Both the position numbers and the translations under genes were made by a program. This document shows positions 1-57,852 of a stretch of DNA of 57,852 nucleotides, piece by piece. Origin of the DNA: Oscillospiraceae bacterium Zagget12. Its GTDB lineage: Bacteria; Bacillota; Clostridia; UBA1381. The stretch spans positions 1,768-59,619 of the forward strand of contig MSHM01000020.1 in assembly GCA_001941225.1 (NCBI GenBank), given 5' to 3'. Numbering within the stretch: position 1 is the stretch's first letter; every line of letters starts with the position of its first letter. The notes beneath the pieces were generated by a model, which was not told where the DNA came from, made no database searches, and saw nothing but the letters and a program-made list of their open reading frames with translations.

Positions 1-25
1 GGTTCGAGTCCTTGTACCCCTGCCA
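1..25 (+). tRNA. 3' end of a tRNA, probably tRNA-Gln
   Basis: The window opens inside a tRNA. The 3' half of a T-arm (GGTTCGAGTCC), an acceptor 3' strand TACCCCT, discriminator G and encoded CCA are visible. A G73 discriminator with a TACCCC acceptor strand fits bacterial tRNA-Gln, but the anticodon lies outside the window, so the identity is an inference. It sits about 30 nt upstream of tRNA-Ala, so the two are probably cotranscribed. Confidence 0.7.
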
Positions 26-26
26 A

Positions 27-47
27 AACCACCGCTTAGCGGTGGTT
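27..47 (+). other. Intertrnic palindrome between the two tRNAs
   Basis: AACCACCGC and GCGGTGGTT form a 9-bp perfect stem with a TTA loop between the two tRNAs. There is no T tract after it, so it is more likely a processing or spacer hairpin in the pre-tRNA than a terminator. The right arm of this hairpin is part of the sequence duplicated at 3219-3272. Confidence 0.6.
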
Positions 48-54
48 CACCCGT

Positions 55-130
55 GGGGGTGTGGCTCAGTTGGGAGAGCGCTTGCTTCGCATGTAAGAGG
101 TCAGGGGTTCGAATCCCCTCATCTCCACCA
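55..130 (+). tRNA. tRNA-Ala, anticodon CGC
   Basis: A 76-nt cloverleaf can be folded by hand: acceptor GGGGGTG/CATCTCC, D-arm GCTC...GAGC, anticodon stem CTTGC/GTAAG around loop TTCGCAT, T-arm AGGGG-TTCGAAT-CCCCT, discriminator A and encoded CCA. The anticodon CGC reads the alanine codon GCG. The acceptor carries the G3:U70 wobble pair that identifies alanine tRNAs. A rho-independent terminator follows directly. Confidence 0.95.
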
Positions 131-138
131 ATTACCCA

Positions 139-172
139 AAAAGCCGCACAGCCGTGCGGTTTCTTTTTTTTT
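139..172 (+). terminator. Rho-independent terminator of the tRNA unit
   Basis: CCGCAC-AGCC-GTGCGG stem-loop (144-159) followed by a tract of nine Ts. It ends the tRNA transcript. Bases 173-380 beyond it are AT-rich and hold no gene that I can support. Confidence 0.9.
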
Positions 173-386
173 ACGAATATTAAATTTAAAAAAACTCACT
201 GTAATTTCGTGGAAACATCTTCACCCTTTTTCACTTATTTTCATTATTTTTCGTTTCTATTGTAAAACAAAAATTTATGCGCAGTGTATTTGCCGTTGAA
301 TGGTTTAAGAAGTCTTGATTTTAGACTATATTTATTATATAATAGCATAGAAATAAAATCGTGAAGGAATATGAGCGTGATTGAAT

Positions 387-680
387 ATGATAGATGACCC
401 TTTTAAGGAATATATAACGCAGACGGAGCCGGACAAGCGATACAAAGGATATGCTTGGAGTACGGCTATCGGATTGCAAGCTGTTGACGGACTTACACCG
501 TCCGAGACACTGTATAAGACTGCTGTAGACAATATTGAGGGCAATATTACTCTTGAAGATGCCGAGAATCGAATTGAAAGCTATTATGCGGCAAAACCGG
601 CAAAAGCCGATGATAACAGATTTGCGGAATCTGCTTTTGGGCGAAAAGAACGAGCTGAAAAACCGATATTTGCATATTAA
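387..680 (+). CDS. VbhA-type antitoxin / N-terminal segment of a Fic protein (fragment)
   Basis: The short product resembles the alpha-helical VbhA-type antitoxin segment that precedes or begins many Fic AMP-transferases. The family-typical stretches EPDKRYKGYAWSTAIGLQ and NIEGNITLEDAENRIESYY are present. After about residue 70 the reading frame no longer matches the family and ends in a stop. A C-terminal Fic segment continues in another frame just downstream (see 535-954). An in-frame TTG lies at 381; ATG at 387 is the more ordinary start, although the spacing from the AAGGA at 364-368 is long. The catalytic Fic core HPFxEGNGR is absent from the locus, so this is most likely a relic. A free-standing antitoxin remains possible. 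Confidence 0.55.
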   Translation: MIDDPFKEYITQTEPDKRYKGYAWSTAIGLQAVDGLTPSETLYKTAVDNIEGNITLEDAENRIESYYAAKPAKADDNRFAESAFGRKERAEKPIFAY

Positions 681-954
681 TAGCTCTATTGAACCCCAAA
701 AACCGGCTATTAACAGTGAAAAACCGGCTATTGAAACGCGAATAGCCGGTTTTAAGATGAATATTAAAACCAAAACAAATATAAGAAAGCTGTATAATAA
801 TATTGGAACTTTAGCTGCTTTTGGCAGAGGCGACGTTTCCGAAATATGCGGAATTTCATACACCGCGGCAGGTGATTTGATTGCAAAAATGAAAAAACAC
901 GGCTTGCTTGAGGAGGTCAAAGGACACGGGAAAGGAAAATATAGGTTTATATAG
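535..954 (+). pseudogene. C-terminal winged-helix remnant of a Fic-family protein
   Basis: From about residue 28 this frame reads like the tail of Clostridia Fic proteins: LLLGEKNELKNRYLHI, a linker with repeated KPAI units, then a small winged helix ending in GHGKGKYRF. The region normally carrying the Fic motif HPFREGNGR is missing between the VbhA-like part upstream and this part. The best reading is one ancestral Fic gene with an internal deletion and frameshift near 610-630. The linker DNA contains the direct repeat AAACCGGCTATT and an inverted copy AATAGCCGGTTTT (about 706-753), which can fold into a hairpin. No catalytic activity is expected. Confidence 0.6.
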
Positions 955-1104
955 TATGGCGCGGGCGGATGAGCATTTTTACGCCCTTATAATTATAGAG
1001 GTCAAACTTGCCGCCATGCAAAAACACACTCGTATTATATTGCCGTTTTGGAGTTTACACAAAATGAAGGATATTGCTAATCTTGCGGCTCTGATTTAAA
1101 TAAT

Positions 1105-1140
1105 AAAAGAACGATTGCACGCGGCAATCGTTCTTTTTTT
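1105..1140 (+). terminator. Strong rho-independent terminator
   Basis: An 11-bp perfect stem AGAACGATTGC (1108-1118) / GCAATCGTTCT (1124-1134) is followed by a long T tract. It terminates plus-strand transcription from the Fic relic and lies at the 3' end of the convergent HEPN relic. Confidence 0.9.
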
Positions 1141-1144
1141 GCAG

Positions 1145-1381
1145 TCACGCCGTTAAATCCGTCAGCTTATTTTTCAGGCTGTCGAACAGGGTGATGTGAT
1201 TTACGCAAATTCTGTTGTAAATTTCCGCTGCGTCCTCATCGTCGTAAATATGCGACGTGGAATTTCTGTCGTCCAAAATGCTAATCCAGCCGTCGCTGTC
1301 GGAAATTATGCCCGCCCTAATTCACAACTCCGACTGCCTGTATCCGTTCATAATAAATTCCGTGATTTCCGGAACTCTCAT
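1145..1381 (-). pseudogene. HEPN-domain (HI0074/HepT-like) remnant
   Basis: Read on the minus strand from the ATG at 1381, the frame gives GYRQSEL, a TGA stop, then continuous homology-like sequence to 1145. This includes DSDGWISILDDRNSTSHIYD, which contains the R-N-x(3)-H motif (RNSTSH) at the core of HEPN ribonucleases, followed by AAEIYNRIC. These features fit nucleotidyltransferase-substrate-binding (HI0074) or HepT proteins, which pair with a MNT-type nucleotidyltransferase in toxin-antitoxin modules. The 5' half is missing, an in-frame TGA interrupts the frame, and a TAA lies just upstream of the ATG, so it is dead. No MNT partner gene is visible nearby. Confidence 0.6.
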
Positions 1382-1572
1382 TTCGCTTTAATTATAGCAT
1401 ATCGCGGGCGCGAAAGCAATAAAATTCTGAGTTTTACGCACGGTTTTCTCTTGCAATAGGTTTCATCAATTCCGCAAAGTTGGCATTTCGTAAATATTGC
1501 GGCAGGCGAATTTGAGCATCTAAAAATCTCCAAACCAACCCATACTGCACGCTTTTTTGAGTGCCGATAGGG

Positions 1573-2478
1573 TTAATTTTCCGTTTCCCATTTTGCGTTA
1601 CTATAATTCCATATTCCATTAAATTCCTTTCCATTTACTATTGCCTCAAAGGCAGGCTCAAGGAATTCCCGGATTTTCGCAATTACCGAAGAAAATTCAA
1701 GAGTATCATTCTTTATATTTTTTAAGAAGTATTTCCAGCGTTTTAGCATATCCTCATCATCGGCAAGCGCGGTAATCCGCTTAAAGCTGTCTTTATTGTA
1801 TGGCGTACCTCGTTGTTGCAGGGTTTTAAAAATTGCTGTTTGCAAATTTGCCCCCTCAAAATCAAATGTCCTTGCCAAATAATAAATATCATAAAAATCC
1901 TTCATTCTGCCTGTCAGCTCAAAACGCTGTAATATAGCATCGAATTTTTCGGCGATAGTGCTTTCGAGAGAATACGTCTTGATAATCGGAACTTCAAAAT
2001 CGGGAAGTTGTGTAGTGATAACACGCTCCTCGGCACTCGGCACAATCACATCTCCCACGCCTATATCCACATTAAACGGCACTCGAACATTCTTAATTTG
2101 TCCGATAATCTGCGTGCTGATACCGTGATATTTCCTCTGCGGAGAAATTTCCGCAAAGCCTTGAGCTGTCATTTTTATATAATCATTACCTGTTGGAGTA
2201 TCAATAATTTTACAAATCAATTTTTTAACATCATCTATTGAATTTGAATACCTGCGGAGCAGAAAATCAACATCAATAGTCGCTCGGCTTTCAAAATTCG
2301 TGAGCGTGTAAATAAATAATCCGCCCTTTAATATAAGACAGTCAGCATATTCCGATTTTGACAGTTTTCTCAAAAACTCCTCCTGCATAAAAAGCTGTAG
2401 ACATTGCTGATAACCAATGCCGGAAGTCTTTGCCTTATTTCTGAGCTTTGCAAGAACCGATGCCGCAATATCTGCCAT
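1573..2478 (-). CDS. abiEii: AbiEii/AbiGii family nucleotidyltransferase toxin
   Basis: This is the toxin of a type IV (AbiE-type) toxin-antitoxin system, known for phage abortive infection. It is about 301 residues, normal for the family. The nucleotidyltransferase motifs are present: KGG (in LILKGGLFIYTLTNF), the RATIDVDF acidic motif, and the later YSLESTIAEKFDAI and RMKDFYDIYYLA blocks. The chosen ATG at 2478 shares its A with the TGA stop of the antitoxin gene upstream (TGATG), so translation is probably coupled. A GGAG lies 10 nt upstream. In-frame GTG codons at 2481 and 2487 are possible but less well placed. The frame is intact, unlike the neighbouring Fic and HEPN relics, so the system is probably functional. 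Confidence 0.9.
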   Translation of the reverse strand: MADIAASVLAKLRNKAKTSGIGYQQCLQLFMQEEFLRKLSKSEYADCLILKGGLFIYTLTNFESRATIDVDFLLRRYSNSIDDVKKLICKIIDTPTGNDYIKMTAQGFAEISPQRKYHGISTQIIGQIKNVRVPFNVDIGVGDVIVPSAEERVITTQLPDFEVPIIKTYSLESTIAEKFDAILQRFELTGRMKDFYDIYYLARTFDFEGANLQTAIFKTLQQRGTPYNKDSFKRITALADDEDMLKRWKYFLKNIKNDTLEFSSVIAKIREFLEPAFEAIVNGKEFNGIWNYSNAKWETEN

Positions 2479-3086
2479 CACAACCACACTCCAATCAAGT
2501 CTTTTACGCGCTTTTGAACACGCAATTCCTTTGCATACCGCATAAGATTGGGAATATTCTTTTTTGAATCGCCCACGTAGCCTTGAACAGCCTTATTAAA
2601 AATTTCCCTATCCATCTTATTCATATTTTTCAAAACATCGCACATTGTACGGTCACGGTCATAAATGCGAACCGGCGTACAATCTATTTCACCCTCGGTT
2701 TCGCCTATGGCAAGCAAATCGGATTCCATTCGATATGCTTTGATAAAGGGATAATCAATCTTTGCGCGCTGCCTTGACGCGTTTTTATCTATCGCAATAT
2801 GCCATTCCGCGGGATTTCTGTCACTGTAGCCGTAATGGAACAGTGCTGTTTCCATACAAAGAACCGCGTCGGGAAACAGCTTGTTGATAATCACTACTTC
2901 GCTGCTGCCGTCATCGTCGAGCCAACGATAATAACCGCGCCTGACTTTTTCTATCAACCCATCTTTCAACATCTGCTGAATATTTCTGTAATATATGTTC
3001 TTTGAACCGAGTTGTGCGGTTGACATAATGTAATCATATTCCGCAAAAATTTTTTTGAGAATTTCCGTATTCTTTTGGTTATACAT
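2478..3086 (-). CDS. abiEi: AbiEi family antitoxin
   Basis: First gene of the AbiE pair, about 202 residues. It has an N-terminal winged-helix segment (AQLGSKNIYYRNIQQMLKDG then KVRRGYYRW) and the AbiEi C-terminal antitoxin fold (ALFHYGYSDRNP, VRIYDRDRTMCDVLKN). In the AbiE family the antitoxin neutralises AbiEii without stable binding and represses its own promoter. ATG 3086 has GGAG 7 nt upstream; an in-frame TTG at 3092 is less likely. A good promoter and an inverted repeat lie immediately upstream, which supports autoregulation. Confidence 0.88.
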   Translation of the reverse strand: MYNQKNTEILKKIFAEYDYIMSTAQLGSKNIYYRNIQQMLKDGLIEKVRRGYYRWLDDDGSSEVVIINKLFPDAVLCMETALFHYGYSDRNPAEWHIAIDKNASRQRAKIDYPFIKAYRMESDLLAIGETEGEIDCTPVRIYDRDRTMCDVLKNMNKMDREIFNKAVQGYVGDSKKNIPNLMRYAKELRVQKRVKDLIGVWL

Positions 3087-3103
3087 AATCAATCTCCTAC
3101 ACT

Positions 3104-3173
3104 AAACCGCACCTTAAATTTTCAACAAAGGTGTGTTTTAATGTATTGTAGCATATATATGTTATAAAGTCAA
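3104..3173 (-). promoter_or_regulatory. abiE promoter and inverted-repeat operator
   Basis: On the minus strand TTGACT (3173-3168), 17 nt, then TACAAT (3150-3145) form a sigma-A promoter for abiEi-abiEii. Between the promoter and the start codon lies an imperfect inverted repeat, AAACCGCACCTT (3104-3115) and AAGGTGTGTTTT (3128-3139). Published AbiEi antitoxins bind inverted repeats at their own promoters, so this is the likely operator. Confidence 0.7.
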
Positions 3174-3218
3174 TATTTTAATTAAAAATTTACGAATAAC
3201 AACTTCAAAAAGCATATG

Positions 3219-3272
3219 CGCTTAGCGGTGGTTCGTCCGTGGGGGGTGCGGCTCGGTTGGGAGAGTGCGTGC
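3219..3272 (+). repeat. Degenerate duplicate of the tRNA-Ala upstream region and 5' half
   Basis: This 54-nt segment repeats bases 33-85 with about eight differences, including one extra G. It contains CGCTTAGCGGTGGTTC and GGTTGGGAGAG. The match covers the inter-tRNA spacer, acceptor 5' strand and D-arm of tRNA-Ala and stops in the anticodon stem, so no functional tRNA is made. With the intact copy it brackets the toxin-antitoxin patch 131-3218. Confidence 0.8.
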
Positions 3273-3306
3273 GGCAAATTTTGAAACCAACACCTATGAA
3301 AAAATC

Positions 3307-3335
3307 TTGACACGGGCGCGGGGATATGATATACT
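3307..3335 (+). promoter_or_regulatory. Sigma-A promoter P1 upstream of the giant surface-protein operon
   Basis: TTGACA (3307-3312), exactly 17 nt, TATACT (3330-3335). The only plus-strand genes downstream are the giant surface protein and its anchor. Confidence 0.75.
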
Positions 3336-3408
3336 TTACGTAATAGAATGGTATTTGCTGGGGGGTATAATACGGTTACGAAAAAATTCGTTTTTTTCGG
3401 GAAGGGGC

Positions 3409-3437
3409 TTGACAGATGAGCTTGCGCGCAATATACT
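3409..3437 (+). promoter_or_regulatory. Sigma-A promoter P2 abutting a tetranucleotide repeat
   Basis: TTGACA (3409-3414), 17 nt, TATACT (3432-3437). The base after the -10 hexamer is the first base of the CAGA repeat, so the predicted start site (about 3443-3445) falls inside the repeat. The hexamers and spacing are identical to P1. Confidence 0.75.
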
Positions 3438-3510
<73 letters not shown>

Positions 3511-3540
3511 GCTACATTTTTATATTTCAAGTGAAAAACC

Positions 3541-3586
3541 AAGGTGCACAGCGGCGCATAATGCGCGTACGCGGTGCGCCTTTTTA
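3541..3586 (+). terminator. GC-rich hairpin with T tract in the leader of the giant gene
   Basis: GGTGCAC (3543-3549) pairs with GTGCGCC (3574-3580), with a nested GCGCAT/ATGCGC element, followed by five Ts. No plus-strand gene ends here, so it could work as a leader attenuator for the operon starting at 3763. The rest of 3590-3747 is AT-rich leader in which I see nothing else. Confidence 0.5.
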
Positions 3587-3762
3587 ATTTCATACTTTCA
3601 CTTCGCGGCGCGCTTACGCTTTTAAATCGCGCGGCGGCATAATCCGGTAAATTATATATGAAAATATATAAATATAATATATCACAACAAGTAAAGGGAT
3701 TCCGTTGTATGGGGAGAGCGGCGGGAAACCGAAAAAATCTATTTAAATAGGAGGTTTTTCTA

Positions 3763-6700
3763 ATGATGAAAAAGCTTTGGAAACGAGTGACCGCAGCGCT
3801 GCTGTGCGTTATGATGACGGCGATGGTGCTGCCCACGGCGGCGTTTGCGTCGCTGTTGGGTAATGATTCTGCGACCAACGCGGAAATTCTTGCCGCACTT
3901 GAGGAGATTTGCGGCAGCGAGGAGGAGGCGGAGCTGTATTACGCTATGCTCCGGCAATATGACCTCTTGGACGAGGACGGCAACGCGATTGAGGATTGGG
4001 AGATTACCATGAACGGCAAGAGCGTTACCTTGGAGGAAATCCGAGATCTGCTTAACGCCGCGGGCACGGATTTATCCCAGACTGTAATGGTGGACGGCAC
4101 GCCCATCACGCTTGAAAATCTTCAAACCATAATCGCGATTGAGGACTATCTTGCGTATTTGCAGGAGACATATTTTAACGGCTATCAATGGTCGAGCGAA
4201 CAGCTCGCGAATTTGCAGTCGCTTGTTGAACAGATTAACTCCACGGGTATCGAGGTTCTCTCAAGCGACAGCGGCATAACCGTTACGGATTGGCCCTCGG
4301 GCGTAAGCCATAACGCGCGCGTAACCGTGACGGACAACGGCGACGGAACATTCACAGCCGTTTTGAGCGGCGCTATGGAGGAACAGGCGGTCAGCTTTGA
4401 CTGGGCTGCGCTTTCCGGAACACAAACTGTCAGCGGCAGCGGCACGGTAGAGCTTACCGCGAACAGCGCCGGTGTGGACAGCGAGACGGTCAGCTTTACA
4501 ATGGAAACAATGGACGCCGATGACGCGGATAACCCCGTGCGCTCCGAGGCGGATTTGGTGTACTATTTAAAGCTTGACAATATCACAAACGCTCTTTTCT
4601 CGAACGAAAAGACGACAATGAGCGTTGAATGTACCACGGACGCGACGGTGTCGGAAATGGCAGGCGAGTTTGACATTGTCGGAACAGACGATGCCGCGAC
4701 GTATGAATATGAATTTTCGGAGGCTCAGAAAAACGCTATACGTTGGGGAAATGTTGATACCCTCACGCTTACGGAAAGCACCTTTTTTACATCTACACCT
4801 GACGTGTATTCTGAGTATCTGAGCGGATATACGGGAATATTGGGCGGTACGGTCAGCCATACCGGTTCTCCTATAGTATCATTTTGTGAAGATGATGTAG
4901 TTATCAACAATATGGTAGACGGAACCAAAATGTACGGATATTTTTATAATATTACGGTACAGGCTGATTTTATCGATGATTCCGGAAACTCGGATACGGT
5001 TGTAGACTATTACTGCGAGGTTAATGATGGCGGAACTATAGTATGGGATCCTTGTACTTTAGAGGATAGTCATTTTGAACGGCTTTTTTATTTTGATGAA
5101 ACAGGCAGTCTTTCAACGGCTTTGGATGCCGACAGCTTAGGCGATTTCACTTCCCTGAAACTGACGGGGGAGAGAAATGAAAGCTCACTGCATTATGTTA
5201 TATTTTACTCGGGTTTTGAGGATCTGCCGGTTTACGCGATGTGCGGTGAAGGCTACTATACTTTGTTTGATGAAGAAGAAGAATACTACGATGAATACAC
5301 AGACGAATGGACCGGCAAATACGGCTGCGTTACCGCGCATTTTACCAACGAGAACGCAGAGGTGACCGTTGAGGATATATCCTTCCCAGAGGGAACGTAT
5401 TACCCGGGACAGGTTGTGCCGGTCACGGTGACATTCTCCGAGCCGGTTGACGCGTCAACGGCTGTAGTGAAATTCAACGGTGACGATACGGAATATTCAC
5501 CGGTAAAGACAAGCGGTTACAGCAATGTTTTGACATTCGCGTATACCGTGCAGAGCGCGGACAACACGACGCTTTCGCTTTCATCGATTACCGCGACGGA
5601 GTACAGCGGATATACCCTGTCCGACTATAATCCCGATGAGAGCAGCGGCACGGGAATGTTGCTTGACGGCGTAACGCTTGCCGAGCCGCAAAAGGAGGAC
5701 GCTATAACCGACGTTTCGGCTGAGATTGATTACAGCGATATAACCGCGCCCGTTATGACGGTTACGGTCAGCATAAGCGACGACGAGGATTTAACCGCAT
5801 GGCTGGGCAATGATTTTACCCAGAACGAGGACGGCGATTTCGTTTCCGATTCTCTGAAAATCCTCTATAATGATGAGAAATATGATTTGATTGCCAACAG
5901 CGAGAGTATAACCGGCGGAACATTGTCCGCGACCATTTCGCTTGGAATGGCTATTGAGAGTACGGTCCATGTGTCTGAGCTGCTGCTTGACGGCGAGCTT
6001 GTAATAGGCAGATGCGGCGTCGCGGAGCAGGATCCGTTTGTGTTCGTTGAAGAGGACGATATAACCGCAGGCGTTTCGATTTTGAACTCGGACGGCACTG
6101 AATATACATACACAGATGATACGAAAACCGTATATATTCAGGACAACCCCTCGGTTTCGGCGAGCATAACGCTGACCGGCAGCGGCTATACCTACGGCGA
6201 CACATCAAACGTCACAACCTATGATGAAAACGGCGACATAGTTGATGAAAATGCCGACTTCGTTTGGTGGGTAGGCAACGAGGATGGAACCGAAATCACA
6301 ACCACCTACGCGAATATCTCCGCCGACGGCACCGTTACACCGACCGGCTCGGCGGGAACCGCCTATATTTACTTAGATGTTATAAACGGCGGCATAGACG
6401 GCTACGGATTTACCGTTTCGGCAGGTTCGGTGACATTCGCCTCGGGTCTGACACCGTTCCTTAAGATTCCTAATAATAAATTGGAAACCGTTTCCGGCAA
6501 GGACGTAACGGTTTATTGGACGAGCAATATCTGCGATAAGAACGGCGAAGAAACCACGACATTCACCGTTACCGTAACGCGCGGAGATGATACGGATACA
6601 TACACTCTTACCGGTACCGCGTCAAATCCCGTGTCTACATATACCGTTTCCGGCAGCGATCTTGAATATGACTACAGCGCTGCCGCAAACAATACGATTA

Positions 6701-9700
6701 CCGTTACGGTTTCGGCGGAATATGCCGGAGTAACATATGAGGCATCGGCGGAAATAATTCTTGATTCCACGCCTGCCGTTGTAAACCTGGACAGCCTTGA
6801 CAGCTACTATATATTGGACACAGCGGGAAGTGTGAATATCGATTGGAATATTACAAACTTCGATAAGGCTGCGGATAATACAAGTGAGCTTTTCGAGCTG
6901 CTTGTAACCCGCGGCAGTAACACGGTCGCAAAGGTTACCGACCCCGGTGATACCACCGGAGACGGCTCCTATACCGGCAGCTACGCATTATCTATTGCCG
7001 ATGTGAACGCGAACAAATCGGACTCAAGCTCCTACCGCGAGGTTTACACCGTTACCATTAAGGCGAAAAACGGCACGGACAGCACATGGAGCTACGATTC
7101 GTTTATGTTCTATGTATACGATGAAAACGCGCTTGATTTGTGGATTGACGGCGAGGCGCAGGATTCGCTTACAATGAATAACGCGGACAAGATTGCCGCG
7201 ATGAGCCAAGATGAAATTCTTGCGCTTAATCGCGATATATACCTTAAAAACACCATCTCCGCAAACTACGGAGATTACGCATGGAGTGAGCTTGCCGACC
7301 AAATTGCGTGGGCGTCGAGCGACAGCTCCACGGTTTCTGTAAATTATCAGCAGGGCACGCTGTATGAGAATATCGAGAATTTCTCCTATGTTTCATACCG
7401 CCCGACAACGGAGTTCGGTCTTTCCGGTCTTGCCGACGGCACGGCGAAGATTACCGCAAAGCATACCTTAACCGGTATGACCGAAAGCATAGATGTAGAT
7501 GTAGAAACCTTAACGGATAAGCTCTATCTTTTCCAATGCTATCCGCAGACAACTACGACTCTTACATATACAAACGGCGACGGAGAAACCAAGACTGTTT
7601 ATTCGGACGACACCGGTGCGGCGGCGATATACGAGGCAAGCGGCATAGCAAGCGATGTATATTGCTCGTCCGAATCGGAGGGAATAAGCTATTTGGGTAC
7701 GTTCTATAACAGCTCCTTAAAGAGCGGCGAGGGCGATTGGACAAGCCTGGAGCGTTATCCCTGCAATAACCTTACACTTCGTCAAGCGGCATACGCTTAT
7801 GTTTATTTGAAGAACCCCGACGGAACACCGTACACCGGCAGTGTTGTCGTTCGCGGCGGTGTGTATGTAAACGGCGAGTATATTAAGGACGCGAACTTTA
7901 AATATAATAAAACCACGGCATCAGCCTCCTCCGCAGGCTATGAGGATACCACAGTGTCGATTACGAGCAACGGCAAGCTTGCGGTTGCGATGGATCAGGA
8001 GCAGTGGGATTTGGAGGGTGAATTGACCGCAGAAGACGAGGTTTCCTATGTATTCCAGATTGACACCGGCGGAGTGGACTATTATCCGCTGTTCGTTACC
8101 ATTGACGCTACAGTCAATGAGGACGCATATGTAGGAAACGGCGAGGCGGTTGCGACGTTTGAAAGTAATACGACCGGCGAAAGAAAGCCGTATATTTCCT
8201 CTCAAACGCTGCTTTATGACGGCTACCGCACGCCAACCTCCATATTGAATTCGACGGGAACAATCGGACTGAGCGAAAGCTATCCCGCGGCAACCTTGAC
8301 AACCACGGTTATGTGGTGGGGAGAAACCGCGGATGAGGACCCGCAGAACAGTCTTCAGCTTTATACCTCGTCCCGCATACCCGTCGCGGACGGAACGGGC
8401 GAGTATACTATAGATAACGAGGGCTATCCGTTCTCGGATTTGATTGTTACAACCTATACCGTAACGCTGGATAAGAGCAGTCTGGACGGCGTTGTGAAAC
8501 AGGGCGAAACCTCCGGACTTGTGCTTGACTATTATAAGGACGGCACAAACCTTACCAGACTGGAAAGTCTCTCATTCAGCATATCCAATATGACCGATGT
8601 CGGAGCGCCGGAGGATTCAAGCGACCTCCTTGCGCAGATTAAGAATATGGGAAGTTACGCCGGAACCAATGCGAAGGACGCGAAAAAGGACTTTGGCGAT
8701 CAGTTCGTAAATATCGCGCTTAATTTGGTTTCAAGCGACAGCTATACCACGGGCGACAGCAGTATGTTCTCGATGCAGCTCGCTCCGACGAGCGACCCGA
8801 CCAAGTTTTTGGGCTTTATCGAGGTCAATATCGGCAATATGTCCGATGAGGATCAAGTCACCGGAGTTTACGCAAACGGAGATAACAGCGGCGAGGAGGA
8901 TTGGGACTACTCACCGGGCCTAAGCGAGCTTTTGACCCTCGCAGGCAAGAAAAGTGTAAGCGATTATCTCTTAAAGGACGCCACAAATGTCTTAAACGGC
9001 AAGGGCGTGCGAAATATAAGCTTTGATATAGGCGGCTATATGGAATCATTGGTATACTATGATGTGGAGTCCGCAAGCTGGAAGATTCAGATTCTTTCGG
9101 GCGGCTTTAACGCCGGCGGCGGCCTCAGCTATACATGGTCATGGAATACCGTAGTAGGCTGTATTCCGTTCACCGCGTCGCTTGCCATAGGCGGTACGGC
9201 GGAGGTATCAATGGACGCGATTACTATGTCGTATACCAATGACAGCGGAACGCTCACGATGGGCAACGATTACCTTACCGAGCTTAGAATTTATCTTTAT
9301 ATGTACTTCTTCGCCGGAATAGGATTTGACTATTCAATTATAGCGTTTAAGCTGGGTATTTACGGGCAGATTGATGTGGATATGAGGTTCGACTTCCTAA
9401 ACCGCCCGTCGGACGGAGCAAGTCAGGGTATTGAGAACCTAACAGGACAGCATTTCCAAATAGACGGACAGATAGGTTTGGAATTTGTGGTGAAGTTCTT
9501 ATTCATAAAATATGAAAAGATATTCTGCTCGTACAGCTTTAACCTACTGAATACAAGCACAAACGAATGGGAAAGCATACAAGAGATTTGGGAAAACGAT
9601 CAGGCGGCATATCAGTCAACGATTTCGTCGCTTTTAGGAAACGGAACTCTATCCTTAACGAGCGTCGGCGGACAGCAAATGCTTTCGCTTAATCTTGCCC

Positions 9701-12700
9701 CGACCATGGAGGACTTGAGCTATCTCGAGGACGGAAGTACATGGGACAGCGGCGGAATATCGTTGTTCTCACTGGATACGGATAACGGCGCGGCGGGATT
9801 GAATACCTTAAACGGCAATTCCTATGAGTACGCGGATCCCGTTATTACCGACGACGGACAGATTGTAGCGTTCTTGGGCGTTCCGTCGGCATTGGCGGGC
9901 GAATATGAGGACGGCGACGCGGTTCAGGCGATGTTCGCCGTAAAGAGCAGCGGCGCGTATAAGAATCCGGAGGCGATTGACGATAACGACGGCTACGGAG
10001 ACAGCCAAATTTCATTGGCGGGCGGCGAGGACTTCGCCGTTGCGGCTTGGACGCGTCTTGCAGTGGATATTGAAAAGGAGGGCGGCGCGACGCTTACCTC
10101 CGACGATCAAATGATGATGATGAACGGCACGGAGATTTACGCGTCGGTTTATGACAGCGGTAATTGGGCAACCACGCGTATTACCGATAATTCTACCGCG
10201 GATCTCGCTCCGGTGGTTGCGTCGAACGGCACAAATGCGATTGTGGCATGGCGTTCGGTAAGCGCGAGCGACGGCGACGATTTGACGGACTTCGACCAGA
10301 AGGATACAATCCTGTATAAAATTTACAGCGACGGCGAATGGGGCGATACCCAAACGCTATATAACGGCACCTCCGGCAATGTTAAGGCTATTGTGGCGGA
10401 TATGCTCTCGGACGGCACTGCGGCTGTCGCATATACTCTTGATACCGACAGCGACAGCACCACCACGACCGACCGCGAGATTGTATACGCGGCGGTAAGC
10501 ACGGAAACGGGCGATGTTGTCCGCAATGTCCGCGCGACGAACGACAGCTATTTGGACGAAAATCCGCAGCTTACAACCGTTAAATTCGGCAGTGATGAGC
10601 GTTTCGTTCTCGGTTGGTATACCGAGGAGAGCGCGAGCGAGGACGGCGCGTCCGGTCTTGACGGCGACAGCGAGACGAACAGCGGCACGGAAACAACGGC
10701 GGATATTCGCCTGCTTGACTTTGACGCGAACGGTATAGCGACACAGCTTATGCCAGATTCGATAAGCGAGGCGGCGTCCGACGAGGAGGTCGAAATCACC
10801 TCCGATTTCCGCTTTACAAAGAACGCGGATACGATTGACGAGCTTTCTATACTTTGGGTTGAGAGAAGTAACGACAGTAATGACAGCGAGGACTATACCA
10901 TTTCTGATGAGGACGGCAGCTCCGAGACAAGCTACGACCTTTCGGAAAGCACTGCCGAAATGGATATTTTAAAGGGCGTCAAGTTCTATACCTACGGCGA
11001 TAATGATGAGATGATTTCATTCACCGGCGCGGTTGACGTGGCTGAAATGGGCGACGGCACCTTGATTGACAGCTTTGACGCTTACGTAAGCAATGACGAC
11101 GGCACAGAGATAAAAGCGGTAATTTTGGGTACCACCTACGGCGCGGACGGCGCAACGGTAACAAACGAGGCGGAAACCGAGGGCGGCGATACGGTTCAGT
11201 ATACCGTTCCGGCGGCGGAATCTTCGATGTATACCGCTACGGAAACCTACACCAACACAATCGACGTGCCCGCGTTTATACCGGATTACGATACGATTAA
11301 GCTCGGCGCAAAGACAGAAATTTGGTTCAGCGTTGAGAATAACGGAATTTTGCCGATTAATAAATTGGAATTTACAGTCGGCGATACAGTTACGACATAT
11401 GAGGACCTCAATCTTCTGCCCGGAAACAGCCTACAGGTTTATGCGGATTATCAGGTTCCCGAAGACGGGGTTGAGGATCCTGATTTCAGCGTTACCGCGA
11501 CGTTTACGGACACATCGACCGATACATATGAGGGTATGATGTACCTAAATCTTCCCGACGTGGAGATTACGGACGCGTCCATAGTAAACGAGGAGGAAGG
11601 CATAAGAACAATTCAGGTTAAGCTTAACAACACAACCGATGCCGCGCTCGGAACGTCGAGCGGCACGAGTGTAAGGCTTGGTTTCTACTCCGACGCGACA
11701 TACGAAACACCGATTGACGGCTTGAGTGCGATAGAAATTACCGACGCGGACGACCTCGCTATGATTGACGAGGGCGGCTACAGTATTCAGACTGATTTCA
11801 ATTTGAATGACTACCTTGCGGACGGCGATGAAATTCCCGATGCCGGTATTACCGTGTATATTAAGGCGGAGGTTATCGACACCGATACCGACGCGGCGCA
11901 GGGCGAGCCGAGCACATATAACAATTACGCGACTGTGACCTGTGAGAATCTAAAGACGCGTACCGGTGTGGATGCGACCGTGACAAGTGATTTGTCGGTA
12001 GACAGCGAAGAACAAACCGCAAAGGTTACGGTATATTTGCAGAATACAAGCCTTGCCGAAACGGAAACGGGCAATGTTATCGTTACACTTCTCGACTCCG
12101 ACGGAAAGGCTGTGGCATTGAAACAAAGCTATACGGGAAATGCCGCCGGCGCATCGCTTGCAAGCGTTGGCGAGGACGGATTGATTACTCTTGCGGGCGA
12201 GGAAAAGGCGACCGAGACATTTGAGTTTACAAATGTAACCGGTGTTTCATCGGTGCAGGTTGCATATTCCTCTTTGACTCTGGATACCGCGTCTGCGGCG
12301 CTTTCGAGTCTGACGTTCAGCAATATCCCGGGAATTACCGTGGACAGCTTTGAGTATAATGAGGAAACGGGTAATTACGAGGCGACCGCGGAGGTTGAAA
12401 ATGTAACCACAACCACCGTTACGGCTGTGACGGAATCCGCATCGGCAACCGTAAATATCGGCGATTCAAGCGGCACCGTTTCGTTGGCGGAAACGGTTGA
12501 TGTTGCTCCGGGCGATGATAATACCATTACCGTTAATGTAAGCGATGACCTAAACGGCTCGACCGATAACAGAACATACGTTTTGACGGTATCGAACAGC
12601 GTGTCATATACAATGAGCGCAAAGGTTACAAGCACAGCGGACGCATACTATCCTTACGATGAGATAACCGTAGATGTTTACGCTAAGCCCGATATGGATT

Positions 12701-15639
12701 CGACCATCACAGCGGCGCAGATTGCGTTTGACGGCGATTGGTACACCGTGACCGCGGCGAAAGGCACCGGCGACAGTGATACTGTGGAGGTCGGCGAGGG
12801 CACGAATGTGGTTTCGATTGCGTATGACAGTGAGATTTCCGCGACAACGACCGAGGAAACAAAAATTGCGACAGTGACGCTCAAAGTAAACGAAAACGCG
12901 GTGACCGATTCGGCGGCGGCAATAGAGTTTGCCGAGGATAACACCTATTTAAGCGATAACACGTCGGTAAATTATGAGATTACCCCGACATTCGCCTCCG
13001 CGCCGACAGTTGTGGTGTATAACCTGATGCTGACGCTCTCATCGGGAGATAACGCAAGCTTTGATTCGGCAACGGATCCGACAATCGCGTATTTGAAATA
13101 CAATGAAACAGGCTTGTATTCCGACGCGGCGCGCGCTACTGAGATAACATCGCTCCCGACCGCAACGGCGGCGGAGGGCTACGAGCTGAAGAGCGGCTAT
13201 TGGACGTTGACGCTCGGTGATGAAACAGACGGAACACAGATTACGGAAACGGAGCTTTTGAGCAAGGTATGGACGGACAGCGGCTCGGCAATTCCCACGG
13301 CGCTGGAGCAGTTCACCGTTACGATAACCGCACCGGACGCCAAATACGGCACGATAACCTATGACGGCGCGGCGGTCAGCGGCAGTAAAGAAATCACCGT
13401 AAACGAGGAAACGACATACGGTGAGATAATCTCCAAGATTGCGTTCACAACGGCTGACGGAACGGCTTACGTTTTGAAAACATGGCAGCTCGGCGACAGC
13501 GGTGTGTACGTCGGAGCAGATGACACCACCGCAGTATCCGAAGACACCACACTTAATCCGGTAATAACCGACGATACATTTACGATGACGCTTGACAACG
13601 GCGATAATTGGAGCTTTGACGGTGTTACCGGAGCAACGCTCAAGGAGGGTAATGAATACACCGTCACCTACGATACAAATGTAACATTTAAGCTCACGCC
13701 TGCCGAGGGCTACGCGATATACGGCGTAAGCTATTCGGTTGCCGACGGCACAGCCGTTACAATTTCGGCGGATACAGACGGCACATTTACTATCCCGGGC
13801 AGTGCGATTATCGGCGATATGAATCTTGAGGTAATCTCGAAGGAGTATCATACGGTAACCTTTGACGCGGGTACAGGCTCGTCTATGACAAAGGGCACCT
13901 ATTACGCGTGGGACGGTATCGCGGGATTGTATACCGATAAAGACGACCTCGGCTTGTCTGGCAGTGTGGCTGCGTCTGCGATAAAGAACGATTTGGCGGC
14001 AGACACAAGCGATGAGGACAACGGCAGTAAATACCGTCTTGCGGCGGACACGGCGGCGGAGCCTCTGTGGACGGACGGAGACAGCGACGTTACAACGGCG
14101 GATATATTGAAGAAGGCATACACCGCCGACACGGATTATACCGCTAATGCGGTTAAGCAGTATCTTCTGACCTTTGCGGACGGAGATGAGGGATTTGACA
14201 GCTATGACAGCAGTGCGGATCTCAAGCTTTGGATTGACGACGGCAGCAGTATAACAGGTATGAGCTATTCCGTTCCGACCGTAACGGCGGAAAGCTATTA
14301 TGAGTTTGAGAATTGGAGCATTGACTCCGACACGTATAGCGAGGACGATCTTGCGGCACTTGAGATAACCGGTGCAAAGACAGTGACGCCGGTATTCAAA
14401 AAGATAGATTACAGCGTAACCTTTAACGCGGGAGCGGCAGGTACGTTTACCGATATAAACGGCGTAGACGGCACCGAGGGTTCGTATACCGCTCAGTGGA
14501 ATGAAGAGGATATTACATTTAAGTTCGAGGCGGACACAAGCTATAACATTACGGCTGTAAAATATCAGGTCGGCACCGATGCGGCGATAGCTCTTACCGA
14601 GGAGGACGGCGTATATACTATTCCGAAGGCGAACATAACCGGCAATATCGTTGTGACGGTTGTGGCTGATGGAATTCGTACATACACGTTCGTTATTGCG
14701 TCGGAGGACGCGGCTAAGGGTACGTTGAGCGGCACAAGCGCGGTTGTGACCGAGGTCGGCGAAACACCCGATCTTACGGACGTAGTCGTTACGGTGAACA
14801 GCGGATACATGTTCGAGGGCTGGAAACTTAACGGTGATGATACCGTTTATTCAAACAGCGATATAGAGAGCGAAACGGTCACAGACACAACCGATAACCG
14901 CATATATACGGCGGTGTTCTCGCTGACAGACCTTGAAACGACATACGACAGCACTCTTATTTCAAGCATAAGCGGTCTTGAAAACGGCAAAGCCCATATC
15001 GGCACCGACATCGTAATAACGCCCAACAATAACCTTGCGATTATAAGCGTTACCTATACGATTGGAGACGGCGAGGCGCAGACGGTGACGGCAAACAGCG
15101 ACGGCACATACACGATAAACGGCAGCGCGCTGACCGATGATGTTGAAATAACCGTGAATCCGGTAACGGATAAAAACGGCGATGCGGTATACTTCGAGTT
15201 TATCGCGCGCGACAGCTATTTCGGCGAGGGCGTATACTCAAGTGAGGAACGCAAAATAGCACTGCTTACGACCGGCGAAATCGACGGTTCGTACACGATT
15301 GACGGCAGCGGAGACTTCTATTATTCCGACCGCTACGGCGCGTATGTAATCTGGGTTGACGCGGCTGAAACCGCGGCAACGCTGAACACGAAACTCGGCT
15401 ATAACGAGCAGGGAACCCCGACCGAAATCACCTACGACGGCGATATTAACAAAACCGGAACGGTAACGGCAGGCGACGCGGGTATTATAAACGATATTCT
15501 GAAGAGCCGATATAACGGTACCTTGTCTGATGAGCAGCTCTTTATGCTCGATACGGACGATCTTTCGACGGGCGGCGGCAGTGAAAAATCGGTTTACAGC
15601 TCCGACGTTGTATGGATTTTGGAGGAAAGCGTTAAATGA
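3763..15639 (+). CDS. Giant exported multidomain surface protein with C-terminal dockerin-like module
   Basis: A 3958-residue protein (roughly 0.4 MDa). GGAGG lies 10 nt before the ATG. Residues 1-29 are a signal peptide (KK, hydrophobic core, AFA-S). Then follow an acidic helical region (about 30-170), Ig/Calx-beta-like beta-sandwich segments, and a Gly/aromatic-rich beta domain (about 1745-1930). A sialidase- or propeller-like repeat region (2020-2290) contains blocks such as LAPVVASNGTNAIVAWRS. CARDB-like segments (2485-2730), a cadherin-like sandwich (2845-2945), a cohesin-like domain (2947-3086) and InlB-B-like repeats (3095-3800) come next. The tail GDINKTGTVTAGD is the first calcium loop of a type I dockerin; the second loop is degenerate. 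There is no LPXTG or SLH anchor. The stop overlaps the start of the cohesin/SLH gene (ATGA), so the partner is made alongside. The substrate or ligand is unknown and domain borders are approximate. Confidence 0.9.
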   Translation: MMKKLWKRVTAALLCVMMTAMVLPTAAFASLLGNDSATNAEILAALEEICGSEEEAELYYAMLRQYDLLDEDGNAIEDWEITMNGKSVTLEEIRDLLNAAGTDLSQTVMVDGTPITLENLQTIIAIEDYLAYLQETYFNGYQWSSEQLANLQSLVEQINSTGIEVLSSDSGITVTDWPSGVSHNARVTVTDNGDGTFTAVLSGAMEEQAVSFDWAALSGTQTVSGSGTVELTANSAGVDSETVSFTMETMDADDADNPVRSEADLVYYLKLDNITNALFSNEKTTMSVECTTDATVSEMAGEFDIVGTDDAATYEYEFSEAQKNAIRWGNVDTLTLTESTFFTSTPDVYSEYLSGYTGILGGTVSHTGSPIVSFCEDDVVINNMVDGTKMYGYFYNITVQADFIDDSGNSDTVVDYYCEVNDGGTIVWDPCTLEDSHFERLFYFDETGSLSTALDADSLGDFTSLKLTGERNESSLHYVIFYSGFEDLPVYAMCGEGYYTLFDEEEEYYDEYTDEWTGKYGCVTAHFTNENAEVTVEDISFPEGTYYPGQVVPVTVTFSEPVDASTAVVKFNGDDTEYSPVKTSGYSNVLTFAYTVQSADNTTLSLSSITATEYSGYTLSDYNPDESSGTGMLLDGVTLAEPQKEDAITDVSAEIDYSDITAPVMTVTVSISDDEDLTAWLGNDFTQNEDGDFVSDSLKILYNDEKYDLIANSESITGGTLSATISLGMAIESTVHVSELLLDGELVIGRCGVAEQDPFVFVEEDDITAGVSILNSDGTEYTYTDDTKTVYIQDNPSVSASITLTGSGYTYGDTSNVTTYDENGDIVDENADFVWWVGNEDGTEITTTYANISADGTVTPTGSAGTAYIYLDVINGGIDGYGFTVSAGSVTFASGLTPFLKIPNNKLETVSGKDVTVYWTSNICDKNGEETTTFTVTVTRGDDTDTYTLTGTASNPVSTYTVSGSDLEYDYSAAANNTITVTVSAEYAGVTYEASAEIILDSTPAVVNLDSLDSYYILDTAGSVNIDWNITNFDKAADNTSELFELLVTRGSNTVAKVTDPGDTTGDGSYTGSYALSIADVNANKSDSSSYREVYTVTIKAKNGTDSTWSYDSFMFYVYDENALDLWIDGEAQDSLTMNNADKIAAMSQDEILALNRDIYLKNTISANYGDYAWSELADQIAWASSDSSTVSVNYQQGTLYENIENFSYVSYRPTTEFGLSGLADGTAKITAKHTLTGMTESIDVDVETLTDKLYLFQCYPQTTTTLTYTNGDGETKTVYSDDTGAAAIYEASGIASDVYCSSESEGISYLGTFYNSSLKSGEGDWTSLERYPCNNLTLRQAAYAYVYLKNPDGTPYTGSVVVRGGVYVNGEYIKDANFKYNKTTASASSAGYEDTTVSITSNGKLAVAMDQEQWDLEGELTAEDEVSYVFQIDTGGVDYYPLFVTIDATVNEDAYVGNGEAVATFESNTTGERKPYISSQTLLYDGYRTPTSILNSTGTIGLSESYPAATLTTTVMWWGETADEDPQNSLQLYTSSRIPVADGTGEYTIDNEGYPFSDLIVTTYTVTLDKSSLDGVVKQGETSGLVLDYYKDGTNLTRLESLSFSISNMTDVGAPEDSSDLLAQIKNMGSYAGTNAKDAKKDFGDQFVNIALNLVSSDSYTTGDSSMFSMQLAPTSDPTKFLGFIEVNIGNMSDEDQVTGVYANGDNSGEEDWDYSPGLSELLTLAGKKSVSDYLLKDATNVLNGKGVRNISFDIGGYMESLVYYDVESASWKIQILSGGFNAGGGLSYTWSWNTVVGCIPFTASLAIGGTAEVSMDAITMSYTNDSGTLTMGNDYLTELRIYLYMYFFAGIGFDYSIIAFKLGIYGQIDVDMRFDFLNRPSDGASQGIENLTGQHFQIDGQIGLEFVVKFLFIKYEKIFCSYSFNLLNTSTNEWESIQEIWENDQAAYQSTISSLLGNGTLSLTSVGGQQMLSLNLAPTMEDLSYLEDGSTWDSGGISLFSLDTDNGAAGLNTLNGNSYEYADPVITDDGQIVAFLGVPSALAGEYEDGDAVQAMFAVKSSGAYKNPEAIDDNDGYGDSQISLAGGEDFAVAAWTRLAVDIEKEGGATLTSDDQMMMMNGTEIYASVYDSGNWATTRITDNSTADLAPVVASNGTNAIVAWRSVSASDGDDLTDFDQKDTILYKIYSDGEWGDTQTLYNGTSGNVKAIVADMLSDGTAAVAYTLDTDSDSTTTTDREIVYAAVSTETGDVVRNVRATNDSYLDENPQLTTVKFGSDERFVLGWYTEESASEDGASGLDGDSETNSGTETTADIRLLDFDANGIATQLMPDSISEAASDEEVEITSDFRFTKNADTIDELSILWVERSNDSNDSEDYTISDEDGSSETSYDLSESTAEMDILKGVKFYTYGDNDEMISFTGAVDVAEMGDGTLIDSFDAYVSNDDGTEIKAVILGTTYGADGATVTNEAETEGGDTVQYTVPAAESSMYTATETYTNTIDVPAFIPDYDTIKLGAKTEIWFSVENNGILPINKLEFTVGDTVTTYEDLNLLPGNSLQVYADYQVPEDGVEDPDFSVTATFTDTSTDTYEGMMYLNLPDVEITDASIVNEEEGIRTIQVKLNNTTDAALGTSSGTSVRLGFYSDATYETPIDGLSAIEITDADDLAMIDEGGYSIQTDFNLNDYLADGDEIPDAGITVYIKAEVIDTDTDAAQGEPSTYNNYATVTCENLKTRTGVDATVTSDLSVDSEEQTAKVTVYLQNTSLAETETGNVIVTLLDSDGKAVALKQSYTGNAAGASLASVGEDGLITLAGEEKATETFEFTNVTGVSSVQVAYSSLTLDTASAALSSLTFSNIPGITVDSFEYNEETGNYEATAEVENVTTTTVTAVTESASATVNIGDSSGTVSLAETVDVAPGDDNTITVNVSDDLNGSTDNRTYVLTVSNSVSYTMSAKVTSTADAYYPYDEITVDVYAKPDMDSTITAAQIAFDGDWYTVTAAKGTGDSDTVEVGEGTNVVSIAYDSEISATTTEETKIATVTLKVNENAVTDSAAAIEFAEDNTYLSDNTSVNYEITPTFASAPTVVVYNLMLTLSSGDNASFDSATDPTIAYLKYNETGLYSDAARATEITSLPTATAAEGYELKSGYWTLTLGDETDGTQITETELLSKVWTDSGSAIPTALEQFTVTITAPDAKYGTITYDGAAVSGSKEITVNEETTYGEIISKIAFTTADGTAYVLKTWQLGDSGVYVGADDTTAVSEDTTLNPVITDDTFTMTLDNGDNWSFDGVTGATLKEGNEYTVTYDTNVTFKLTPAEGYAIYGVSYSVADGTAVTISADTDGTFTIPGSAIIGDMNLEVISKEYHTVTFDAGTGSSMTKGTYYAWDGIAGLYTDKDDLGLSGSVAASAIKNDLAADTSDEDNGSKYRLAADTAAEPLWTDGDSDVTTADILKKAYTADTDYTANAVKQYLLTFADGDEGFDSYDSSADLKLWIDDGSSITGMSYSVPTVTAESYYEFENWSIDSDTYSEDDLAALEITGAKTVTPVFKKIDYSVTFNAGAAGTFTDINGVDGTEGSYTAQWNEEDITFKFEADTSYNITAVKYQVGTDAAIALTEEDGVYTIPKANITGNIVVTVVADGIRTYTFVIASEDAAKGTLSGTSAVVTEVGETPDLTDVVVTVNSGYMFEGWKLNGDDTVYSNSDIESETVTDTTDNRIYTAVFSLTDLETTYDSTLISSISGLENGKAHIGTDIVITPNNNLAIISVTYTIGDGEAQTVTANSDGTYTINGSALTDDVEITVNPVTDKNGDAVYFEFIARDSYFGEGVYSSEERKIALLTTGEIDGSYTIDGSGDFYYSDRYGAYVIWVDAAETAATLNTKLGYNEQGTPTEITYDGDINKTGTVTAGDAGIINDILKSRYNGTLSDEQLFMLDTDDLSTGGGSEKSVYSSDVVWILEESVK

Positions 15640-17420
15640 AAAATACAATAAAAGCAAAATTAACAGCTCTGCTGATTTCTGCGGCGATGCTCCCTATGGG
15701 GAGCTTTGCCGCAAGCGCGGCGGATTCATATGACTTCACTCTTTACGCGGACGGCGGCGCCTCCGCCGCCGTATCGGCAGGCGATGAGGTTGAAATTACT
15801 CTTGCGATAGAGGGCGATGAGGATTACACATTCTATTCCATGCAGGATTATGTGAAATTCGACACCGATTATTTCGAGCTTGACGAGGACAGTATAACAG
15901 TGAAACAGCAGCTCAACTCGAGCGGACTGTACACGGATATATTCTCCGCTGTGCCGATAGACGTGTACGGCGCGGGTTATGACAGGATTTTTATAAACCG
16001 CGTGTCGCTCACGGGAATTGCCTTTTCGGCAAAGGAAACAATATTGACCTTTACGCTTACGGCACTCCAAGACGGCGTTACCGATATAACGCATTACCGC
16101 ACGGAAATGCTTGACAGCGAAGGCAGCCGGCTCACCGTAAACGAAAATACGGCAACGGTTACGATAGGCGATGCCACACCTTCGCCGACAACCGCGCCGA
16201 CCGCGTCACCCGAGGTTAATCCCACGGCGGCGCCCACTACGGCGCCCACTGCGGCGTCTACTACGGCACCCACAGCGACACCGGCGGTACTTACGGTATC
16301 ATCGACGCCCGCCGCGTCGAATATAACGCGCGGAAGTACTCTTTCAAAATCGACGCTCAGCGGCGGCACCGTGGTCAATGCCGACGGCGAAACGGTAAGC
16401 GGCTCGTGGGCATGGCTTGACGGCACCGAAACTATGTCAAGCACCGGAACATACGAAAGAACGGCGGTGTTTACCGCTGATGACGATACCTACGGTACGG
16501 TCGAGGTGACTGTGTCCGTAAAGGTATACACAAGCTCCGGCGGCTCGTCAAGCAGCTCAAGCGGTACGAGCAGTGCTACGGCATACACGATAAATGTTGA
16601 CAACAGCGTGGTGTATGGTACGGCGGAGGCCAACACATCAACCGCGAAAGCGGGAGATACGGTAACAATCAAAATATCTCCCGTCGTAGGCTACTCGGCG
16701 GACAATGTAACCGTAACGGATAGCTACGGAAACAAAATAGAAGTGACGCAAAACGCGGACGGAACCTATTCGTTCGTTATGCCCTCCTCGGAGGTAAGCA
16801 TTGACGTTGAGTATATCGAAACGGACGGCACATCGGACGCGGACGGAACCGATACGCACGATACCTGTCCGAGCGAGCCGTATACAGATGTTGATACATC
16901 GCTTTGGTATCATAAGTATGTCGATTACGTTATAGAAAACGGTTTAATGACCGGCACATCGGACACGACATTCGAGCCTGACACAACGACAACGCGCGGT
17001 ATGATTGTTAGCATACTGCACCGTTTGGAGGGCAAACCCGAGGCGGACGGCAATTCGGTATTTACCGATGTCGCGGCGGGCGAATGGTATGCGGACGCGG
17101 TAACGTGGGCGGCTGAAAACAACATAGTCGCAGGCTACGGCGACGGAACATTCGGTCCGAATGACACCATCACGCGCAAGCAAACGGCGGCAATATTGTA
17201 CCGCTACGCGGACTATAAGGGCTATGATATGAGCGCGTCGGGCGACATCTCCGTATTTGCCGACGCGAACGAGGTAAGCGCCTACGCCGTAACCGCCATA
17301 CAGTGGGCGGTAGGCACCGGTCTTGTATCCGGCAGGGACGACGGCACGCTTGACCCGCAGTCCGGCGCGACCAGAGCCGAAACAGCCGCGATGCTGATGC
17401 GGTTTATAGAATCAGATTGA
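15636..17420 (+). CDS. Cohesin-like/SLH cell-surface anchoring protein
   Basis: A 594-residue exported protein. The signal peptide (1-28) ends in AASAA. A cohesin-like beta-sandwich (about 30-180) carries family-typical features: a DFTLYADGG start, YVKFDTDYFEL and ETILTFTLTAL. A Thr/Pro linker (about 183-225), an Ig-like domain, a Ser/Gly linker and an InlB-like repeat (about 310-395) follow. Three SLH domains (about 414-594: YTDVDTSLWYHKYV, FTDVAAGEWYADAV, FADANEVSAYAV) bind secondary cell-wall polymer. The ATG overlaps the TGA of the giant dockerin gene by ATGA, indicating translational coupling. By analogy with cellulosomal anchoring scaffoldins, it probably holds the giant protein on the cell surface; that interaction is inferred. 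A terminator follows. Confidence 0.88.
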   Translation: MKNTIKAKLTALLISAAMLPMGSFAASAADSYDFTLYADGGASAAVSAGDEVEITLAIEGDEDYTFYSMQDYVKFDTDYFELDEDSITVKQQLNSSGLYTDIFSAVPIDVYGAGYDRIFINRVSLTGIAFSAKETILTFTLTALQDGVTDITHYRTEMLDSEGSRLTVNENTATVTIGDATPSPTTAPTASPEVNPTAAPTTAPTAASTTAPTATPAVLTVSSTPAASNITRGSTLSKSTLSGGTVVNADGETVSGSWAWLDGTETMSSTGTYERTAVFTADDDTYGTVEVTVSVKVYTSSGGSSSSSSGTSSATAYTINVDNSVVYGTAEANTSTAKAGDTVTIKISPVVGYSADNVTVTDSYGNKIEVTQNADGTYSFVMPSSEVSIDVEYIETDGTSDADGTDTHDTCPSEPYTDVDTSLWYHKYVDYVIENGLMTGTSDTTFEPDTTTTRGMIVSILHRLEGKPEADGNSVFTDVAAGEWYADAVTWAAENNIVAGYGDGTFGPNDTITRKQTAAILYRYADYKGYDMSASGDISVFADANEVSAYAVTAIQWAVGTGLVSGRDDGTLDPQSGATRAETAAMLMRFIESD

Positions 17421-17444
17421 CAGAAAAATATATCGGATAACAAA

Positions 17445-17484
17445 CAGCCGAGGCGAAAATGCCTCGGCTGTTGCGGTTTTATTT
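17445..17484 (+). terminator. Terminator after the cohesin/SLH gene
   Basis: A 10-bp perfect stem CAGCCGAGGC (17445-17454) / GCCTCGGCTG (17461-17470), followed by a T-rich stretch. It lies between two converging genes and may serve both. Confidence 0.8.
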
Positions 17485-17520
17485 GAATATTTCATCTTAC
17501 GCGCTTTTTATTTTAAAATT

Positions 17521-18774
17521 TTATCTGTTTTTCAAAACCTCGTTTTCGTACGCCTTGATTTCATCAAACCAAGCCTCGTCACCCGCGACAGAGCAGCGCT
17601 CGCAGTATTCGCGCCAAACATCGCCGAAGGGCAGCAGCTTGACCTCCTCCTGCATTGCCATAAGCTCGGTAAACTCGCCGTTTGCCTGAAGTGCCTTTAA
17701 TTTGTCGTGCGGCGTGCAAAGCGCGAAGAGCAACGCTTTTTGCCAACTTCTGAAACCTACCGCCCAAGCGGAAATTCTGTTGATGCTCGCGTCAAAGAAA
17801 TCGAGCGCCATATACGTCCTGTCAACAGCTCCGCAGCGCACAATTTCCTTTGCCATTTCCTTTGTTTCATCGTCAAGCAATACAACGTGGTCGCTGTCCC
17901 AACGGACGCCTCTTGTTATGTGCAGCGCGATTTCGGGGAAAAAGCATAAAAGCGCGGGAATTTTATCGGACACAACCTCCGTCGGGTGGTAATGTCCGTT
18001 ATCCATAAGCGGCAGGCACTTGTCCTTATGCTCCGCCGCAAAGCTCAACGTAAATTCCGATGAGCCGGTCGTGTACGCCTCAACGCCGATGCCGAACACC
18101 TTCGATTCAACGCAGGGTTTAACCTTGTTAAAGTCAAACGGCTCGGATAAAATTTGCTCTATTGAATCCTTGTATAACATTCTCGGCGTCATTCTGTCGG
18201 CGGGAACGTCCTTGAATCCGTCGCCCGTCCATATGTTCATTACGCAGGGAATACCTGTTTCCTCCGCAAAATACTGCGATATGCGTATACATGCCTTGCC
18301 GTGCTCTATCCAGAATTTGCGGACATTTTCGTCGGGACTTGAGAGAGTTAAGCCGTCCTTTTGCATAGGGTGAGAGAAGAAAGTCGGGTTAAAGTCGATA
18401 CCGAGATTTCTTTCCTTTGCGAACTCAACCCACTTTTTGAAATGCTTAGGCTCTATCTTGTCGCGGTCAACCGCCTCGCCCGGCTCGAATATCGCATAGC
18501 TTGCGTGAACATTTATCTTCTTCGTTCCGGGACAAAGCGACATAGCCTTATCCATATCCGCCATAAGCTCCTCGGGAGTTTTTGCCTTTCCCGGATAATC
18601 GCCCGTGGTCTGCAAACCGCCGTTTAAGGGACCGTCATGGTCGAATCCTATCACGTCGTCGCCCTGCCAACAATGCAGTGAAACGGGGATTTTCTTCGCC
18701 GCCTCCATTGCTTTGTCGGTGTCAACGCCCCATTTTGCAAACATTTCCTTTGCGCTTTCGTATCTTGTGCTCAT
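17521..18774 (-). CDS. rhaA: L-rhamnose isomerase
   Basis: Converts L-rhamnose to L-rhamnulose, a Mn-dependent cytoplasmic reaction and the first step of rhamnose breakdown. The 417 residues match the usual length of about 418. Recognisable blocks are KIPVSLHCWQGDDV, the metal-site stretches NVHASYA, GIDFNPTFFSHP, MDNGHYHPTE and WDSDHVV, and the ALDFFDASINR segment. ATG 18774 has an AGAGG ribosome site. It is the last gene of a minus-strand run, 47 bp after an exported flavodoxin/AKR gene. No rhaB or rhaD is adjacent, so either the rest of the pathway is elsewhere or the enzyme serves a related sugar. Confidence 0.95.
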   Translation of the reverse strand: MSTRYESAKEMFAKWGVDTDKAMEAAKKIPVSLHCWQGDDVIGFDHDGPLNGGLQTTGDYPGKAKTPEELMADMDKAMSLCPGTKKINVHASYAIFEPGEAVDRDKIEPKHFKKWVEFAKERNLGIDFNPTFFSHPMQKDGLTLSSPDENVRKFWIEHGKACIRISQYFAEETGIPCVMNIWTGDGFKDVPADRMTPRMLYKDSIEQILSEPFDFNKVKPCVESKVFGIGVEAYTTGSSEFTLSFAAEHKDKCLPLMDNGHYHPTEVVSDKIPALLCFFPEIALHITRGVRWDSDHVVLLDDETKEMAKEIVRCGAVDRTYMALDFFDASINRISAWAVGFRSWQKALLFALCTPHDKLKALQANGEFTELMAMQEEVKLLPFGDVWREYCERCSVAGDEAWFDEIKAYENEVLKNR

Positions 18775-18821
18775 AATTTTACCTCTTTTCTTAATATTTT
18801 TACTTGCCTTGACGGCAAAAT

Positions 18822-20693
18822 TTAATACCAGTCGTGCTTTTCGTTTCTGTCCAGCGCATTAATCTGCGCCATTTCCTCATCTGTCAGCTCAAAATCATAC
18901 AGCTCGGTGTTTTCCTTAATATGGTCGGGATTGCTTGAACCCGGGATTACGACAACGCCCTTTTGCAAATTCCACCTGAGAATTACCTGCGCGGAAGATA
19001 CGCCGTGCGCGTCGGCGATTGCCGTTATCGTTTCGTCACCCAAAAGCTCCGCCGTGTGTCCTCTGCCGCCCAACGGGTACCAGCCCTGCACGACTATGCC
19101 GAGAGATTGAATATAGGGGATAACGTCGTTTTCCTGATAATACGGGTGTATTTCATTTTGCACAAGTGCGGGTGTGGTGTCCACCTGCGGCAAAAATTCT
19201 TCCAATTCCTCGACATACCAGCTTGAAAGACCTATTGAACGAATTTTACCGTCTTTTACAAATTCCTCCATAGCCTTGTAAGCCTTTACATCATTGTCGT
19301 CGGGGTGGTGCAAAAGCATCATATCGACATATCCGATGTCGAGCCTGTCAAGACACGCTTGTATGGATTCTTCGGGATTTGCCATTTCATTGCCGGGATA
19401 TATTTTTGTTATAACAAACAGCTCATCGCGCGTCACAAGTCCCTCGTCAATCGCCTCGCGTATCGCCTGTCCGACCTCCTCCTCGTTGCCGTAAGCGGAC
19501 GCGGTATCGAAAAGGCGCACGCCGCTCTCAATCGCGGATTTTACCGCGTTTATACAGGTATCGCCGTGCAGACTGTACGTTCCCAAGCCGTTAATCGGCA
19601 TTTCATAGCCGCTGTTAAGCATAACGGTTTTTGTTTCAAAATTAAACACGCCTATCTCTCCTTCATTTGCCGCTCTGTCCGAGAGCGGACTGATACCGTT
19701 TTCCGTAAGCCATTCGGAAATTTCATCTTCGTCTATACTGCCGTTTCCTCTGAAACTGTCCCGTACATCGGAATCGGGACAAACGGCTTTTATTGCCGAA
19801 ACAGCCGATGATATGCCGGAGCTGTGCGAGGTGCAAAACGGCATTATCGTTTTACCCGATAAATCGCAGCTGTCGATAAATGTGTTTATAATTCGCGGAT
19901 TTGTGCCCCACCATATCGGAAATCCCAGAAATACCGTGTCGTATTCCGATAAATCCGGCAGCTCTCCGGCGATAGCGGGTCTTGCGGAGGAATCGTTTTG
20001 CTCGCGGTTCGCGCGGCTCCCACTGTCGTTATAGTTAATATCCTCATCGGTGTACGGCTCCGCCGCCGTTATCTCGTAAATATCCAAGCCTGTCAGCTCC
20101 GCTATTTTTTCCGCAAGCGGCTTTGTTGTTCCGGTTTGAGAAAAATATACCACAATAGAGTCGGTTGTTTCCTCCGGTTCACAATCCGTGCCCGTCGGCT
20201 GATTTGCCGATATAACTTCCTCCGATTTCTCGGTCGGCGTTAGGGTAATTGTTTGCGTATCGCCGTCCCATTGAACGTCGTAGCCGAAGTTTTCGGCGAT
20301 AAAGCGTATCGGGAGCATTGTGCGCTCGTTTTGTATGATGGGCGCGCAATCAAGCGTGTATGCGGTTTCGTTTAAAAACGCCGTCATACTCCCTATCATA
20401 AGAAGTATAATCGTGTCGCCTTTGGCAAGAACCGCCGTTTGCGTTTCCGCGTCCCATTCGACAGCGCCGCCCATAGCCTCCGCAACCGCGCGGACGGGCA
20501 GTAATGTCCTGCCGTCAACAATAACAGGCGCCGTACCTCTGCCGGTGTCGATTTCCAGCTCCTCGCCGTCAACCGTCATCATTGGATTTCCTATTTGTAA
20601 TTCGATTACGGCGGCTTGTGTTTGAGCCGCGCAGCTCACTGTAAACAGCGTCATTATTATCAGACTGAGTAATATAGATATGGTTTTTTTCAT
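18822..20693 (-). CDS. Exported fusion: copper-amine-oxidase-N stalk, flavodoxin and aldo/keto reductase
   Basis: A 623-residue protein. ATG 20693 is chosen because GGAGG lies just upstream and a signal sequence starts there; the frame stays open for 56 more codons without signal. Residues 1-27 are an export signal (TVSCAAQTQA; a lipoprotein site is possible but not canonical). Residues about 28-155 hold two copper-amine-oxidase N-terminal (stalk) units (DGRTLLPVRAVAEAMGG, NERTMLPIRFIAENFGY), typical of surface proteins. Residues about 178-337 are a flavodoxin with the FMN phosphate loop SQTGTTK and a GFPIWWGTNP loop. Residues about 348-623 are an aldo/keto reductase with catalytic Asp/Tyr (RLFDTASAYG), Lys (VITKIYPG) and His (LLHHPDD), and the NADPH-site block VVIPGSSNPDHIKEN. 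Both redox folds are normally cytosolic, so export is odd. It is 14 bp after a second exported flavodoxin. Confidence 0.85.
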   Translation of the reverse strand: MKKTISILLSLIIMTLFTVSCAAQTQAAVIELQIGNPMMTVDGEELEIDTGRGTAPVIVDGRTLLPVRAVAEAMGGAVEWDAETQTAVLAKGDTIILLMIGSMTAFLNETAYTLDCAPIIQNERTMLPIRFIAENFGYDVQWDGDTQTITLTPTEKSEEVISANQPTGTDCEPEETTDSIVVYFSQTGTTKPLAEKIAELTGLDIYEITAAEPYTDEDINYNDSGSRANREQNDSSARPAIAGELPDLSEYDTVFLGFPIWWGTNPRIINTFIDSCDLSGKTIMPFCTSHSSGISSAVSAIKAVCPDSDVRDSFRGNGSIDEDEISEWLTENGISPLSDRAANEGEIGVFNFETKTVMLNSGYEMPINGLGTYSLHGDTCINAVKSAIESGVRLFDTASAYGNEEEVGQAIREAIDEGLVTRDELFVITKIYPGNEMANPEESIQACLDRLDIGYVDMMLLHHPDDNDVKAYKAMEEFVKDGKIRSIGLSSWYVEELEEFLPQVDTTPALVQNEIHPYYQENDVIPYIQSLGIVVQGWYPLGGRGHTAELLGDETITAIADAHGVSSAQVILRWNLQKGVVVIPGSSNPDHIKENTELYDFELTDEEMAQINALDRNEKHDWY

Positions 20694-20707
20694 TGTAATA
20701 CCTCCAA

Positions 20708-21502
20708 TTAAATAGATAGTCCGTTTTCTTTGAGCCAACTTGCAACCTGTGACGCGGAAGATGAGGACGTTCCTCGAAATCCGTTTGCAATCGTGCTGTT
20801 CGGACAAAGTGTTTTCAGCTTTGACACACTTCCCGTTATTGACGTAGAACCGCTTGTACAAAACGGAATAATTGTCTTTCCAGATAAATCATATGTTGTT
20901 AGGAAGGTCACAACCGGCGTAGGCAGCGAGTTATACCAAATGGGATAGCCGAGCAAAATCGTGTCGTATTGCTCGATTGTTTCCAAATCAACCGTAATCG
21001 ACGGTCTGTAATCCTCAGCCTGCTCCTGCTGAACCTGTGCAAGACATTCGCTGTAATCCTCCGGATATGAATTAACGGTTTCAATCCTTACAATATCGCC
21101 GCCTGATATGCTATGCACCGTTTCCGCAAGTGATTTTGTGGTTTCTGTTCGGGAGTAATAAACAACAAGAATATTTCCCTCGCTTGGCAAATCCTCTGTT
21201 TTTGAAGAAAAGGCATTGCATAACGGCGTTAAGCTTTCCATATCCCACAAAAATGCTTTTATGTCTGTCGCCTCGGAAATGCTCATATCCTCCGCAAATT
21301 TTCCGGTAATAGTACCGCTGCCTTGATATGCGGATATGTCAATAAGCGTATTGTCACGGAACAATCCGACAAGCAATGTTGAATTTTCCGGAACGTCCGT
21401 TGCTGTTACGGTATCGGTATTTGCGGTGATTGATGCCGCTTGTACACAGCTTACTCCGCAAAAAAGCAATAGTATAAGAATTAAACACAGCCTATTCCTC
21501 AT
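20708..21502 (-). CDS. Exported flavodoxin-domain protein
   Basis: A 264-residue protein. Residues 1-22 form a signal peptide (GVSCVQA; a lipoprotein cysteine is possible). Residues about 23-105 form a beta-rich domain with an AFLWDMESLTPLC segment that recurs in clostridial surface proteins. Residues about 110-264 are a flavodoxin-like domain with the FMN loop SRTETTK, YDTILLGYPIWYNS and a TIIPFCTSGS block. Fold and order match the flavodoxin part of the next gene. Its ATG overlaps the stop of the small upstream gene (ATGA), so translation is coupled. The electron donor and acceptor are unknown. Confidence 0.82.
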   Translation of the reverse strand: MRNRLCLILILLLFCGVSCVQAASITANTDTVTATDVPENSTLLVGLFRDNTLIDISAYQGSGTITGKFAEDMSISEATDIKAFLWDMESLTPLCNAFSSKTEDLPSEGNILVVYYSRTETTKSLAETVHSISGGDIVRIETVNSYPEDYSECLAQVQQEQAEDYRPSITVDLETIEQYDTILLGYPIWYNSLPTPVVTFLTTYDLSGKTIIPFCTSGSTSITGSVSKLKTLCPNSTIANGFRGTSSSSASQVASWLKENGLSI

Positions 21503-21732
21503 TGTTGTTCACCTCCGCTTTTTTCTGTTTGATAAATCAAATAGTCAAGACAGTCGATTTCCTTTTGCAGACTGTGGAAATCCTCCAGCAGCTTTTTTCT
21601 GTGATTATAGAGCAATATCATTTTTTGATTTATTTCATTTTTGCCGAATTTAAGAAAATCGGAAATTGTATCTCTGTCACAGCCTGCGTCTATTAAATTT
21701 TGCCTTATTTTTTCTGTGTCTGTCGGATACAT
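21499..21732 (-). CDS. Small helical protein heading the flavodoxin operon
   Basis: A 77-residue protein; I do not recognise a named family. ATG 21732 has AAGGAGG 8 nt upstream; longer in-frame starts lack one. The sequence is charged and helical, beginning YPTDTEKIRQNLIDAGCDRD, with a probable coiled coil over the second half (KMILLYNHRKKLLEDFHSLQ). It is cytosolic, as no signal is seen. It overlaps the exported flavodoxin gene by 4 nt and follows a consensus promoter, so it is an integral operon member. A regulatory or sensing role is possible but unproven. Confidence 0.75.
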   Translation of the reverse strand: MYPTDTEKIRQNLIDAGCDRDTISDFLKFGKNEINQKMILLYNHRKKLLEDFHSLQKEIDCLDYLIYQTEKSGGEQQ

Positions 21733-21762
21733 ATTCACCGCCTCCTTAATCTTTATGATATT

Positions 21763-21791
21763 AGTATATTTCAAAAACATATTAATGTCAA
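21763..21791 (-). promoter_or_regulatory. Promoter of the flavodoxin-AKR-rhaA operon
   Basis: On the minus strand TTGACA (21791-21786), 17 nt, TATACT (21768-21763). It lies about 30 bp before the start of the small helical protein. Confidence 0.8.
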
Positions 21792-21837
21792 ATACTTATA
21801 TTCTATAATAAATTATGCGTTTTGGTTATGTTAAAGG

Positions 21838-21866
21838 TTGAAAATTCAAATAAAATATGATACAAT
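21838..21866 (+). promoter_or_regulatory. Promoter of the divergent LysR gene
   Basis: TTGAAA (21838-21843), 17 nt, TACAAT (21861-21866), 30 bp upstream of the LysR start. It lies about 50 bp from the divergent operon promoter, the usual arrangement for a LysR regulator controlling its neighbour. Confidence 0.75.
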
Positions 21867-21896
21867 ATTTTAAACAAGTTAAAGGAGCGCGGTATT

Positions 21897-22781
21897 ATGG
21901 AATTGCGAGTTTTAAGATATTTTCTTGCGGTTGCAAGGGAGGAAAGCATCACCGCGGCGGCTGATTTTCTGCATATATCGCAGCCGGCGCTTTCAAGGCA
22001 GCTTATGGATTTGGAAAAGGAGTTCGGAAAAACTCTGCTTATACGCGGCAAGCGCAGAATAACTCTCACGAGCGACGGACAGTTTTTAAGAAAACGCGCC
22101 GAGGAACTTGTGGAGCTTGCCGATAAAACAGAATCGGAAATGACCCTTTCGGACACGAGCTTGGGCGGCGATATTTATATCGGCGGCGGAGAGGCGGACG
22201 CCGTTCGCTTTATCGCGAGAATTGTCACGGAGCTGCGCGGAACGTACCCGAATATAAAATTTCATTTCAGCAGCGGCGATGCCGAGGATATGCGCGAAAA
22301 GCTCGATAAGGGTTTGATTGATTTCGGAATTTTTGTAGAACCGGCGGATATTACAAAATACGAGTTTATCAGGATTCCCGCGGCGGAGCATTGGGGCGTT
22401 ATAATGAAAAAGGACAGTCCGCTCGCTCAAAAGGAGCTGATACGTCCGGAGGACTTGCGTGAGCTGCCGTTGATTATTTCGCGCCAGACCACGCAGGATA
22501 AAATATTTAAAAATTGGTTCGGTAAGGACATAAACCGGCTTAACATTGCCGCGACGTATAATTTGGTTTATAATGCCGCGCTTTTGGTTCGCGAGGGCGC
22601 GGGATATATGATTGGAATAGATAATCTCGCCGACACGTCCGAAAAAAGCGGTCTTTGTTTTGTGCCGCTTGATTTGGACTATCAGATACACCTTGATTTG
22701 GTGTGGAAAAAATATCAGATTTTCTCAAGAGCCGCGGAGCTGTTCCTGGATAAGGTACGCCAAGCATTTGAAACGGAATGA
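21897..22781 (+). CDS. LysR-family transcriptional regulator
   Basis: A 294-residue cytosolic DNA-binding protein. Residues 1-60 are the LysR winged helix (LRYFLAVAREESITAAADFL, ISQPALSRQLMDLEKEFG). Residues about 90-290 are the periplasmic-binding-protein-like effector domain (GGDIYIGGGEADAVRFIARI, LDKGLIDFGIFVEP). AAAGGAG lies 8 nt before the ATG. It is divergent from the flavodoxin-AKR-rhaA operon across a 164-bp gap holding both promoters, so it most likely controls that operon in response to a small effector that cannot be read from the sequence. Confidence 0.9.
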   Translation: MELRVLRYFLAVAREESITAAADFLHISQPALSRQLMDLEKEFGKTLLIRGKRRITLTSDGQFLRKRAEELVELADKTESEMTLSDTSLGGDIYIGGGEADAVRFIARIVTELRGTYPNIKFHFSSGDAEDMREKLDKGLIDFGIFVEPADITKYEFIRIPAAEHWGVIMKKDSPLAQKELIRPEDLRELPLIISRQTTQDKIFKNWFGKDINRLNIAATYNLVYNAALLVREGAGYMIGIDNLADTSEKSGLCFVPLDLDYQIHLDLVWKKYQIFSRAAELFLDKVRQAFETE

Positions 22782-22857
22782 TACCCTTAGACGCAAAGGG
22801 TAACGGTCTTGAAATCATTCATCTGAAAATTTGATAGAATTTTTATTGAGAAATTTC

Positions 22858-22914
22858 TTGATAAACGCCCGTGTATGTGCTATACTTATGACATTGGGTT
22901 AGTATAAGCTAACC
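22858..22914 (+). promoter_or_regulatory. Promoter with adjacent palindromic operator (MBL operon)
   Basis: TTGATA (22858-22863), 17 nt, TATACT (22881-22886). Eleven bases later lies GGTTAG-TATAAG-CTAACC (22897-22914), a 6-bp inverted repeat over the expected start site. A repressor bound there would block transcription. No regulator gene is adjacent except the LysR gene upstream. Confidence 0.65.
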
Positions 22915-22937
22915 AAAGTAAAGGAGGCGTACACGCC

Positions 22938-23819
22938 GTGTCAAAATCTGCATCGAAATTTCAAGAAAAATTTATGTCGTGGAAATTCCGCGGCAAGGAA
23001 ATATTCAAGCCGCTGAATACGGGTCGGATTGATGAACACGTCACCTGCGTTCGGGAATTTGTCGCGAATATTTTCTTTTACACAAAGGGCGGCACAACAA
23101 TTATGATTGACGCGGGTTACAATTATGAGCGTTTAGCTGAAAAGATGGAGTGGCTCAATATTAACCCGCATGAAATCGAGCATATTCTGATAACTCATCA
23201 GGACACCGACCACGTAGGCGCGGTCGAGCGCGACGGCGGCGGATTGTTCAATCACGCAACGCTTTACATAGGCGAAACCGAAAATAAATACCTCACAGGC
23301 GAGGTTCGCCGCAAGGTATATCGCGGGTTGTACAAACTGCCGCCGGTTGTGATTGACAACAAAAAAGTGCTTGTAAAAAACGGCGAGATTTTTTATATCG
23401 GCGATATTAAGATAGAATGTATCGAGGTTCCCGGGCATACGTGGGGACATATGGTTTACCTGATTGACGATAAGTACCTATTCACGGGCGACACGATATG
23501 GCTCGGTGCTGACGGCGGCTACAGCTTTCTTGACGCATTGGCGGAGGATAATAATCTCGCGGTTCGTTCGCTTGCGGCACTTGAAAAATTACTGCGCTCT
23601 CGTGCGCTCAGCCCCATCGTGATTACCGGACATACCGGTTGGTCCGATGATTTGGATTTCGTATTCGCGCATACCGACAGAGTTTGCCGCGCGTCAAAAA
23701 AGCAAACGCCGCACGACCCGAACGCGCCGTATGACGCGTATGACGAAAGCGCCGACACGCGGGAAAAGGCGCGAAGTGTGCGGCTTGAAAAGGCGGTGCC
23801 GGTAAGTGAAACTCGATAG
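22938..23819 (+). CDS. Metallo-beta-lactamase-fold hydrolase
   Basis: A 293-residue protein with no signal peptide. The MBL metal motif THQDTDHVG (HxHxDH-like, here HQDTDH), the later histidine in VPGHTWGH, the acidic bridge in LFTGDTIW and the terminal TGHTG histidine are present, so a binuclear metal hydrolase is expected. The substrate is unknown. The start is GTG 22938 with AAGGAGG upstream. The C-terminal 45 residues are charged and low-complexity. It is first in a four-gene operon with an ATC-hydrolase-like protein, a membrane protein and a methyltransferase. Confidence 0.88.
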   Translation: MSKSASKFQEKFMSWKFRGKEIFKPLNTGRIDEHVTCVREFVANIFFYTKGGTTIMIDAGYNYERLAEKMEWLNINPHEIEHILITHQDTDHVGAVERDGGGLFNHATLYIGETENKYLTGEVRRKVYRGLYKLPPVVIDNKKVLVKNGEIFYIGDIKIECIEVPGHTWGHMVYLIDDKYLFTGDTIWLGADGGYSFLDALAEDNNLAVRSLAALEKLLRSRALSPIVITGHTGWSDDLDFVFAHTDRVCRASKKQTPHDPNAPYDAYDESADTREKARSVRLEKAVPVSETR

Positions 23820-23846
23820 CAAAACACGAGAGGAGGCAAGAGGCAT

Positions 23847-24488
23847 ATGAAATACGGATTTATGCCCGCCCTGATGTGGGCGGCTTTTCGCGGAACATTT
23901 GAAAACGCTTTGCGCACGGAGTTAAATGTTTTTAATTCAAAAGAAGTTATGAAAAAATCACATCGGGATTACAGACAAATTTTAGCGGACGTTGATAAGT
24001 TTGAAAAAGGCAGTCGATTTTTGGTGAACATCTTGAGCTGCGCTATGCTTTCATCGGTTTTGCTGAATTTGGAGCAAAAGCCGACGGTGAAACAGGTGCA
24101 AAACTATTATCGTAAAGCTATGAGCCGAAATTTCTTTATGCGCTGCGCGGCAAAGCGAAGTAAATCCTATACCGAAAAAGGTCGCAATGCGCTGAAAGCC
24201 GCCGCAAAGAAAAGCCAAAAAATAACAAACCCATACGACTGGAAATTTACGATTGTGGACGGAGAAACCATAAACCAATACACTGCGACCTTTTACACCT
24301 GCGGCATATGCCGTCTTATGACAAAGCTAAACCTTTCGGAATATATTCCTGCTATGTGCGCGTTTGACTATGATATGGCGGCAATGAACAACACCGAGTT
24401 TACGCGGGAATTTACGTTGGCTGCCGGCGGTCCGTGCTGCGATTGTCATTATAACTACAAGGGCAAAAGGGGCATGAAATTAAAGTGA
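23847..24488 (+). CDS. L-2-amino-thiazoline-4-carboxylate hydrolase-like protein
   Basis: A 213-residue cytosolic protein resembling the ATC-hydrolase-like family: a mostly helical N-terminal half and C-terminal conserved cysteine/histidine motifs (YTCGICRLM, the MCAFDYDMA block, and GGPCCDCHYNYKG at the end). The family is named for a Pseudomonas enzyme of L-cysteine formation from a thiazoline; most clostridial members have no tested activity. GAGGAGG precedes ATG 23847. The TGA overlaps the GTG start of the next gene. Confidence 0.7.
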   Translation: MKYGFMPALMWAAFRGTFENALRTELNVFNSKEVMKKSHRDYRQILADVDKFEKGSRFLVNILSCAMLSSVLLNLEQKPTVKQVQNYYRKAMSRNFFMRCAAKRSKSYTEKGRNALKAAAKKSQKITNPYDWKFTIVDGETINQYTATFYTCGICRLMTKLNLSEYIPAMCAFDYDMAAMNNTEFTREFTLAAGGPCCDCHYNYKGKRGMKLK

Positions 24489-24982
24489 ACATTTCTGTAT
24501 TTTTAATCGAGTGCGCCGTGCTGTGCGCAGCATTCGGCGCGCTTGTACTTACAATGCTTTTTATAAATCCGCTTTCGTTTATCAGCGACTACCCGCCGGA
24601 AATTCAAGAGCGGTACTATTCTTCGCAGCGTAAGGCGGCGGCAAAGGGACGTTTAACCAAAATTATGATTGCAAAAAAGGCGTTCTTTATTATTTTGGGA
24701 TTGTTCCTGTTTGCATTGATGGCGCATATCACGGGAGCCGTCACATATGTGCAGGGGCTTATTGCCGTATTCGGGTATATCGTTGTATTGGCGGTGTTTG
24801 ATATTGTCGTTTTGGATTGGCTGATTTTCCCGAACGTAAAGCGAATACGCCTGCCCGGAACGGAGTATATGGACAAAGAATATCGGCAAATTGGATTTCA
24901 CGTAAAGGCGACGCTTGTGATGCTGCCGATATTGATACTCGGCGCACCGATTAGCGCGGGAATTATGGTGTGGATTTGGTAG
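24485..24982 (+). CDS. Small integral membrane protein of unknown function
   Basis: A 165-residue protein with about four hydrophobic helices (residues near 5-28, 62-82, 88-112 and 140-162) separated by basic loops, one being RRKAAAKGRLTKIMIAKK-like. I do not recognise a characterised family. The GTG start overlaps the stop of the upstream ATC-hydrolase-like gene (GTGA), and 11 nt separate it from the methyltransferase gene, so it belongs to this operon. It may form a membrane platform for the tethered methyltransferase. Confidence 0.75.
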   Translation: MNISVFLIECAVLCAAFGALVLTMLFINPLSFISDYPPEIQERYYSSQRKAAAKGRLTKIMIAKKAFFIILGLFLFALMAHITGAVTYVQGLIAVFGYIVVLAVFDIVVLDWLIFPNVKRIRLPGTEYMDKEYRQIGFHVKATLVMLPILILGAPISAGIMVWIW

Positions 24983-24993
24983 GAGGATGAAAT

Positions 24994-25773
24994 ATGAAAC
25001 CGAATTATAAAAACTGGGTACCCATTACACTTGTGGCAAGCACAGCGGCGGCGACTGCGGTGTCGCTTGTGTGCTGTATTATTTTCGCCGCGGTGACAAC
25101 AGGCGCGGCTCGTGTTGCACTGACGGCAATATTTGCCGCCGCGTTTTTGCTGTTCGCGGTATTTACCGCATGGAGCATAGCGGCGCACAGGGCGTTTTCA
25201 TACGATGGTACGCGCAGGCTCAGCGCACAGATGATAGAGGGAGTGGCGGCAAGAGTGAAAATACCCGACGGCGGCGTGGGACTTGATGTCGGCTGCGGCA
25301 GCGGCGCGCTTACAATCGCGTGCGCAAAGAAAAACCCAAACGCGCAAATGGTCGGCGTTGACATTTGGGGCGCGGGATACGCATTCAGCAAAGAGCTTTG
25401 CGAGGATAACGCTAAAGCCGAGGGTGTTGCCAATGTACGCTTTGAGCGCGGCAATGCCGTAAGGCTGCCATATGCGGACGAGAGCTTTGACGCTGTAACG
25501 AGCAATTATGTATATCACAACATAAAGGGCAGGAATACGCAAAGGCTGATAAAAGAAACACTGCGCGTGCTGAAAAAAGGCGGCACATTTGCCATTCACG
25601 ACCTAATGCTGCCGGTACAGTACGGCGATATGCGGGAATTTGCGCGTGAGCTAAAAGCGGACGGATATGAGCGGGTCGAGCTTATCGACACTGCGGACGG
25701 GTTGTTTATGAGCAAACGCGAGGCAAGGCGGCTTATGCTTAAAAATTCCACACTGCTCTTTGGGGTGAAATAG
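24994..25773 (+). CDS. Membrane-tethered class I SAM-dependent methyltransferase
   Basis: A 259-residue protein. Two N-terminal membrane helices (about 10-32 and 42-65) are followed by a Rossmann methyltransferase domain with motif I LDVGCGSGAL, motif II acidic VGVDIWG, the FDAVTSNYVYHNI block and LRVLKKGGTFAIHDL. The enzyme should face the cytosol on the membrane and methylate an unknown, possibly lipid-like, acceptor. GGAGG lies 7 nt before ATG. It is the last gene of the MBL operon and is followed by a terminator. Confidence 0.88.
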   Translation: MKPNYKNWVPITLVASTAAATAVSLVCCIIFAAVTTGAARVALTAIFAAAFLLFAVFTAWSIAAHRAFSYDGTRRLSAQMIEGVAARVKIPDGGVGLDVGCGSGALTIACAKKNPNAQMVGVDIWGAGYAFSKELCEDNAKAEGVANVRFERGNAVRLPYADESFDAVTSNYVYHNIKGRNTQRLIKETLRVLKKGGTFAIHDLMLPVQYGDMREFARELKADGYERVELIDTADGLFMSKREARRLMLKNSTLLFGVK

Positions 25774-25815
25774 AAATACAAGCGCATTGCCTCGGTTCAA
25801 GGCAAGGAGCTGTTA

Positions 25816-25859
25816 AAAAAAGCGGACAAGCGGAATATCCGCCGTCCTGCTTTTCTTTT
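25816..25859 (+). terminator. Terminator of the MBL-methyltransferase operon
   Basis: AAAAGCGGAC...GTCCTGCTTTTC forms an outer stem with an inner GCGGA-ata-TCCGC stem, followed by TTTTCTTTT. The gene on the other strand converges on it. Confidence 0.8.
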
Positions 25860-25896
25860 GTTAAAATGCACTATTTTTTTATTTTATGTGAAGTTT

Positions 25897-26277
25897 TTAC
25901 GTTGGTTCCTTTTCTATAATTCGCGGATAATATTTTCTGGTTGAGTGATATTTTTCCTCTTTTCTCACCGCGCCCAAGAGCGCGCCCAGGCTGTTAAGCA
26001 ATTTTTTGTTTTCCTCGAGAAAATTCATTATCGGCTCAAGCTCCTCCACCGCGTCCTTAAAAATTCTGCGCTGCTTTCTCGAATCTGCAAGGCGGGTCGC
26101 CAAACGCGCCCTATCCTTGTATTTCAGCTCCTCCAGCTCTAAGCTGTGCAAAATATCCTGCGTTATTTTATCCTGTTTAATCATTTCTTCTTTCATATAC
26201 GCGTATGAGTATTTTGCGTCGGTTAAAAATTTTGTAAAGTCCGAGATTGTTTCCGAAATCTTTTTTTCTTCCTCCAT
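25897..26277 (-). CDS. Uncharacterised coiled-coil protein
   Basis: A 126-residue protein rich in Lys/Glu, with no signal or membrane segment. Almost the whole length is predicted helix, with heptad-like patterns around residues 30-100 (IKQDKITQDILHSLELEEL and RRIFKDAVEELEP). A C-terminal block reads AVRKEEKYHSTRKY. ATG 26277 has a GAGGTGA ribosome site. It stands alone between the MBL operon terminator and the divergent alpha-galactosidase. I do not recognise a characterised family. Confidence 0.7.
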   Translation of the reverse strand: MEEEKKISETISDFTKFLTDAKYSYAYMKEEMIKQDKITQDILHSLELEELKYKDRARLATRLADSRKQRRIFKDAVEELEPIMNFLEENKKLLNSLGALLGAVRKEEKYHSTRKYYPRIIEKEPT

Positions 26278-26419
26278 TGTAAATCACCTCGCTTATCGTT
26301 TGTTTATTTAATAATATCATACTGCCTGTACAATAAACAGGACTATGTCGAAAAAACACTTTATTTACGGATTTATGTATGATACAATGTAATTATTATT
26401 AAAGAAGGAGATTATTTAT

Positions 26420-27676
26420 ATGAAAGCAGAGGCAAAAACACCGCCTATGGGTTGGAACAGCTGGGATTGCTACGGCGCGAGCGTCACCGAGGAGGAAGTA
26501 AGGCGCAACGCGGAATATATGGCAAAAAATTTGAAGAAATACGGTTGGGAATATATCGTTGTTGATATACAATGGTTTGAGCCGAACGCGTCCGGCGCGG
26601 ACTATAACGTGAATGCCGAGCTTGTGACGGACGAATATTCAAGGCTTATGCCGGCGGTCAATCGCTTTCCGTCCGCCAAGGACGGAGCGGGGTTTAAACC
26701 GCTCGGCGATTATATACACAGTCTCGGCTTGAAATTCGGCATACATATTTTAAGAGGTATTCCAAAGCAGGCTGTAAGACAGAACGCGAAAATACTCGGC
26801 TCGCCGCGCCGCGCGGCTCAAATAGCGGATTTTGGCAGCGTATGCGGTTGGAACGGCGATATGTGCGGAGTGGATATGTCTCGCGACGGCGCACAGGAGT
26901 ATTATAATTCGATTATATCTATGTACGCGGACTGGGGCGTGGACTTTTTAAAGGTGGACGATATAGCAAGACCGTATCACGCCGATGAAATAGAGGCGAT
27001 ACAAAAAGCCATTGAAAACACCGGCAGAAATATTGTTCTTTCGCTTTCTCCGGGAGAGGCGCCGCTTAAAGAGGCGGAGCATTTATCCAAATACGCCAAT
27101 ATGTGGAGAATGACGGACGATTTCTGGGACGGCTGGGAGCAGCTGCGGAAGATGTTTGATTATTGCCGCGATTGGTTCCCATATGTGCGCCGAGGCAGCT
27201 GGCCCGACTGCGATATGCTGCCGCTCGGCAGGATAGGTATACGCTCGCACGGCGGCGACAGAATGACGCGCTTTACCCGTGATGAGCAGAGGCTTTTGAT
27301 GTCGCTTTGGAGCATTTTTCGCTCGCCGCTCATCTTTGGCGGCGATATGACCTATAATGATGAGTTTACTCTTTCGCTTATGCAAAACGAGGAAATTATT
27401 CGTATAAATCAGCGCTCGCACGCGGGCAGAGAGGTTTACAGAAAGGGCGATGAAATTGTTTGGGCGGCAAACGGAGATGACGGCGAGTATTATCTCGCTC
27501 GGTTCAATATCGGCGAAAAGGAGATAACTGCCGCGGCGCCGCTTTCATTTGTCGGAATAGAAAAAGAGGTGTCGGCAACGGAGCTGTGGACGGGCGATGC
27601 CGCAGAGATAAGGAATAATGAAATAATATCCTCCGTGCCGCCTCACGGTGTAAGGTTGTATAAAATAGTGGAATAA
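26420..27676 (+). CDS. GH27 alpha-galactosidase-like glycoside hydrolase
   Basis: A 418-residue (beta/alpha)8 enzyme with no signal peptide, so it probably acts in the cytosol on imported oligosaccharides. Family GH27 features are the N-terminal TPPMGWNSWDCYG, the nucleophile strand DFLKVDD, the substrate block ILRGIPKQAV, WRMTDDFWDGW bearing the likely acid/base aspartate, and the later LWSIFRSPLIFGGD. The last 80 residues form a beta-sandwich. GH27 also contains isomaltodextranases and arabinopyranosidases, so alpha-galactosidase is the best but not the only reading. AAGGAG precedes the ATG. Confidence 0.88.
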   Translation: MKAEAKTPPMGWNSWDCYGASVTEEEVRRNAEYMAKNLKKYGWEYIVVDIQWFEPNASGADYNVNAELVTDEYSRLMPAVNRFPSAKDGAGFKPLGDYIHSLGLKFGIHILRGIPKQAVRQNAKILGSPRRAAQIADFGSVCGWNGDMCGVDMSRDGAQEYYNSIISMYADWGVDFLKVDDIARPYHADEIEAIQKAIENTGRNIVLSLSPGEAPLKEAEHLSKYANMWRMTDDFWDGWEQLRKMFDYCRDWFPYVRRGSWPDCDMLPLGRIGIRSHGGDRMTRFTRDEQRLLMSLWSIFRSPLIFGGDMTYNDEFTLSLMQNEEIIRINQRSHAGREVYRKGDEIVWAANGDDGEYYLARFNIGEKEITAAAPLSFVGIEKEVSATELWTGDAAEIRNNEIISSVPPHGVRLYKIVE

Positions 27677-27693
27677 CATAACTAAACCTTATG

Positions 27694-28044
27694 GGCACTT
27701 CCTATTTTATCATATAAATTTTATAAAAAATTAACGTCTGTCGTATAAGAAACGGAGTACTCAATCGAAGATTATGTTATTTGTACAAAAAACAAAAAGA
27801 TAGAATGATCGTAGCTGCAGGGGGTGAGGTTTGGAGGGGGGGACGCAAGTCCCACCCTTTCCAAGAGAGGGGTTTTGATACTTTTGCCCCGACAAAAGTA
27901 TGAATATTATAAATATAGAATAAATCAAAAAAAGAGGAAATGCCGGTATGACACTTCCTATTTATTATATAAATCTTTGTAAAAATCAACGTCTGCCGCA
28001 AGAGAGGGGGTTTTGATACTTTTGCCATATCAAAAGTATGAATA
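27694..28044. repeat. Duplicated noncoding intergenic element with 9-bp hairpins
   Basis: This 372-bp gene-free stretch holds two copies of one unit. The first part, CACTTCCTATTT-AT-rich-AACGTCTG, occurs at about 27695-27748 and 27952-28003. The second, GAGAGGGG(G)TTTTGATACTTTTG...CAAAAGTATGAATA, occurs at about 27865-27906 and 28002-28044. The second part contains a perfect ATACTTTTG/CAAAAGTAT stem. No coding frame is conserved between the copies. Confidence 0.75.
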
Positions 28045-28048
28045 GTAT

Positions 28049-28687
28049 TTACGGTAACGGAATATTCAGACTTTGCAGCAGCTCGTTTGCTCTGCGTATC
28101 TGCTTTTTTCTGTATTCCGCGATAAAATGCGTGTCCGAGCCGACGCTTACCGGAATACCGCTTTCCTTTATGATGCGCTGTTTTTTCTCATTGGTGAGAA
28201 AATCGTAATAATATATGTAATTTCCGGAGGTGTTAAGCTCCCAAAAAATATCGTTGTCGCGCAGGGTTTTTATTATGTCAAGTCCGTACCGCTCGCCCAA
28301 TTTAAAAATATCGGTGTGGGCAAGACCCGCCTTGCATTTAAACAGTCTGCGCCATTCGAGAAATTCATAAAAATCCATAGCTCTTTCATCGTCAAGGCTT
28401 TCAAACAGAACGTAATCGAATTGCTCCGTCGCGGACGGCAGTGACTGCGGCGGCGCGGGACGCGTGCCGATTTCAAGACCGCACAATACTTTTATTTTAT
28501 CCGCGTATTTTACCTTGCAATGCTGAATATACTCATAATAAAAAGAGAGGTTATCGCCTATAGTGAATTGATGGTCGGTTATGCCGATTACATCAATGCC
28601 GTGACGTATCGAATTTTCAATTATCTCCTCGGGCGTGTTTGAGCCGTCATAGCTGAATACGGTGTGATTGTGCAAATCCACATACAT
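28049..28687 (-). CDS. PHP-domain metal-dependent phosphoesterase
   Basis: A 212-residue cytosolic protein of the polymerase-and-histidinol-phosphatase superfamily. Metal-ligand motifs are DLHNHTVFS near the N-terminus, GITDHQF, CGLEIGTR, LAHTDIF and the C-terminal GSDTHF. It is close in length to histidinol-phosphatase-like PHP proteins, but no his genes are nearby, so the substrate is open. The start at 28687 has GGAGGC upstream. It is transcribed alone; the repeat element abuts its 3' end and may act as its terminator. Confidence 0.88.
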   Translation of the reverse strand: MYVDLHNHTVFSYDGSNTPEEIIENSIRHGIDVIGITDHQFTIGDNLSFYYEYIQHCKVKYADKIKVLCGLEIGTRPAPPQSLPSATEQFDYVLFESLDDERAMDFYEFLEWRRLFKCKAGLAHTDIFKLGERYGLDIIKTLRDNDIFWELNTSGNYIYYYDFLTNEKKQRIIKESGIPVSVGSDTHFIAEYRKKQIRRANELLQSLNIPLP

Positions 28688-28767
28688 CGCGCGTGCCTCC
28701 TTTTTAAAAGTATATATGTATTATAGCACAAAAAACTCTGAAATTCAATCGCATAGAAGATAATTTA

Positions 28768-28796
28768 TTTACAAACAATATAAATTATGATAAAAT
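28768..28796 (+). promoter_or_regulatory. Promoter of the LOG-SGNH-lipoprotein unit
   Basis: TTTACA (28768-28773), 17 nt, TAAAAT (28791-28796), 31 bp before the ATG of the LOG-family gene. Confidence 0.65.
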
Positions 28797-28827
28797 GAAC
28801 TAAAAATATATTCGGAGGAAAATATTT

Positions 28828-29427
28828 ATGGATATTTGTGTATTTGGTGCGTCAAGCAGTACAATCGATAAATCGTATATTGACAGGGTAGAAACACTCG
28901 GCAGAAAGATAGCCGAAAGAGGACACGGCTTGGTTTACGGAGCCGGAGCGTCGGGACTTATGGGCGCGGCGGCAAGAGGCGTTTATGAAAAAGGCGGAAA
29001 AATTATCGGAGTTGTGCCGGACTTTTTCGAGGACGAGGATATGGGCGTTGACGGCAGAATTTTCAAAAACTGCACCGAGCTTATCAAAACCGACACAATG
29101 CGCGAGAGAAAGCGCATTATGGAGGATATGGCGGACGCGTTTATTATCACTCCCGGAGGCATAGGAACCTTTGAGGAATTTTTTGAGGTGTTCACTCTGA
29201 AACAGCTTGAAAGGCATAACAAGGCAATCGCCATTCTCAATCTTAACGGCTATTACGACGCGATGCTTAATATGCTTAATGTCGCGGTCGAGCAGAAATT
29301 TCTGCGTGAGGCTTGTCATCTTCTGTACAAGGTATTCGACGATGAGGACGAAATGCTTGATTATATAGAAAATTATAAGGAGCCTCAAATAAATATATTT
29401 GAAATGAAAAATATTGAAAAGGGCTGA
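28828..29427 (+). CDS. LOG-family (TIGR00730) nucleotide phosphoribohydrolase
   Basis: A 199-residue Rossmann-like protein. It carries the LOG motifs: LVYGAGASGLMGAAA, the catalytic PGGIGTFEE (PGGxGTxxE) and MRERK. Relatives cleave the N-glycosidic bond of nucleoside 5'-monophosphates, releasing a free base (cytokinin-activating in plants and some bacteria). The bacterial role is probably nucleotide clean-up. GGAGG lies 8 nt before the ATG. The next gene starts 13 bp after its stop. Confidence 0.9.
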   Translation: MDICVFGASSSTIDKSYIDRVETLGRKIAERGHGLVYGAGASGLMGAAARGVYEKGGKIIGVVPDFFEDEDMGVDGRIFKNCTELIKTDTMRERKRIMEDMADAFIITPGGIGTFEEFFEVFTLKQLERHNKAIAILNLNGYYDAMLNMLNVAVEQKFLREACHLLYKVFDDEDEMLDYIENYKEPQINIFEMKNIEKG

Positions 29428-29440
29428 TAAAGGAAACGCT

Positions 29441-30304
29441 ATGAAAAAATTTGTAACGATAATAGCTATTGTGCTTGTGATAGCCGTTTGCGATTTGGCG
29501 CTGACCTATAACGGCTTTATGGTAAACAGCGATTATTTTGTGAAAAATGATTTTGAGATAACGCGGAGCGCTCACTCCGAAAAAACCTGGGACAGGGTAT
29601 TTTTCGGAAACAGTGCCGTAAGCGCCGCGTATATCGAGGGTCAAAACGGCGGAGGATATGTAAATCTCGGAATCGATGAGGGTACCGTTACGGATTTGCG
29701 GACAATGATAGACCGAAGATTTATAAATATCGGCTCGGAGCTTTTGATAGGTCTGAGCGCTCAAACCCTTTACGACGGGATTGAAAAGAATACGGAATAT
29801 ATATGGTATAAAAAGCTGTATGAGCCGTATGTGTACTTTGAGCGCGCCAGGCTATTGCCCGCCCTGAAGAGCGCGGCTGAACGACTTCGTAAAAAGGAAA
29901 CTCCGCTTTTGGACGAATATATGCCGCAGAGTAAAACCGTATACCGCGGAATGATGCCGCAGAGGGCGGCGGAGGCTGCCGAGGCGGAATACGCGGAAAT
30001 ATATTCCGCCGCCACGGTCGAGAGCTTTGAGGAAAACATATCCGCTCTTGAGGATATAATCAAATACTGCAATGAAAATGATATTCACGTCAGAGCCGTT
30101 TGGCTGCCGTGGAACAGCGCGTTTGAAAAACCCGAGGCGTTCGATACGGCTCGTGCTATGGCGGACGAGGTGCTTGGCGAATACAATGTGGAAACATTGG
30201 ATTTGGAAAACGCGTTTGAAAGCGGCGGCTTTTATGACGCGGAGCATCTTAATTACGATGTCGGCTCGCCGGAATTTACACAATTAATAGATGAATGGCA
30301 ATGA
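29441..30304 (+). CDS. Membrane-anchored SGNH-hydrolase-like protein
   Basis: A 287-residue protein. ATG 29441 has AGGA upstream and begins a hydrophobic anchor (residues 4-22); an in-frame TTG at 29414 overlaps the preceding gene and is less likely. The extracellular part starts a flavodoxin-like beta strand VFFGNSAVSAAYI, where Ser of GNS would be the nucleophile, and ends with FYDAEHLNYDVG, a D-x-x-H pair as in SGNH esterases/acyltransferases. This pattern resembles DltD/AlgX-type enzymes that acylate envelope polymers. The assignment rests on motifs only. Confidence 0.6.
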   Translation: MKKFVTIIAIVLVIAVCDLALTYNGFMVNSDYFVKNDFEITRSAHSEKTWDRVFFGNSAVSAAYIEGQNGGGYVNLGIDEGTVTDLRTMIDRRFINIGSELLIGLSAQTLYDGIEKNTEYIWYKKLYEPYVYFERARLLPALKSAAERLRKKETPLLDEYMPQSKTVYRGMMPQRAAEAAEAEYAEIYSAATVESFEENISALEDIIKYCNENDIHVRAVWLPWNSAFEKPEAFDTARAMADEVLGEYNVETLDLENAFESGGFYDAEHLNYDVGSPEFTQLIDEWQ

Positions 30305-30332
30305 TTTATCAAGAATTATTAAGGAGAAACCT

Positions 30333-32660
30333 ATGAAAAAGCTGATACCCTTATTTATTCTCGCGTTGTGCCTCGCGGGCTGCGGTGAAACAGTAAAGGT
30401 TGAAAATCCCGATACCTTGAAAGCCGCGGTAATCTCGGCGGCGGACAGCGTGACGGCTAAAAACACATATAACGCTCTGAACGAATCCACCGTCGCAACG
30501 CTCACGGCGGAGAGGCTGGACGTGTCGCAGACAAGCAATCTTTCGGATTATGACGTGCTTTACATAGACAAAAGCGTTACCGAAACGCCGGATTTTGACG
30601 CCGCGGCGGTGCAGGAATATGTGTCGAACGGCGGCAGTGTGTTCCTCGATAACGAGGTGTACGGCGTGTTTGACAGCGATTTTATCGGCGCGTTGGAATT
30701 TGTCGCGCTTGACGCTTGCCCGCTCGATATGAGTTACGAGGAGGGCGCGGACAGCGACGCCGTCAGGAAAATTCAGGAGCTTATAAGTGATTTTTGCGGC
30801 GTTTACAAGAATTACGCCAATTATGAGGAAACCCTTTCAAAGCAAAGCTACGGAGTGGGAGTTGTGCCGTCGACGGCGCAGTGCACAGCGTCCGAGAACG
30901 GAGTCGGAATATACACGCTTAATCAATACGGCGACGGATATGTGTTTTTCACCAATCCGCTTTTGCCGAACGCATTTTCCGTGAATAATCTTTCTCCCGA
31001 CGACGAGGGCGAATACCTCGCCGCGTCCACCGTCGGCGCGAATAAGCTTATGCGCGACTATTTTGCCGAATTTGTGTCATTGCAAAAATACGGCTATGCC
31101 GTTGAGCATATATTCGGCAGTTTTGCAAGACCCGCGGCGGCATGGGAGCTGTATTGCGAGGATATGACGGGTATAGAGAACGGCAGCGCGGTTACATTCG
31201 CGGAAATGTGCACAAAATACGGGCAGGTTCCATCGTTTTCGCTTGCGAGAAATCAATATATTTGGCTTAGCAGGGCGGAGAGCGTGACCTACGCCTTAAG
31301 CAATAACGGCGCGTTCGCGATGGACCCGTATGAGAACGCCTATTCTTCCGGCACACATTTTGTTTCGGACAAGGAATGGCTGTCGCTCGATTATTACGAT
31401 AATACGATAAGCTATTTCGAGGACAGCTATGATTACATAAAGCGCGCGTATCCGTGTCCGACTGATTACAACGTGGACGGAAATATGGATTTAATCTGCG
31501 GCAGTGCCGATGGGAATTTATATTTTTACAGCGGAATCGGTATGGGTACGAATTACGAGTTTAATGCCGCCGCACTTTTTACCGACTCGGACGGAACGCC
31601 CGTTTCGGTCGGAGCGTTTTCGTCGCCCGCGCTTGCGGATTTGAATATTGACGGAATTGCCGAAATAATTTCCGGCAGCGAGGACGGGAAAATATATTTC
31701 TTTAAGCCGCTCGGCGGGCTGGTTCTTGAAAATCAGGGAGTTATACTCGAAACCGGACTTACCGACGCGATGCCGTCGGTCGGCGACCTTAACGGCGACG
31801 GAATAGCCGATTTGGCTGTCGGTTCGAGAAACGGCGAGCTGCGGATATATTACGGGCATATGGAGAATTACGGTGTGGCGTTCGGCGAGTATGAAACGAT
31901 TGACAGCGGTCAGAGCTGGTGCGCGCCGTGCATCGCGGACGCTGATAACGACGGCGTGAATGAGCTGTACGCCGGCACCTTTGAGGGATATATCGTAAAA
32001 TATGAGAATAATATTTTAAGCGGCTATCTTGAGGGTAACGAGTGCAATTATTTGGGCAATATACATCTGAAATTCGGTTCAAACTGCGTGCCGAGATTTT
32101 ATGACATCGACAATGACGGCAATAAGGATTTAATTGTCGGCTCCTTGGAATACGGTATGGCGGTGCCGATAGACAGCGAGTATTTCCCGTATCAAGAGGA
32201 ATTATTGCAGCAGGTAAATTATTTTAAGGATAAGGGAATATACATAGGCGCGCATACGCTCTCTCATGAGCACGCCGATATGTTCCACGACCAAAGGGAG
32301 CTTGAATATCATAAAAACGCCTTTACCGCTTACGGACTGGATTTTGTCGGCGGCGGCGCGAATCAGCATACGTGGTATACAAGCAAAATCGGATATGATA
32401 CGCATTATGACAACACGCGCGGCTACGACGGCACATACCGCGCCCAGTTTGAGGCGGGACTTTATTGGAACAGCGGCTCGCACACTCCGGACAGTATGGC
32501 TGAGCCGGCAGCAGGCGCGGAAAATGTGATTCTTGTGCCGTTTTATCTCGATAACGGTCAGCTGATGCTCCAGCCTTCAAATTCTCCCGCCGGAAACAGC
32601 GCATACGCGCAGCTTTCGGCGAAATATGAGGTTCCTCTTTTTGTTCGCGAATCATATTGA
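30333..32660 (+). CDS. Multidomain lipoprotein: GATase-like, FG-GAP repeats, NodB-like deacetylase (frameshifted)
   Basis: A 775-residue product. ATG 30333 has AAGGAG 7 nt upstream; the upstream in-frame start lacks one. LALCLAGC is a good lipobox. Residues about 30-140 resemble a glutamine-amidotransferase-like fold (SDYDVLYIDKS, VQEYVSNGGSVFLDN). Residues about 370-610 are FG-GAP/VCBS propeller repeats (NVDGNMDLICGSADG, LNGDGIADLAVGSRNG, IDNDGNKDLIVGS). Near residue 640, GAHTLSHEHAD matches the second metal motif of NodB polysaccharide deacetylases (HTxxH). The frame ends abruptly at RESY. Deleting one T of the TTTTT run near 32639 joins it to the downstream frame as VPLLFANHIDYTYRE. It probably modifies or binds surface glycan; the gene is broken or the T run is misread or variable. 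Confidence 0.75.
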   Translation: MKKLIPLFILALCLAGCGETVKVENPDTLKAAVISAADSVTAKNTYNALNESTVATLTAERLDVSQTSNLSDYDVLYIDKSVTETPDFDAAAVQEYVSNGGSVFLDNEVYGVFDSDFIGALEFVALDACPLDMSYEEGADSDAVRKIQELISDFCGVYKNYANYEETLSKQSYGVGVVPSTAQCTASENGVGIYTLNQYGDGYVFFTNPLLPNAFSVNNLSPDDEGEYLAASTVGANKLMRDYFAEFVSLQKYGYAVEHIFGSFARPAAAWELYCEDMTGIENGSAVTFAEMCTKYGQVPSFSLARNQYIWLSRAESVTYALSNNGAFAMDPYENAYSSGTHFVSDKEWLSLDYYDNTISYFEDSYDYIKRAYPCPTDYNVDGNMDLICGSADGNLYFYSGIGMGTNYEFNAAALFTDSDGTPVSVGAFSSPALADLNIDGIAEIISGSEDGKIYFFKPLGGLVLENQGVILETGLTDAMPSVGDLNGDGIADLAVGSRNGELRIYYGHMENYGVAFGEYETIDSGQSWCAPCIADADNDGVNELYAGTFEGYIVKYENNILSGYLEGNECNYLGNIHLKFGSNCVPRFYDIDNDGNKDLIVGSLEYGMAVPIDSEYFPYQEELLQQVNYFKDKGIYIGAHTLSHEHADMFHDQRELEYHKNAFTAYGLDFVGGGANQHTWYTSKIGYDTHYDNTRGYDGTYRAQFEAGLYWNSGSHTPDSMAEPAAGAENVILVPFYLDNGQLMLQPSNSPAGNSAYAQLSAKYEVPLFVRESY

Positions 32661-33237
32661 TTATACCTACCGCGAAACCGACGAGGAAGAGGAAAAAATT
32701 AAAAAGGTAGGCACGCTTGTCGGCGATTACGGGTATAATTTTGTTCAGGAAAATCAGCTTGCGAAAATGGTCGCGGCGGCGTATAACAGCCTCGTGAGCG
32801 CGAAATGGGAGGACGATACATTGTATTTGTCCGCGCAGGCAAAGAGCGCGGAAATTCCGCTGTATGACGAGGATTATCAAGGTTCGACCGGAGTGAAAAT
32901 CATACTTGCGGATAATGTCGCGGCGGACGAGTTTTGCGTTACCGCAAGCGTTTATTATAAAAAGGATAATTGCATTTATGTGTCCCTCGATAAGGGCGCG
33001 AGTATTTCAAAAAACGATGAAAACAACGATATTAATTTGACCGCGGTAAATCTTCCCGCAAAAATTTCAAAGACGGAAAAGGGCGCGACGGTTAAATTCC
33101 TTGACGGCGGTATGATGACCGCCGAGGTGAACGGAACGGTAAAAACCACGTCCGAGGGTTGGGAAACAACCCAACAGGACGGCAAAACCGTGTTTAGAAA
33201 ATACGGTAAAGCGGAAACGCTTAAAATTGTAAAGTAA
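32626..33237 (+). pseudogene. C-terminal part of the frameshifted lipoprotein
   Basis: In a frame shifted by one base from the preceding gene, this region continues the deacetylase-like domain (ANHIDYTYRETDEEEEKI, YGYNFVQENQLAKMVAAAYNS) and ends with a beta-sandwich of about 130 residues. It lacks its own ribosome site and signal peptide, and its first codons overlap the upstream frame, so it is very unlikely to be a separate gene. Joined, the two parts give a lipoprotein of about 967 residues. A strong terminator follows. Confidence 0.75.
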
Positions 33238-33280
33238 AAGGCTATGGACAAAACCGGTCAGGTTTTGCCCACAGTTTTAT

Positions 33281-33307
33281 GTCCCTGCTTGACGGCAGGG
33301 ACTTTTT
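33281..33307 (+). terminator. Terminator after the lipoprotein gene
   Basis: GTCCCTGC (33281-33288), loop, GCAGGGAC (33295-33302), then five Ts. The cobalamin operon converges from the other side. Confidence 0.9.
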
Positions 33308-33315
33308 CATAGATG

Positions 33316-34068
33316 TTAATAAAATACGGCTCTTAAATGTTCGCAGTACATTTCCTGTATTTCGTCCGTTTCTCCAAGACCCGCGAGGGAGCAATCAACG
33401 TCAAAGCCGTTATCCTCAAAAGCCTTTTTCCATTCCACCGCCATATCGTTTTGCGCGTGGTCGCCGCATACGAGCATAAGCGGCAAAAGAGTGACGCTTT
33501 TGATACTGCAATTCTTTGCCTGCTTGATTACGGTGCCAAGGTCGGGAAAGCCCTCCACGGTTCCGACGTAAACATTGCTCATACCGGCGTCCTTGAAGTG
33601 ATAGTCGAGCGCGGAGTAAAGTGAATTTGCGAAATGCTCGCTGCCGTGTCCCATAAATATGTATAATCTGTTTTTATCCGTAAGACGCTTTTTAAATATA
33701 TTCACGATTTCAAAATAGTCTTCGGTTATCGAAATAAGCGGACGCGAAACGCGAATGTTCATTTTGTCCTTAAAGCCGTCAATCATTTTATATGCCTTGT
33801 CGTATTCCGCGCCGTTCATAATATGAGTGGGGACACAAAAAATATCGGTGTACCCGCACGAATATAATTTATCGAGCGCCTCCGTTACGGTGTCAACGTG
33901 AATACCGCTTTGTTCTCCGAGCTTTTTTATTATCATTCCGCTTGTGAAAGCGCGGAAAACCTCGGTTTTAAATTCGTTTTGTATTCTGTTTTCGACAGCG
34001 GCTATTGTTTTTTCGAGAGTGTCGGGATAGCTCGTGCCGAAACTGATAACAAGTATTGCTTTTTTCAT
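33316..34068 (-). CDS. cbiK: Sirohydrochlorin cobaltochelatase CbiK
   Basis: Inserts Co2+ into sirohydrochlorin (factor II), the committed step of anaerobic cobalamin synthesis. It has 250 residues, usual for CbiK. Motifs are the N-terminal AILVISFGTSYPDT, the metal-site histidine in FMGHGSEH, and LLPLMLVCGDHAQNDM with the second histidine. No signal peptide, so cytosolic. It is the last gene of the riboswitch-controlled operon, 28 bp after the precorrin-2 dehydrogenase that makes its substrate. Confidence 0.93.
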   Translation of the reverse strand: MKKAILVISFGTSYPDTLEKTIAAVENRIQNEFKTEVFRAFTSGMIIKKLGEQSGIHVDTVTEALDKLYSCGYTDIFCVPTHIMNGAEYDKAYKMIDGFKDKMNIRVSRPLISITEDYFEIVNIFKKRLTDKNRLYIFMGHGSEHFANSLYSALDYHFKDAGMSNVYVGTVEGFPDLGTVIKQAKNCSIKSVTLLPLMLVCGDHAQNDMAVEWKKAFEDNGFDVDCSLAGLGETDEIQEMYCEHLRAVFY

Positions 34069-34096
34069 AAATTGACCGTTAAATCCTTTCGCAAAA

Positions 34097-34684
34097 CTAA
34101 ATTTTCTCCTTTATTTTTTCCTCAAACAGCACTGTATCTCTTCGCGCAATTTCAAGCATCTCATCGGAGAGCATATAATTTATCAGCCCCTGTTTAGTGT
34201 CCCCATGATTGGCGATTATAATTTGTCTGTATTTTTCAAGAACCGGAAGAATTGAATTGTAAAAATCAATATCCGCGCTTTTTTCCGCGCAAAGCCTTTT
34301 TGCAAGCAGCGGGAGCTTGCCGTTTGTGGAAACCGATACGGTTATATCTCCCGTTACCGCCGAGGCGGCGGATATAAAATCCGAATATTCCGCGTCGTCC
34401 GCGAGGGACACTAAAATATTTTTTTCTCTCGCGTCGGCGGCGATTTGCCTGTTAAGAGATTTGTTATCCGTGGCGGCGATTACGAGAAACGCGCCGATTA
34501 TATCGGATTTGTCATAGCGCCTTTGAATTTTTTCGGCGCAGTCAAAGCCCCCGCAAAATTTCGGACTTACAGCCGTGACCGCCGCGCCGGCGGCGGCAAG
34601 CTTTCGCGCCTTGCGCAAAGCGGTTTTGCCGCCGCCTATAATTACGCATTTTTTGCCGCATATGTTCAGCATTACGGGATACAT
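34097..34684 (-). CDS. Precorrin-2 dehydrogenase / sirohydrochlorin ferrochelatase (CysG N-domain, Met8p-like)
   Basis: Oxidises precorrin-2 to sirohydrochlorin with NAD and may insert Fe for siroheme. A 195-residue protein with the NAD-binding loop VIIGGGKTALRKARKL, the VIAATDNKSLN block and SVSTNGKLPLLAKRL. ATG 34684 is preferred: GGAGG lies 7 nt upstream and its A is shared with the hemB stop (TGATG); a farther ATG at 34702 lies inside hemB. The CobA methyltransferase half of a full CysG is absent here and is supplied by the CobA/HemD fusion in the same operon. Confidence 0.88.
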   Translation of the reverse strand: MYPVMLNICGKKCVIIGGGKTALRKARKLAAAGAAVTAVSPKFCGGFDCAEKIQRRYDKSDIIGAFLVIAATDNKSLNRQIAADAREKNILVSLADDAEYSDFISAASAVTGDITVSVSTNGKLPLLAKRLCAEKSADIDFYNSILPVLEKYRQIIIANHGDTKQGLINYMLSDEMLEIARRDTVLFEEKIKEKI

Positions 34685-35646
34685 CACATTTCCTCCAGCC
34701 ATTTTGCCGCGTCAAGCGCGTAATATGTTATAAGCATTTTCGCGCCCGCGCGTTTCATCGCGGTAAGGCTTTCCATAACGATTGATTTTTCGTCAATCCA
34801 GCCGTTTTGCGCGGCGGCTTTAATCATCGAATATTCTCCGCTTACGTGGTATATTGCAAGAGGGACACTAAAAGTGTCGCCGATTGCTTTCGCAATGTCA
34901 AGATAGGGCAGGGCGGGTTTCACCATTACAATGTCCGCGCCCTCGTCAATATCGGTTTGCGTTTCAATAATTGCCTCTTTTTTGTTGCGGAAATCCATTT
35001 GATAGCTTTTCCTGTCCCCAAACGCGGGCGCGCTGTCGGCGGCGTCGCGGAAGGGTCCGTAAAAGGAGGAGGAATATTTCACGCTGTACGCCATAATAAG
35101 CACATTTTCAAAATCGTTCTCGTCAAGGACGCGCCTTATAGCGGCAACTCTGCCGTCCATCATATCCGACGGCGCGACAATATCCGCGCCCGCCATAGCG
35201 CAGGAGAGCGCCGCTTTTGCCAAAAGCGGAAGAGTTTTGTCGTTTATGACGCAGCCGTTCTCAACAACTCCGCAGTGCCCGTGAGAGATGTATTCGCACA
35301 GGCAAATATCCGCGATTACAATTAAATCGGGACAGAGCTTTTTCGTGAGCCTGATTGCTTTTTGGACAATTCCGTCGTTGTTGTACGCCTCACTGCCGTA
35401 TTCGTCCTTTGCTTTCGGTATTCCGAAGTACAATACCGCCTTTACGCCCGCCTTTTTAACCTCGCCGAGCGTCTGCGGTAAATCCGCAAGCGAATAGCGC
35501 TTTATTCCGGGCATTGACGGTATGTCCTCCGTTTCGCCGTCAATAACGAAGATTGGATATATCAAATCCGTTTTGTCTATTGATGTTTCGTGCACAAGGT
35601 CGCGTATTTCCTTGGTGGCGCGAAGTCTTCTCGGTCGTTTTATCAT
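34684..35646 (-). CDS. hemB: Porphobilinogen synthase (delta-aminolevulinate dehydratase)
   Basis: Condenses two 5-aminolevulinates to porphobilinogen. A 320-residue protein; ATG 35646 has GGGAG 7 nt upstream. Motifs are the N-terminal RPRRLRATKEIRDLV, the zinc/cysteine region DICLCEYISHGHCG, the first active-site lysine in MAYSVKYSSSFYGPFR, and the Schiff-base lysine in IVMVKPALPYLDI. The Cys-rich segment suggests a zinc-type enzyme. It sits between cobA/hemD (49-bp gap) and the precorrin-2 dehydrogenase (overlap). Confidence 0.96.
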   Translation of the reverse strand: MIKRPRRLRATKEIRDLVHETSIDKTDLIYPIFVIDGETEDIPSMPGIKRYSLADLPQTLGEVKKAGVKAVLYFGIPKAKDEYGSEAYNNDGIVQKAIRLTKKLCPDLIVIADICLCEYISHGHCGVVENGCVINDKTLPLLAKAALSCAMAGADIVAPSDMMDGRVAAIRRVLDENDFENVLIMAYSVKYSSSFYGPFRDAADSAPAFGDRKSYQMDFRNKKEAIIETQTDIDEGADIVMVKPALPYLDIAKAIGDTFSVPLAIYHVSGEYSMIKAAAQNGWIDEKSIVMESLTAMKRAGAKMLITYYALDAAKWLEEM

Positions 35647-35695
35647 TTTAATCTCCCTTTCCAATGCATTGCAGTGTAAATTATAACGCGGCGCG

Positions 35696-37132
35696 TTAGA
35701 TTTTATCTGTTAAAATACATTCAATAATACTTTCCGCAGTCGGTCTTTCGGCTGTTTTATATATTTCAATGCCGTATTTTCGCGCGGCTTTTGAAGTCTC
35801 CGCGCCTATCGAGATAAATTTAGCATTTGTATAAGCCTGTGCCATTTCGGAAAACGCCTTTGCCGCCGAGCCGCTTGAAAGAATTATATAGTCCGTATCG
35901 GGGACACATAAATTCAAAAGCTCCTTTTTGGAAAAATCCGTTTCCGTGCTGTAGAGCGGCATATCCGTAAATTGTATTTTACCGTCCGTCAGGATTTTCG
36001 GTATTGTGTCCGCGCCGTTTTTAGCGCGTATTAAAAGAAGTCTGTCGCTTTTTTGGCATTGGGCGCAGAGCGTTTTTGCCAAATCCTCTCCGCGGTTATT
36101 TTTCGGAATTATGTCGGTGAAAATTCCTCTTTTTTCAAGAGCCGCCGCTGTTTTTTCGCCGACGGCGGCAAATTTTGCGCCGCATAAAAGGCGTATATCC
36201 CTTTTGGATTTATTCATAAACTCAAAAAATAATTCAACGCCGTTCGCGCTTGTAAAGACGATATGGGTATATTTTTTTAAATCCGTTTTATCAAACAGCT
36301 CAAAATTTTGAGGCGTTGTTTTTATAATGGGAATCTCCGTTATATCCGTCCCTTTCGCGGCTTTTCTTATCCGCGCGTTCATTGATTTTGTACCCGTGGC
36401 AAGAATTTTTTTGCCCGATGGATAAAACCACTCGCGGCGCAATTCGACAGCGCCGCCTATAATTATGACGGCGGGAGATGAAACCCTTTTTGCCGATTCG
36501 GGCAGAGATTTTAGTGTCCCCGTGATGATTTTTTGATTTTCCGCCGTGGCGTTTGAAATTATCGCCGAGGGAGTTTGAGCGTCCATACCGTTTTTTATAA
36601 GCTGCGATGAAATATTCGCGGCGTTTGAAAGTCCCATAAGAAACACAAGAGTTCCGTCGAGCTTTGCGATTGTCGAAAAATCAAGATTTTTTCCGGTTTT
36701 TCCGTGCCCCGTTATGACGTGAAAGGAGCTTGCCGCGTTGCGGTGAGTTACCGGAATACCGCAGTATTCGGCGGCGCTGTAGCAGGAGGAAACTCCGGGC
36801 ACAATTTCATACGGAATATTATTTTCCGCGAGAGCGTCCGCCTCCTCGCCGCCTCTGCCGAAAACAAACGGGTCGCCGCCCTTTAGGCGCACAACATTTT
36901 TTTCCGCGCCGTACTTTATAAGCTCGGCATTTATTTTTTCCTGATTCATATGATGATTGCCGACGGTTTTTCCGGCGTAAATCAACGCGCAGCCGTCCTT
37001 CGCGCCGCTTAAAAGCGACGGATTCGCGAGGTGGTCGTATATAATGACGTCCGCGTTTTTTATACATTCAAGTCCCTTTTGAGTTATAAGACCGGTGCCG
37101 CCGGGACCGGCTCCCACAAGATATACCATCAT
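35696..37132 (-). CDS. cobA: CobA/HemD fusion: uroporphyrinogen-III methyltransferase and uroporphyrinogen-III synthase
   Basis: A 478-residue bifunctional enzyme. Residues 1-240 are the SAM-dependent CobA domain ([56 protein letters not shown]). It makes precorrin-2 by C2/C7 methylation. Residues about 245-478 are HemD, which closes hydroxymethylbilane to uroporphyrinogen III ([39 protein letters not shown]). This fusion is common in Clostridia. Its ATG overlaps the hemC stop by 4 nt; a second ATG at 37129 is equally possible. It channels the HemC product into the corrin branch. Confidence 0.95.
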
Positions 37133-37998
37133 TCAGTTCCTTTCATTTTGCCGAGAGTGATTTCCGCCATTTTTTTCCCGAGCAGTTTCGGGTCACCGCC
37201 GGTCATTTTCAGATATATTTTATTTTTAGTGTCCCCCAAAAATGTGCGCATTGTTATATTATCTCCGTCCGACACCGCCGACGCTCCGCAAGGCGCGTGA
37301 CAGCCGCCGCCGACATATTTTAAAAACGCGCGTTCGGCGTCAAGCTCCGCCATTGTTTTTTTGTCATTTATCGCGTCGGTGTATTTTTTCATTTTACCCG
37401 CCGCCGTTTCTACAGCCAAAATGCCCTGACCCGCCGCGCATATAAAGCTTTCGCCCAAATCCGCTGTGCGTATGTCTGTGATTTCAAGGCGGCGAAGAGC
37501 CGCTTTTGCCATTATAACCGCGTCGTATTCGCCGTTTTTTACCTTTTCAAGGCGAGTGTGTATATTTCCGCGTATGGGTTTAAAATCCGCGTTCGGGAAA
37601 AGCTTTTTCGCCTGAGCCTCGCGTCTTGCGCTGCCCGTCCCGATGATTTTAATGTCGGATAATTCTGTGTCGGCAAAGTATACCAAAATATCGTTTCTGT
37701 CCTCGCGCAGCAGAGCCGCGCCGATTTCAAGCCCGCCGCTTATCTCGGTCGGCATATCCTTTGCGCTGTGCACCGCCATATCGATTTCTCCGCGCAGCAG
37801 AGCGGTTTCCAGTTCTTTTATAAAAACGCCCTTGCCGCCGAAACTTTGCAAATCTCTGTCAAGGCGGCGGTCGCCCTTTGTTGAGATGCCGACAATTTCA
37901 AAGGTGTCGTCGGGGAAATGCTCCTTTAATTTTTCGATTACCGCCTCGGTCTGCTTTATGGCAAGCGCGCTTTTGCGCGAGCCGATTTTAATATTCAT
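37129..37998 (-). CDS. hemC: Hydroxymethylbilane synthase (porphobilinogen deaminase)
   Basis: Polymerises four porphobilinogens to hydroxymethylbilane. It has 289 residues. Motifs are IGSRKSALAIKQTE at the start, GGKGVFIKELETALL, DMAVHSAKDMPTE, the arginine-rich GTGSARREAQAK, and the dipyrromethane-cofactor cysteine in YVGGGCHAPCGA. AAAGGAG precedes the ATG. It overlaps hemA upstream by 11 nt and cobA/hemD downstream by 4 nt. Confidence 0.96.
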   Translation of the reverse strand: MNIKIGSRKSALAIKQTEAVIEKLKEHFPDDTFEIVGISTKGDRRLDRDLQSFGGKGVFIKELETALLRGEIDMAVHSAKDMPTEISGGLEIGAALLREDRNDILVYFADTELSDIKIIGTGSARREAQAKKLFPNADFKPIRGNIHTRLEKVKNGEYDAVIMAKAALRRLEITDIRTADLGESFICAAGQGILAVETAAGKMKKYTDAINDKKTMAELDAERAFLKYVGGGCHAPCGASAVSDGDNITMRTFLGDTKNKIYLKMTGGDPKLLGKKMAEITLGKMKGTE

Positions 37999-39127
37999 AC
38001 GATTTCTCCTTTAGAGCCGTTACAAACTCATAAAATCTTGCATAGTCGTTTTCTGCTTTTAAATCATATATTTTATGGCGAAATTTGTGCTTTTCGCCGT
38101 TGTTTTCAATTTTATTTTCCGCGTATTCAAAAAGAGGCTCATTTTCGGTGAATAATTTCCATACGCGAAATTCGTCTGTATATTTTTTTAAAATATTCTG
38201 TGCCTTTTTAATTTCCTTTTGTTTTATTTTGTTGTTGCCGTCGGCGATTTCAAGCAAATCGTCTATGTTTTTGTATGTTGTGCTTTCGTTCTGCGCCACC
38301 TCAATGTCGCGCGGTACGGCAAGGTCAATAAAAACCCTTGTTTTACGCGTTTTTATCGCGGAGGCTATTTTATCCCTTTCAAGAGTAAGGTGAGGACTTG
38401 AGGTCGCGCTTATAACCGCGTCGTATATATCGAGATTGTCATATCTTTTTTCGTATTCCACGCTCACCGCGCCGTTATTATCTGCCGCCTCACCGCCTCG
38501 CGTGCGCGCTGTCGCGTATATATTCACATTTCCGAGGGACAGTAAATCCTTTAAAACTATCGAGCCTGTTTTTCCGGACGCGCCTATTATAAGAATATTT
38601 TTATTGTTTAGTGTCCCCAAAATATTGCGGCAAAGCTTTATGGAAATGGTTGCCGCCGAAAGGGGCGTTTTTGAAAGGAGCGTTTCCGTTTTTACCCTTT
38701 TCGCGCCCGTCACCGCAAGGCGGAACAGCGTGTTTAAATACTTGCCGCAGCATAAATTCGCGCTTGAAAAGTCGCGCGCGTCCTTTACCTGTCCCAAAAT
38801 TTGATCCTCGCCCAAAATCATAGATTTAAGCCCCGCCGCCGTGAGCATAAGATGCTCGCAGCATAGGTCATTTTCGTAAACAGTCATATAATCCGCCACA
38901 AAGCTGCCGACAAGGGACACTAAATAATCAAGAAACGTCTTTTTGCAATCCCCGCCGGCTAAATAAAATTCACATCGGTTGCAGGTGGATAAAATCACAC
39001 ATTCGTCCGCGATATTCTGTTTTATATACTTTATAATTTCAGCCTGTTTTTTCTTTGTAAACGATACCTTTTCCCGCACGCTTATCGGTGCTTTTTCGTG
39101 GCTGATACTGACGCAAAGCAGCTGCAT
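37988..39127 (-). CDS. hemA: Glutamyl-tRNA reductase
   Basis: Reduces glutamyl-tRNA(Glu) to glutamate-1-semialdehyde with NADPH, the entry step of the C5 tetrapyrrole pathway. A 379-residue protein, slightly shorter than the typical 400-430. Conserved parts are SISHEKAPISVREKV, the catalytic cysteine in ILSTCNRCEFY, LMLTAAGLKSMILGEDQILGQ (shown here in part), NILIIGASGKTG and the C-terminal helical dimer domain. It directly abuts cbiL upstream (no gap). HemL, the next enzyme, is encoded divergently at 42903. Confidence 0.95.
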   Translation of the reverse strand: MQLLCVSISHEKAPISVREKVSFTKKKQAEIIKYIKQNIADECVILSTCNRCEFYLAGGDCKKTFLDYLVSLVGSFVADYMTVYENDLCCEHLMLTAAGLKSMILGEDQILGQVKDARDFSSANLCCGKYLNTLFRLAVTGAKRVKTETLLSKTPLSAATISIKLCRNILGTLNNKNILIIGASGKTGSIVLKDLLSLGNVNIYATARTRGGEAADNNGAVSVEYEKRYDNLDIYDAVISATSSPHLTLERDKIASAIKTRKTRVFIDLAVPRDIEVAQNESTTYKNIDDLLEIADGNNKIKQKEIKKAQNILKKYTDEFRVWKLFTENEPLFEYAENKIENNGEKHKFRHKIYDLKAENDYARFYEFVTALKEKSYEY

Positions 39128-39820
39128 TTAAAATCCCTTCTTTTTAATAATGACGGTTGTGAAATATCCGTAAGACTTTCCCTCCCGCAGCGGTTCAATC
39201 AATTCGTTCTCCATACCGACGCACGAGGAAACTATCGCGTTGTTTTCCATACCGCGGCGCTTTAACGCCTCATAAATTCCGTCGGTATCCGCGCCCGCCT
39301 TCATAATTATAACGGTGTCGAAATCGGCGATATATTTTTCAAGGTCGGCGCCCTTTGCCGACGGAATAATCGCAACGGACTCGCTGCCCTCGCAAAGGCT
39401 TATCCGAGCCTTATCCGCCGCGGCGCAGAAAGAGGTTATGCCCGGAATTATTTCAATTTCAAAGCCGGCGTTTTTGACCGTGCCGTGTACGTATGAGCAG
39501 ATGCTGTAAATCGAAACGTCCCCCAATGTAATCATAGCGACGGTTTTTTCCGCTTTCAGCGCGGCAATAATCCTTTCCGCCGATTTTTTTCGTGATAATT
39601 CGCACTCTTTCACGTCGGAGGACATAGAAAATTCAAGCTCGAGCAGCTCTTTTTTGCTTGTGTCGAACTCTTTGTTTATAATATTAAGCGCGGTGGATTT
39701 ATCGCCGCGTTTTTTTGACGGAACCGCGATTATATCCGATTTTTCCAAGGCGCGCAGCGCGCCGAGCGTTATATATGAGCCGTCGCCCGCACCGACTCCG
39801 ACGGAATAGAATTTTGCCAT
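39128..39820 (-). CDS. cbiL: Cobalt-factor II / precorrin-2 C20-methyltransferase CbiL
   Basis: SAM-dependent methylation at C20 of the corrin precursor. It has 230 residues, the usual size. Motifs are FYSVGVGAGDGSYITLGALR, AMITLGDVSIYSICSYV and EIIPGITSFCAAA, all typical of the tetrapyrrole methylase fold. With CbiK in the same operon it extends the anaerobic route to cobalt-factor III. Later cob/cbi genes are not in this window. It starts 2 nt after cbiO. Confidence 0.92.
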   Translation of the reverse strand: MAKFYSVGVGAGDGSYITLGALRALEKSDIIAVPSKKRGDKSTALNIINKEFDTSKKELLELEFSMSSDVKECELSRKKSAERIIAALKAEKTVAMITLGDVSIYSICSYVHGTVKNAGFEIEIIPGITSFCAAADKARISLCEGSESVAIIPSAKGADLEKYIADFDTVIIMKAGADTDGIYEALKRRGMENNAIVSSCVGMENELIEPLREGKSYGYFTTVIIKKKGF

Positions 39821-39822
39821 AA

Positions 39823-40665
39823 TTATTTGCTCCTGATAAGATTTAATATTTCCTCTCTCGCGCCGCCGATGGTGGCTTTTGAGAAGTCTGTTTCAAGGTT
39901 GTCGCATTTATTGAGAATTTCAAGCAAATGCGAAATTCTCGGAAGTCTTAAATTATGCTCGCGCAGTATATCGGGATTTTTAAAGACCTCCGATGATGTG
40001 CCGCTGGTAAGCAGTCTGCCGCGGTCAAGCACGTAAATATAATCCGAATAAATCGGAACGACATCTATGTCGTGGGTGGACATTATGATGGCTGTTCCCT
40101 CGTTTTGGCAGATGTCCTTTAACAGGTGCATAAGCGAGCTTACGCCCATCGGGTCAAGACCGGCGGTCGGCTCGTCCAAAATGATAACCTCCGGTTTCAT
40201 TACGAGTATTCCTGCGATTGCCGCGCGTTTTTTTTGACCGAAACTTAAGGCGTGGGTGGGATTGTCCTTTAGGCGGGCTATGCCCGTGCGCTCAAGCGCG
40301 TCATTCACGCGCCTCATCACCTCGTCCTCCGGTAGTTTCATATTCATCGCGCCGAAGGACACGTCCTGCAATACCGACGCGGAAAAAAGCTGGTCATCGG
40401 GGTCCTGAAAAACTATGCCGACGCTACGGCGCAGATTTTTAATTTCCGACCTTGTGTATTTTATGCTTTTGCCCATAAATTTTACCGTTCCCGATTCCGG
40501 CTTTAAAATGCCGTTCAAGTTCAGAAACAGAGTGGATTTGCCCGCGCCGTTCGCTCCGAGAATTGTTGTTATCTTTCCCTTTTCAAAGCCGATGCTTACA
40601 TCGGATAACGCGTAGCTGCCGTCGTCGTATTTATAATAAAGGTTTTCGGTTTCTATTATGTTCAT
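39823..40665 (-). CDS. cbiO: Cobalt ECF transporter ATPase CbiO
   Basis: A 280-residue ATP-binding subunit energising cobalt uptake. Walker A GANGAGKST, Q-loop VFQDPDDQLFSASV, signature ALSFGQKKRAAIAG, Walker B VIILDEPTAGLDP and H-loop MSTHD are all present. It follows cbiQ directly (TAA at 40668-40666, next ATG at 40665) and completes the CbiMNQO transporter. Confidence 0.95.
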   Translation of the reverse strand: MNIIETENLYYKYDDGSYALSDVSIGFEKGKITTILGANGAGKSTLFLNLNGILKPESGTVKFMGKSIKYTRSEIKNLRRSVGIVFQDPDDQLFSASVLQDVSFGAMNMKLPEDEVMRRVNDALERTGIARLKDNPTHALSFGQKKRAAIAGILVMKPEVIILDEPTAGLDPMGVSSLMHLLKDICQNEGTAIIMSTHDIDVVPIYSDYIYVLDRGRLLTSGTSSEVFKNPDILREHNLRLPRISHLLEILNKCDNLETDFSKATIGGAREEILNLIRSK

Positions 40666-41445
40666 TTATATCCCCGCCCTTCCGCAAAGGATTGCCGCCG
40701 CCAAAGCCGCCGCAGTAAAAATAACCGCGAAAATTATAAACGGCGCGCAGTGATTTCTTTTCGGCATAATCACGTTAATATTGCCGTCATACCCGCGCGA
40801 TTCCATCGCGGTGTAGGTTTTTTCCGCTTGGCGGAACGAGCGTATAAACAGATTTGACGCAAGACAGCTTGTCGAGCGGTAGCTTGTTTTGAGCGTGTCA
40901 TAGCCGAGCCGCGCGTCCTGAGCCGTGTGTATCCTGCTTGAAACGTCAAACAGCACAAAAATATATCTGTAAATAAGCTCCGCCGTTTCTATTATAAAAT
41001 TCGGAATGATACTTTTCCTCAGCAGAGTAAATAAATCTATCATCGGAGTGGTAAGCGACAGAAAGTACATACAGCTTACCGCGCCGAAACATTTAAGCAT
41101 TGTGCCAAGCGCCAATATAAGCCCGTCGCAGCCGATGCCGAAATACACGCCGCCTATGTGAAAAGAGGCTATCATAGCGCCGTCCGACCTTCCTATGGAA
41201 ATCGCGATTGCCGCCGCTCCCATGATTACGAAAACTATCGGAACCGTCATAAGGTGAAGGACGTTTTTTGCCGGTGTTTTTCCTATACATATAATGAGAA
41301 ACAGCATGGTAAACGCCGTCAGGACGCTTACCGTAAAGCTGTTTGCGGCAATGCAGATAAAAAGCATCGCCATTGAAAATAAAAGCTTTTCAATAGGCGC
41401 GATATTTCTCAGTTTTGAATTATACACCAATTTATCTATAATCAT
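40666..41445 (-). CDS. cbiQ: Cobalt ECF transporter transmembrane protein CbiQ
   Basis: A 259-residue membrane protein with about five helices. ATG 41445 (MIIDKLVYNSKL) is chosen because it overlaps the cbiN stop by 4 nt; the frame extends 42 codons upstream but that part is not CbiQ-like and lies within cbiN. The conserved cytoplasmic coupling motif is present in the form RSTSCLASNLFIRSFRQAEK and AMESRGYDG, which contact CbiO. Confidence 0.92.
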   Translation of the reverse strand: MIIDKLVYNSKLRNIAPIEKLLFSMAMLFICIAANSFTVSVLTAFTMLFLIICIGKTPAKNVLHLMTVPIVFVIMGAAAIAISIGRSDGAMIASFHIGGVYFGIGCDGLILALGTMLKCFGAVSCMYFLSLTTPMIDLFTLLRKSIIPNFIIETAELIYRYIFVLFDVSSRIHTAQDARLGYDTLKTSYRSTSCLASNLFIRSFRQAEKTYTAMESRGYDGNINVIMPKRNHCAPFIIFAVIFTAAALAAAILCGRAGI

Positions 41446-41735
41446 TGCTCCGTATTTTCCTTGTTCTTTTTGGAGGTTACTCTGCCGAGCACAAAGCCGA
41501 CTATTCCTGCGCCTATCGCCGCCTGCACGCAGAAGAACAGCGACTCTATTTCGCCCGAGGGCGGCTCCCACGGTGATTCAAACCACGGCTCATAGCTGCT
41601 GTCGATTTCGCTTATCGCGCTTTCCGCCTCGCCGTCCGAGCCGCCGAATTCGCTGCCGCCCATAAACAGGAGCGGAACCGCTATAATCAGCACAAGCACA
41701 ACCGCCAATATTGTATTTTTAACCCAAAGTTTCAT
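41442..41735 (-). CDS. cbiN: Cobalt transporter small subunit CbiN
   Basis: A 97-residue protein with two membrane helices (about 6-26 and 64-84) flanking an acidic extracytoplasmic loop (EFGGSDGEAESAISEID and PWFESPW), as expected of CbiN, which helps load Co2+ into CbiM. It lies between cbiM (4-nt gap) and cbiQ (4-nt overlap). Confidence 0.92.
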   Translation of the reverse strand: MKLWVKNTILAVVLVLIIAVPLLFMGGSEFGGSDGEAESAISEIDSSYEPWFESPWEPPSGEIESLFFCVQAAIGAGIVGFVLGRVTSKKNKENTEQ

Positions 41736-41739
41736 AATC

Positions 41740-42483
41740 TCACGCCTCCTTTATAACGCCGAGAGCAGTAAGCTCTCTTTTGCAGTTCTTTTCAAGCACA
41801 TTGAATATCATAACCGACAGGATACCCTCCGCTATCGCGATGGGGAGCTGCGTCGCCGCAAAAATACCCATAAACTTTACAAGCGATGCGAAAAAGCTTT
41901 GATCCGGAAATGCGAGAGCAAGCTGAGCCGAGGTTACGCAGTATGTAAACAAATCCCCGATTGTCGCCGCGAGAAATACCGCAAGTCCTTTGGGTGCTTT
42001 CAGCTTTTGACATAGCTTAAAGATTCCGAAGGACACAAAGGGTCCCGCTATTGCCATTGAGAATGTGTTCGCGCCGAGAGTTGTAAGTCCGCCGTGCGCG
42101 AGCAAAAGCGCCTGAAACAGCAGTACGATTATGCCGAGTATTGACATAATAGACGGGCCGAACAATATCGCGCCGAGTCCCGTGCCCGTAGGGTGCGAGC
42201 AGCTGCCCGTAACCGACGGGATTTTAAGTGATGAAAGTATAAATACAAATGCTCCCGCAAGGGCAAGAAGTATTTTCACCTTGTTATCCTTTTTGGACTG
42301 TTTCTGCATACTTATTCCGCCCGCGATAAGGAACGGAACACACAGAACACCCCAAAAGATACAGTAACCGACCGGAAGATAACCCTCCATAATGTGCATT
42401 GCGAATGCGTTTGTCATAGGAATGACCAGCAGCAGCGTCAGCGCCGCCACCAATAGCTTTGTTTTCCTGTTTGCTAAAGACAT
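41740..42483 (-). CDS. cbiM: Cobalt transporter substrate-binding membrane protein CbiM
   Basis: A 247-residue protein with about seven hydrophobic segments. ATG 42483 has GGAGAG 8 nt upstream; an extended frame to 42522 lacks one. A cleavable-looking leader (ending MTNAFA) precedes [13 protein letters not shown], the conserved CbiM amino terminus whose His binds cobalt. Cleavage next to that Met would be required to free it. The block [20 protein letters not shown] is also diagnostic. It is the first gene of the operon and sits directly behind the B12 riboswitch. Confidence 0.94.
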
Positions 42484-42587
42484 AAATTTTCTCTCCTTTT
42501 TATGTAATATATGTTTTAGCACACAAGTGACTTGAAGATAGTTATGAAACTTTAAGGCAGGCGGAAAACTTGTGGTTTTTACATACC

Positions 42588-42626
42588 AAAAAAAGCCGTA
42601 AGGATTTTGATGTTATCCTATGGCTT
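42588..42626 (-). terminator. Riboswitch expression-platform terminator
   Basis: On the minus strand AAGCCATAGGAT pairs with ATCCTTACGGCTT (one bulge) and runs into seven Ts. It lies between the B12 aptamer and cbiM and would stop transcription of the whole operon when formed. Confidence 0.8.
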
Positions 42627-42639
42627 AAAATCTTGATGA

Positions 42640-42778
42640 TTTTGCCATTGTCCCATCGCTCGTAGGCACAAATGTGCTCGATTTCGGCAGGCGATCCGAC
42701 TGTAACGGCAGCGTGACTGCGGAGGATTTTCGCCTCACTTCTCCTTTTAAAAATGCACAGGAGGCATTTACCGAAAAA
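42640..42778 (-). promoter_or_regulatory. Cobalamin (B12) riboswitch aptamer
   Basis: On the minus strand the conserved blocks of the cobalamin riboswitch are seen in order. They are AAATGCCTCCTG near 42773, AAAAGGAGAAGTGAGGCGAA, GAAAATCCTCCGCAGTCACG, CTGCCGTTACAGTCGG, and the B12-box-like GTCGGATCGCCTGCCGA. The terminator at 42588-42626 follows. B12 binding should turn off the cobalt-import and tetrapyrrole operon. Borders are approximate to about 10 bases. This covers the otherwise gene-free stretch 42484-42835. Confidence 0.85.
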
Positions 42779-42835
42779 GGATATTATTGAATATCGAATT
42801 AATTTTACCACTAAAAACGATAAAAAGCAAGAGAA

Positions 42836-42865
42836 TTGACAAAGTATTGCTTTAAGTGGTATAAT
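42836..42865 (+). promoter_or_regulatory. hemL promoter
   Basis: TTGACA (42836-42841), 18 nt, TATAAT (42860-42865), 37 bp before the hemL start. An inverted pair ACCACT (about 42807) / AGTGGT (42855-42860) flanks the -35 region and overlaps the -10 box, a possible operator. This promoter is outside the riboswitch, so hemL is not under the same B12 control. Confidence 0.8.
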
Positions 42866-42902
42866 TTTTTAGATGTAATTGTATTTAACGGGAGAAAAAA
42901 TT

Positions 42903-44189
42903 ATGAAAACGGACAAAAGTAAAGCCGCCTTTGCCGAGGCGAAAAAATATATACCCGGCGGAGTAAACTCGCCGGTCAGAGCGTTTGCCAATGTCGGCGC
43001 GAATCCGCTGTTCATCGACAGGGCTAAAGGAAGTAAAATATACGATATAGACGGAAACGAATATATCGATTATGTAGGCTCGTGGGGACCTATGTTTCTC
43101 GGTCATGGCAACGAGCGCGTGAGGGCGGCGGTGAAAGCCGCCGCGGATAAAGGAATGTCGTTCGGGGCGCCGTGCCTTGCGGAAACGGAGCTGGCAAAAA
43201 GAATATGCTCCGCGGTTCCCTGCGTTGACGAGGTGCGAATGGTAAATTCGGGCACGGAGGCGACAATGTCGGCGCTGCGCCTTGCCAGAGGATACGCCGG
43301 CAGAAATATCATTGTAAAATTCGAGGGCTGTTATCACGGACACAGCGATTCGCTCTTGATTAAAGCCGGCAGCGGCGTTGCCACATTCGGCGCCGCGTCA
43401 TCGGCGGGCGTGCCGGAGGATTTTGCGAAATACACGCTTGTGCTGCCGTATAACGATACAAAGGCGGCTGAGGTCGCCTTTGAAAAAATGGGCGGCGAAA
43501 TAGCAGCGGTTATCGTTGAGCCGGTCGCGGGCAATATGGGCGTCGTGCCGCCCAAAGAGGGATTTTTGGAGAAATTGCGTTCTCTTACCGAGGAATACGG
43601 CAGCGTGTTCATAATGGACGAGGTAATGACAGGGTTCAGGCTGTCGCCCTCGGGTGCGTCCGGCAGATTCGGCATTGACGCGGATATAATTACCTTCGGA
43701 AAAATTATAGGCGGCGGTATGCCCGTGGGCGCCTACGGCGGAAAACGGGATATAATGGAATTTGTTTCGCCGTCGGGACCGGTTTATCAGGCGGGAACGC
43801 TGTCGGGCAATCCGCTCGCAATGGCGGCGGGCAACGCGCAGCTTGAATATTTGCGTACTCACGCATATATATATAAAGAAATCGAAAAAAAGGGAGAATA
43901 TCTTGAAAGAGAATTTACCGCCGCTGCGAAAAGAAACGGAGTCGCGGCAAGGGTAAACAGAGTAGGCTCGATGATGAGCGTGTTTTTCGCGGACGCGGAG
44001 GTTACGGATTTTAAAACGGCGAGCCAATCGGACACGGAGCGGTTTAAGAAATATTTCAACGAGATGCTGAAAAGAGGAATATATCTCGCGCCGTCGCAGT
44101 TTGAGTCCGTGTTTCTGAGCGACGCTCATTCCGACGAAGATTTGGAAAAAACGGTAAAGGCGTTTGGCGAGGTTATGGAAATATTGTGA
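42903..44189 (+). CDS. hemL: Glutamate-1-semialdehyde 2,1-aminomutase
   Basis: A PLP enzyme that converts glutamate-1-semialdehyde to 5-aminolevulinate, linking HemA to HemB. It has 428 residues, the standard length. ATG 42903 has GGGAG upstream; a farther in-frame start is not supported. Motifs are [51 protein letters not shown] and the PLP lysine in [17 protein letters not shown]. It is divergent from the hem/cbi operon. The stop overlaps the start of the radical SAM gene. Confidence 0.96.
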
Positions 44190-45103
44190 TGAATTATTAT
44201 AAAAAATGCGTTTTATGCCCGAGGAAATGCGGCGTTGACAGGAGCATAGCCGCAGGGTACTGCGGAATGAGCGACAAACTGTACGCCGCGAGAGCGTCGC
44301 TGCATATGTGGGAGGAGCCGTGTATATCGGGCGAGAGCGGCAGCGGAACGGTATTTTTTACCGGCTGCAACTTGGGCTGCGTATACTGCCAAAACGGAGA
44401 GATTGCAAAGGAACGCATAGGCTTTGAAATAACGGCGGACAGATTGGCTGAAATTTTTCTCGAGCAGCAGGAAAGAGGCGCGAATAATATAAATCTTGTC
44501 ACACCCACCCATTATGTGCCGCATATAATTGAGGCTTTGGACAAGGCAAAGGGACTTAACATTCCGATTTTATATAACTGCGGCGGATACGAAAGCGTGG
44601 AAACGCTGAAAATGCTTGACGGCTACATCGATATTTATATGCCGGATTTTAAATATATTGACAGCGCCGCCGCCAAGCGGTATTCAAACGCGGCGGATTA
44701 TCCCGAAATTGCCGGTGCGGCTTTGGCGGAGATGGTGCGTCAGACGGGCAAATGCGTCTTCGGCGCGGACGGAATTATGAGGAGCGGAACACTTGTGCGC
44801 CATCTTGTGCTGCCGTCGCACATTGAAAATTCAAAAAAAGCTGTGGAATACCTGTATAAAACCTACGGCAATGATATTTATATGAGCATAATGAGCCAGT
44901 ACACGCCTATGGAGCGCGTAAAGGCTTATCCGGAAATAAACCGCCGCGTCACGCGCGGGGAATATGACGAGGTAATAAATTTTGCCGTCGATATAGGCGT
45001 GGAGAACGCCTTTGTGCAGGAGGGCGCCGCCGCGAAGGAAAGCTTTATACCGATATTTGACGGAGAGGGAATTTTAGTTATGGACAAACCTGTCGAAAAA
45101 TGA
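44189..45103 (+). CDS. Radical SAM protein, PflX/PflA-like
   Basis: A 304-residue iron-sulfur enzyme. The radical SAM cluster motif is GCNLGCVYCQN (CxxxCxxC spacing in CNLGCVYC). Extra N-terminal cysteines CVLCPRKCGVDR and the GYCGM motif match the COG1313 pyruvate-formate-lyase-activating-like group. It is cytosolic, and its substrate is unknown. ATG 44189 overlaps the hemL stop; GTG 44186 is an alternative. It is cotranscribed with hemL. Confidence 0.88.
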   Translation: MNYYKKCVLCPRKCGVDRSIAAGYCGMSDKLYAARASLHMWEEPCISGESGSGTVFFTGCNLGCVYCQNGEIAKERIGFEITADRLAEIFLEQQERGANNINLVTPTHYVPHIIEALDKAKGLNIPILYNCGGYESVETLKMLDGYIDIYMPDFKYIDSAAAKRYSNAADYPEIAGAALAEMVRQTGKCVFGADGIMRSGTLVRHLVLPSHIENSKKAVEYLYKTYGNDIYMSIMSQYTPMERVKAYPEINRRVTRGEYDEVINFAVDIGVENAFVQEGAAAKESFIPIFDGEGILVMDKPVEK

Positions 45104-45152
45104 TACAATATAATATATTTTTATAAGTATGTTTAAATTGGGGGCGATTTTG

Positions 45153-45518
45153 ATGCAGGAAAATATGTATGTTACAATAACGGGTTTCGCGCATTACTAC
45201 GGCAGAAAGCCGTTTGGCATAGGAAATCTGCTTGTCTGCGAAAAGGACCCTTCAAATAAGTACGATTCCGAGGCAATTCTTGCGCGTCTGCCCATCATCG
45301 GTCAAGTGGGATATATTTCAAATTCCCCGTACACGATGGCGGGAGGCACAACGAGCGCCGGACGAATTTACGACAAGGTAGAGGATAAGTTTTATGTTCG
45401 GGTTATGTTCACGACGCAGAGCAAGATAATATGCAGAGTTGAAAGCGGCTCCGGCGACGAGCTTGACAGGGAAATACAATCTCAGCTTGCGGACGGCGGC
45501 GACTGGCTGCAAAAATAA
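45153..45518 (+). CDS. HIRAN-like domain protein
   Basis: A 121-residue single-domain protein. YVTITGFAHYYGRK, LLVCEKDPSNKYDSEAILA and GQVGYISNSPY match the HIRAN pattern, in which a small beta-barrel binds DNA ends or stalled forks. ATG 45153 is chosen because GGGGG lies 8 nt upstream; ATG 45129 lacks a ribosome site. It sits 49 bp after the radical SAM gene and 31 bp before a pilin-like protein gene. Confidence 0.7.
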   Translation: MQENMYVTITGFAHYYGRKPFGIGNLLVCEKDPSNKYDSEAILARLPIIGQVGYISNSPYTMAGGTTSAGRIYDKVEDKFYVRVMFTTQSKIICRVESGSGDELDREIQSQLADGGDWLQK

Positions 45519-45549
45519 CCCGTCCGAATATATTTTTGAGGTAAAACAC

Positions 45550-46746
45550 TTGAAGAAATTCAATTTACAGTCAATAAAAAATAAAAAAATAAAGCTGCCG
45601 AAAATAAAAATCAAACCGGCGGAAATAACGGTGGTAATCGCGGTAATCGCGCTTGCGGCGCTTATAATAGTTCCGTCTTTGGTGCAGTGCGTCATTAACC
45701 GCGACAAGACGAAATGCTCAAATCATATGAGCAGTATGATGAGCATACTTTCAACCGTTCTCGCGGAGGAAACCGAAACCGGAAATACCTATTGGCACGA
45801 CCTTATAGAGAACGGAAATTATCAAAAGCTAATTTCATCTCTTAACGACAGAACCGGAGAGGGCGATAAGTTTTCGCCGTCCGATTATTATATACAGACC
45901 GGCGAGGAAAAATTGATACTGAACAGCAAAAAGTATAAGGATATATCCGCCAAGGAGATAAAGTTTTCTCTTATGCAGGACGTCAGCGTGGAAATCGGCG
46001 AAAAGCGTTCTATTGGCGAAAAAATAGCGTATCTTATGGTCAGCGGACCGGACACGTATTATCAAAATCAATCCCTTGACGGCGACCGCCCGTCAAAAAT
46101 GATTTTCCGCGGCACCGAGGTGGATAAGGTCATAACGAATTTGAAAGTAACCGCCGTTTACGTGGGCGGAGCGTCGGCGGAGATAGATAAGAGCAAATAC
46201 ACAATTCTCGCGGACAAGCTTGATATGTCTAAAGCGGGACAGACAAAGCTTATGGTCAAGGTCAATTCAAACTCGCTTTGGGATAACAGCGCTTACGCGT
46301 CGTTCATCATAGATGTGGTAGGCAGCGATGATATGGGTCCGCTCATAGTGGACGGAGGAATTAACGGAAAATTCGAGCTTGCGTCCTGGGAGTGGAGCGA
46401 CTTTGTGGAGGAGGCGTCTTTGGAGGACGGCGGAAAGGATTTCGGCGCGTCGATAGTAAGATATAACGGAGAGTATTACTATTATACCGACGGAATGAGG
46501 ATTACGAACAGCAATAAAAACAATAATCCGTCAGAGTTTGCCCTTGATGTGGACGATAACAGCAAGAGCGCGTATTATATTAAATTTGACCCAAGCTCGG
46601 TTATAATAAACGAAGACGATGAAAAGGATATTCATAACGGCAGCGTCAGGGTCGAGAATGATTTGATATATATTTGGCAGGATTCTCCTAGTAAGGAATC
46701 CGCCGCCGGCTGGATAAGAGTTTACTGCGATTTGAAAAAATATTGA
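45550..46746 (+). CDS. Membrane protein with type IV pilin-like N-terminal helix
   Basis: A 398-residue protein. TTG 45550 with GAGG 8 nt upstream is the likely start; the frame is open farther upstream but overlaps the HIRAN gene. A basic stretch (KNKKIKLPKIKIK) precedes PAEITVVIAVIALAALIIVP, which resembles the glutamate-bearing helix of type IV pilins (E then VVIAxI and a later proline). There is no glycine cleavage site, so it may stay as a plain anchor. The rest is an extracellular beta-rich region with DxD-type acidic loops. I do not recognise the family. Confidence 0.65.
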   Translation: MKKFNLQSIKNKKIKLPKIKIKPAEITVVIAVIALAALIIVPSLVQCVINRDKTKCSNHMSSMMSILSTVLAEETETGNTYWHDLIENGNYQKLISSLNDRTGEGDKFSPSDYYIQTGEEKLILNSKKYKDISAKEIKFSLMQDVSVEIGEKRSIGEKIAYLMVSGPDTYYQNQSLDGDRPSKMIFRGTEVDKVITNLKVTAVYVGGASAEIDKSKYTILADKLDMSKAGQTKLMVKVNSNSLWDNSAYASFIIDVVGSDDMGPLIVDGGINGKFELASWEWSDFVEEASLEDGGKDFGASIVRYNGEYYYYTDGMRITNSNKNNNPSEFALDVDDNSKSAYYIKFDPSSVIINEDDEKDIHNGSVRVENDLIYIWQDSPSKESAAGWIRVYCDLKKY

Positions 46747-46764
46747 TAATTGATAAAATATTGA

Positions 46765-47111
46765 TAAAAACCCCTCGGTCATCAACAATGACTGAGGGGT
46801 TTGCGCCATATTGCCGGCAACGGCAAGTAAGGCTCCCCTACTTAGGGGAGCTGTCACGAAGTGACTGAGGGGTTTGTTTTATGATAAGCAGAATTTGTAC
46901 ACAAACCCCTCCGTCACGGCTTTGCCGTGCCACCTCCCCTAGTAGGGGAGGCTTAGGGACTGCGGCGAATTTGCTAAGCCTCCCTTGTTAAAGGGAGGTG
47001 GCATTTGCGGAGCAAATGACGGAGGGATTCGGGCGCCAATGGGCACCCTCTGCGAGGTGCGGTGAAGAATCCCTCAGTTGCTTAATGTTCTTTTTGCTGC
47101 AAAAAGAACAT
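46765..47111. repeat. Cluster of palindromic intergenic repeats
   Basis: This gene-free stretch (46747-47200) holds several hairpins. AACCCCTCGGTCA/TGACTGAGGGGTT (46769-46802) probably terminates the pilin-like gene. A GCTCCCCTA/TAGGGGAGC unit with GTCACGAAGTGAC (about 46832-46877) and its inverted partner (about 46897-46953) form a larger inverted repeat. A related unit GCCTCCCTTG/AAGGGAGG with a GACGGAGGGATTC tail lies at about 46978-47031. ATGTTCTTTTTG (47085-47096) / CAAAAAGAACAT (47100-47111) is a perfect 12-bp palindrome. Sequence relatedness among the first three suggests a mobile repeat family. Confidence 0.75.
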
Positions 47112-47160
47112 AAGAGAAAGATGAAAAAAGAAAGTCAAAACAGAAAAAGAGGGAAAGACA

Positions 47161-47185
47161 GCGGCGGGAGGCTCATTCCCGCCGC
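47161..47185 (-). terminator. Hairpin downstream of rnhA
   Basis: GCGGCGGGA / TCCCGCCGC 9-bp stem just past the rnhA stop. The following T tract on the minus strand is interrupted (CTTTCCCTCTTTTT), so termination efficiency is uncertain. Confidence 0.55.
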
Positions 47186-47200
47186 TTATAATGCCGTCTT

Positions 47201-47803
47201 TTACACCACACCCACGGCGTCCTTTGCGAGGCGGTCCGCCATATCGTTATACTTATCGCCGCTATGCCCTTTCACCTTAACAAAATTCACCCTTACCCTT
47301 TCGCTTATATCATCGTAAAATTTTTTATACGCGATTGTGCCGGGCTTGTTGGTTTTCCACGCGCCGGTGCACCATTTTTCTATGCCCTCGTAATCGTAAT
47401 AAATCCGAATTTCTTCTATATTATTATCCGCGCAGTATTGCATAGCTGTTTTCGCGCCCTCGATTTCTCCGGCGACGTTGCGCATCGACGCGAGGTCGGG
47501 ATTAGAAAAGGCTTTGCTGATGATTATTTCCTTTTCTTTTAGGAAAATAACCACTCCGCAGCCGAATACCTTTGTTTTCACGTTATAGCTGCCGTCCACA
47601 TAAGCCGTGGCTGTATTTTTATTTTCGGCGTCCGAAGGACTCGCTTGCGCGTTGCCGGACACATAGTCCCGCGCGTCCGCAAGATTTGTAAAGCCCTTGT
47701 ATTCCGCGCCCGAAAATCCCGATACCTCTTTTTTACACTCGTCCCATGTGTTAAAAATTCCGATGTGAAAGCCGTTTCTTACGGCGTAATATTTTTTTGC
47801 CAT
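47201..47803 (-). CDS. rnhA: Ribonuclease HI with N-terminal hybrid-binding (viroplasmin-like) domain
   Basis: Degrades the RNA strand of RNA-DNA hybrids. A 200-residue protein. Residues 1-45 are the hybrid-binding domain (KKYYAVRNGFHIGIFNTWDE, EYKGFTNLADA). Residues about 63-198 are RNase H with the four acidic catalytic residues in YVDGSYN, AGEIEGAKTA, IYYDYEGIEKW and NDMADRLA. This organisation is common in Firmicutes. ATG 47803 has GGAGA upstream. It is monocistronic. Confidence 0.95.
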   Translation of the reverse strand: MAKKYYAVRNGFHIGIFNTWDECKKEVSGFSGAEYKGFTNLADARDYVSGNAQASPSDAENKNTATAYVDGSYNVKTKVFGCGVVIFLKEKEIIISKAFSNPDLASMRNVAGEIEGAKTAMQYCADNNIEEIRIYYDYEGIEKWCTGAWKTNKPGTIAYKKFYDDISERVRVNFVKVKGHSGDKYNDMADRLAKDAVGVV

Positions 47804-48038
47804 TGTACCAATCTCCTTTGCTGATACCTATTATATATGAAAAAAATTTTTTTTCAATAAAATTTAAAAAAATTTAAAAAAAGCGGAACTTTTTAAAAAA
47901 AATAACGTCTAACTTAGTGTAAAGAGCAATAGCCGTAATTGTATGTGAACAATTTGAACAAAAAACCGATTTAAGCATATTTATTTTGTTATTTTGCATA
48001 AAATTCAAAAAAATGTTTGAATTGGCATAAAAAAGTTG

Positions 48039-48067
48039 TTGACAACGGCACTCTTAAATAGTAAAAT
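48039..48067 (+). promoter_or_regulatory. Upstream promoter P1 of the S-layer gene
   Basis: TTGACA (48039-48044), 17 nt, TAAAAT (48062-48067). It would give a leader of about 255 nt. The region 47804-48038 is very AT-rich and holds no gene I can support. Confidence 0.65.
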
Positions 48068-48175
48068 ATTCAGTAGCAGTTTTCGAATAATTGGGTAGAA
48101 GCGTTAGTTGAAAATTGTTACCGTAATATGGGTCGCGCGGAGGCAAAGCAGGTTATGGCTGCCGTGTGACAAGAA

Positions 48176-48198
48176 TTACAGTTGTTTTACAACTGTAA
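48176..48198 (+). promoter_or_regulatory. Perfect 9-bp palindrome ahead of S-layer promoter P2
   Basis: TTACAGTTG (48176-48184), TTTTA loop, CAACTGTAA (48190-48198), ending 7 nt before the P2 -35 box. It could be an operator or a hairpin in the P1 transcript. Confidence 0.6.
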
Positions 48199-48205
48199 TA
48201 CGGCA

Positions 48206-48283
48206 TTGACTTATCCGTGCAATACGTGATATAATCAATGCGCAGAATAAGTTTTACCGCGCGGTGAAGGGAGCCGGTAAAAC
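48206..48283 (+). promoter_or_regulatory. S-layer promoter P2 and 5' leader hairpin
   Basis: TTGACT (48206-48211), 18 nt, TATAAT (48230-48235). The expected start near 48242 is followed within 10 nt by GTTTTACCG (48251-48259) and CGGTAAAAC (48275-48283), a perfect 9-bp stem. A hairpin this close to the 5' end could stabilise the mRNA of an abundant protein. Confidence 0.65.
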
Positions 48284-48328
48284 ACAACACACCCATCGGA
48301 ACAAAGTATAAAAAGGGAGGATTTGAGA

Positions 48329-51265
48329 ATGAATAAAAATCTCAAAAAGGTAATTTCAGCATTTGCTGCTCTGACATTGTCGGCATCATCTATCGCTGCA
48401 TTTGCCGTTGATTTCTCAGACGTAGACTCTTCAGCTGATTACTATCAGGCTGTACAAGAGCTTTCTGCTTTGGACATCATCAGCGGTTATACAGACGGTA
48501 CATTCCAGCCGGACGGTCTTGTAACAAGAGCAGAAATCACAAAGATGATTGTTGACGCACTTGATCTTACATCAATCGCTACATCATCAATGAGCTCAGA
48601 CACAGGCTTTACCGATGTAACAGCATCGAATGCCGGCGGTCACTGGGCATCAGGCTACATCGTAGCAGGTACTTCAAACGGTTTCATTTCGGGTATGGGC
48701 GACGGCACATTCTCACCTGACACAGGCGTTACGTTTGTACAGGCTCAGTCAATGCTTGTACGTGCTACAGGTTATGAAACATACGCATCGGCAAACGGCG
48801 GTTGGCCGAACGGTTATAAAACATGGGCAGGATCACTTGGCATAACAGACGGCGTTTCCGCATCAGACGACGACGAGCTTACAAGAGCTCAGGTTGCTCA
48901 GATGATTGCAAATGCAATGGACGCTCCTGTTGTAATTGTTAAGTCATACTCAACAAATGTTTGGGGCGAGTCAGTTCCGGATCTTGAAATCCAAGACGGT
49001 ACAGGCAGCGGCTACCAGACACTATTCACAAAGTATCATGACGCATACAAAGTATACGGTCGTGTAACAGCTACATCAAAGTCAGGTACAGTTGATACCG
49101 ATAAGGTTGATTTCCAGGTTGAAAAGGCTGATAACTTTGATGACCAGTACGTTACATCAACAACAAATTATCCGGAGCAGGTAATCGAAGCTTACATAGG
49201 CGACACAGACGCTGTAGATCAGCTTAATGTTTACTCACGGGCTTTGATCCAGAAGGACGATAACGATGAGTACACACTTCTTTCACTTGTTCCCGCAGCA
49301 TCAAACAAGTCGGTTGAACTTCAGACAGAAGACGTAGATGATTCAAAGACAACAACAGATGATCTTACGGTTATGTACTTCTATCCGTCAGGTTCAACAT
49401 CAGGTTCAACAAAGTACTCACTTGCTGACGAGGTTACATACTATGTAAACGGCGTTGAAATGGGTACATGGGACGAAGATGCTCTTAACACATACGTTCT
49501 TGATGACGATACAATCACAATCACTCTTCAGAAGACAACTGTTACAGGCTCAACAAGCACAAGCAGCAAGTATGATACAATCTTTGTTACAACATACTCA
49601 ACAGCTGTTGTAGAGTCAGTTTCAGAAAAGTCAAGCTATGTTCAGGTTACTTTCAAAGAGCAGAGCAGCGGTCTTAAGACAAATATGAAACTTTACACAG
49701 ATGATGATTCATATACATACTCATTCGAGTTGGACGGCGAAGCGATTGACGTACTTGATCTTGAAGAGAACGACGTATTGAGCATTGCTTGGGATGCAAG
49801 CGCAGGTTTCGCAGATTCAACATTCTATGATGTTATGGTATCGAGAGATACAGTTTCAAGCGTTAAGTGCACAAGCACATGGAACACAAGCGGATATGCA
49901 ACTCTTGGCGGCACAAAGTATAAGGCTGCAAGCGGAATGGATATAACAGTTGAATTGTCAACAGAATATGACCTGTTGCTTGATGTATTCGGCAGAATCG
50001 CTTACGCTGATGAAAACTCATCAACAAAGAAGATTGGTATCCTTTCAAGCGTATATCAGAAGTCAAACGGCGACTATGTTGCTGAGCTAATCACTAAGGA
50101 CGGCGAGGATCTTGAGTGCAAGCTTGACGACGATTACGGTGAGGAGCTTTATGATAAGTATGTAGCAATCGCTTATGAGAACGGCAGCAAACTTGCTAAG
50201 TCAGAGTCTTATCCGAACCTTGTAGGTGAGTATAAGGTTAACTCTTCAAGCAAGCTTACATCATTCACATTCTCATCATATGCAGGCGGTGAGGATCAGA
50301 CATACAAAGAGTCATCATCAAAGATTGGTGCGGTTAGAATTTCAGATTCTACTGTAATCCTTGACTTGACACAGGTCGACGCTAAGAGCACATACGGTGT
50401 AATCTCAGCATCATCACTTAATGACGGTGTTGTATACACAGCATACGGATATGATAAGTCAACTTCAGACAGCGCTTATCGTTTCGTAATCATCACAGAC
50501 GGTATGAACGTATTTGACTCAACAACACAGCTTGCTATATTCCTTGAGGCAGGTACGGACGTAGACGAAAATGATGACGAAGTAGATATTATGACAGTAG
50601 CAATCAACGGTGAGGAAACAACAGTTGTTCTTGATGATGATTGCGAAGGTACTTCACTTGATGACCTTGAAGAAGGCGACGCTATCGTTTATGTTGAGAG
50701 CGCAGGCTATGTAACAAAGCTTGAGCAGGTATTTGCAACAACAGGTTTTGTATACAACGCTACACACAGCAGCTTGGTAACAAAATATATCGCAAATGCT
50801 GATGACGGCGATGATTTGAGCGCAGCTGTTCTTGCTAATACTGATTTCGCAGACCTTCTGACAGACTCTGACGAAGATGTAGATATTACATTCGGTGTTC
50901 TTGTAAAGAACGGCAATGCTACGGCTCTTGCTACAACACTTTACGTAGACAGCGAGGGTGTATATGTAAATCTTGATACAGCAACCGACCTTGCTACAAG
51001 CGGTGCTCAGGTTTATACCTACAACTTCTCGAACTCATCAAAGAACTTCGGCAGAATCGTTCTTGATGACGGTCTAATGACAACACCTGATGTTAAGGCT
51101 GCTTACCTTGACGGCGATAAGGGCAATTCAGATCATTATTATCTGTACTACTTCGACGACGAGGCAAATACAGATGCAGGCGTTGCTGACAGTATAGTAT
51201 TCGCAGCAGTAAGAACATTCGACACTGACGAGGCTCAGGAAATCTACCAGATCGTTGCTGAATAA
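48329..51265 (+). CDS. Major SLH-domain S-layer-type protein
   Basis: A 978-residue exported protein. ATG 48329 has GGGAGG 8 nt upstream; an in-frame TTG 6 nt earlier is too close to it. The signal peptide (1-26) ends AAFA-V. Three N-terminal SLH units follow (FSDVDSSADYYQAVQELSAL; FTDVTASNAGGHWASGYI; WPNGYKTWAGSLGITDG with RAQVAQMIANAM), binding the cell-wall polymer. The remaining 770 residues are Thr/Ser/Asp-rich beta structure with no cysteines seen. Codons end mostly in A or T, unlike neighbouring genes but like GAPDH, which suggests very high expression. Two promoters and leader hairpins support that. A strong terminator follows. Confidence 0.92.
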   Translation: MNKNLKKVISAFAALTLSASSIAAFAVDFSDVDSSADYYQAVQELSALDIISGYTDGTFQPDGLVTRAEITKMIVDALDLTSIATSSMSSDTGFTDVTASNAGGHWASGYIVAGTSNGFISGMGDGTFSPDTGVTFVQAQSMLVRATGYETYASANGGWPNGYKTWAGSLGITDGVSASDDDELTRAQVAQMIANAMDAPVVIVKSYSTNVWGESVPDLEIQDGTGSGYQTLFTKYHDAYKVYGRVTATSKSGTVDTDKVDFQVEKADNFDDQYVTSTTNYPEQVIEAYIGDTDAVDQLNVYSRALIQKDDNDEYTLLSLVPAASNKSVELQTEDVDDSKTTTDDLTVMYFYPSGSTSGSTKYSLADEVTYYVNGVEMGTWDEDALNTYVLDDDTITITLQKTTVTGSTSTSSKYDTIFVTTYSTAVVESVSEKSSYVQVTFKEQSSGLKTNMKLYTDDDSYTYSFELDGEAIDVLDLEENDVLSIAWDASAGFADSTFYDVMVSRDTVSSVKCTSTWNTSGYATLGGTKYKAASGMDITVELSTEYDLLLDVFGRIAYADENSSTKKIGILSSVYQKSNGDYVAELITKDGEDLECKLDDDYGEELYDKYVAIAYENGSKLAKSESYPNLVGEYKVNSSSKLTSFTFSSYAGGEDQTYKESSSKIGAVRISDSTVILDLTQVDAKSTYGVISASSLNDGVVYTAYGYDKSTSDSAYRFVIITDGMNVFDSTTQLAIFLEAGTDVDENDDEVDIMTVAINGEETTVVLDDDCEGTSLDDLEEGDAIVYVESAGYVTKLEQVFATTGFVYNATHSSLVTKYIANADDGDDLSAAVLANTDFADLLTDSDEDVDITFGVLVKNGNATALATTLYVDSEGVYVNLDTATDLATSGAQVYTYNFSNSSKNFGRIVLDDGLMTTPDVKAAYLDGDKGNSDHYYLYYFDDEANTDAGVADSIVFAAVRTFDTDEAQEIYQIVAE

Positions 51266-51295
51266 TTCTTAAAATGAGAATATTAAAACAGTAAA

Positions 51296-51327
51296 TTAAA
51301 GAACCGGTCTTTGACCGGTTCTTTTTT
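51296..51327 (+). terminator. Terminator of the S-layer gene
   Basis: AAGAACCGGTC-TTT-GACCGGTTCTT followed by a T tract; perfect 11-bp stem. Confidence 0.92.
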
Positions 51328-51415
51328 GTGCAAAAATGCTTGATATTCGCTGTGTGATGTGTTAATATAACTATAAACTCATATACGCCCATGGCGTTTA
51401 ATAAACGTTAGGGAT

Positions 51416-51450
51416 AAAAAGGTCGGTGACATTCATCACCGACCTTTTTA
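51416..51450. terminator. Bidirectional terminator
   Basis: AAAAAGGTCGGTGA-CATTCA-TCACCGACCTTTTT, a near-perfect palindrome directly after the tatD stop on the minus strand. It can work in both directions. Confidence 0.88.
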
Positions 51451-51451
51451 T

Positions 51452-52219
51452 TTATTCTATTCCAAAGCACCTTTTTGCGTTTTCAAATGTTGCGTTTTCC
51501 ACCTCTTCCACGGAAATTCCCTTTATTTGAGCAAGCTTTTCCGCCACGTAGTGTATATACAGCGAGCTGTTTCGCTTGCCGCGGTGCGGCTCCGGCGTGA
51601 GATACGGCGAATCCGTTTCAATAACGATACGGTCAAGCGGAACGTACTTCGCAACCTCTACCGGACGAACCGACTTTTTAAACGTAAGCGAACCGCCGAA
51701 AGCGATATACATACCCCAGTCGAGTATTTCCCGAGCCATTTCCGCGCTGCCCGCATAGCAGTGGAACACGCCGCCGACGCTCCGTATATCATGCTCGCGC
51801 AGAATATCCATACAGTCCTTGTGCGCGTCGCGGTCGTGTATAATTACGGGCATTTTCAGCTCCTTTGCAACGTCTATCTGCCGCGCAAACCACTTTTTCT
51901 GCTCCTCGCGCGGAGAAAAGTCGTAGTAATAGTCAAGCCCTATTTCGCCTATCGCCTTTACCTTTGGGTTTTTCGCGTATTCCTTCAGGGTAATCATATC
52001 GTTTTCCGTCAGATTTTCCACCTCGTGCGGATGTATTCCGACGGACGCGTAAACGAAAGGATATTTGCCGCATATCGAAAAAATATCCGGCACCTCGTCA
52101 AGCGAGGAGCAGGAGTTCATTATCATACCTACATTGTTTTCCCGCATTGAGGATAAAACCTCGTCAACATCGTCCTTAAATCTCTCATCGTTGTAATGTG
52201 CGTGAGAATCGAACAGCAT
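51452..52219 (-). CDS. tatD: TatD-family metal-dependent deoxyribonuclease/hydrolase
   Basis: A 255-residue amidohydrolase-fold enzyme. It carries the N-terminal metal motif DSHAHYND, ASVGIHPHEV, AIGEIGLDYYYDFS, PVIIHDRDAHKD, GVFHCYAGS and VIETDSPYLTPEPHRGKRN, all family-diagnostic. Members act as 3'-5' exonucleases or D-aminoacyl-tRNA-linked hydrolases. ATG 52219 has AAGGTG 6 nt upstream; GTG 52228 overlaps the preceding stop and is an alternative. It is the last gene of a three-gene operon. Confidence 0.93.
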   Translation of the reverse strand: MLFDSHAHYNDERFKDDVDEVLSSMRENNVGMIMNSCSSLDEVPDIFSICGKYPFVYASVGIHPHEVENLTENDMITLKEYAKNPKVKAIGEIGLDYYYDFSPREEQKKWFARQIDVAKELKMPVIIHDRDAHKDCMDILREHDIRSVGGVFHCYAGSAEMAREILDWGMYIAFGGSLTFKKSVRPVEVAKYVPLDRIVIETDSPYLTPEPHRGKRNSSLYIHYVAEKLAQIKGISVEEVENATFENAKRCFGIE

Positions 52220-52224
52220 ATTTT

Positions 52225-52776
52225 TCACCTTACTTTTAAAATTTCTTTTTCGGTTATTATATAATCCATAGGCACGTCGTGGCTTTCGGTCGGGATTTTA
52301 TCCAGCAGCTGAAAGTCATAGCACACGCCTATTTTAACGCCTCGGCACTCGGATAAAAAACGGTCGTAATATCCCTTGCCGAAACCCATTCTGCCGCCGC
52401 AGCGGTCAAAGGCAAGCCCCGGCACAAGCACCGCGTCAATATCGCTTATCAGCGCCGGATTTACGCGGCTCGGCTCGTATATTCCGTAAGCACCCTTTTT
52501 TAAGCCGCTCAAATCGTCAAGATATGACGGCGCTATTGTGTTGGTGTCCGTGTTCGTCACGGGCACAATAACGCGCGCGCCGCCCGCAAGCAGGGATTGT
52601 ATTATACCCGCGGTGTCCGGCTCCTTAAACGCCGATAAAAACACGCACACCGACTGCGCACCGCCTATACATTTGAGCGCGTTGCCCTTTATTTTTTCGC
52701 TGTGCGCTCCAACCTCGTCGGCGGTCAGAGCGCGTCTTTTGGCGCGCATCTCGGCGCGCAGCTTGTCCTTAATCAA
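52225..52776 (-). CDS. 5-formyltetrahydrofolate cyclo-ligase
   Basis: ATP-dependent return of 5-formyl-THF to 5,10-methenyl-THF. It has 183 residues, as expected. N-terminal KDKLRAEMRAKRRALTADE and the C-terminal blocks VLVPGLAFDRCGGRMGFGKG (phosphate-binding loop) and GKGYYDRFL are diagnostic. The start is a TTG overlapping the stop of the DJ-1-like gene (TTGA), with AAGGAG about 11 nt upstream. It overlaps the tatD region downstream. Confidence 0.92.
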   Translation of the reverse strand: MIKDKLRAEMRAKRRALTADEVGAHSEKIKGNALKCIGGAQSVCVFLSAFKEPDTAGIIQSLLAGGARVIVPVTNTDTNTIAPSYLDDLSGLKKGAYGIYEPSRVNPALISDIDAVLVPGLAFDRCGGRMGFGKGYYDRFLSECRGVKIGVCYDFQLLDKIPTESHDVPMDYIITEKEILKVR

Positions 52777-53306
52777 TATTGCATTATCTCCTTTACGCGT
52801 TTTGCGGTTTCGCCGCCCTTTAGCAAAGCGAGCATAGCAAAGCCGAAGTCCGCCGCCGCGCCCGCGCCCTTGCCGGTGATGATTTTTCCGTCAACTACAG
52901 CCTTGTCGGCAACAACCTCCGCGCCGTAGAGATATTTTTCATATCCCGGGAAACAGGTGGCTTTTTTGCCCTCAAGTATCATTTTTTTGCCCAAAATCGA
53001 CGGCGCCGCGCATATCGCGGAAATATATAAGCCCTTTGTTACGGCGTAATTTATAAGTCCGTGCACCTCGTTTGACGCGTCGAGAATTTCATGTCCCGCT
53101 CCACCCGGCAGCATAAGCAGCTCCATATTGCTCGGGTCAACCTCCTGTATGGCGATGTCGGCGGTCACGGTTATACCGTGCGCGCCCGTAACGGTCTTGC
53201 TTTTTACTCCCGCTGTGAGCACCTCAACTCCTCCGCGCTTTAAAATATCAATGGGTTCAATCGCCTCAACCTCTTCAAATCCGTCGGCAAGCAATACATA
53301 TACCAT
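52773..53306 (-). CDS. DJ-1/PfpI family protein
   Basis: A 177-residue glutamine-amidotransferase-like fold protein. FEEVEAIEPIDILKRGG at the start and the nucleophile-elbow cysteine in ISAICAAPSILG identify the DJ-1/ThiJ branch, members of which act as glyoxalases, deglycases or redox-sensing chaperones. ATG 53306 has AGGA at better spacing than ATG 53315. It is first in the operon with the folate cyclo-ligase and tatD. Confidence 0.92.
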   Translation of the reverse strand: MVYVLLADGFEEVEAIEPIDILKRGGVEVLTAGVKSKTVTGAHGITVTADIAIQEVDPSNMELLMLPGGAGHEILDASNEVHGLINYAVTKGLYISAICAAPSILGKKMILEGKKATCFPGYEKYLYGAEVVADKAVVDGKIITGKGAGAAADFGFAMLALLKGGETAKRVKEIMQY

Positions 53307-53340
53307 AATAAACATTCCTTTCTTTTTTTGTATTAATATT

Positions 53341-53369
53341 ATTGTAACACAGAATGAAATAATTCACAA
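53341..53369 (-). promoter_or_regulatory. Promoter of the DJ-1/FTHF-cycloligase/tatD operon
   Basis: On the minus strand TTGTGA (53369-53364), 17 nt, TACAAT (53346-53341), 35 bp before the ATG. Confidence 0.65.
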
Positions 53370-53388
53370 TAAGTTTACATAATTTTCG

Positions 53389-53417
53389 TTGTTTTTTTAT
53401 TGGGAGTTTGCTATAAT
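53389..53417 (+). promoter_or_regulatory. Promoter of citrate synthase
   Basis: TTGTTT (53389-53394), 17 nt, TATAAT (53412-53417), giving a leader of about 55 nt before ATG 53481. It is back to back with the promoter on the other strand. Confidence 0.65.
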
Positions 53418-53480
53418 TATAAAAGTGGGTTCTATACGAACGGTTTTTAACATATACTAATAAAGAACGGAGGTTTTACA

Positions 53481-54854
53481 ATGAAGGACAAAATTGTACC
53501 CGTTGAGATAACGTCGGAAATGCTTAATATGCTTGAAATCTGTAAAAAGAATAAGCAAATCGATCCCGAATTATACACAAAATATGATGTAAAAAGGGGG
53601 TTGAGAGATATAAACGGTAAAGGTGTCCTCGCGGGACTTACCGAGATAGGCGAAATTCACGCCTATGATACACTGCCGGACGGAACATCACAGCCGTGCG
53701 ACGGAAAGCTGTATTATCACGGCTATAATGTGGAGGACCTTATCAAAGGATTTATAAACGATAAGCGTTTCGGCTTTGAGGAGGTTACATATTTGCTGAT
53801 GTTCGGCGAGCTGCCGAATAGAAAACAGCTTGACATATTCAATTCCACGCTTGCGCGATTGAGGACAATCCCGCCGTCATTTGTGCGCGATATTATAATG
53901 CAGGCGCCCAGCAAGGATATGATGAACGCCCTTTCAAGGAGCGTGCTGACGCTGTATGCGTATGATGAAAAGGCTGATGATATTTCTCTGCCGAATGTGT
54001 TAAGACAGTGCCTACAGCTTATAGCGCAGTTCCCGATGCTGGCGGTATACGGGTATCAGGCGTTTAAGTATTATCACGAAAATGACAGCTTTATTGTTCA
54101 CGCGCCCAAGCCCGAGCTGAGTACGGCGGAGAATATACTGCATATGCTCCGCAGTGACAGTCAATATACGCCGCTTGAGGCGAAAATACTCGACCTTGCG
54201 CTTATACTTCACGCGGAGCACGGCGGCGGCAACAACTCGACCTTTACCACTCACGTAGTCACCTCCACCGGCACGGACACGTATTCAACGGTTGCGGCAT
54301 CGCTCGGCGCGCTTAAGGGACCCAAACACGGCGGAGCGAATATCAAGGTTACGCAAATGTTTGAGGATATGAAAAAGAATATCAAAAACTGGAATGATGA
54401 TAAGGAAGTCGAACAGTATCTTTCGGATTTGCTGAATAAAAAGGCGTTTGACAAGGCGGGACTTATATACGGAATGGGTCACGCGGTTTACTCGCTGTCC
54501 GACCCGAGAGCGAATGTGTTTAAGGCGTTTGTCGAGAGCCTGTCCAAGGAGAAGGGCAGGGAGGATGAATTTAACCTTTATTCCAAGGTGGAAAAGCTCG
54601 CGCCGCAGGTTATCGCGAGCAAGAGGAAGATGTATAAGGGCGTAAGCACGAATGTGGATTTTTATTCCGGATTTGTTTACAGTATGCTTGATTTGCCGAT
54701 GGAGCTGTACACGCCGATGTTCGCAATAGCGAGAATATCCGGTTGGTCGGCGCACAGAATTGAGGAATTGGTAAATCCGGGCAAGATTATACGTCCGGCA
54801 TATAAGAGCGTGGCGGAACATAAAATGTATGTGCCGCTTGACGAAAGAGAATAA
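53481..54854 (+). CDS. Citrate/2-methylcitrate synthase
   Basis: Condenses acetyl-CoA and oxaloacetate. A 457-residue protein, long for the family because of an N-terminal extension of about 60 residues. Active-site parts are LHAEHGGGNNSTFTTHVV, KGPKHGGANIKV, YGMGHAVYSLSDPRA and the C-terminal arginine regions GWSAHRIEE and IIRPAYK. ACGGAGG precedes the ATG. It is monocistronic, with a terminator downstream, and in anaerobes usually feeds 2-oxoglutarate/glutamate synthesis. Methylcitrate synthase is the alternative. Confidence 0.93.
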   Translation: MKDKIVPVEITSEMLNMLEICKKNKQIDPELYTKYDVKRGLRDINGKGVLAGLTEIGEIHAYDTLPDGTSQPCDGKLYYHGYNVEDLIKGFINDKRFGFEEVTYLLMFGELPNRKQLDIFNSTLARLRTIPPSFVRDIIMQAPSKDMMNALSRSVLTLYAYDEKADDISLPNVLRQCLQLIAQFPMLAVYGYQAFKYYHENDSFIVHAPKPELSTAENILHMLRSDSQYTPLEAKILDLALILHAEHGGGNNSTFTTHVVTSTGTDTYSTVAASLGALKGPKHGGANIKVTQMFEDMKKNIKNWNDDKEVEQYLSDLLNKKAFDKAGLIYGMGHAVYSLSDPRANVFKAFVESLSKEKGREDEFNLYSKVEKLAPQVIASKRKMYKGVSTNVDFYSGFVYSMLDLPMELYTPMFAIARISGWSAHRIEELVNPGKIIRPAYKSVAEHKMYVPLDERE

Positions 54855-54879
54855 AATTGGCAGTTATACCGAATAACTC

Positions 54880-54909
54880 GGGGCGGACCTTTATGGGTTC
54901 GCCCTTTTT
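54880..54909 (+). terminator. Terminator of citrate synthase
   Basis: GGGCGGACC (54881-54889) pairs with GGGTTCGCCC (54895-54904, one G-U), followed by five Ts. Confidence 0.8.
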
Positions 54910-55026
54910 GCGCGGTGAGCCGCGTAAAAACAAACAAAAATGATATATAAAAAACCCGTAAATAGGACAGTTTTTGTGCAAAAAGGAAGAATTAATAATA
55001 AAATGATACAAATTTAACAAATCCTC

Positions 55027-55081
55027 TTGTATAATTTAAACTTTTGAGGTAAAATATATATAAGCGGGTATGTAAATACCC
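55027..55081 (+). promoter_or_regulatory. GAPDH promoter and short leader hairpin
   Basis: TTGTAT (55027-55032), 17 nt, TAAAAT (55050-55055). The leader contains GGGTAT-GTAA-ATACCC (55066-55081), a 6-bp stem near the expected 5' end. Nothing else is seen in 54910-55026. Confidence 0.6.
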
Positions 55082-55125
55082 ATATCAAACATAAAAAATA
55101 TATATTTTTTAGGAGGAATTTAAAA

Positions 55126-56139
55126 ATGGCAGTTAAAGTTGCGATTAACGGATTCGGACGTATTGGACGTTTGGCATTCAGACAGATGTTTGGCGCAGAG
55201 GGTTACGAAGTTGTTGCTATCAACGACCTTACAAGCCCGAAGATGCTTGCTCATCTTTTGAAGTATGATTCATCACAGGGTAAGTATGAAAAAGCCGACA
55301 AGGTAACGGCAGGCGAGGATTCAATCACGGTTGACGGAAAGGAAATCAAAATCTACGCTTTCCCGGACGCTAATAATTGTCCTTGGGGCGAGCTTGATGT
55401 AGACGTTGTTCTTGAATGCTCGGGATTCTATACATCAAAGGCAAAGGCTCAGGCTCACATCAACGCGGGCGCTAAGAAGGTTGTTATTTCAGCTCCGGCA
55501 GGAAACGATCTTCCGACAATAGTTTACAACGTAAACCACAATACATTAAAGGCTGAGGATACAATCATTTCAGCTGCATCATGTACAACAAACTGCTTGG
55601 CTCCTATGGCTGACGCGCTTAACAAGTACGCTCCGATTCAGTCGGGTATTATGTGCACAATTCACGCTTACACAGGCGACCAGATGACTCTTGACGGTCC
55701 TCAGAGAAAGGGCGATTTAAGACGTTCAAGAGCTGCCGCTGTAAACATTGTTCCTAACTCAACAGGCGCTGCAAAGGCTATCGGTCTTGTTATTCCGGAG
55801 CTTAACGGTAAGCTTATCGGCTCGGCTCAGAGAGTTCCGGCTCCGACAGGTTCAACAACTATTCTTACAGCTGTTGTTAAGGGTGATGTAACGGTTGACG
55901 GTATCAACGCTGCAATGAAGGCTGCGTCAAACGAGTCATTCGGATACAACACAGACGAAATTGTTTCATCTGATATAGTAGGTATGAGATACGGTTCATT
56001 GTTCGATTCAACTCAGACAATGGTAGCTGAAATTGGCGACGGCTTGTATGAGGTACAGGTTGTTTCATGGTATGATAACGAAAATTCATACACATCACAG
56101 ATGGTTAGAACAATTAAGTATTTCGCAGAATTGGCGTAA
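55126..56139 (+). CDS. gap: Glyceraldehyde-3-phosphate dehydrogenase (type I)
   Basis: A glycolytic enzyme converting GAP to 1,3-bisphosphoglycerate with NAD and phosphate. It has 337 residues. NAD-binding [15 protein letters not shown], the catalytic cysteine in [12 protein letters not shown], the active-site histidine in [11 protein letters not shown] and C-terminal [17 protein letters not shown] are present. The NAD-discriminating aspartate is in VVAINDLT, at the strand end. AGGAGG precedes the ATG. Codon choice (GCT, ACA, TCA) marks high expression. A strong terminator follows; no pgk or tpi is adjacent. Confidence 0.97.
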
Positions 56140-56146
56140 GCTGAAT

Positions 56147-56174
56147 AAAAAGGGACTTTGCAGTCCCTTTTTTT
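56147..56174 (+). terminator. Terminator of gap
   Basis: AAAAAGGGACT-TTGC-AGTCCCTTTTTTT, perfect stem with a T tract. Confidence 0.92.
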
Positions 56175-56242
56175 GTTTGGTTTGAAAATTCTTTGTATAT
56201 TGCGTGTTTTGCGCGCGGGACGATACCCTTGTACAGCGCCGC

Positions 56243-56737
56243 TTAAATAAAAGTATTCAAAAATTCAATGAAATCGTTTTCGGTTTCTTCGAGAGGTTTA
56301 TCGTTATCGTAATACAGGTCATAGCCGTATTGTTCCACTTCATCGTCCGAGGCGTTGCCCCAGCTTTCCTGACCCGCGCGCCGTATAAGCAGCGTGCGGC
56401 ATTTTGTTTTTATTGAGTGCTTGAGCTTATCTATTTCGCTGCCCTCGCGGATATGAACAAACATCAGCTGTTCCTCGCTTTGCATAAATTGTTCGTACTG
56501 CTCAAGCAGATATTGCGTAGGCAGGTCGTTGTATTCAATAAATACCTTTTTTAAATCGGAGAGGAATTTTCTTGATTTGCTGTCCTTTTCACCGTTCCAG
56601 CCGTGTTTTTTTGCAATTTCCTTAATAGGCGTTATAGCCGACACGTTTCGTACCTTGTAATGCTTTGCCGCTATGTCGCATAGCGTGTCCTTGCCCGCGC
56701 CGCCTTTTCCGTTTATTATAATTACTGTTTTTTCCAT
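56243..56737 (-). CDS. P-loop nucleoside/nucleotide kinase-like protein
   Basis: A 164-residue protein. The P-loop INGKGGAGKDTLCD near the N-terminus (GxxGxGKDT) resembles phage-type deoxynucleoside monophosphate kinases and adenylate-kinase-like proteins. A mid-protein MFVHIREGSEIDKLK block and RTLLIRRAG contribute likely phosphate-binding arginines. The substrate is not determinable. ATG 56737 has GGAGA upstream. The next minus-strand gene upstream is also a small P-loop protein, 33 bp away. Confidence 0.75.
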   Translation of the reverse strand: MEKTVIIINGKGGAGKDTLCDIAAKHYKVRNVSAITPIKEIAKKHGWNGEKDSKSRKFLSDLKKVFIEYNDLPTQYLLEQYEQFMQSEEQLMFVHIREGSEIDKLKHSIKTKCRTLLIRRAGQESWGNASDDEVEQYGYDLYYDNDKPLEETENDFIEFLNTFI

Positions 56738-56770
56738 AATTTTCTCCTTTTGGTGCTTAACAAAACTAAA

Positions 56771-57100
56771 TTAAGTGAACCCCCAATCTATTCTGATGAC
56801 GTGGCAAGAAACCGACCTCAGCCATTTTTCAACCATATCTTTACCGAAATTTCCTTTTACCGATGCCAAAACAAAGGAATCGTTTTTTGAGGTTATGTCC
56901 GACAAAATAGATTTCACTTCCTCAAAGGAGCGTGGGTTTGCATACAGATAATCAGGGTCATTTTTAGGAAAATATATATCCTCAATATCAATAAACCGAT
57001 AGTTCAGTTCTTTGGCAAGAGCCCTGCCCAATGTGCTTTTACCTGCACCATTCAAACCGCAAATAAGAATGATATTCTTCGTCATAATATATCGGTTCAT
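56771..57100 (-). CDS. Short P-loop kinase-like protein, probably truncated
   Basis: A 109-residue protein. ICGLNGAGKSTLGRALAKEL is a Walker A segment of the shikimate-kinase/AAA kinase type, followed by IDIEDIYFP. Relatives are about 170 residues with a lid helix and arginines; here the sequence ends at RIDWGFT after a part that no longer resembles them (KWLRSVSCHV). It therefore looks shortened by a frameshift or deletion. The start at 57100 overlaps the stop of the preceding gene (ATGA); ATG 57085 is the alternative. Confidence 0.6.
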   Translation of the reverse strand: MNRYIMTKNIILICGLNGAGKSTLGRALAKELNYRFIDIEDIYFPKNDPDYLYANPRSFEEVKSILSDITSKNDSFVLASVKGNFGKDMVEKWLRSVSCHVIRIDWGFT

Positions 57101-57597
57101 TTATTCCATTCTATAGTTTGTATTGTTTTCAATAATTTATCAAATTGATTTTTATCAACATTGATTTCCGATAAAGAATGCTGCACGCCTTCCTTACTTA
57201 TATTTATCTCCCATCTACATTCTTTCTTGTAATAATATTTCCAAACAATTCCGTTTGTGTAAATAAGATGATTATGGTCTTCCTTTTGTCCATCTATTTG
57301 CAATGTATCATATAATGAAGTGCCTGCACTCTTAACTTCAATAAATCCATATACATGACCTGAGTCTTTCGCCTTAAAAATGAAATCGGTTGAGAGAATA
57401 GCTATATCGGATATACCACCTTTGGTTAATAATCTACTATCCTGTTTTTTCCATACTCTATCAATGGCAACAAGAGCATAATTTTCTGTATCTATATATT
57501 TATCAAGTAAATTATATACCAATATTTCTATACCGGTTTCAATCGGGCATTTTATAATCACATCGTTTATTTTCTGCTGGTAATACAAATAATCCAT
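57097..57597 (-). CDS. Protein with restriction-nuclease-like (PD-(D/E)XK) features
   Basis: A 166-residue cytosolic protein. GGISDIAIL followed 30 residues later by VYGFIEVKSAG fits the D...ExK pattern of PD-(D/E)XK domains, as in the N-terminal nuclease of type I restriction HsdR. It has no helicase part and no methylase gene beside it, so a restriction role is not shown. AGGAGG precedes ATG 57597. It overlaps the short kinase gene by 4 nt. Bases 57598-57852 upstream are AT-rich; a weak TTGCTA-N17-TAAAAT promoter-like pair near 57770-57800 is all I see there. Confidence 0.6.
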   Translation of the reverse strand: MDYLYYQQKINDVIIKCPIETGIEILVYNLLDKYIDTENYALVAIDRVWKKQDSRLLTKGGISDIAILSTDFIFKAKDSGHVYGFIEVKSAGTSLYDTLQIDGQKEDHNHLIYTNGIVWKYYYKKECRWEINISKEGVQHSLSEINVDKNQFDKLLKTIQTIEWNK

Positions 57598-57852
57598 TAA
57601 AATTCCTCCTCATTTGCAATTTCAATATATATATTTCTTGGTCGACTTTCTTGCCAGCTGTCCGGTATCGTCCGCAGTAACATCATTTCCAATGAACGTT
57701 TAATAATACCATACAAATTTCTATTAAAGTTCATAGGGTACGCCGTTATTTTTGAGCTAATCTCATTTTATCATAACCTTGCCGGAATAGCAATCTAATC
57801 TTCTAAAAGTTTACAATCAAAATTGTGGGTTTACAATAGATGTGTTACACCA

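Follow-up and report, generated by a model that had tools for sequence, protein, structure and literature searches.

Pairs of X-dockerins and cohesins have been studied mostly as enzyme scaffolds; CipA has an X-module, and Peer et al. reportedly described in 2009 cohesin/dockerin proteins outside cellulosomes. The nearest precedent for the locus considered here is the CttA–ScaE pair of Ruminococcus flavefaciens, in which CttA, a cellulose-adhesion protein, is described as binding through its X-module/dockerin end to the single cohesin of the wall-anchored scaffoldin ScaE, which is encoded in the same cluster (PMC5301203, PMC4266597); the link between X-dockerin and anchor cohesin in this organism is said to rank among the strongest protein-protein interactions of this kind (PMC5301203). 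The complex primary scaffoldins of Acetivibrio combine internal cohesins with a C-terminal dockerin and dock on a cohesin-SLH anchor, and the same source defines the “monovalent adaptor scaffoldin” as having one cohesin and one dockerin per protein (PMC11557425). Cohesin and dockerin are also described outside plant cell walls, in the mucinolysome of the gut bacteria Limousia, which includes a dedicated wall-anchoring scaffoldin (PMC12997984), and in archaeal and ANME proteins without a known cellulose role, including a dockerin and cohesins in one protein (PMC9012536).

The window (the whole stretch of 57,852 nucleotides of DNA that was analysed, from an uncultured bacterium of the Bacillota) contains two overlapping genes, here called the giant and the anchor, with the following features:

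3763..15639, + strand: giant exported protein of 3958 aa with a signal-peptide-like start (ORF list; signal peptide read by eye)
12601..13026, + strand: internal cohesin-like module of the giant, residues 2947-3088 (homology via relatives)
13027..15150, + strand: InlB-like repeat array, weak (Flg_new_2 E 1.3e-3, below cut-off)
15172..15435, + strand: X-like module directly before the dockerin (alignment of the window with eight other loci or genes)
15439..15636, + strand: dockerin, residues 3893-3958 (Pfam scan, alignment, profile search of PDB)
15621..15625, + strand: Shine-Dalgarno-like GGAGG of the anchor gene, in the 3' end of the giant (sequence)
15636..17420, + strand: anchor gene, 594 aa, its start overlapping the giant's stop (ORF list, sequence)
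15714..16175, + strand: anchor residues 27-180, cohesin-like (under the Pfam cut-off for PF00963, E 4.9e-4; alignment with 6 relatives)
16170..16301, + strand: Thr/Pro/Ala linker of the anchor (sequence)
16881..17396, + strand: three SLH repeats of the anchor (PF00395 E 4.2e-36, 3 stretches)
17443..17472, + strand: intrinsic terminator-like hairpin after the anchor (13 pairs, then a T-rich tail)

The preliminary description of this DNA had reported two ORFs sharing an ATGA, and their coordinates, lengths and overlap are all borne out; the GGAGG lies 10 nt 5' of the anchor ATG, within the last codons of the giant. The giant was also said to lack an LPXTG anchor, and inspection of both sequences found LPxTG in neither protein. 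The anchor architecture proposed at that time (cohesin-like domain, Thr/Pro linker, three SLH domains) is likewise supported, with the cohesin-like domain below the Pfam cut-off.

The locus is like the sca cluster in that a protein ending in an X-module (here an X-like module) and dockerin and a wall anchor with a single cohesin (here a cohesin-like domain) come from the same cluster, but ScaE is sortase-linked (LPXTG) whereas the anchor here is of the SLH type, the two CBMs of CttA bind cellulose whereas no CBM was recognised in the giant, and, unlike in CttA–ScaE, the genes share an overlap and the giant includes a cohesin-like module of its own. It shares with the Acetivibrio scaffoldins the combination of a protein that has an internal cohesin (or cohesin-like module) and a C-terminal dockerin with a cohesin-SLH anchor; many cohesins, a CBM3 and enzyme clients are found there, whereas here the cohesin-like module is single, CBM3 gave no match and catalytic clients were not recognised. 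The giant is set apart from monovalent adaptor scaffoldins by its length of ~4000 aa, by the very large size of its outer part and by a cohesin that is only cohesin-like, identified by homology through relatives. The Limousia mucinolysome, as described, is similar in using cohesin and dockerin away from plant cell walls with a dedicated wall anchor, but this anchor uses LPxTG and the clients are glycosidases and peptidases. The portions of the account of archaeal and ANME cohesin-dockerin proteins cited here describe no SLH-anchored giant/anchor operon (PMC9012536).

We propose, with a probability of about 0.62, that the two genes encode a cellulosome-style surface docking unit in which the giant is a single-cohesin adaptor scaffoldin on its own SLH anchor. 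The anchor would be exported and fixed in the cell wall by its SLH repeats, its single N-terminal cohesin-like domain pointing outward on the Thr/Pro stalk. The giant, presumably made from the same mRNA and also exported, would be kept at the surface by binding of its C-terminal X-module/dockerin to the anchor cohesin, and translational coupling may hold the two proteins in proportion. The remainder of the giant would project from the cell as an arm for adhesion or ligand binding, with the internal cohesin-like module as a second socket that could recruit one of the other dockerin proteins of the cell.

The homology evidence places the giant's tail with the dockerins, because a profile built from ten homologous tails matches solved dockerins: against the PDB it finds 24 distinct sequences at E<=1, mostly named dockerins, scaffoldins and cellulosomal enzymes, and its best match is a scaffoldin adaptor protein (E 3.7e-7). 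The dockerin-like tail of the preliminary description is upheld at this level; cut out alone, the 74-aa tail scores 14.6 bits for Dockerin_1 (Pfam cut-off 22.9), and relatives from two genomes are over the cut-off (PF00404-like; G369 protein 31.2 bits, G190 protein 30.6 bits). The first loop, GDINKTGTVTAGD, begins at giant residue 3893 and is canonical. The second calcium loop is stretched, lacks the pattern and is degenerate in the window's clade, which leaves the window tail with the first loop only of the two calcium-binding loop-helix repeats expected of a dockerin; the second loop is canonical in L093, L097 and L108, and the dockerin of CttA is described as carrying insertions too (PMC5301203, PMC4266597). 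In contrast to CttA, no solved X-module in the PDB matches the sequence of the X-like module, and a known X-module type was rejected for it on this ground.

Residues 27-180 of the anchor alone score 20.8 bits against Pfam Cohesin (PF00963; cut-off 24.1), and among eight anchor domains from different loci two exceed the cut-off (L052 25.0 bits, L107 26.5 bits) and six fall below it at 15.8-23.7 bits. A PDB search with the anchor-cohesin profile found no solved cohesin, and profile-profile comparison with Pfam-positive cohesins gives 50-51% with the L097 module in the set and 7-31% without it. In the HMM check of both families that had been suggested, the profile of ten tails matches dockerins, and the window domains taken singly stay below the Pfam cut-offs. 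These low scores and the degenerate second loop are what might be seen if dockerin and cohesin were decayed relics that do not bind, the genes staying together for another cause such as shared surface-protein regulation; this is very improbable in view of the first loop and X-like module, which are kept across distant genomes in the alignment, and of the fact that the pair turns up repeatedly, with either gene first, and shows correlated divergence.

The two genes form a genuine pair that is conserved. A search of other genomes for the same gene order, another check suggested at the outset, shows that at 8 of 15 X-dockerin loci a cohesin-SLH gene lies immediately alongside on the same strand, the giant being first in five and the anchor in three; four of these eight (G000, G017, G070, G071) had gone into the search profile, and outside the profile the neighbour is present at 4 of 11 loci. 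A directly adjacent anchor is missing at the other 7 of 15, in two of which (G475, G190:C24) both neighbours are visible. The ATGA overlap occurs in the window, L051 and L052. Within its own order the X-dockerin tail is rare, at 2 of 95 genomes, whereas searches by way of other families met it in 4 of 48 and in 7 of 400 genomes (the four profile members being counted in); this distribution suggests that giant and anchor may have been transferred as a unit. The anchor domain has no match in a plasmid collection, and a plasmid-borne trait was discarded as a candidate. Tree distances of cohesin and X-dockerin co-vary over seven pairs (r 0.86; 6 of 5040 permutations) and over eight (r 0.92; 3 of 20000), and do so more closely than those of SLH and X-dockerin over seven (0.63; 13 of 5040), with the limits that there are only 7-8 pairs and that part of the signal is common descent.

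Ten further dockerin proteins, from a different subfamily, are present in the same assembly; their dockerins are 14-19% identical to that of the giant and average ~59% among themselves. Pfam finds only two cohesins in the assembly, the second in a protein that carries a Cu-amine-oxidase-type domain. No catalytic domain was found in any of the ten (0/10; Pfam or NCBIfam at E<=1e-3, in an assembly 77% complete, with whole-protein scans that missed some domains in long proteins), and a classical cellulosome was dropped as an explanation on this ground; the earlier judgement that the locus is not a cellulosome is supported as regards content, the recurring unit being a dockerin-tailed giant in which no catalytic domain was recognised and its own cohesin/SLH anchor. 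The anchor might instead be a general surface port whose cohesin binds the ten other dockerins too, the giant being merely a client encoded alongside, as the scarcity of cohesins in the assembly would allow and as is described for ScaE, which in addition to CttA and ScaB accepts several group-4 dockerins (PMC5301203). The divergence of the ten dockerins from that of the giant, the second cohesin protein, which could serve them, and the tracking of the giant's dockerin by the anchor cohesin across species make this improbable; the separate sequence of the giant's dockerin fits a private pairing.

Pfam returns nothing at E<=1 for the internal module of the window, but this module is 53% identical to that of L052, which scores 23.2 of 24.1 bits against PF00963 (8.5e-5), and the counterparts in L080 and L097 exceed the cohesin cut-off. 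A profile of eight internal modules matches solved cohesins, and a profile restricted to the window's module and the three relatives nearest to it retrieves no PDB cohesin. Profile-profile comparison with Pfam-positive cohesins gives 50-82%, falling to 2-14% once the L097 module is omitted, and the internal and anchor cohesin families match at 78% over 52 columns; in a single-sequence scan of 54 segments of the giant the top two overlap the internal module, with a probability no higher than 1.7-1.8%. At 5 of 15 loci the X-dockerin is preceded in the same ORF by a Pfam cohesin over the cut-off, at 2 by one near it and at 5, the window included, by a homologous module that Pfam does not match, which gives 12 of 13 assessable loci; at the thirteenth, G246, a cohesin or homologous module is in an ORF adjoining a broken dockerin ORF. 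Whole-protein Pfam scans missed cohesins seen in a cut-out stretch or genome search (L032, L080, L108), and absence in such scans is weak evidence. In relatives, Pfam recognises both a cohesin and a dockerin within one protein; in the window the internal module is cohesin-like by homology only. Because the counterparts in relatives are Pfam cohesins, the giant looks like a single-cohesin adaptor scaffoldin rather than terminal cargo, and the preliminary picture of it as a sole simple partner gives way. The idea of a minimal, strictly 1:1 device was also abandoned, given this internal module in relatives and the other dockerin and cohesin proteins of the assembly.

For the rest of the giant, the InlB-like label survives weakly (Flg_new_2, 19.1 of 23.6 bits), whereas the Ig, propeller-like and CARDB labels are not confirmed, the giant having no Pfam match at cut-off; no catalytic domain was recognised, in keeping with its being called non-catalytic-looking, and a search for a solved relative of its body gave nothing meaningful. 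A simpler display device of the kind first pictured, with the giant as sole cargo and terminal adhesin and the internal module as a mere spacer no longer able to bind dockerins, would accommodate this lack of a catalytic domain, the terminator-like hairpin behind the pair and the divergence of the module, for which no Pfam cohesin match was found in the window, G117, G118 or either G369 protein (G369 as whole proteins). It is nevertheless rather unlikely, because a cohesin or homologous module recurs at nearly all assessable loci, in several as a full Pfam cohesin, and the ten other dockerin proteins of the cell need a partner.

Expression of the docking unit may also vary between cells. The region upstream of the giant contains the following features:

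3307..3335, + strand: promoter-like TTGACA-N17-TATACT (consensus scan, 11 of 12; alone no evidence of function)
3409..3437, + strand: promoter-like TTGACA-N17-TATACT adjoining the repeat tract (consensus scan, 11 of 12)
3438..3492, + strand: (CAGA)13.75 perfect tandem tract over the predicted transcription start (TRF)
3563..3579, + strand: terminator-like hairpin in the leader (scan)

Within the 1.90 Mb assembly (CAGA)5 is found nowhere else. Because the tract spans the predicted start and recurs with the leader upstream of two exported-protein genes of G017, a genome of the same genus, it suggests phase-variable expression of the giant/anchor unit, in which the tract would cause expression to differ between cells. 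The leader fold has z = -3.3, and its hairpin has counterparts in L128 by scan and in L129 by folding alone. A known riboswitch was rejected for the leader (no Rfam match at gathering scores), as was a CAGA leader at the ten other dockerin genes of the genome, for which a search covering 476 or more upstream bases per gene gave no hit with E under 0.1; L036 has one chance-level match to the CAGA leader (E 0.88). A wider and more tentative possibility is a phase-variable, SLH-anchored “adhesin-osome”, a cohesin-dockerin network of uncultured Bacillota bearing adhesive proteins instead of enzymes, in which the giant adaptor on its own-operon anchor would recruit adhesins by its internal cohesin and would be switched by the tetranucleotide tract and an attenuator-like leader common to other surface genes of the genus.

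If the docking unit is as proposed, the locus makes the specific prediction that expression flickers via the repeat tract, and it offers a small test system, with modules of ~150 residues encoded side by side. It would mean that in distant Bacillota a recurring operon uses an SLH anchor to carry a giant arm that seems to be non-catalytic, and that the same hardware may serve adhesion or ligand capture.

The giant gene, which encodes an exported protein with a dockerin tail, and the anchor gene, which encodes a cohesin-like domain, a Thr/Pro linker and SLH repeats, lie on a contig of a 1.90-Mb assembly that is 77% complete (C20, of which the window is 1768-59619).

Features of the window (window coordinates)
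55-130: tRNA-Ala gene
1573-3092, minus strand: AbiE-type toxin-antitoxin pair, between tRNA-Ala and its partial copy
3219-3272: truncated, degenerate copy of the tRNA-Ala leader and 5' part
3438-3492: perfect (CAGA)13.75 tract, first base directly after a -10 hexamer
3763-15639, plus strand: giant gene, ORF of 3958 aa
15636-17420, plus strand: anchor gene, ORF of 594 aa
17443-17472: strong terminator-like hairpin (scan), closing the unit
18822-20861, minus strand: single ORF with an unusual mix of Cu-amine-oxidase N-terminal domain, flavodoxin and aldo/keto reductase
42681-42754, minus strand: AdoCbl-II riboswitch (Rfam, 38.9 bits)
48323-51265: another SLH protein (980 aa; two SLH repeats at its N-terminus)

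The preliminary description of an overlapping dockerin-tailed giant and cohesin/SLH anchor was right, and this first observation is now better supported than the sequence alone allowed. The giant's stop and the anchor's start share the bases ATGA, with GGAGG 10 nt upstream of the anchor start, within the giant gene, and the scan places two TTGACA-N17-TATACT sites upstream of the pair. The neighbours on both sides, the AbiE pair and a rhamnose isomerase gene, lie on the opposite strand, and the arrangement of tRNA-Ala, AbiE-type pair and partial tRNA-Ala copy suggests insertion at a tRNA gene. Residues of about 1663-2788 of the giant are 35% identical to a 2053-aa protein fragment from another genus (L054, G046:C143), so the giant's middle part occurs in other proteins too.

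Pfam recognises three SLH repeats in the anchor (E 4.2e-36), and its first domain, when cut out, scores 20.8 bits for Cohesin (E 4.9e-4; cut-off 24.1). Two of eight anchor domains from different loci exceed this cut-off (L052, 25.0 bits; L107, 26.5 bits), and those below it besides the window are L080 (23.7), L053 (23.0), L097 (20.3), L108 (19.8) and L078 (15.8 bits). Anchor domains (n=7) can be aligned over most of their length, the L053 domain lacking the first strands; because the profile of the aligned domains matched no solved cohesin, the cohesin assignment rests on Pfam and the relatives. Of 70 family genomes searched, only two gave a strong match to this first domain. The giant's 74-residue tail by itself reaches 14.6 bits for Dockerin_1, below the cut-off of 22.9, but a profile of this tail and nine homologous tails matches 24 distinct PDB sequences at E<=1, whose names are mostly those of dockerins, scaffoldins or cellulosomal enzymes, the best being a cellulosomal scaffoldin adaptor protein (3.7e-7). 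The second dockerin loop is canonical in L093, L097 and L108 and degenerate or stretched in L080, L053, L078, L052 and the window. Directly N-terminal of the dockerin lies a conserved module some 85 residues long, as in X-dockerin dyads, to which no solved X-module could be matched by sequence.

At a threshold of E<=1e-6, homologues of this X-dockerin occur in 2 of 95 genomes of the window's order, 4 of 48 genomes of the family of Candidatus Gallispira edinburgensis (G070) and 7 of 400 genomes drawn from the family of G071, in total 15 loci in 13 genomes. The L051 record, G017 and G072 agree in contig number, length and content and are counted once. The gene pairing does recur, as the preliminary description had suggested checking: a cohesin-SLH gene is the direct same-strand neighbour at eight of the 15 loci, following the giant in the window's own assembly (G000), G017, G071, G098 and G253 and preceding it in G070, G118 and G190:C19. 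Because the profile was built from four of these paired loci (G000, G017, G070 and G071, the last three entered via the anchor), the fair neighbour count is four of the remaining 11. Frame breaks interrupt the assembled giants of G070 and G118, and the G017 giant is truncated. G369 has two X-dockerin genes, and a single gene on the opposite strand separates the first from a cohesin-SLH gene located 2.4 kb upstream; no cohesin-SLH gene was seen at G475 or G190:C24, where both sides are visible, or at G117, G246 and G299, which lie near contig ends.

Some of these genomes have further peculiarities. The same-genus contig L051 carries at 1-2065 tRNA-Trp, tRNA-Ala, a phage-integrase-family recombinase and then the giant's C-terminal part alone in frame, owing to truncation or an assembly chimera, and its anchor is short by about 640 bp, first SLH repeat included (L051 2832-2853 against window 16397-17039). 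A subtilase with SLH repeats immediately follows an X-dockerin giant in G369 (L093 12710-16180), its gene containing a GGCACA x10 tract that codes for a Gly/Thr stretch, and in a Candidatus Gallispira cluster (L114, G070:C24 42000-53680) cohesin and dockerin matches alternate.

Across seven pairs, anchor-cohesin distances correlate with X-dockerin distances at r 0.86 (6 of 5040 permutations as good), compared with 0.63 for SLH against X-dockerin (13 of 5040) and 0.60 for cohesin against SLH, and the partial correlation of cohesin and X-dockerin given SLH is 0.77; for eight pairs the cohesin/X-dockerin r is 0.92 (3/20000). L051 was excluded as nearly identical to the window, L052 is absent from the seven-pair set because its contig stops before the SLH part, the L078 tail and L053 cohesin are incomplete, and the two G369 genes are not immediate neighbours. 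X-dockerin distances are tracked more closely by the anchor cohesins than by SLH, in few pairs and with a contribution from common descent.

Residues 2947-3088 of the giant, about 700 residues before its dockerin, form an internal module, and relatives have counterparts of it upstream of their X-dockerins. Cohesin exceeds the Pfam cut-off in the X-dockerin's own ORF at five of the 15 loci (G098, G253, both G190, G475) and falls slightly below it at two (G071, 22.3 bits in the genome and 23.2 cut out; G299, 22.4). Pfam cohesin did not match the homologous module at five loci (G000, G117, G118, both G369); a frame break separates module and dockerin in G117 and G118, cohesins lie in the ORF adjoining the broken dockerin ORF in G246, and the region is truncated in G017 and broken in G070. 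An eight-member profile of the module, with the Pfam-positive L080 and L097 among its members, matches the solved scaffoldin cohesins 6kg8 (2e-3), 6kgc (2.2e-3) and 5m2o (0.013), and also 7urp (1.1e-4), deposited under another name. Profile-profile comparison with the Pfam-positive cohesins gives 50-82% with the L097 module and 2-14% without it, reversed controls reaching at most 6.4%. A profile of the window module and its three nearest relatives found no cohesin, so the module is cohesin-like via a chain of relatives, not on its own. To judge from sequence, the giant resembles an adaptor scaffoldin.

Ten dockerins of the assembly, all distinct from the giant's, exceed the Pfam cut-off, with a mean mutual identity of 59% and 14-19% identity to the giant's dockerin. 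At E<=1e-3, whole-protein Pfam and NCBIfam scans found a catalytic domain in none of the ten proteins; because scans of this kind overlooked the cohesins of certain long or acidic proteins, weak domains may be missed. What the scans recognise is leucine-rich and PMP-like repeats, plus SLH in one protein, and these clients look more like surface-binding proteins than cellulases. In a second cohesin protein (L032 12167-13381, G000:C27), the cohesin, which scores 33.8 bits as an isolated stretch, occurs together with a long tail rich in Asp and Thr and a Cu-amine-oxidase N-terminal domain; domains of this type are listed among the non-SLH wall anchors (PMC11557425). With this protein and the divergent dockerins, cohesin proteins and dockerin subfamilies each number at least two in the cell.

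The CAGA tract upstream of the giant begins right after the -10 hexamer and therefore covers the predicted transcription start; no other (CAGA)5 site occurs in the assembly. Among 16 genus genomes searched, the leader DNA matched only its own genome and G017, where both matches lie at contig ends, and low-complexity filtering may conceal more copies.

CAGA tracts in G017
L128 5820-5871: about 290 bp before an exported-protein gene
L129 3139-3170: about 70 bp before a large exported-protein gene

The downstream pieces of the L128 protein, frame-broken in the G017 assembly, end in a dockerin. After the tract, all three leaders have TAAATCTG, a T-rich stretch, a GC hairpin and a T-run, the hairpin being terminator-like by simple scan in the window and L128; in L129 the scan does not call it, and it is seen by folding alone. 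Folding of the window leader beats 200 of 200 shuffles (z -3.3), and that of the short stretch at the tract end is unremarkable in all three (z about -1.4 to -1.5). This anatomy suggests a phase-variable, possibly attenuated surface gene, in which repeat number would change expression, and the tract and common leader before surface-protein genes of two genomes may represent a genus-wide phase-variation module. Among the matches listed, titles and abstract openings in the open literature mention neither a giant/anchor operon nor CAGA tracts before such genes.

Of the known systems compared, CttA–ScaE comes closest in its mode of working: it is described as an X-dockerin adhesion protein held by the one cohesin of a wall-anchored protein encoded in the same cluster (PMC5301203, PMC4266597, PMC2930009). 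SLH-anchoring and monovalent adaptor scaffoldins are reported as defined classes (PMC11557425), and cohesins and dockerins outside cellulose degradation are reported from gut MAGs (PMC12997984) and archaea (PMC9012536). The earlier proposal of a minimal 1:1 display pair needs widening in view of the ten other dockerins, the second cohesin protein and the cohesin-like internal module: giant and anchor, with binding predicted, would form a scaffoldin-like part of a wider docking network.
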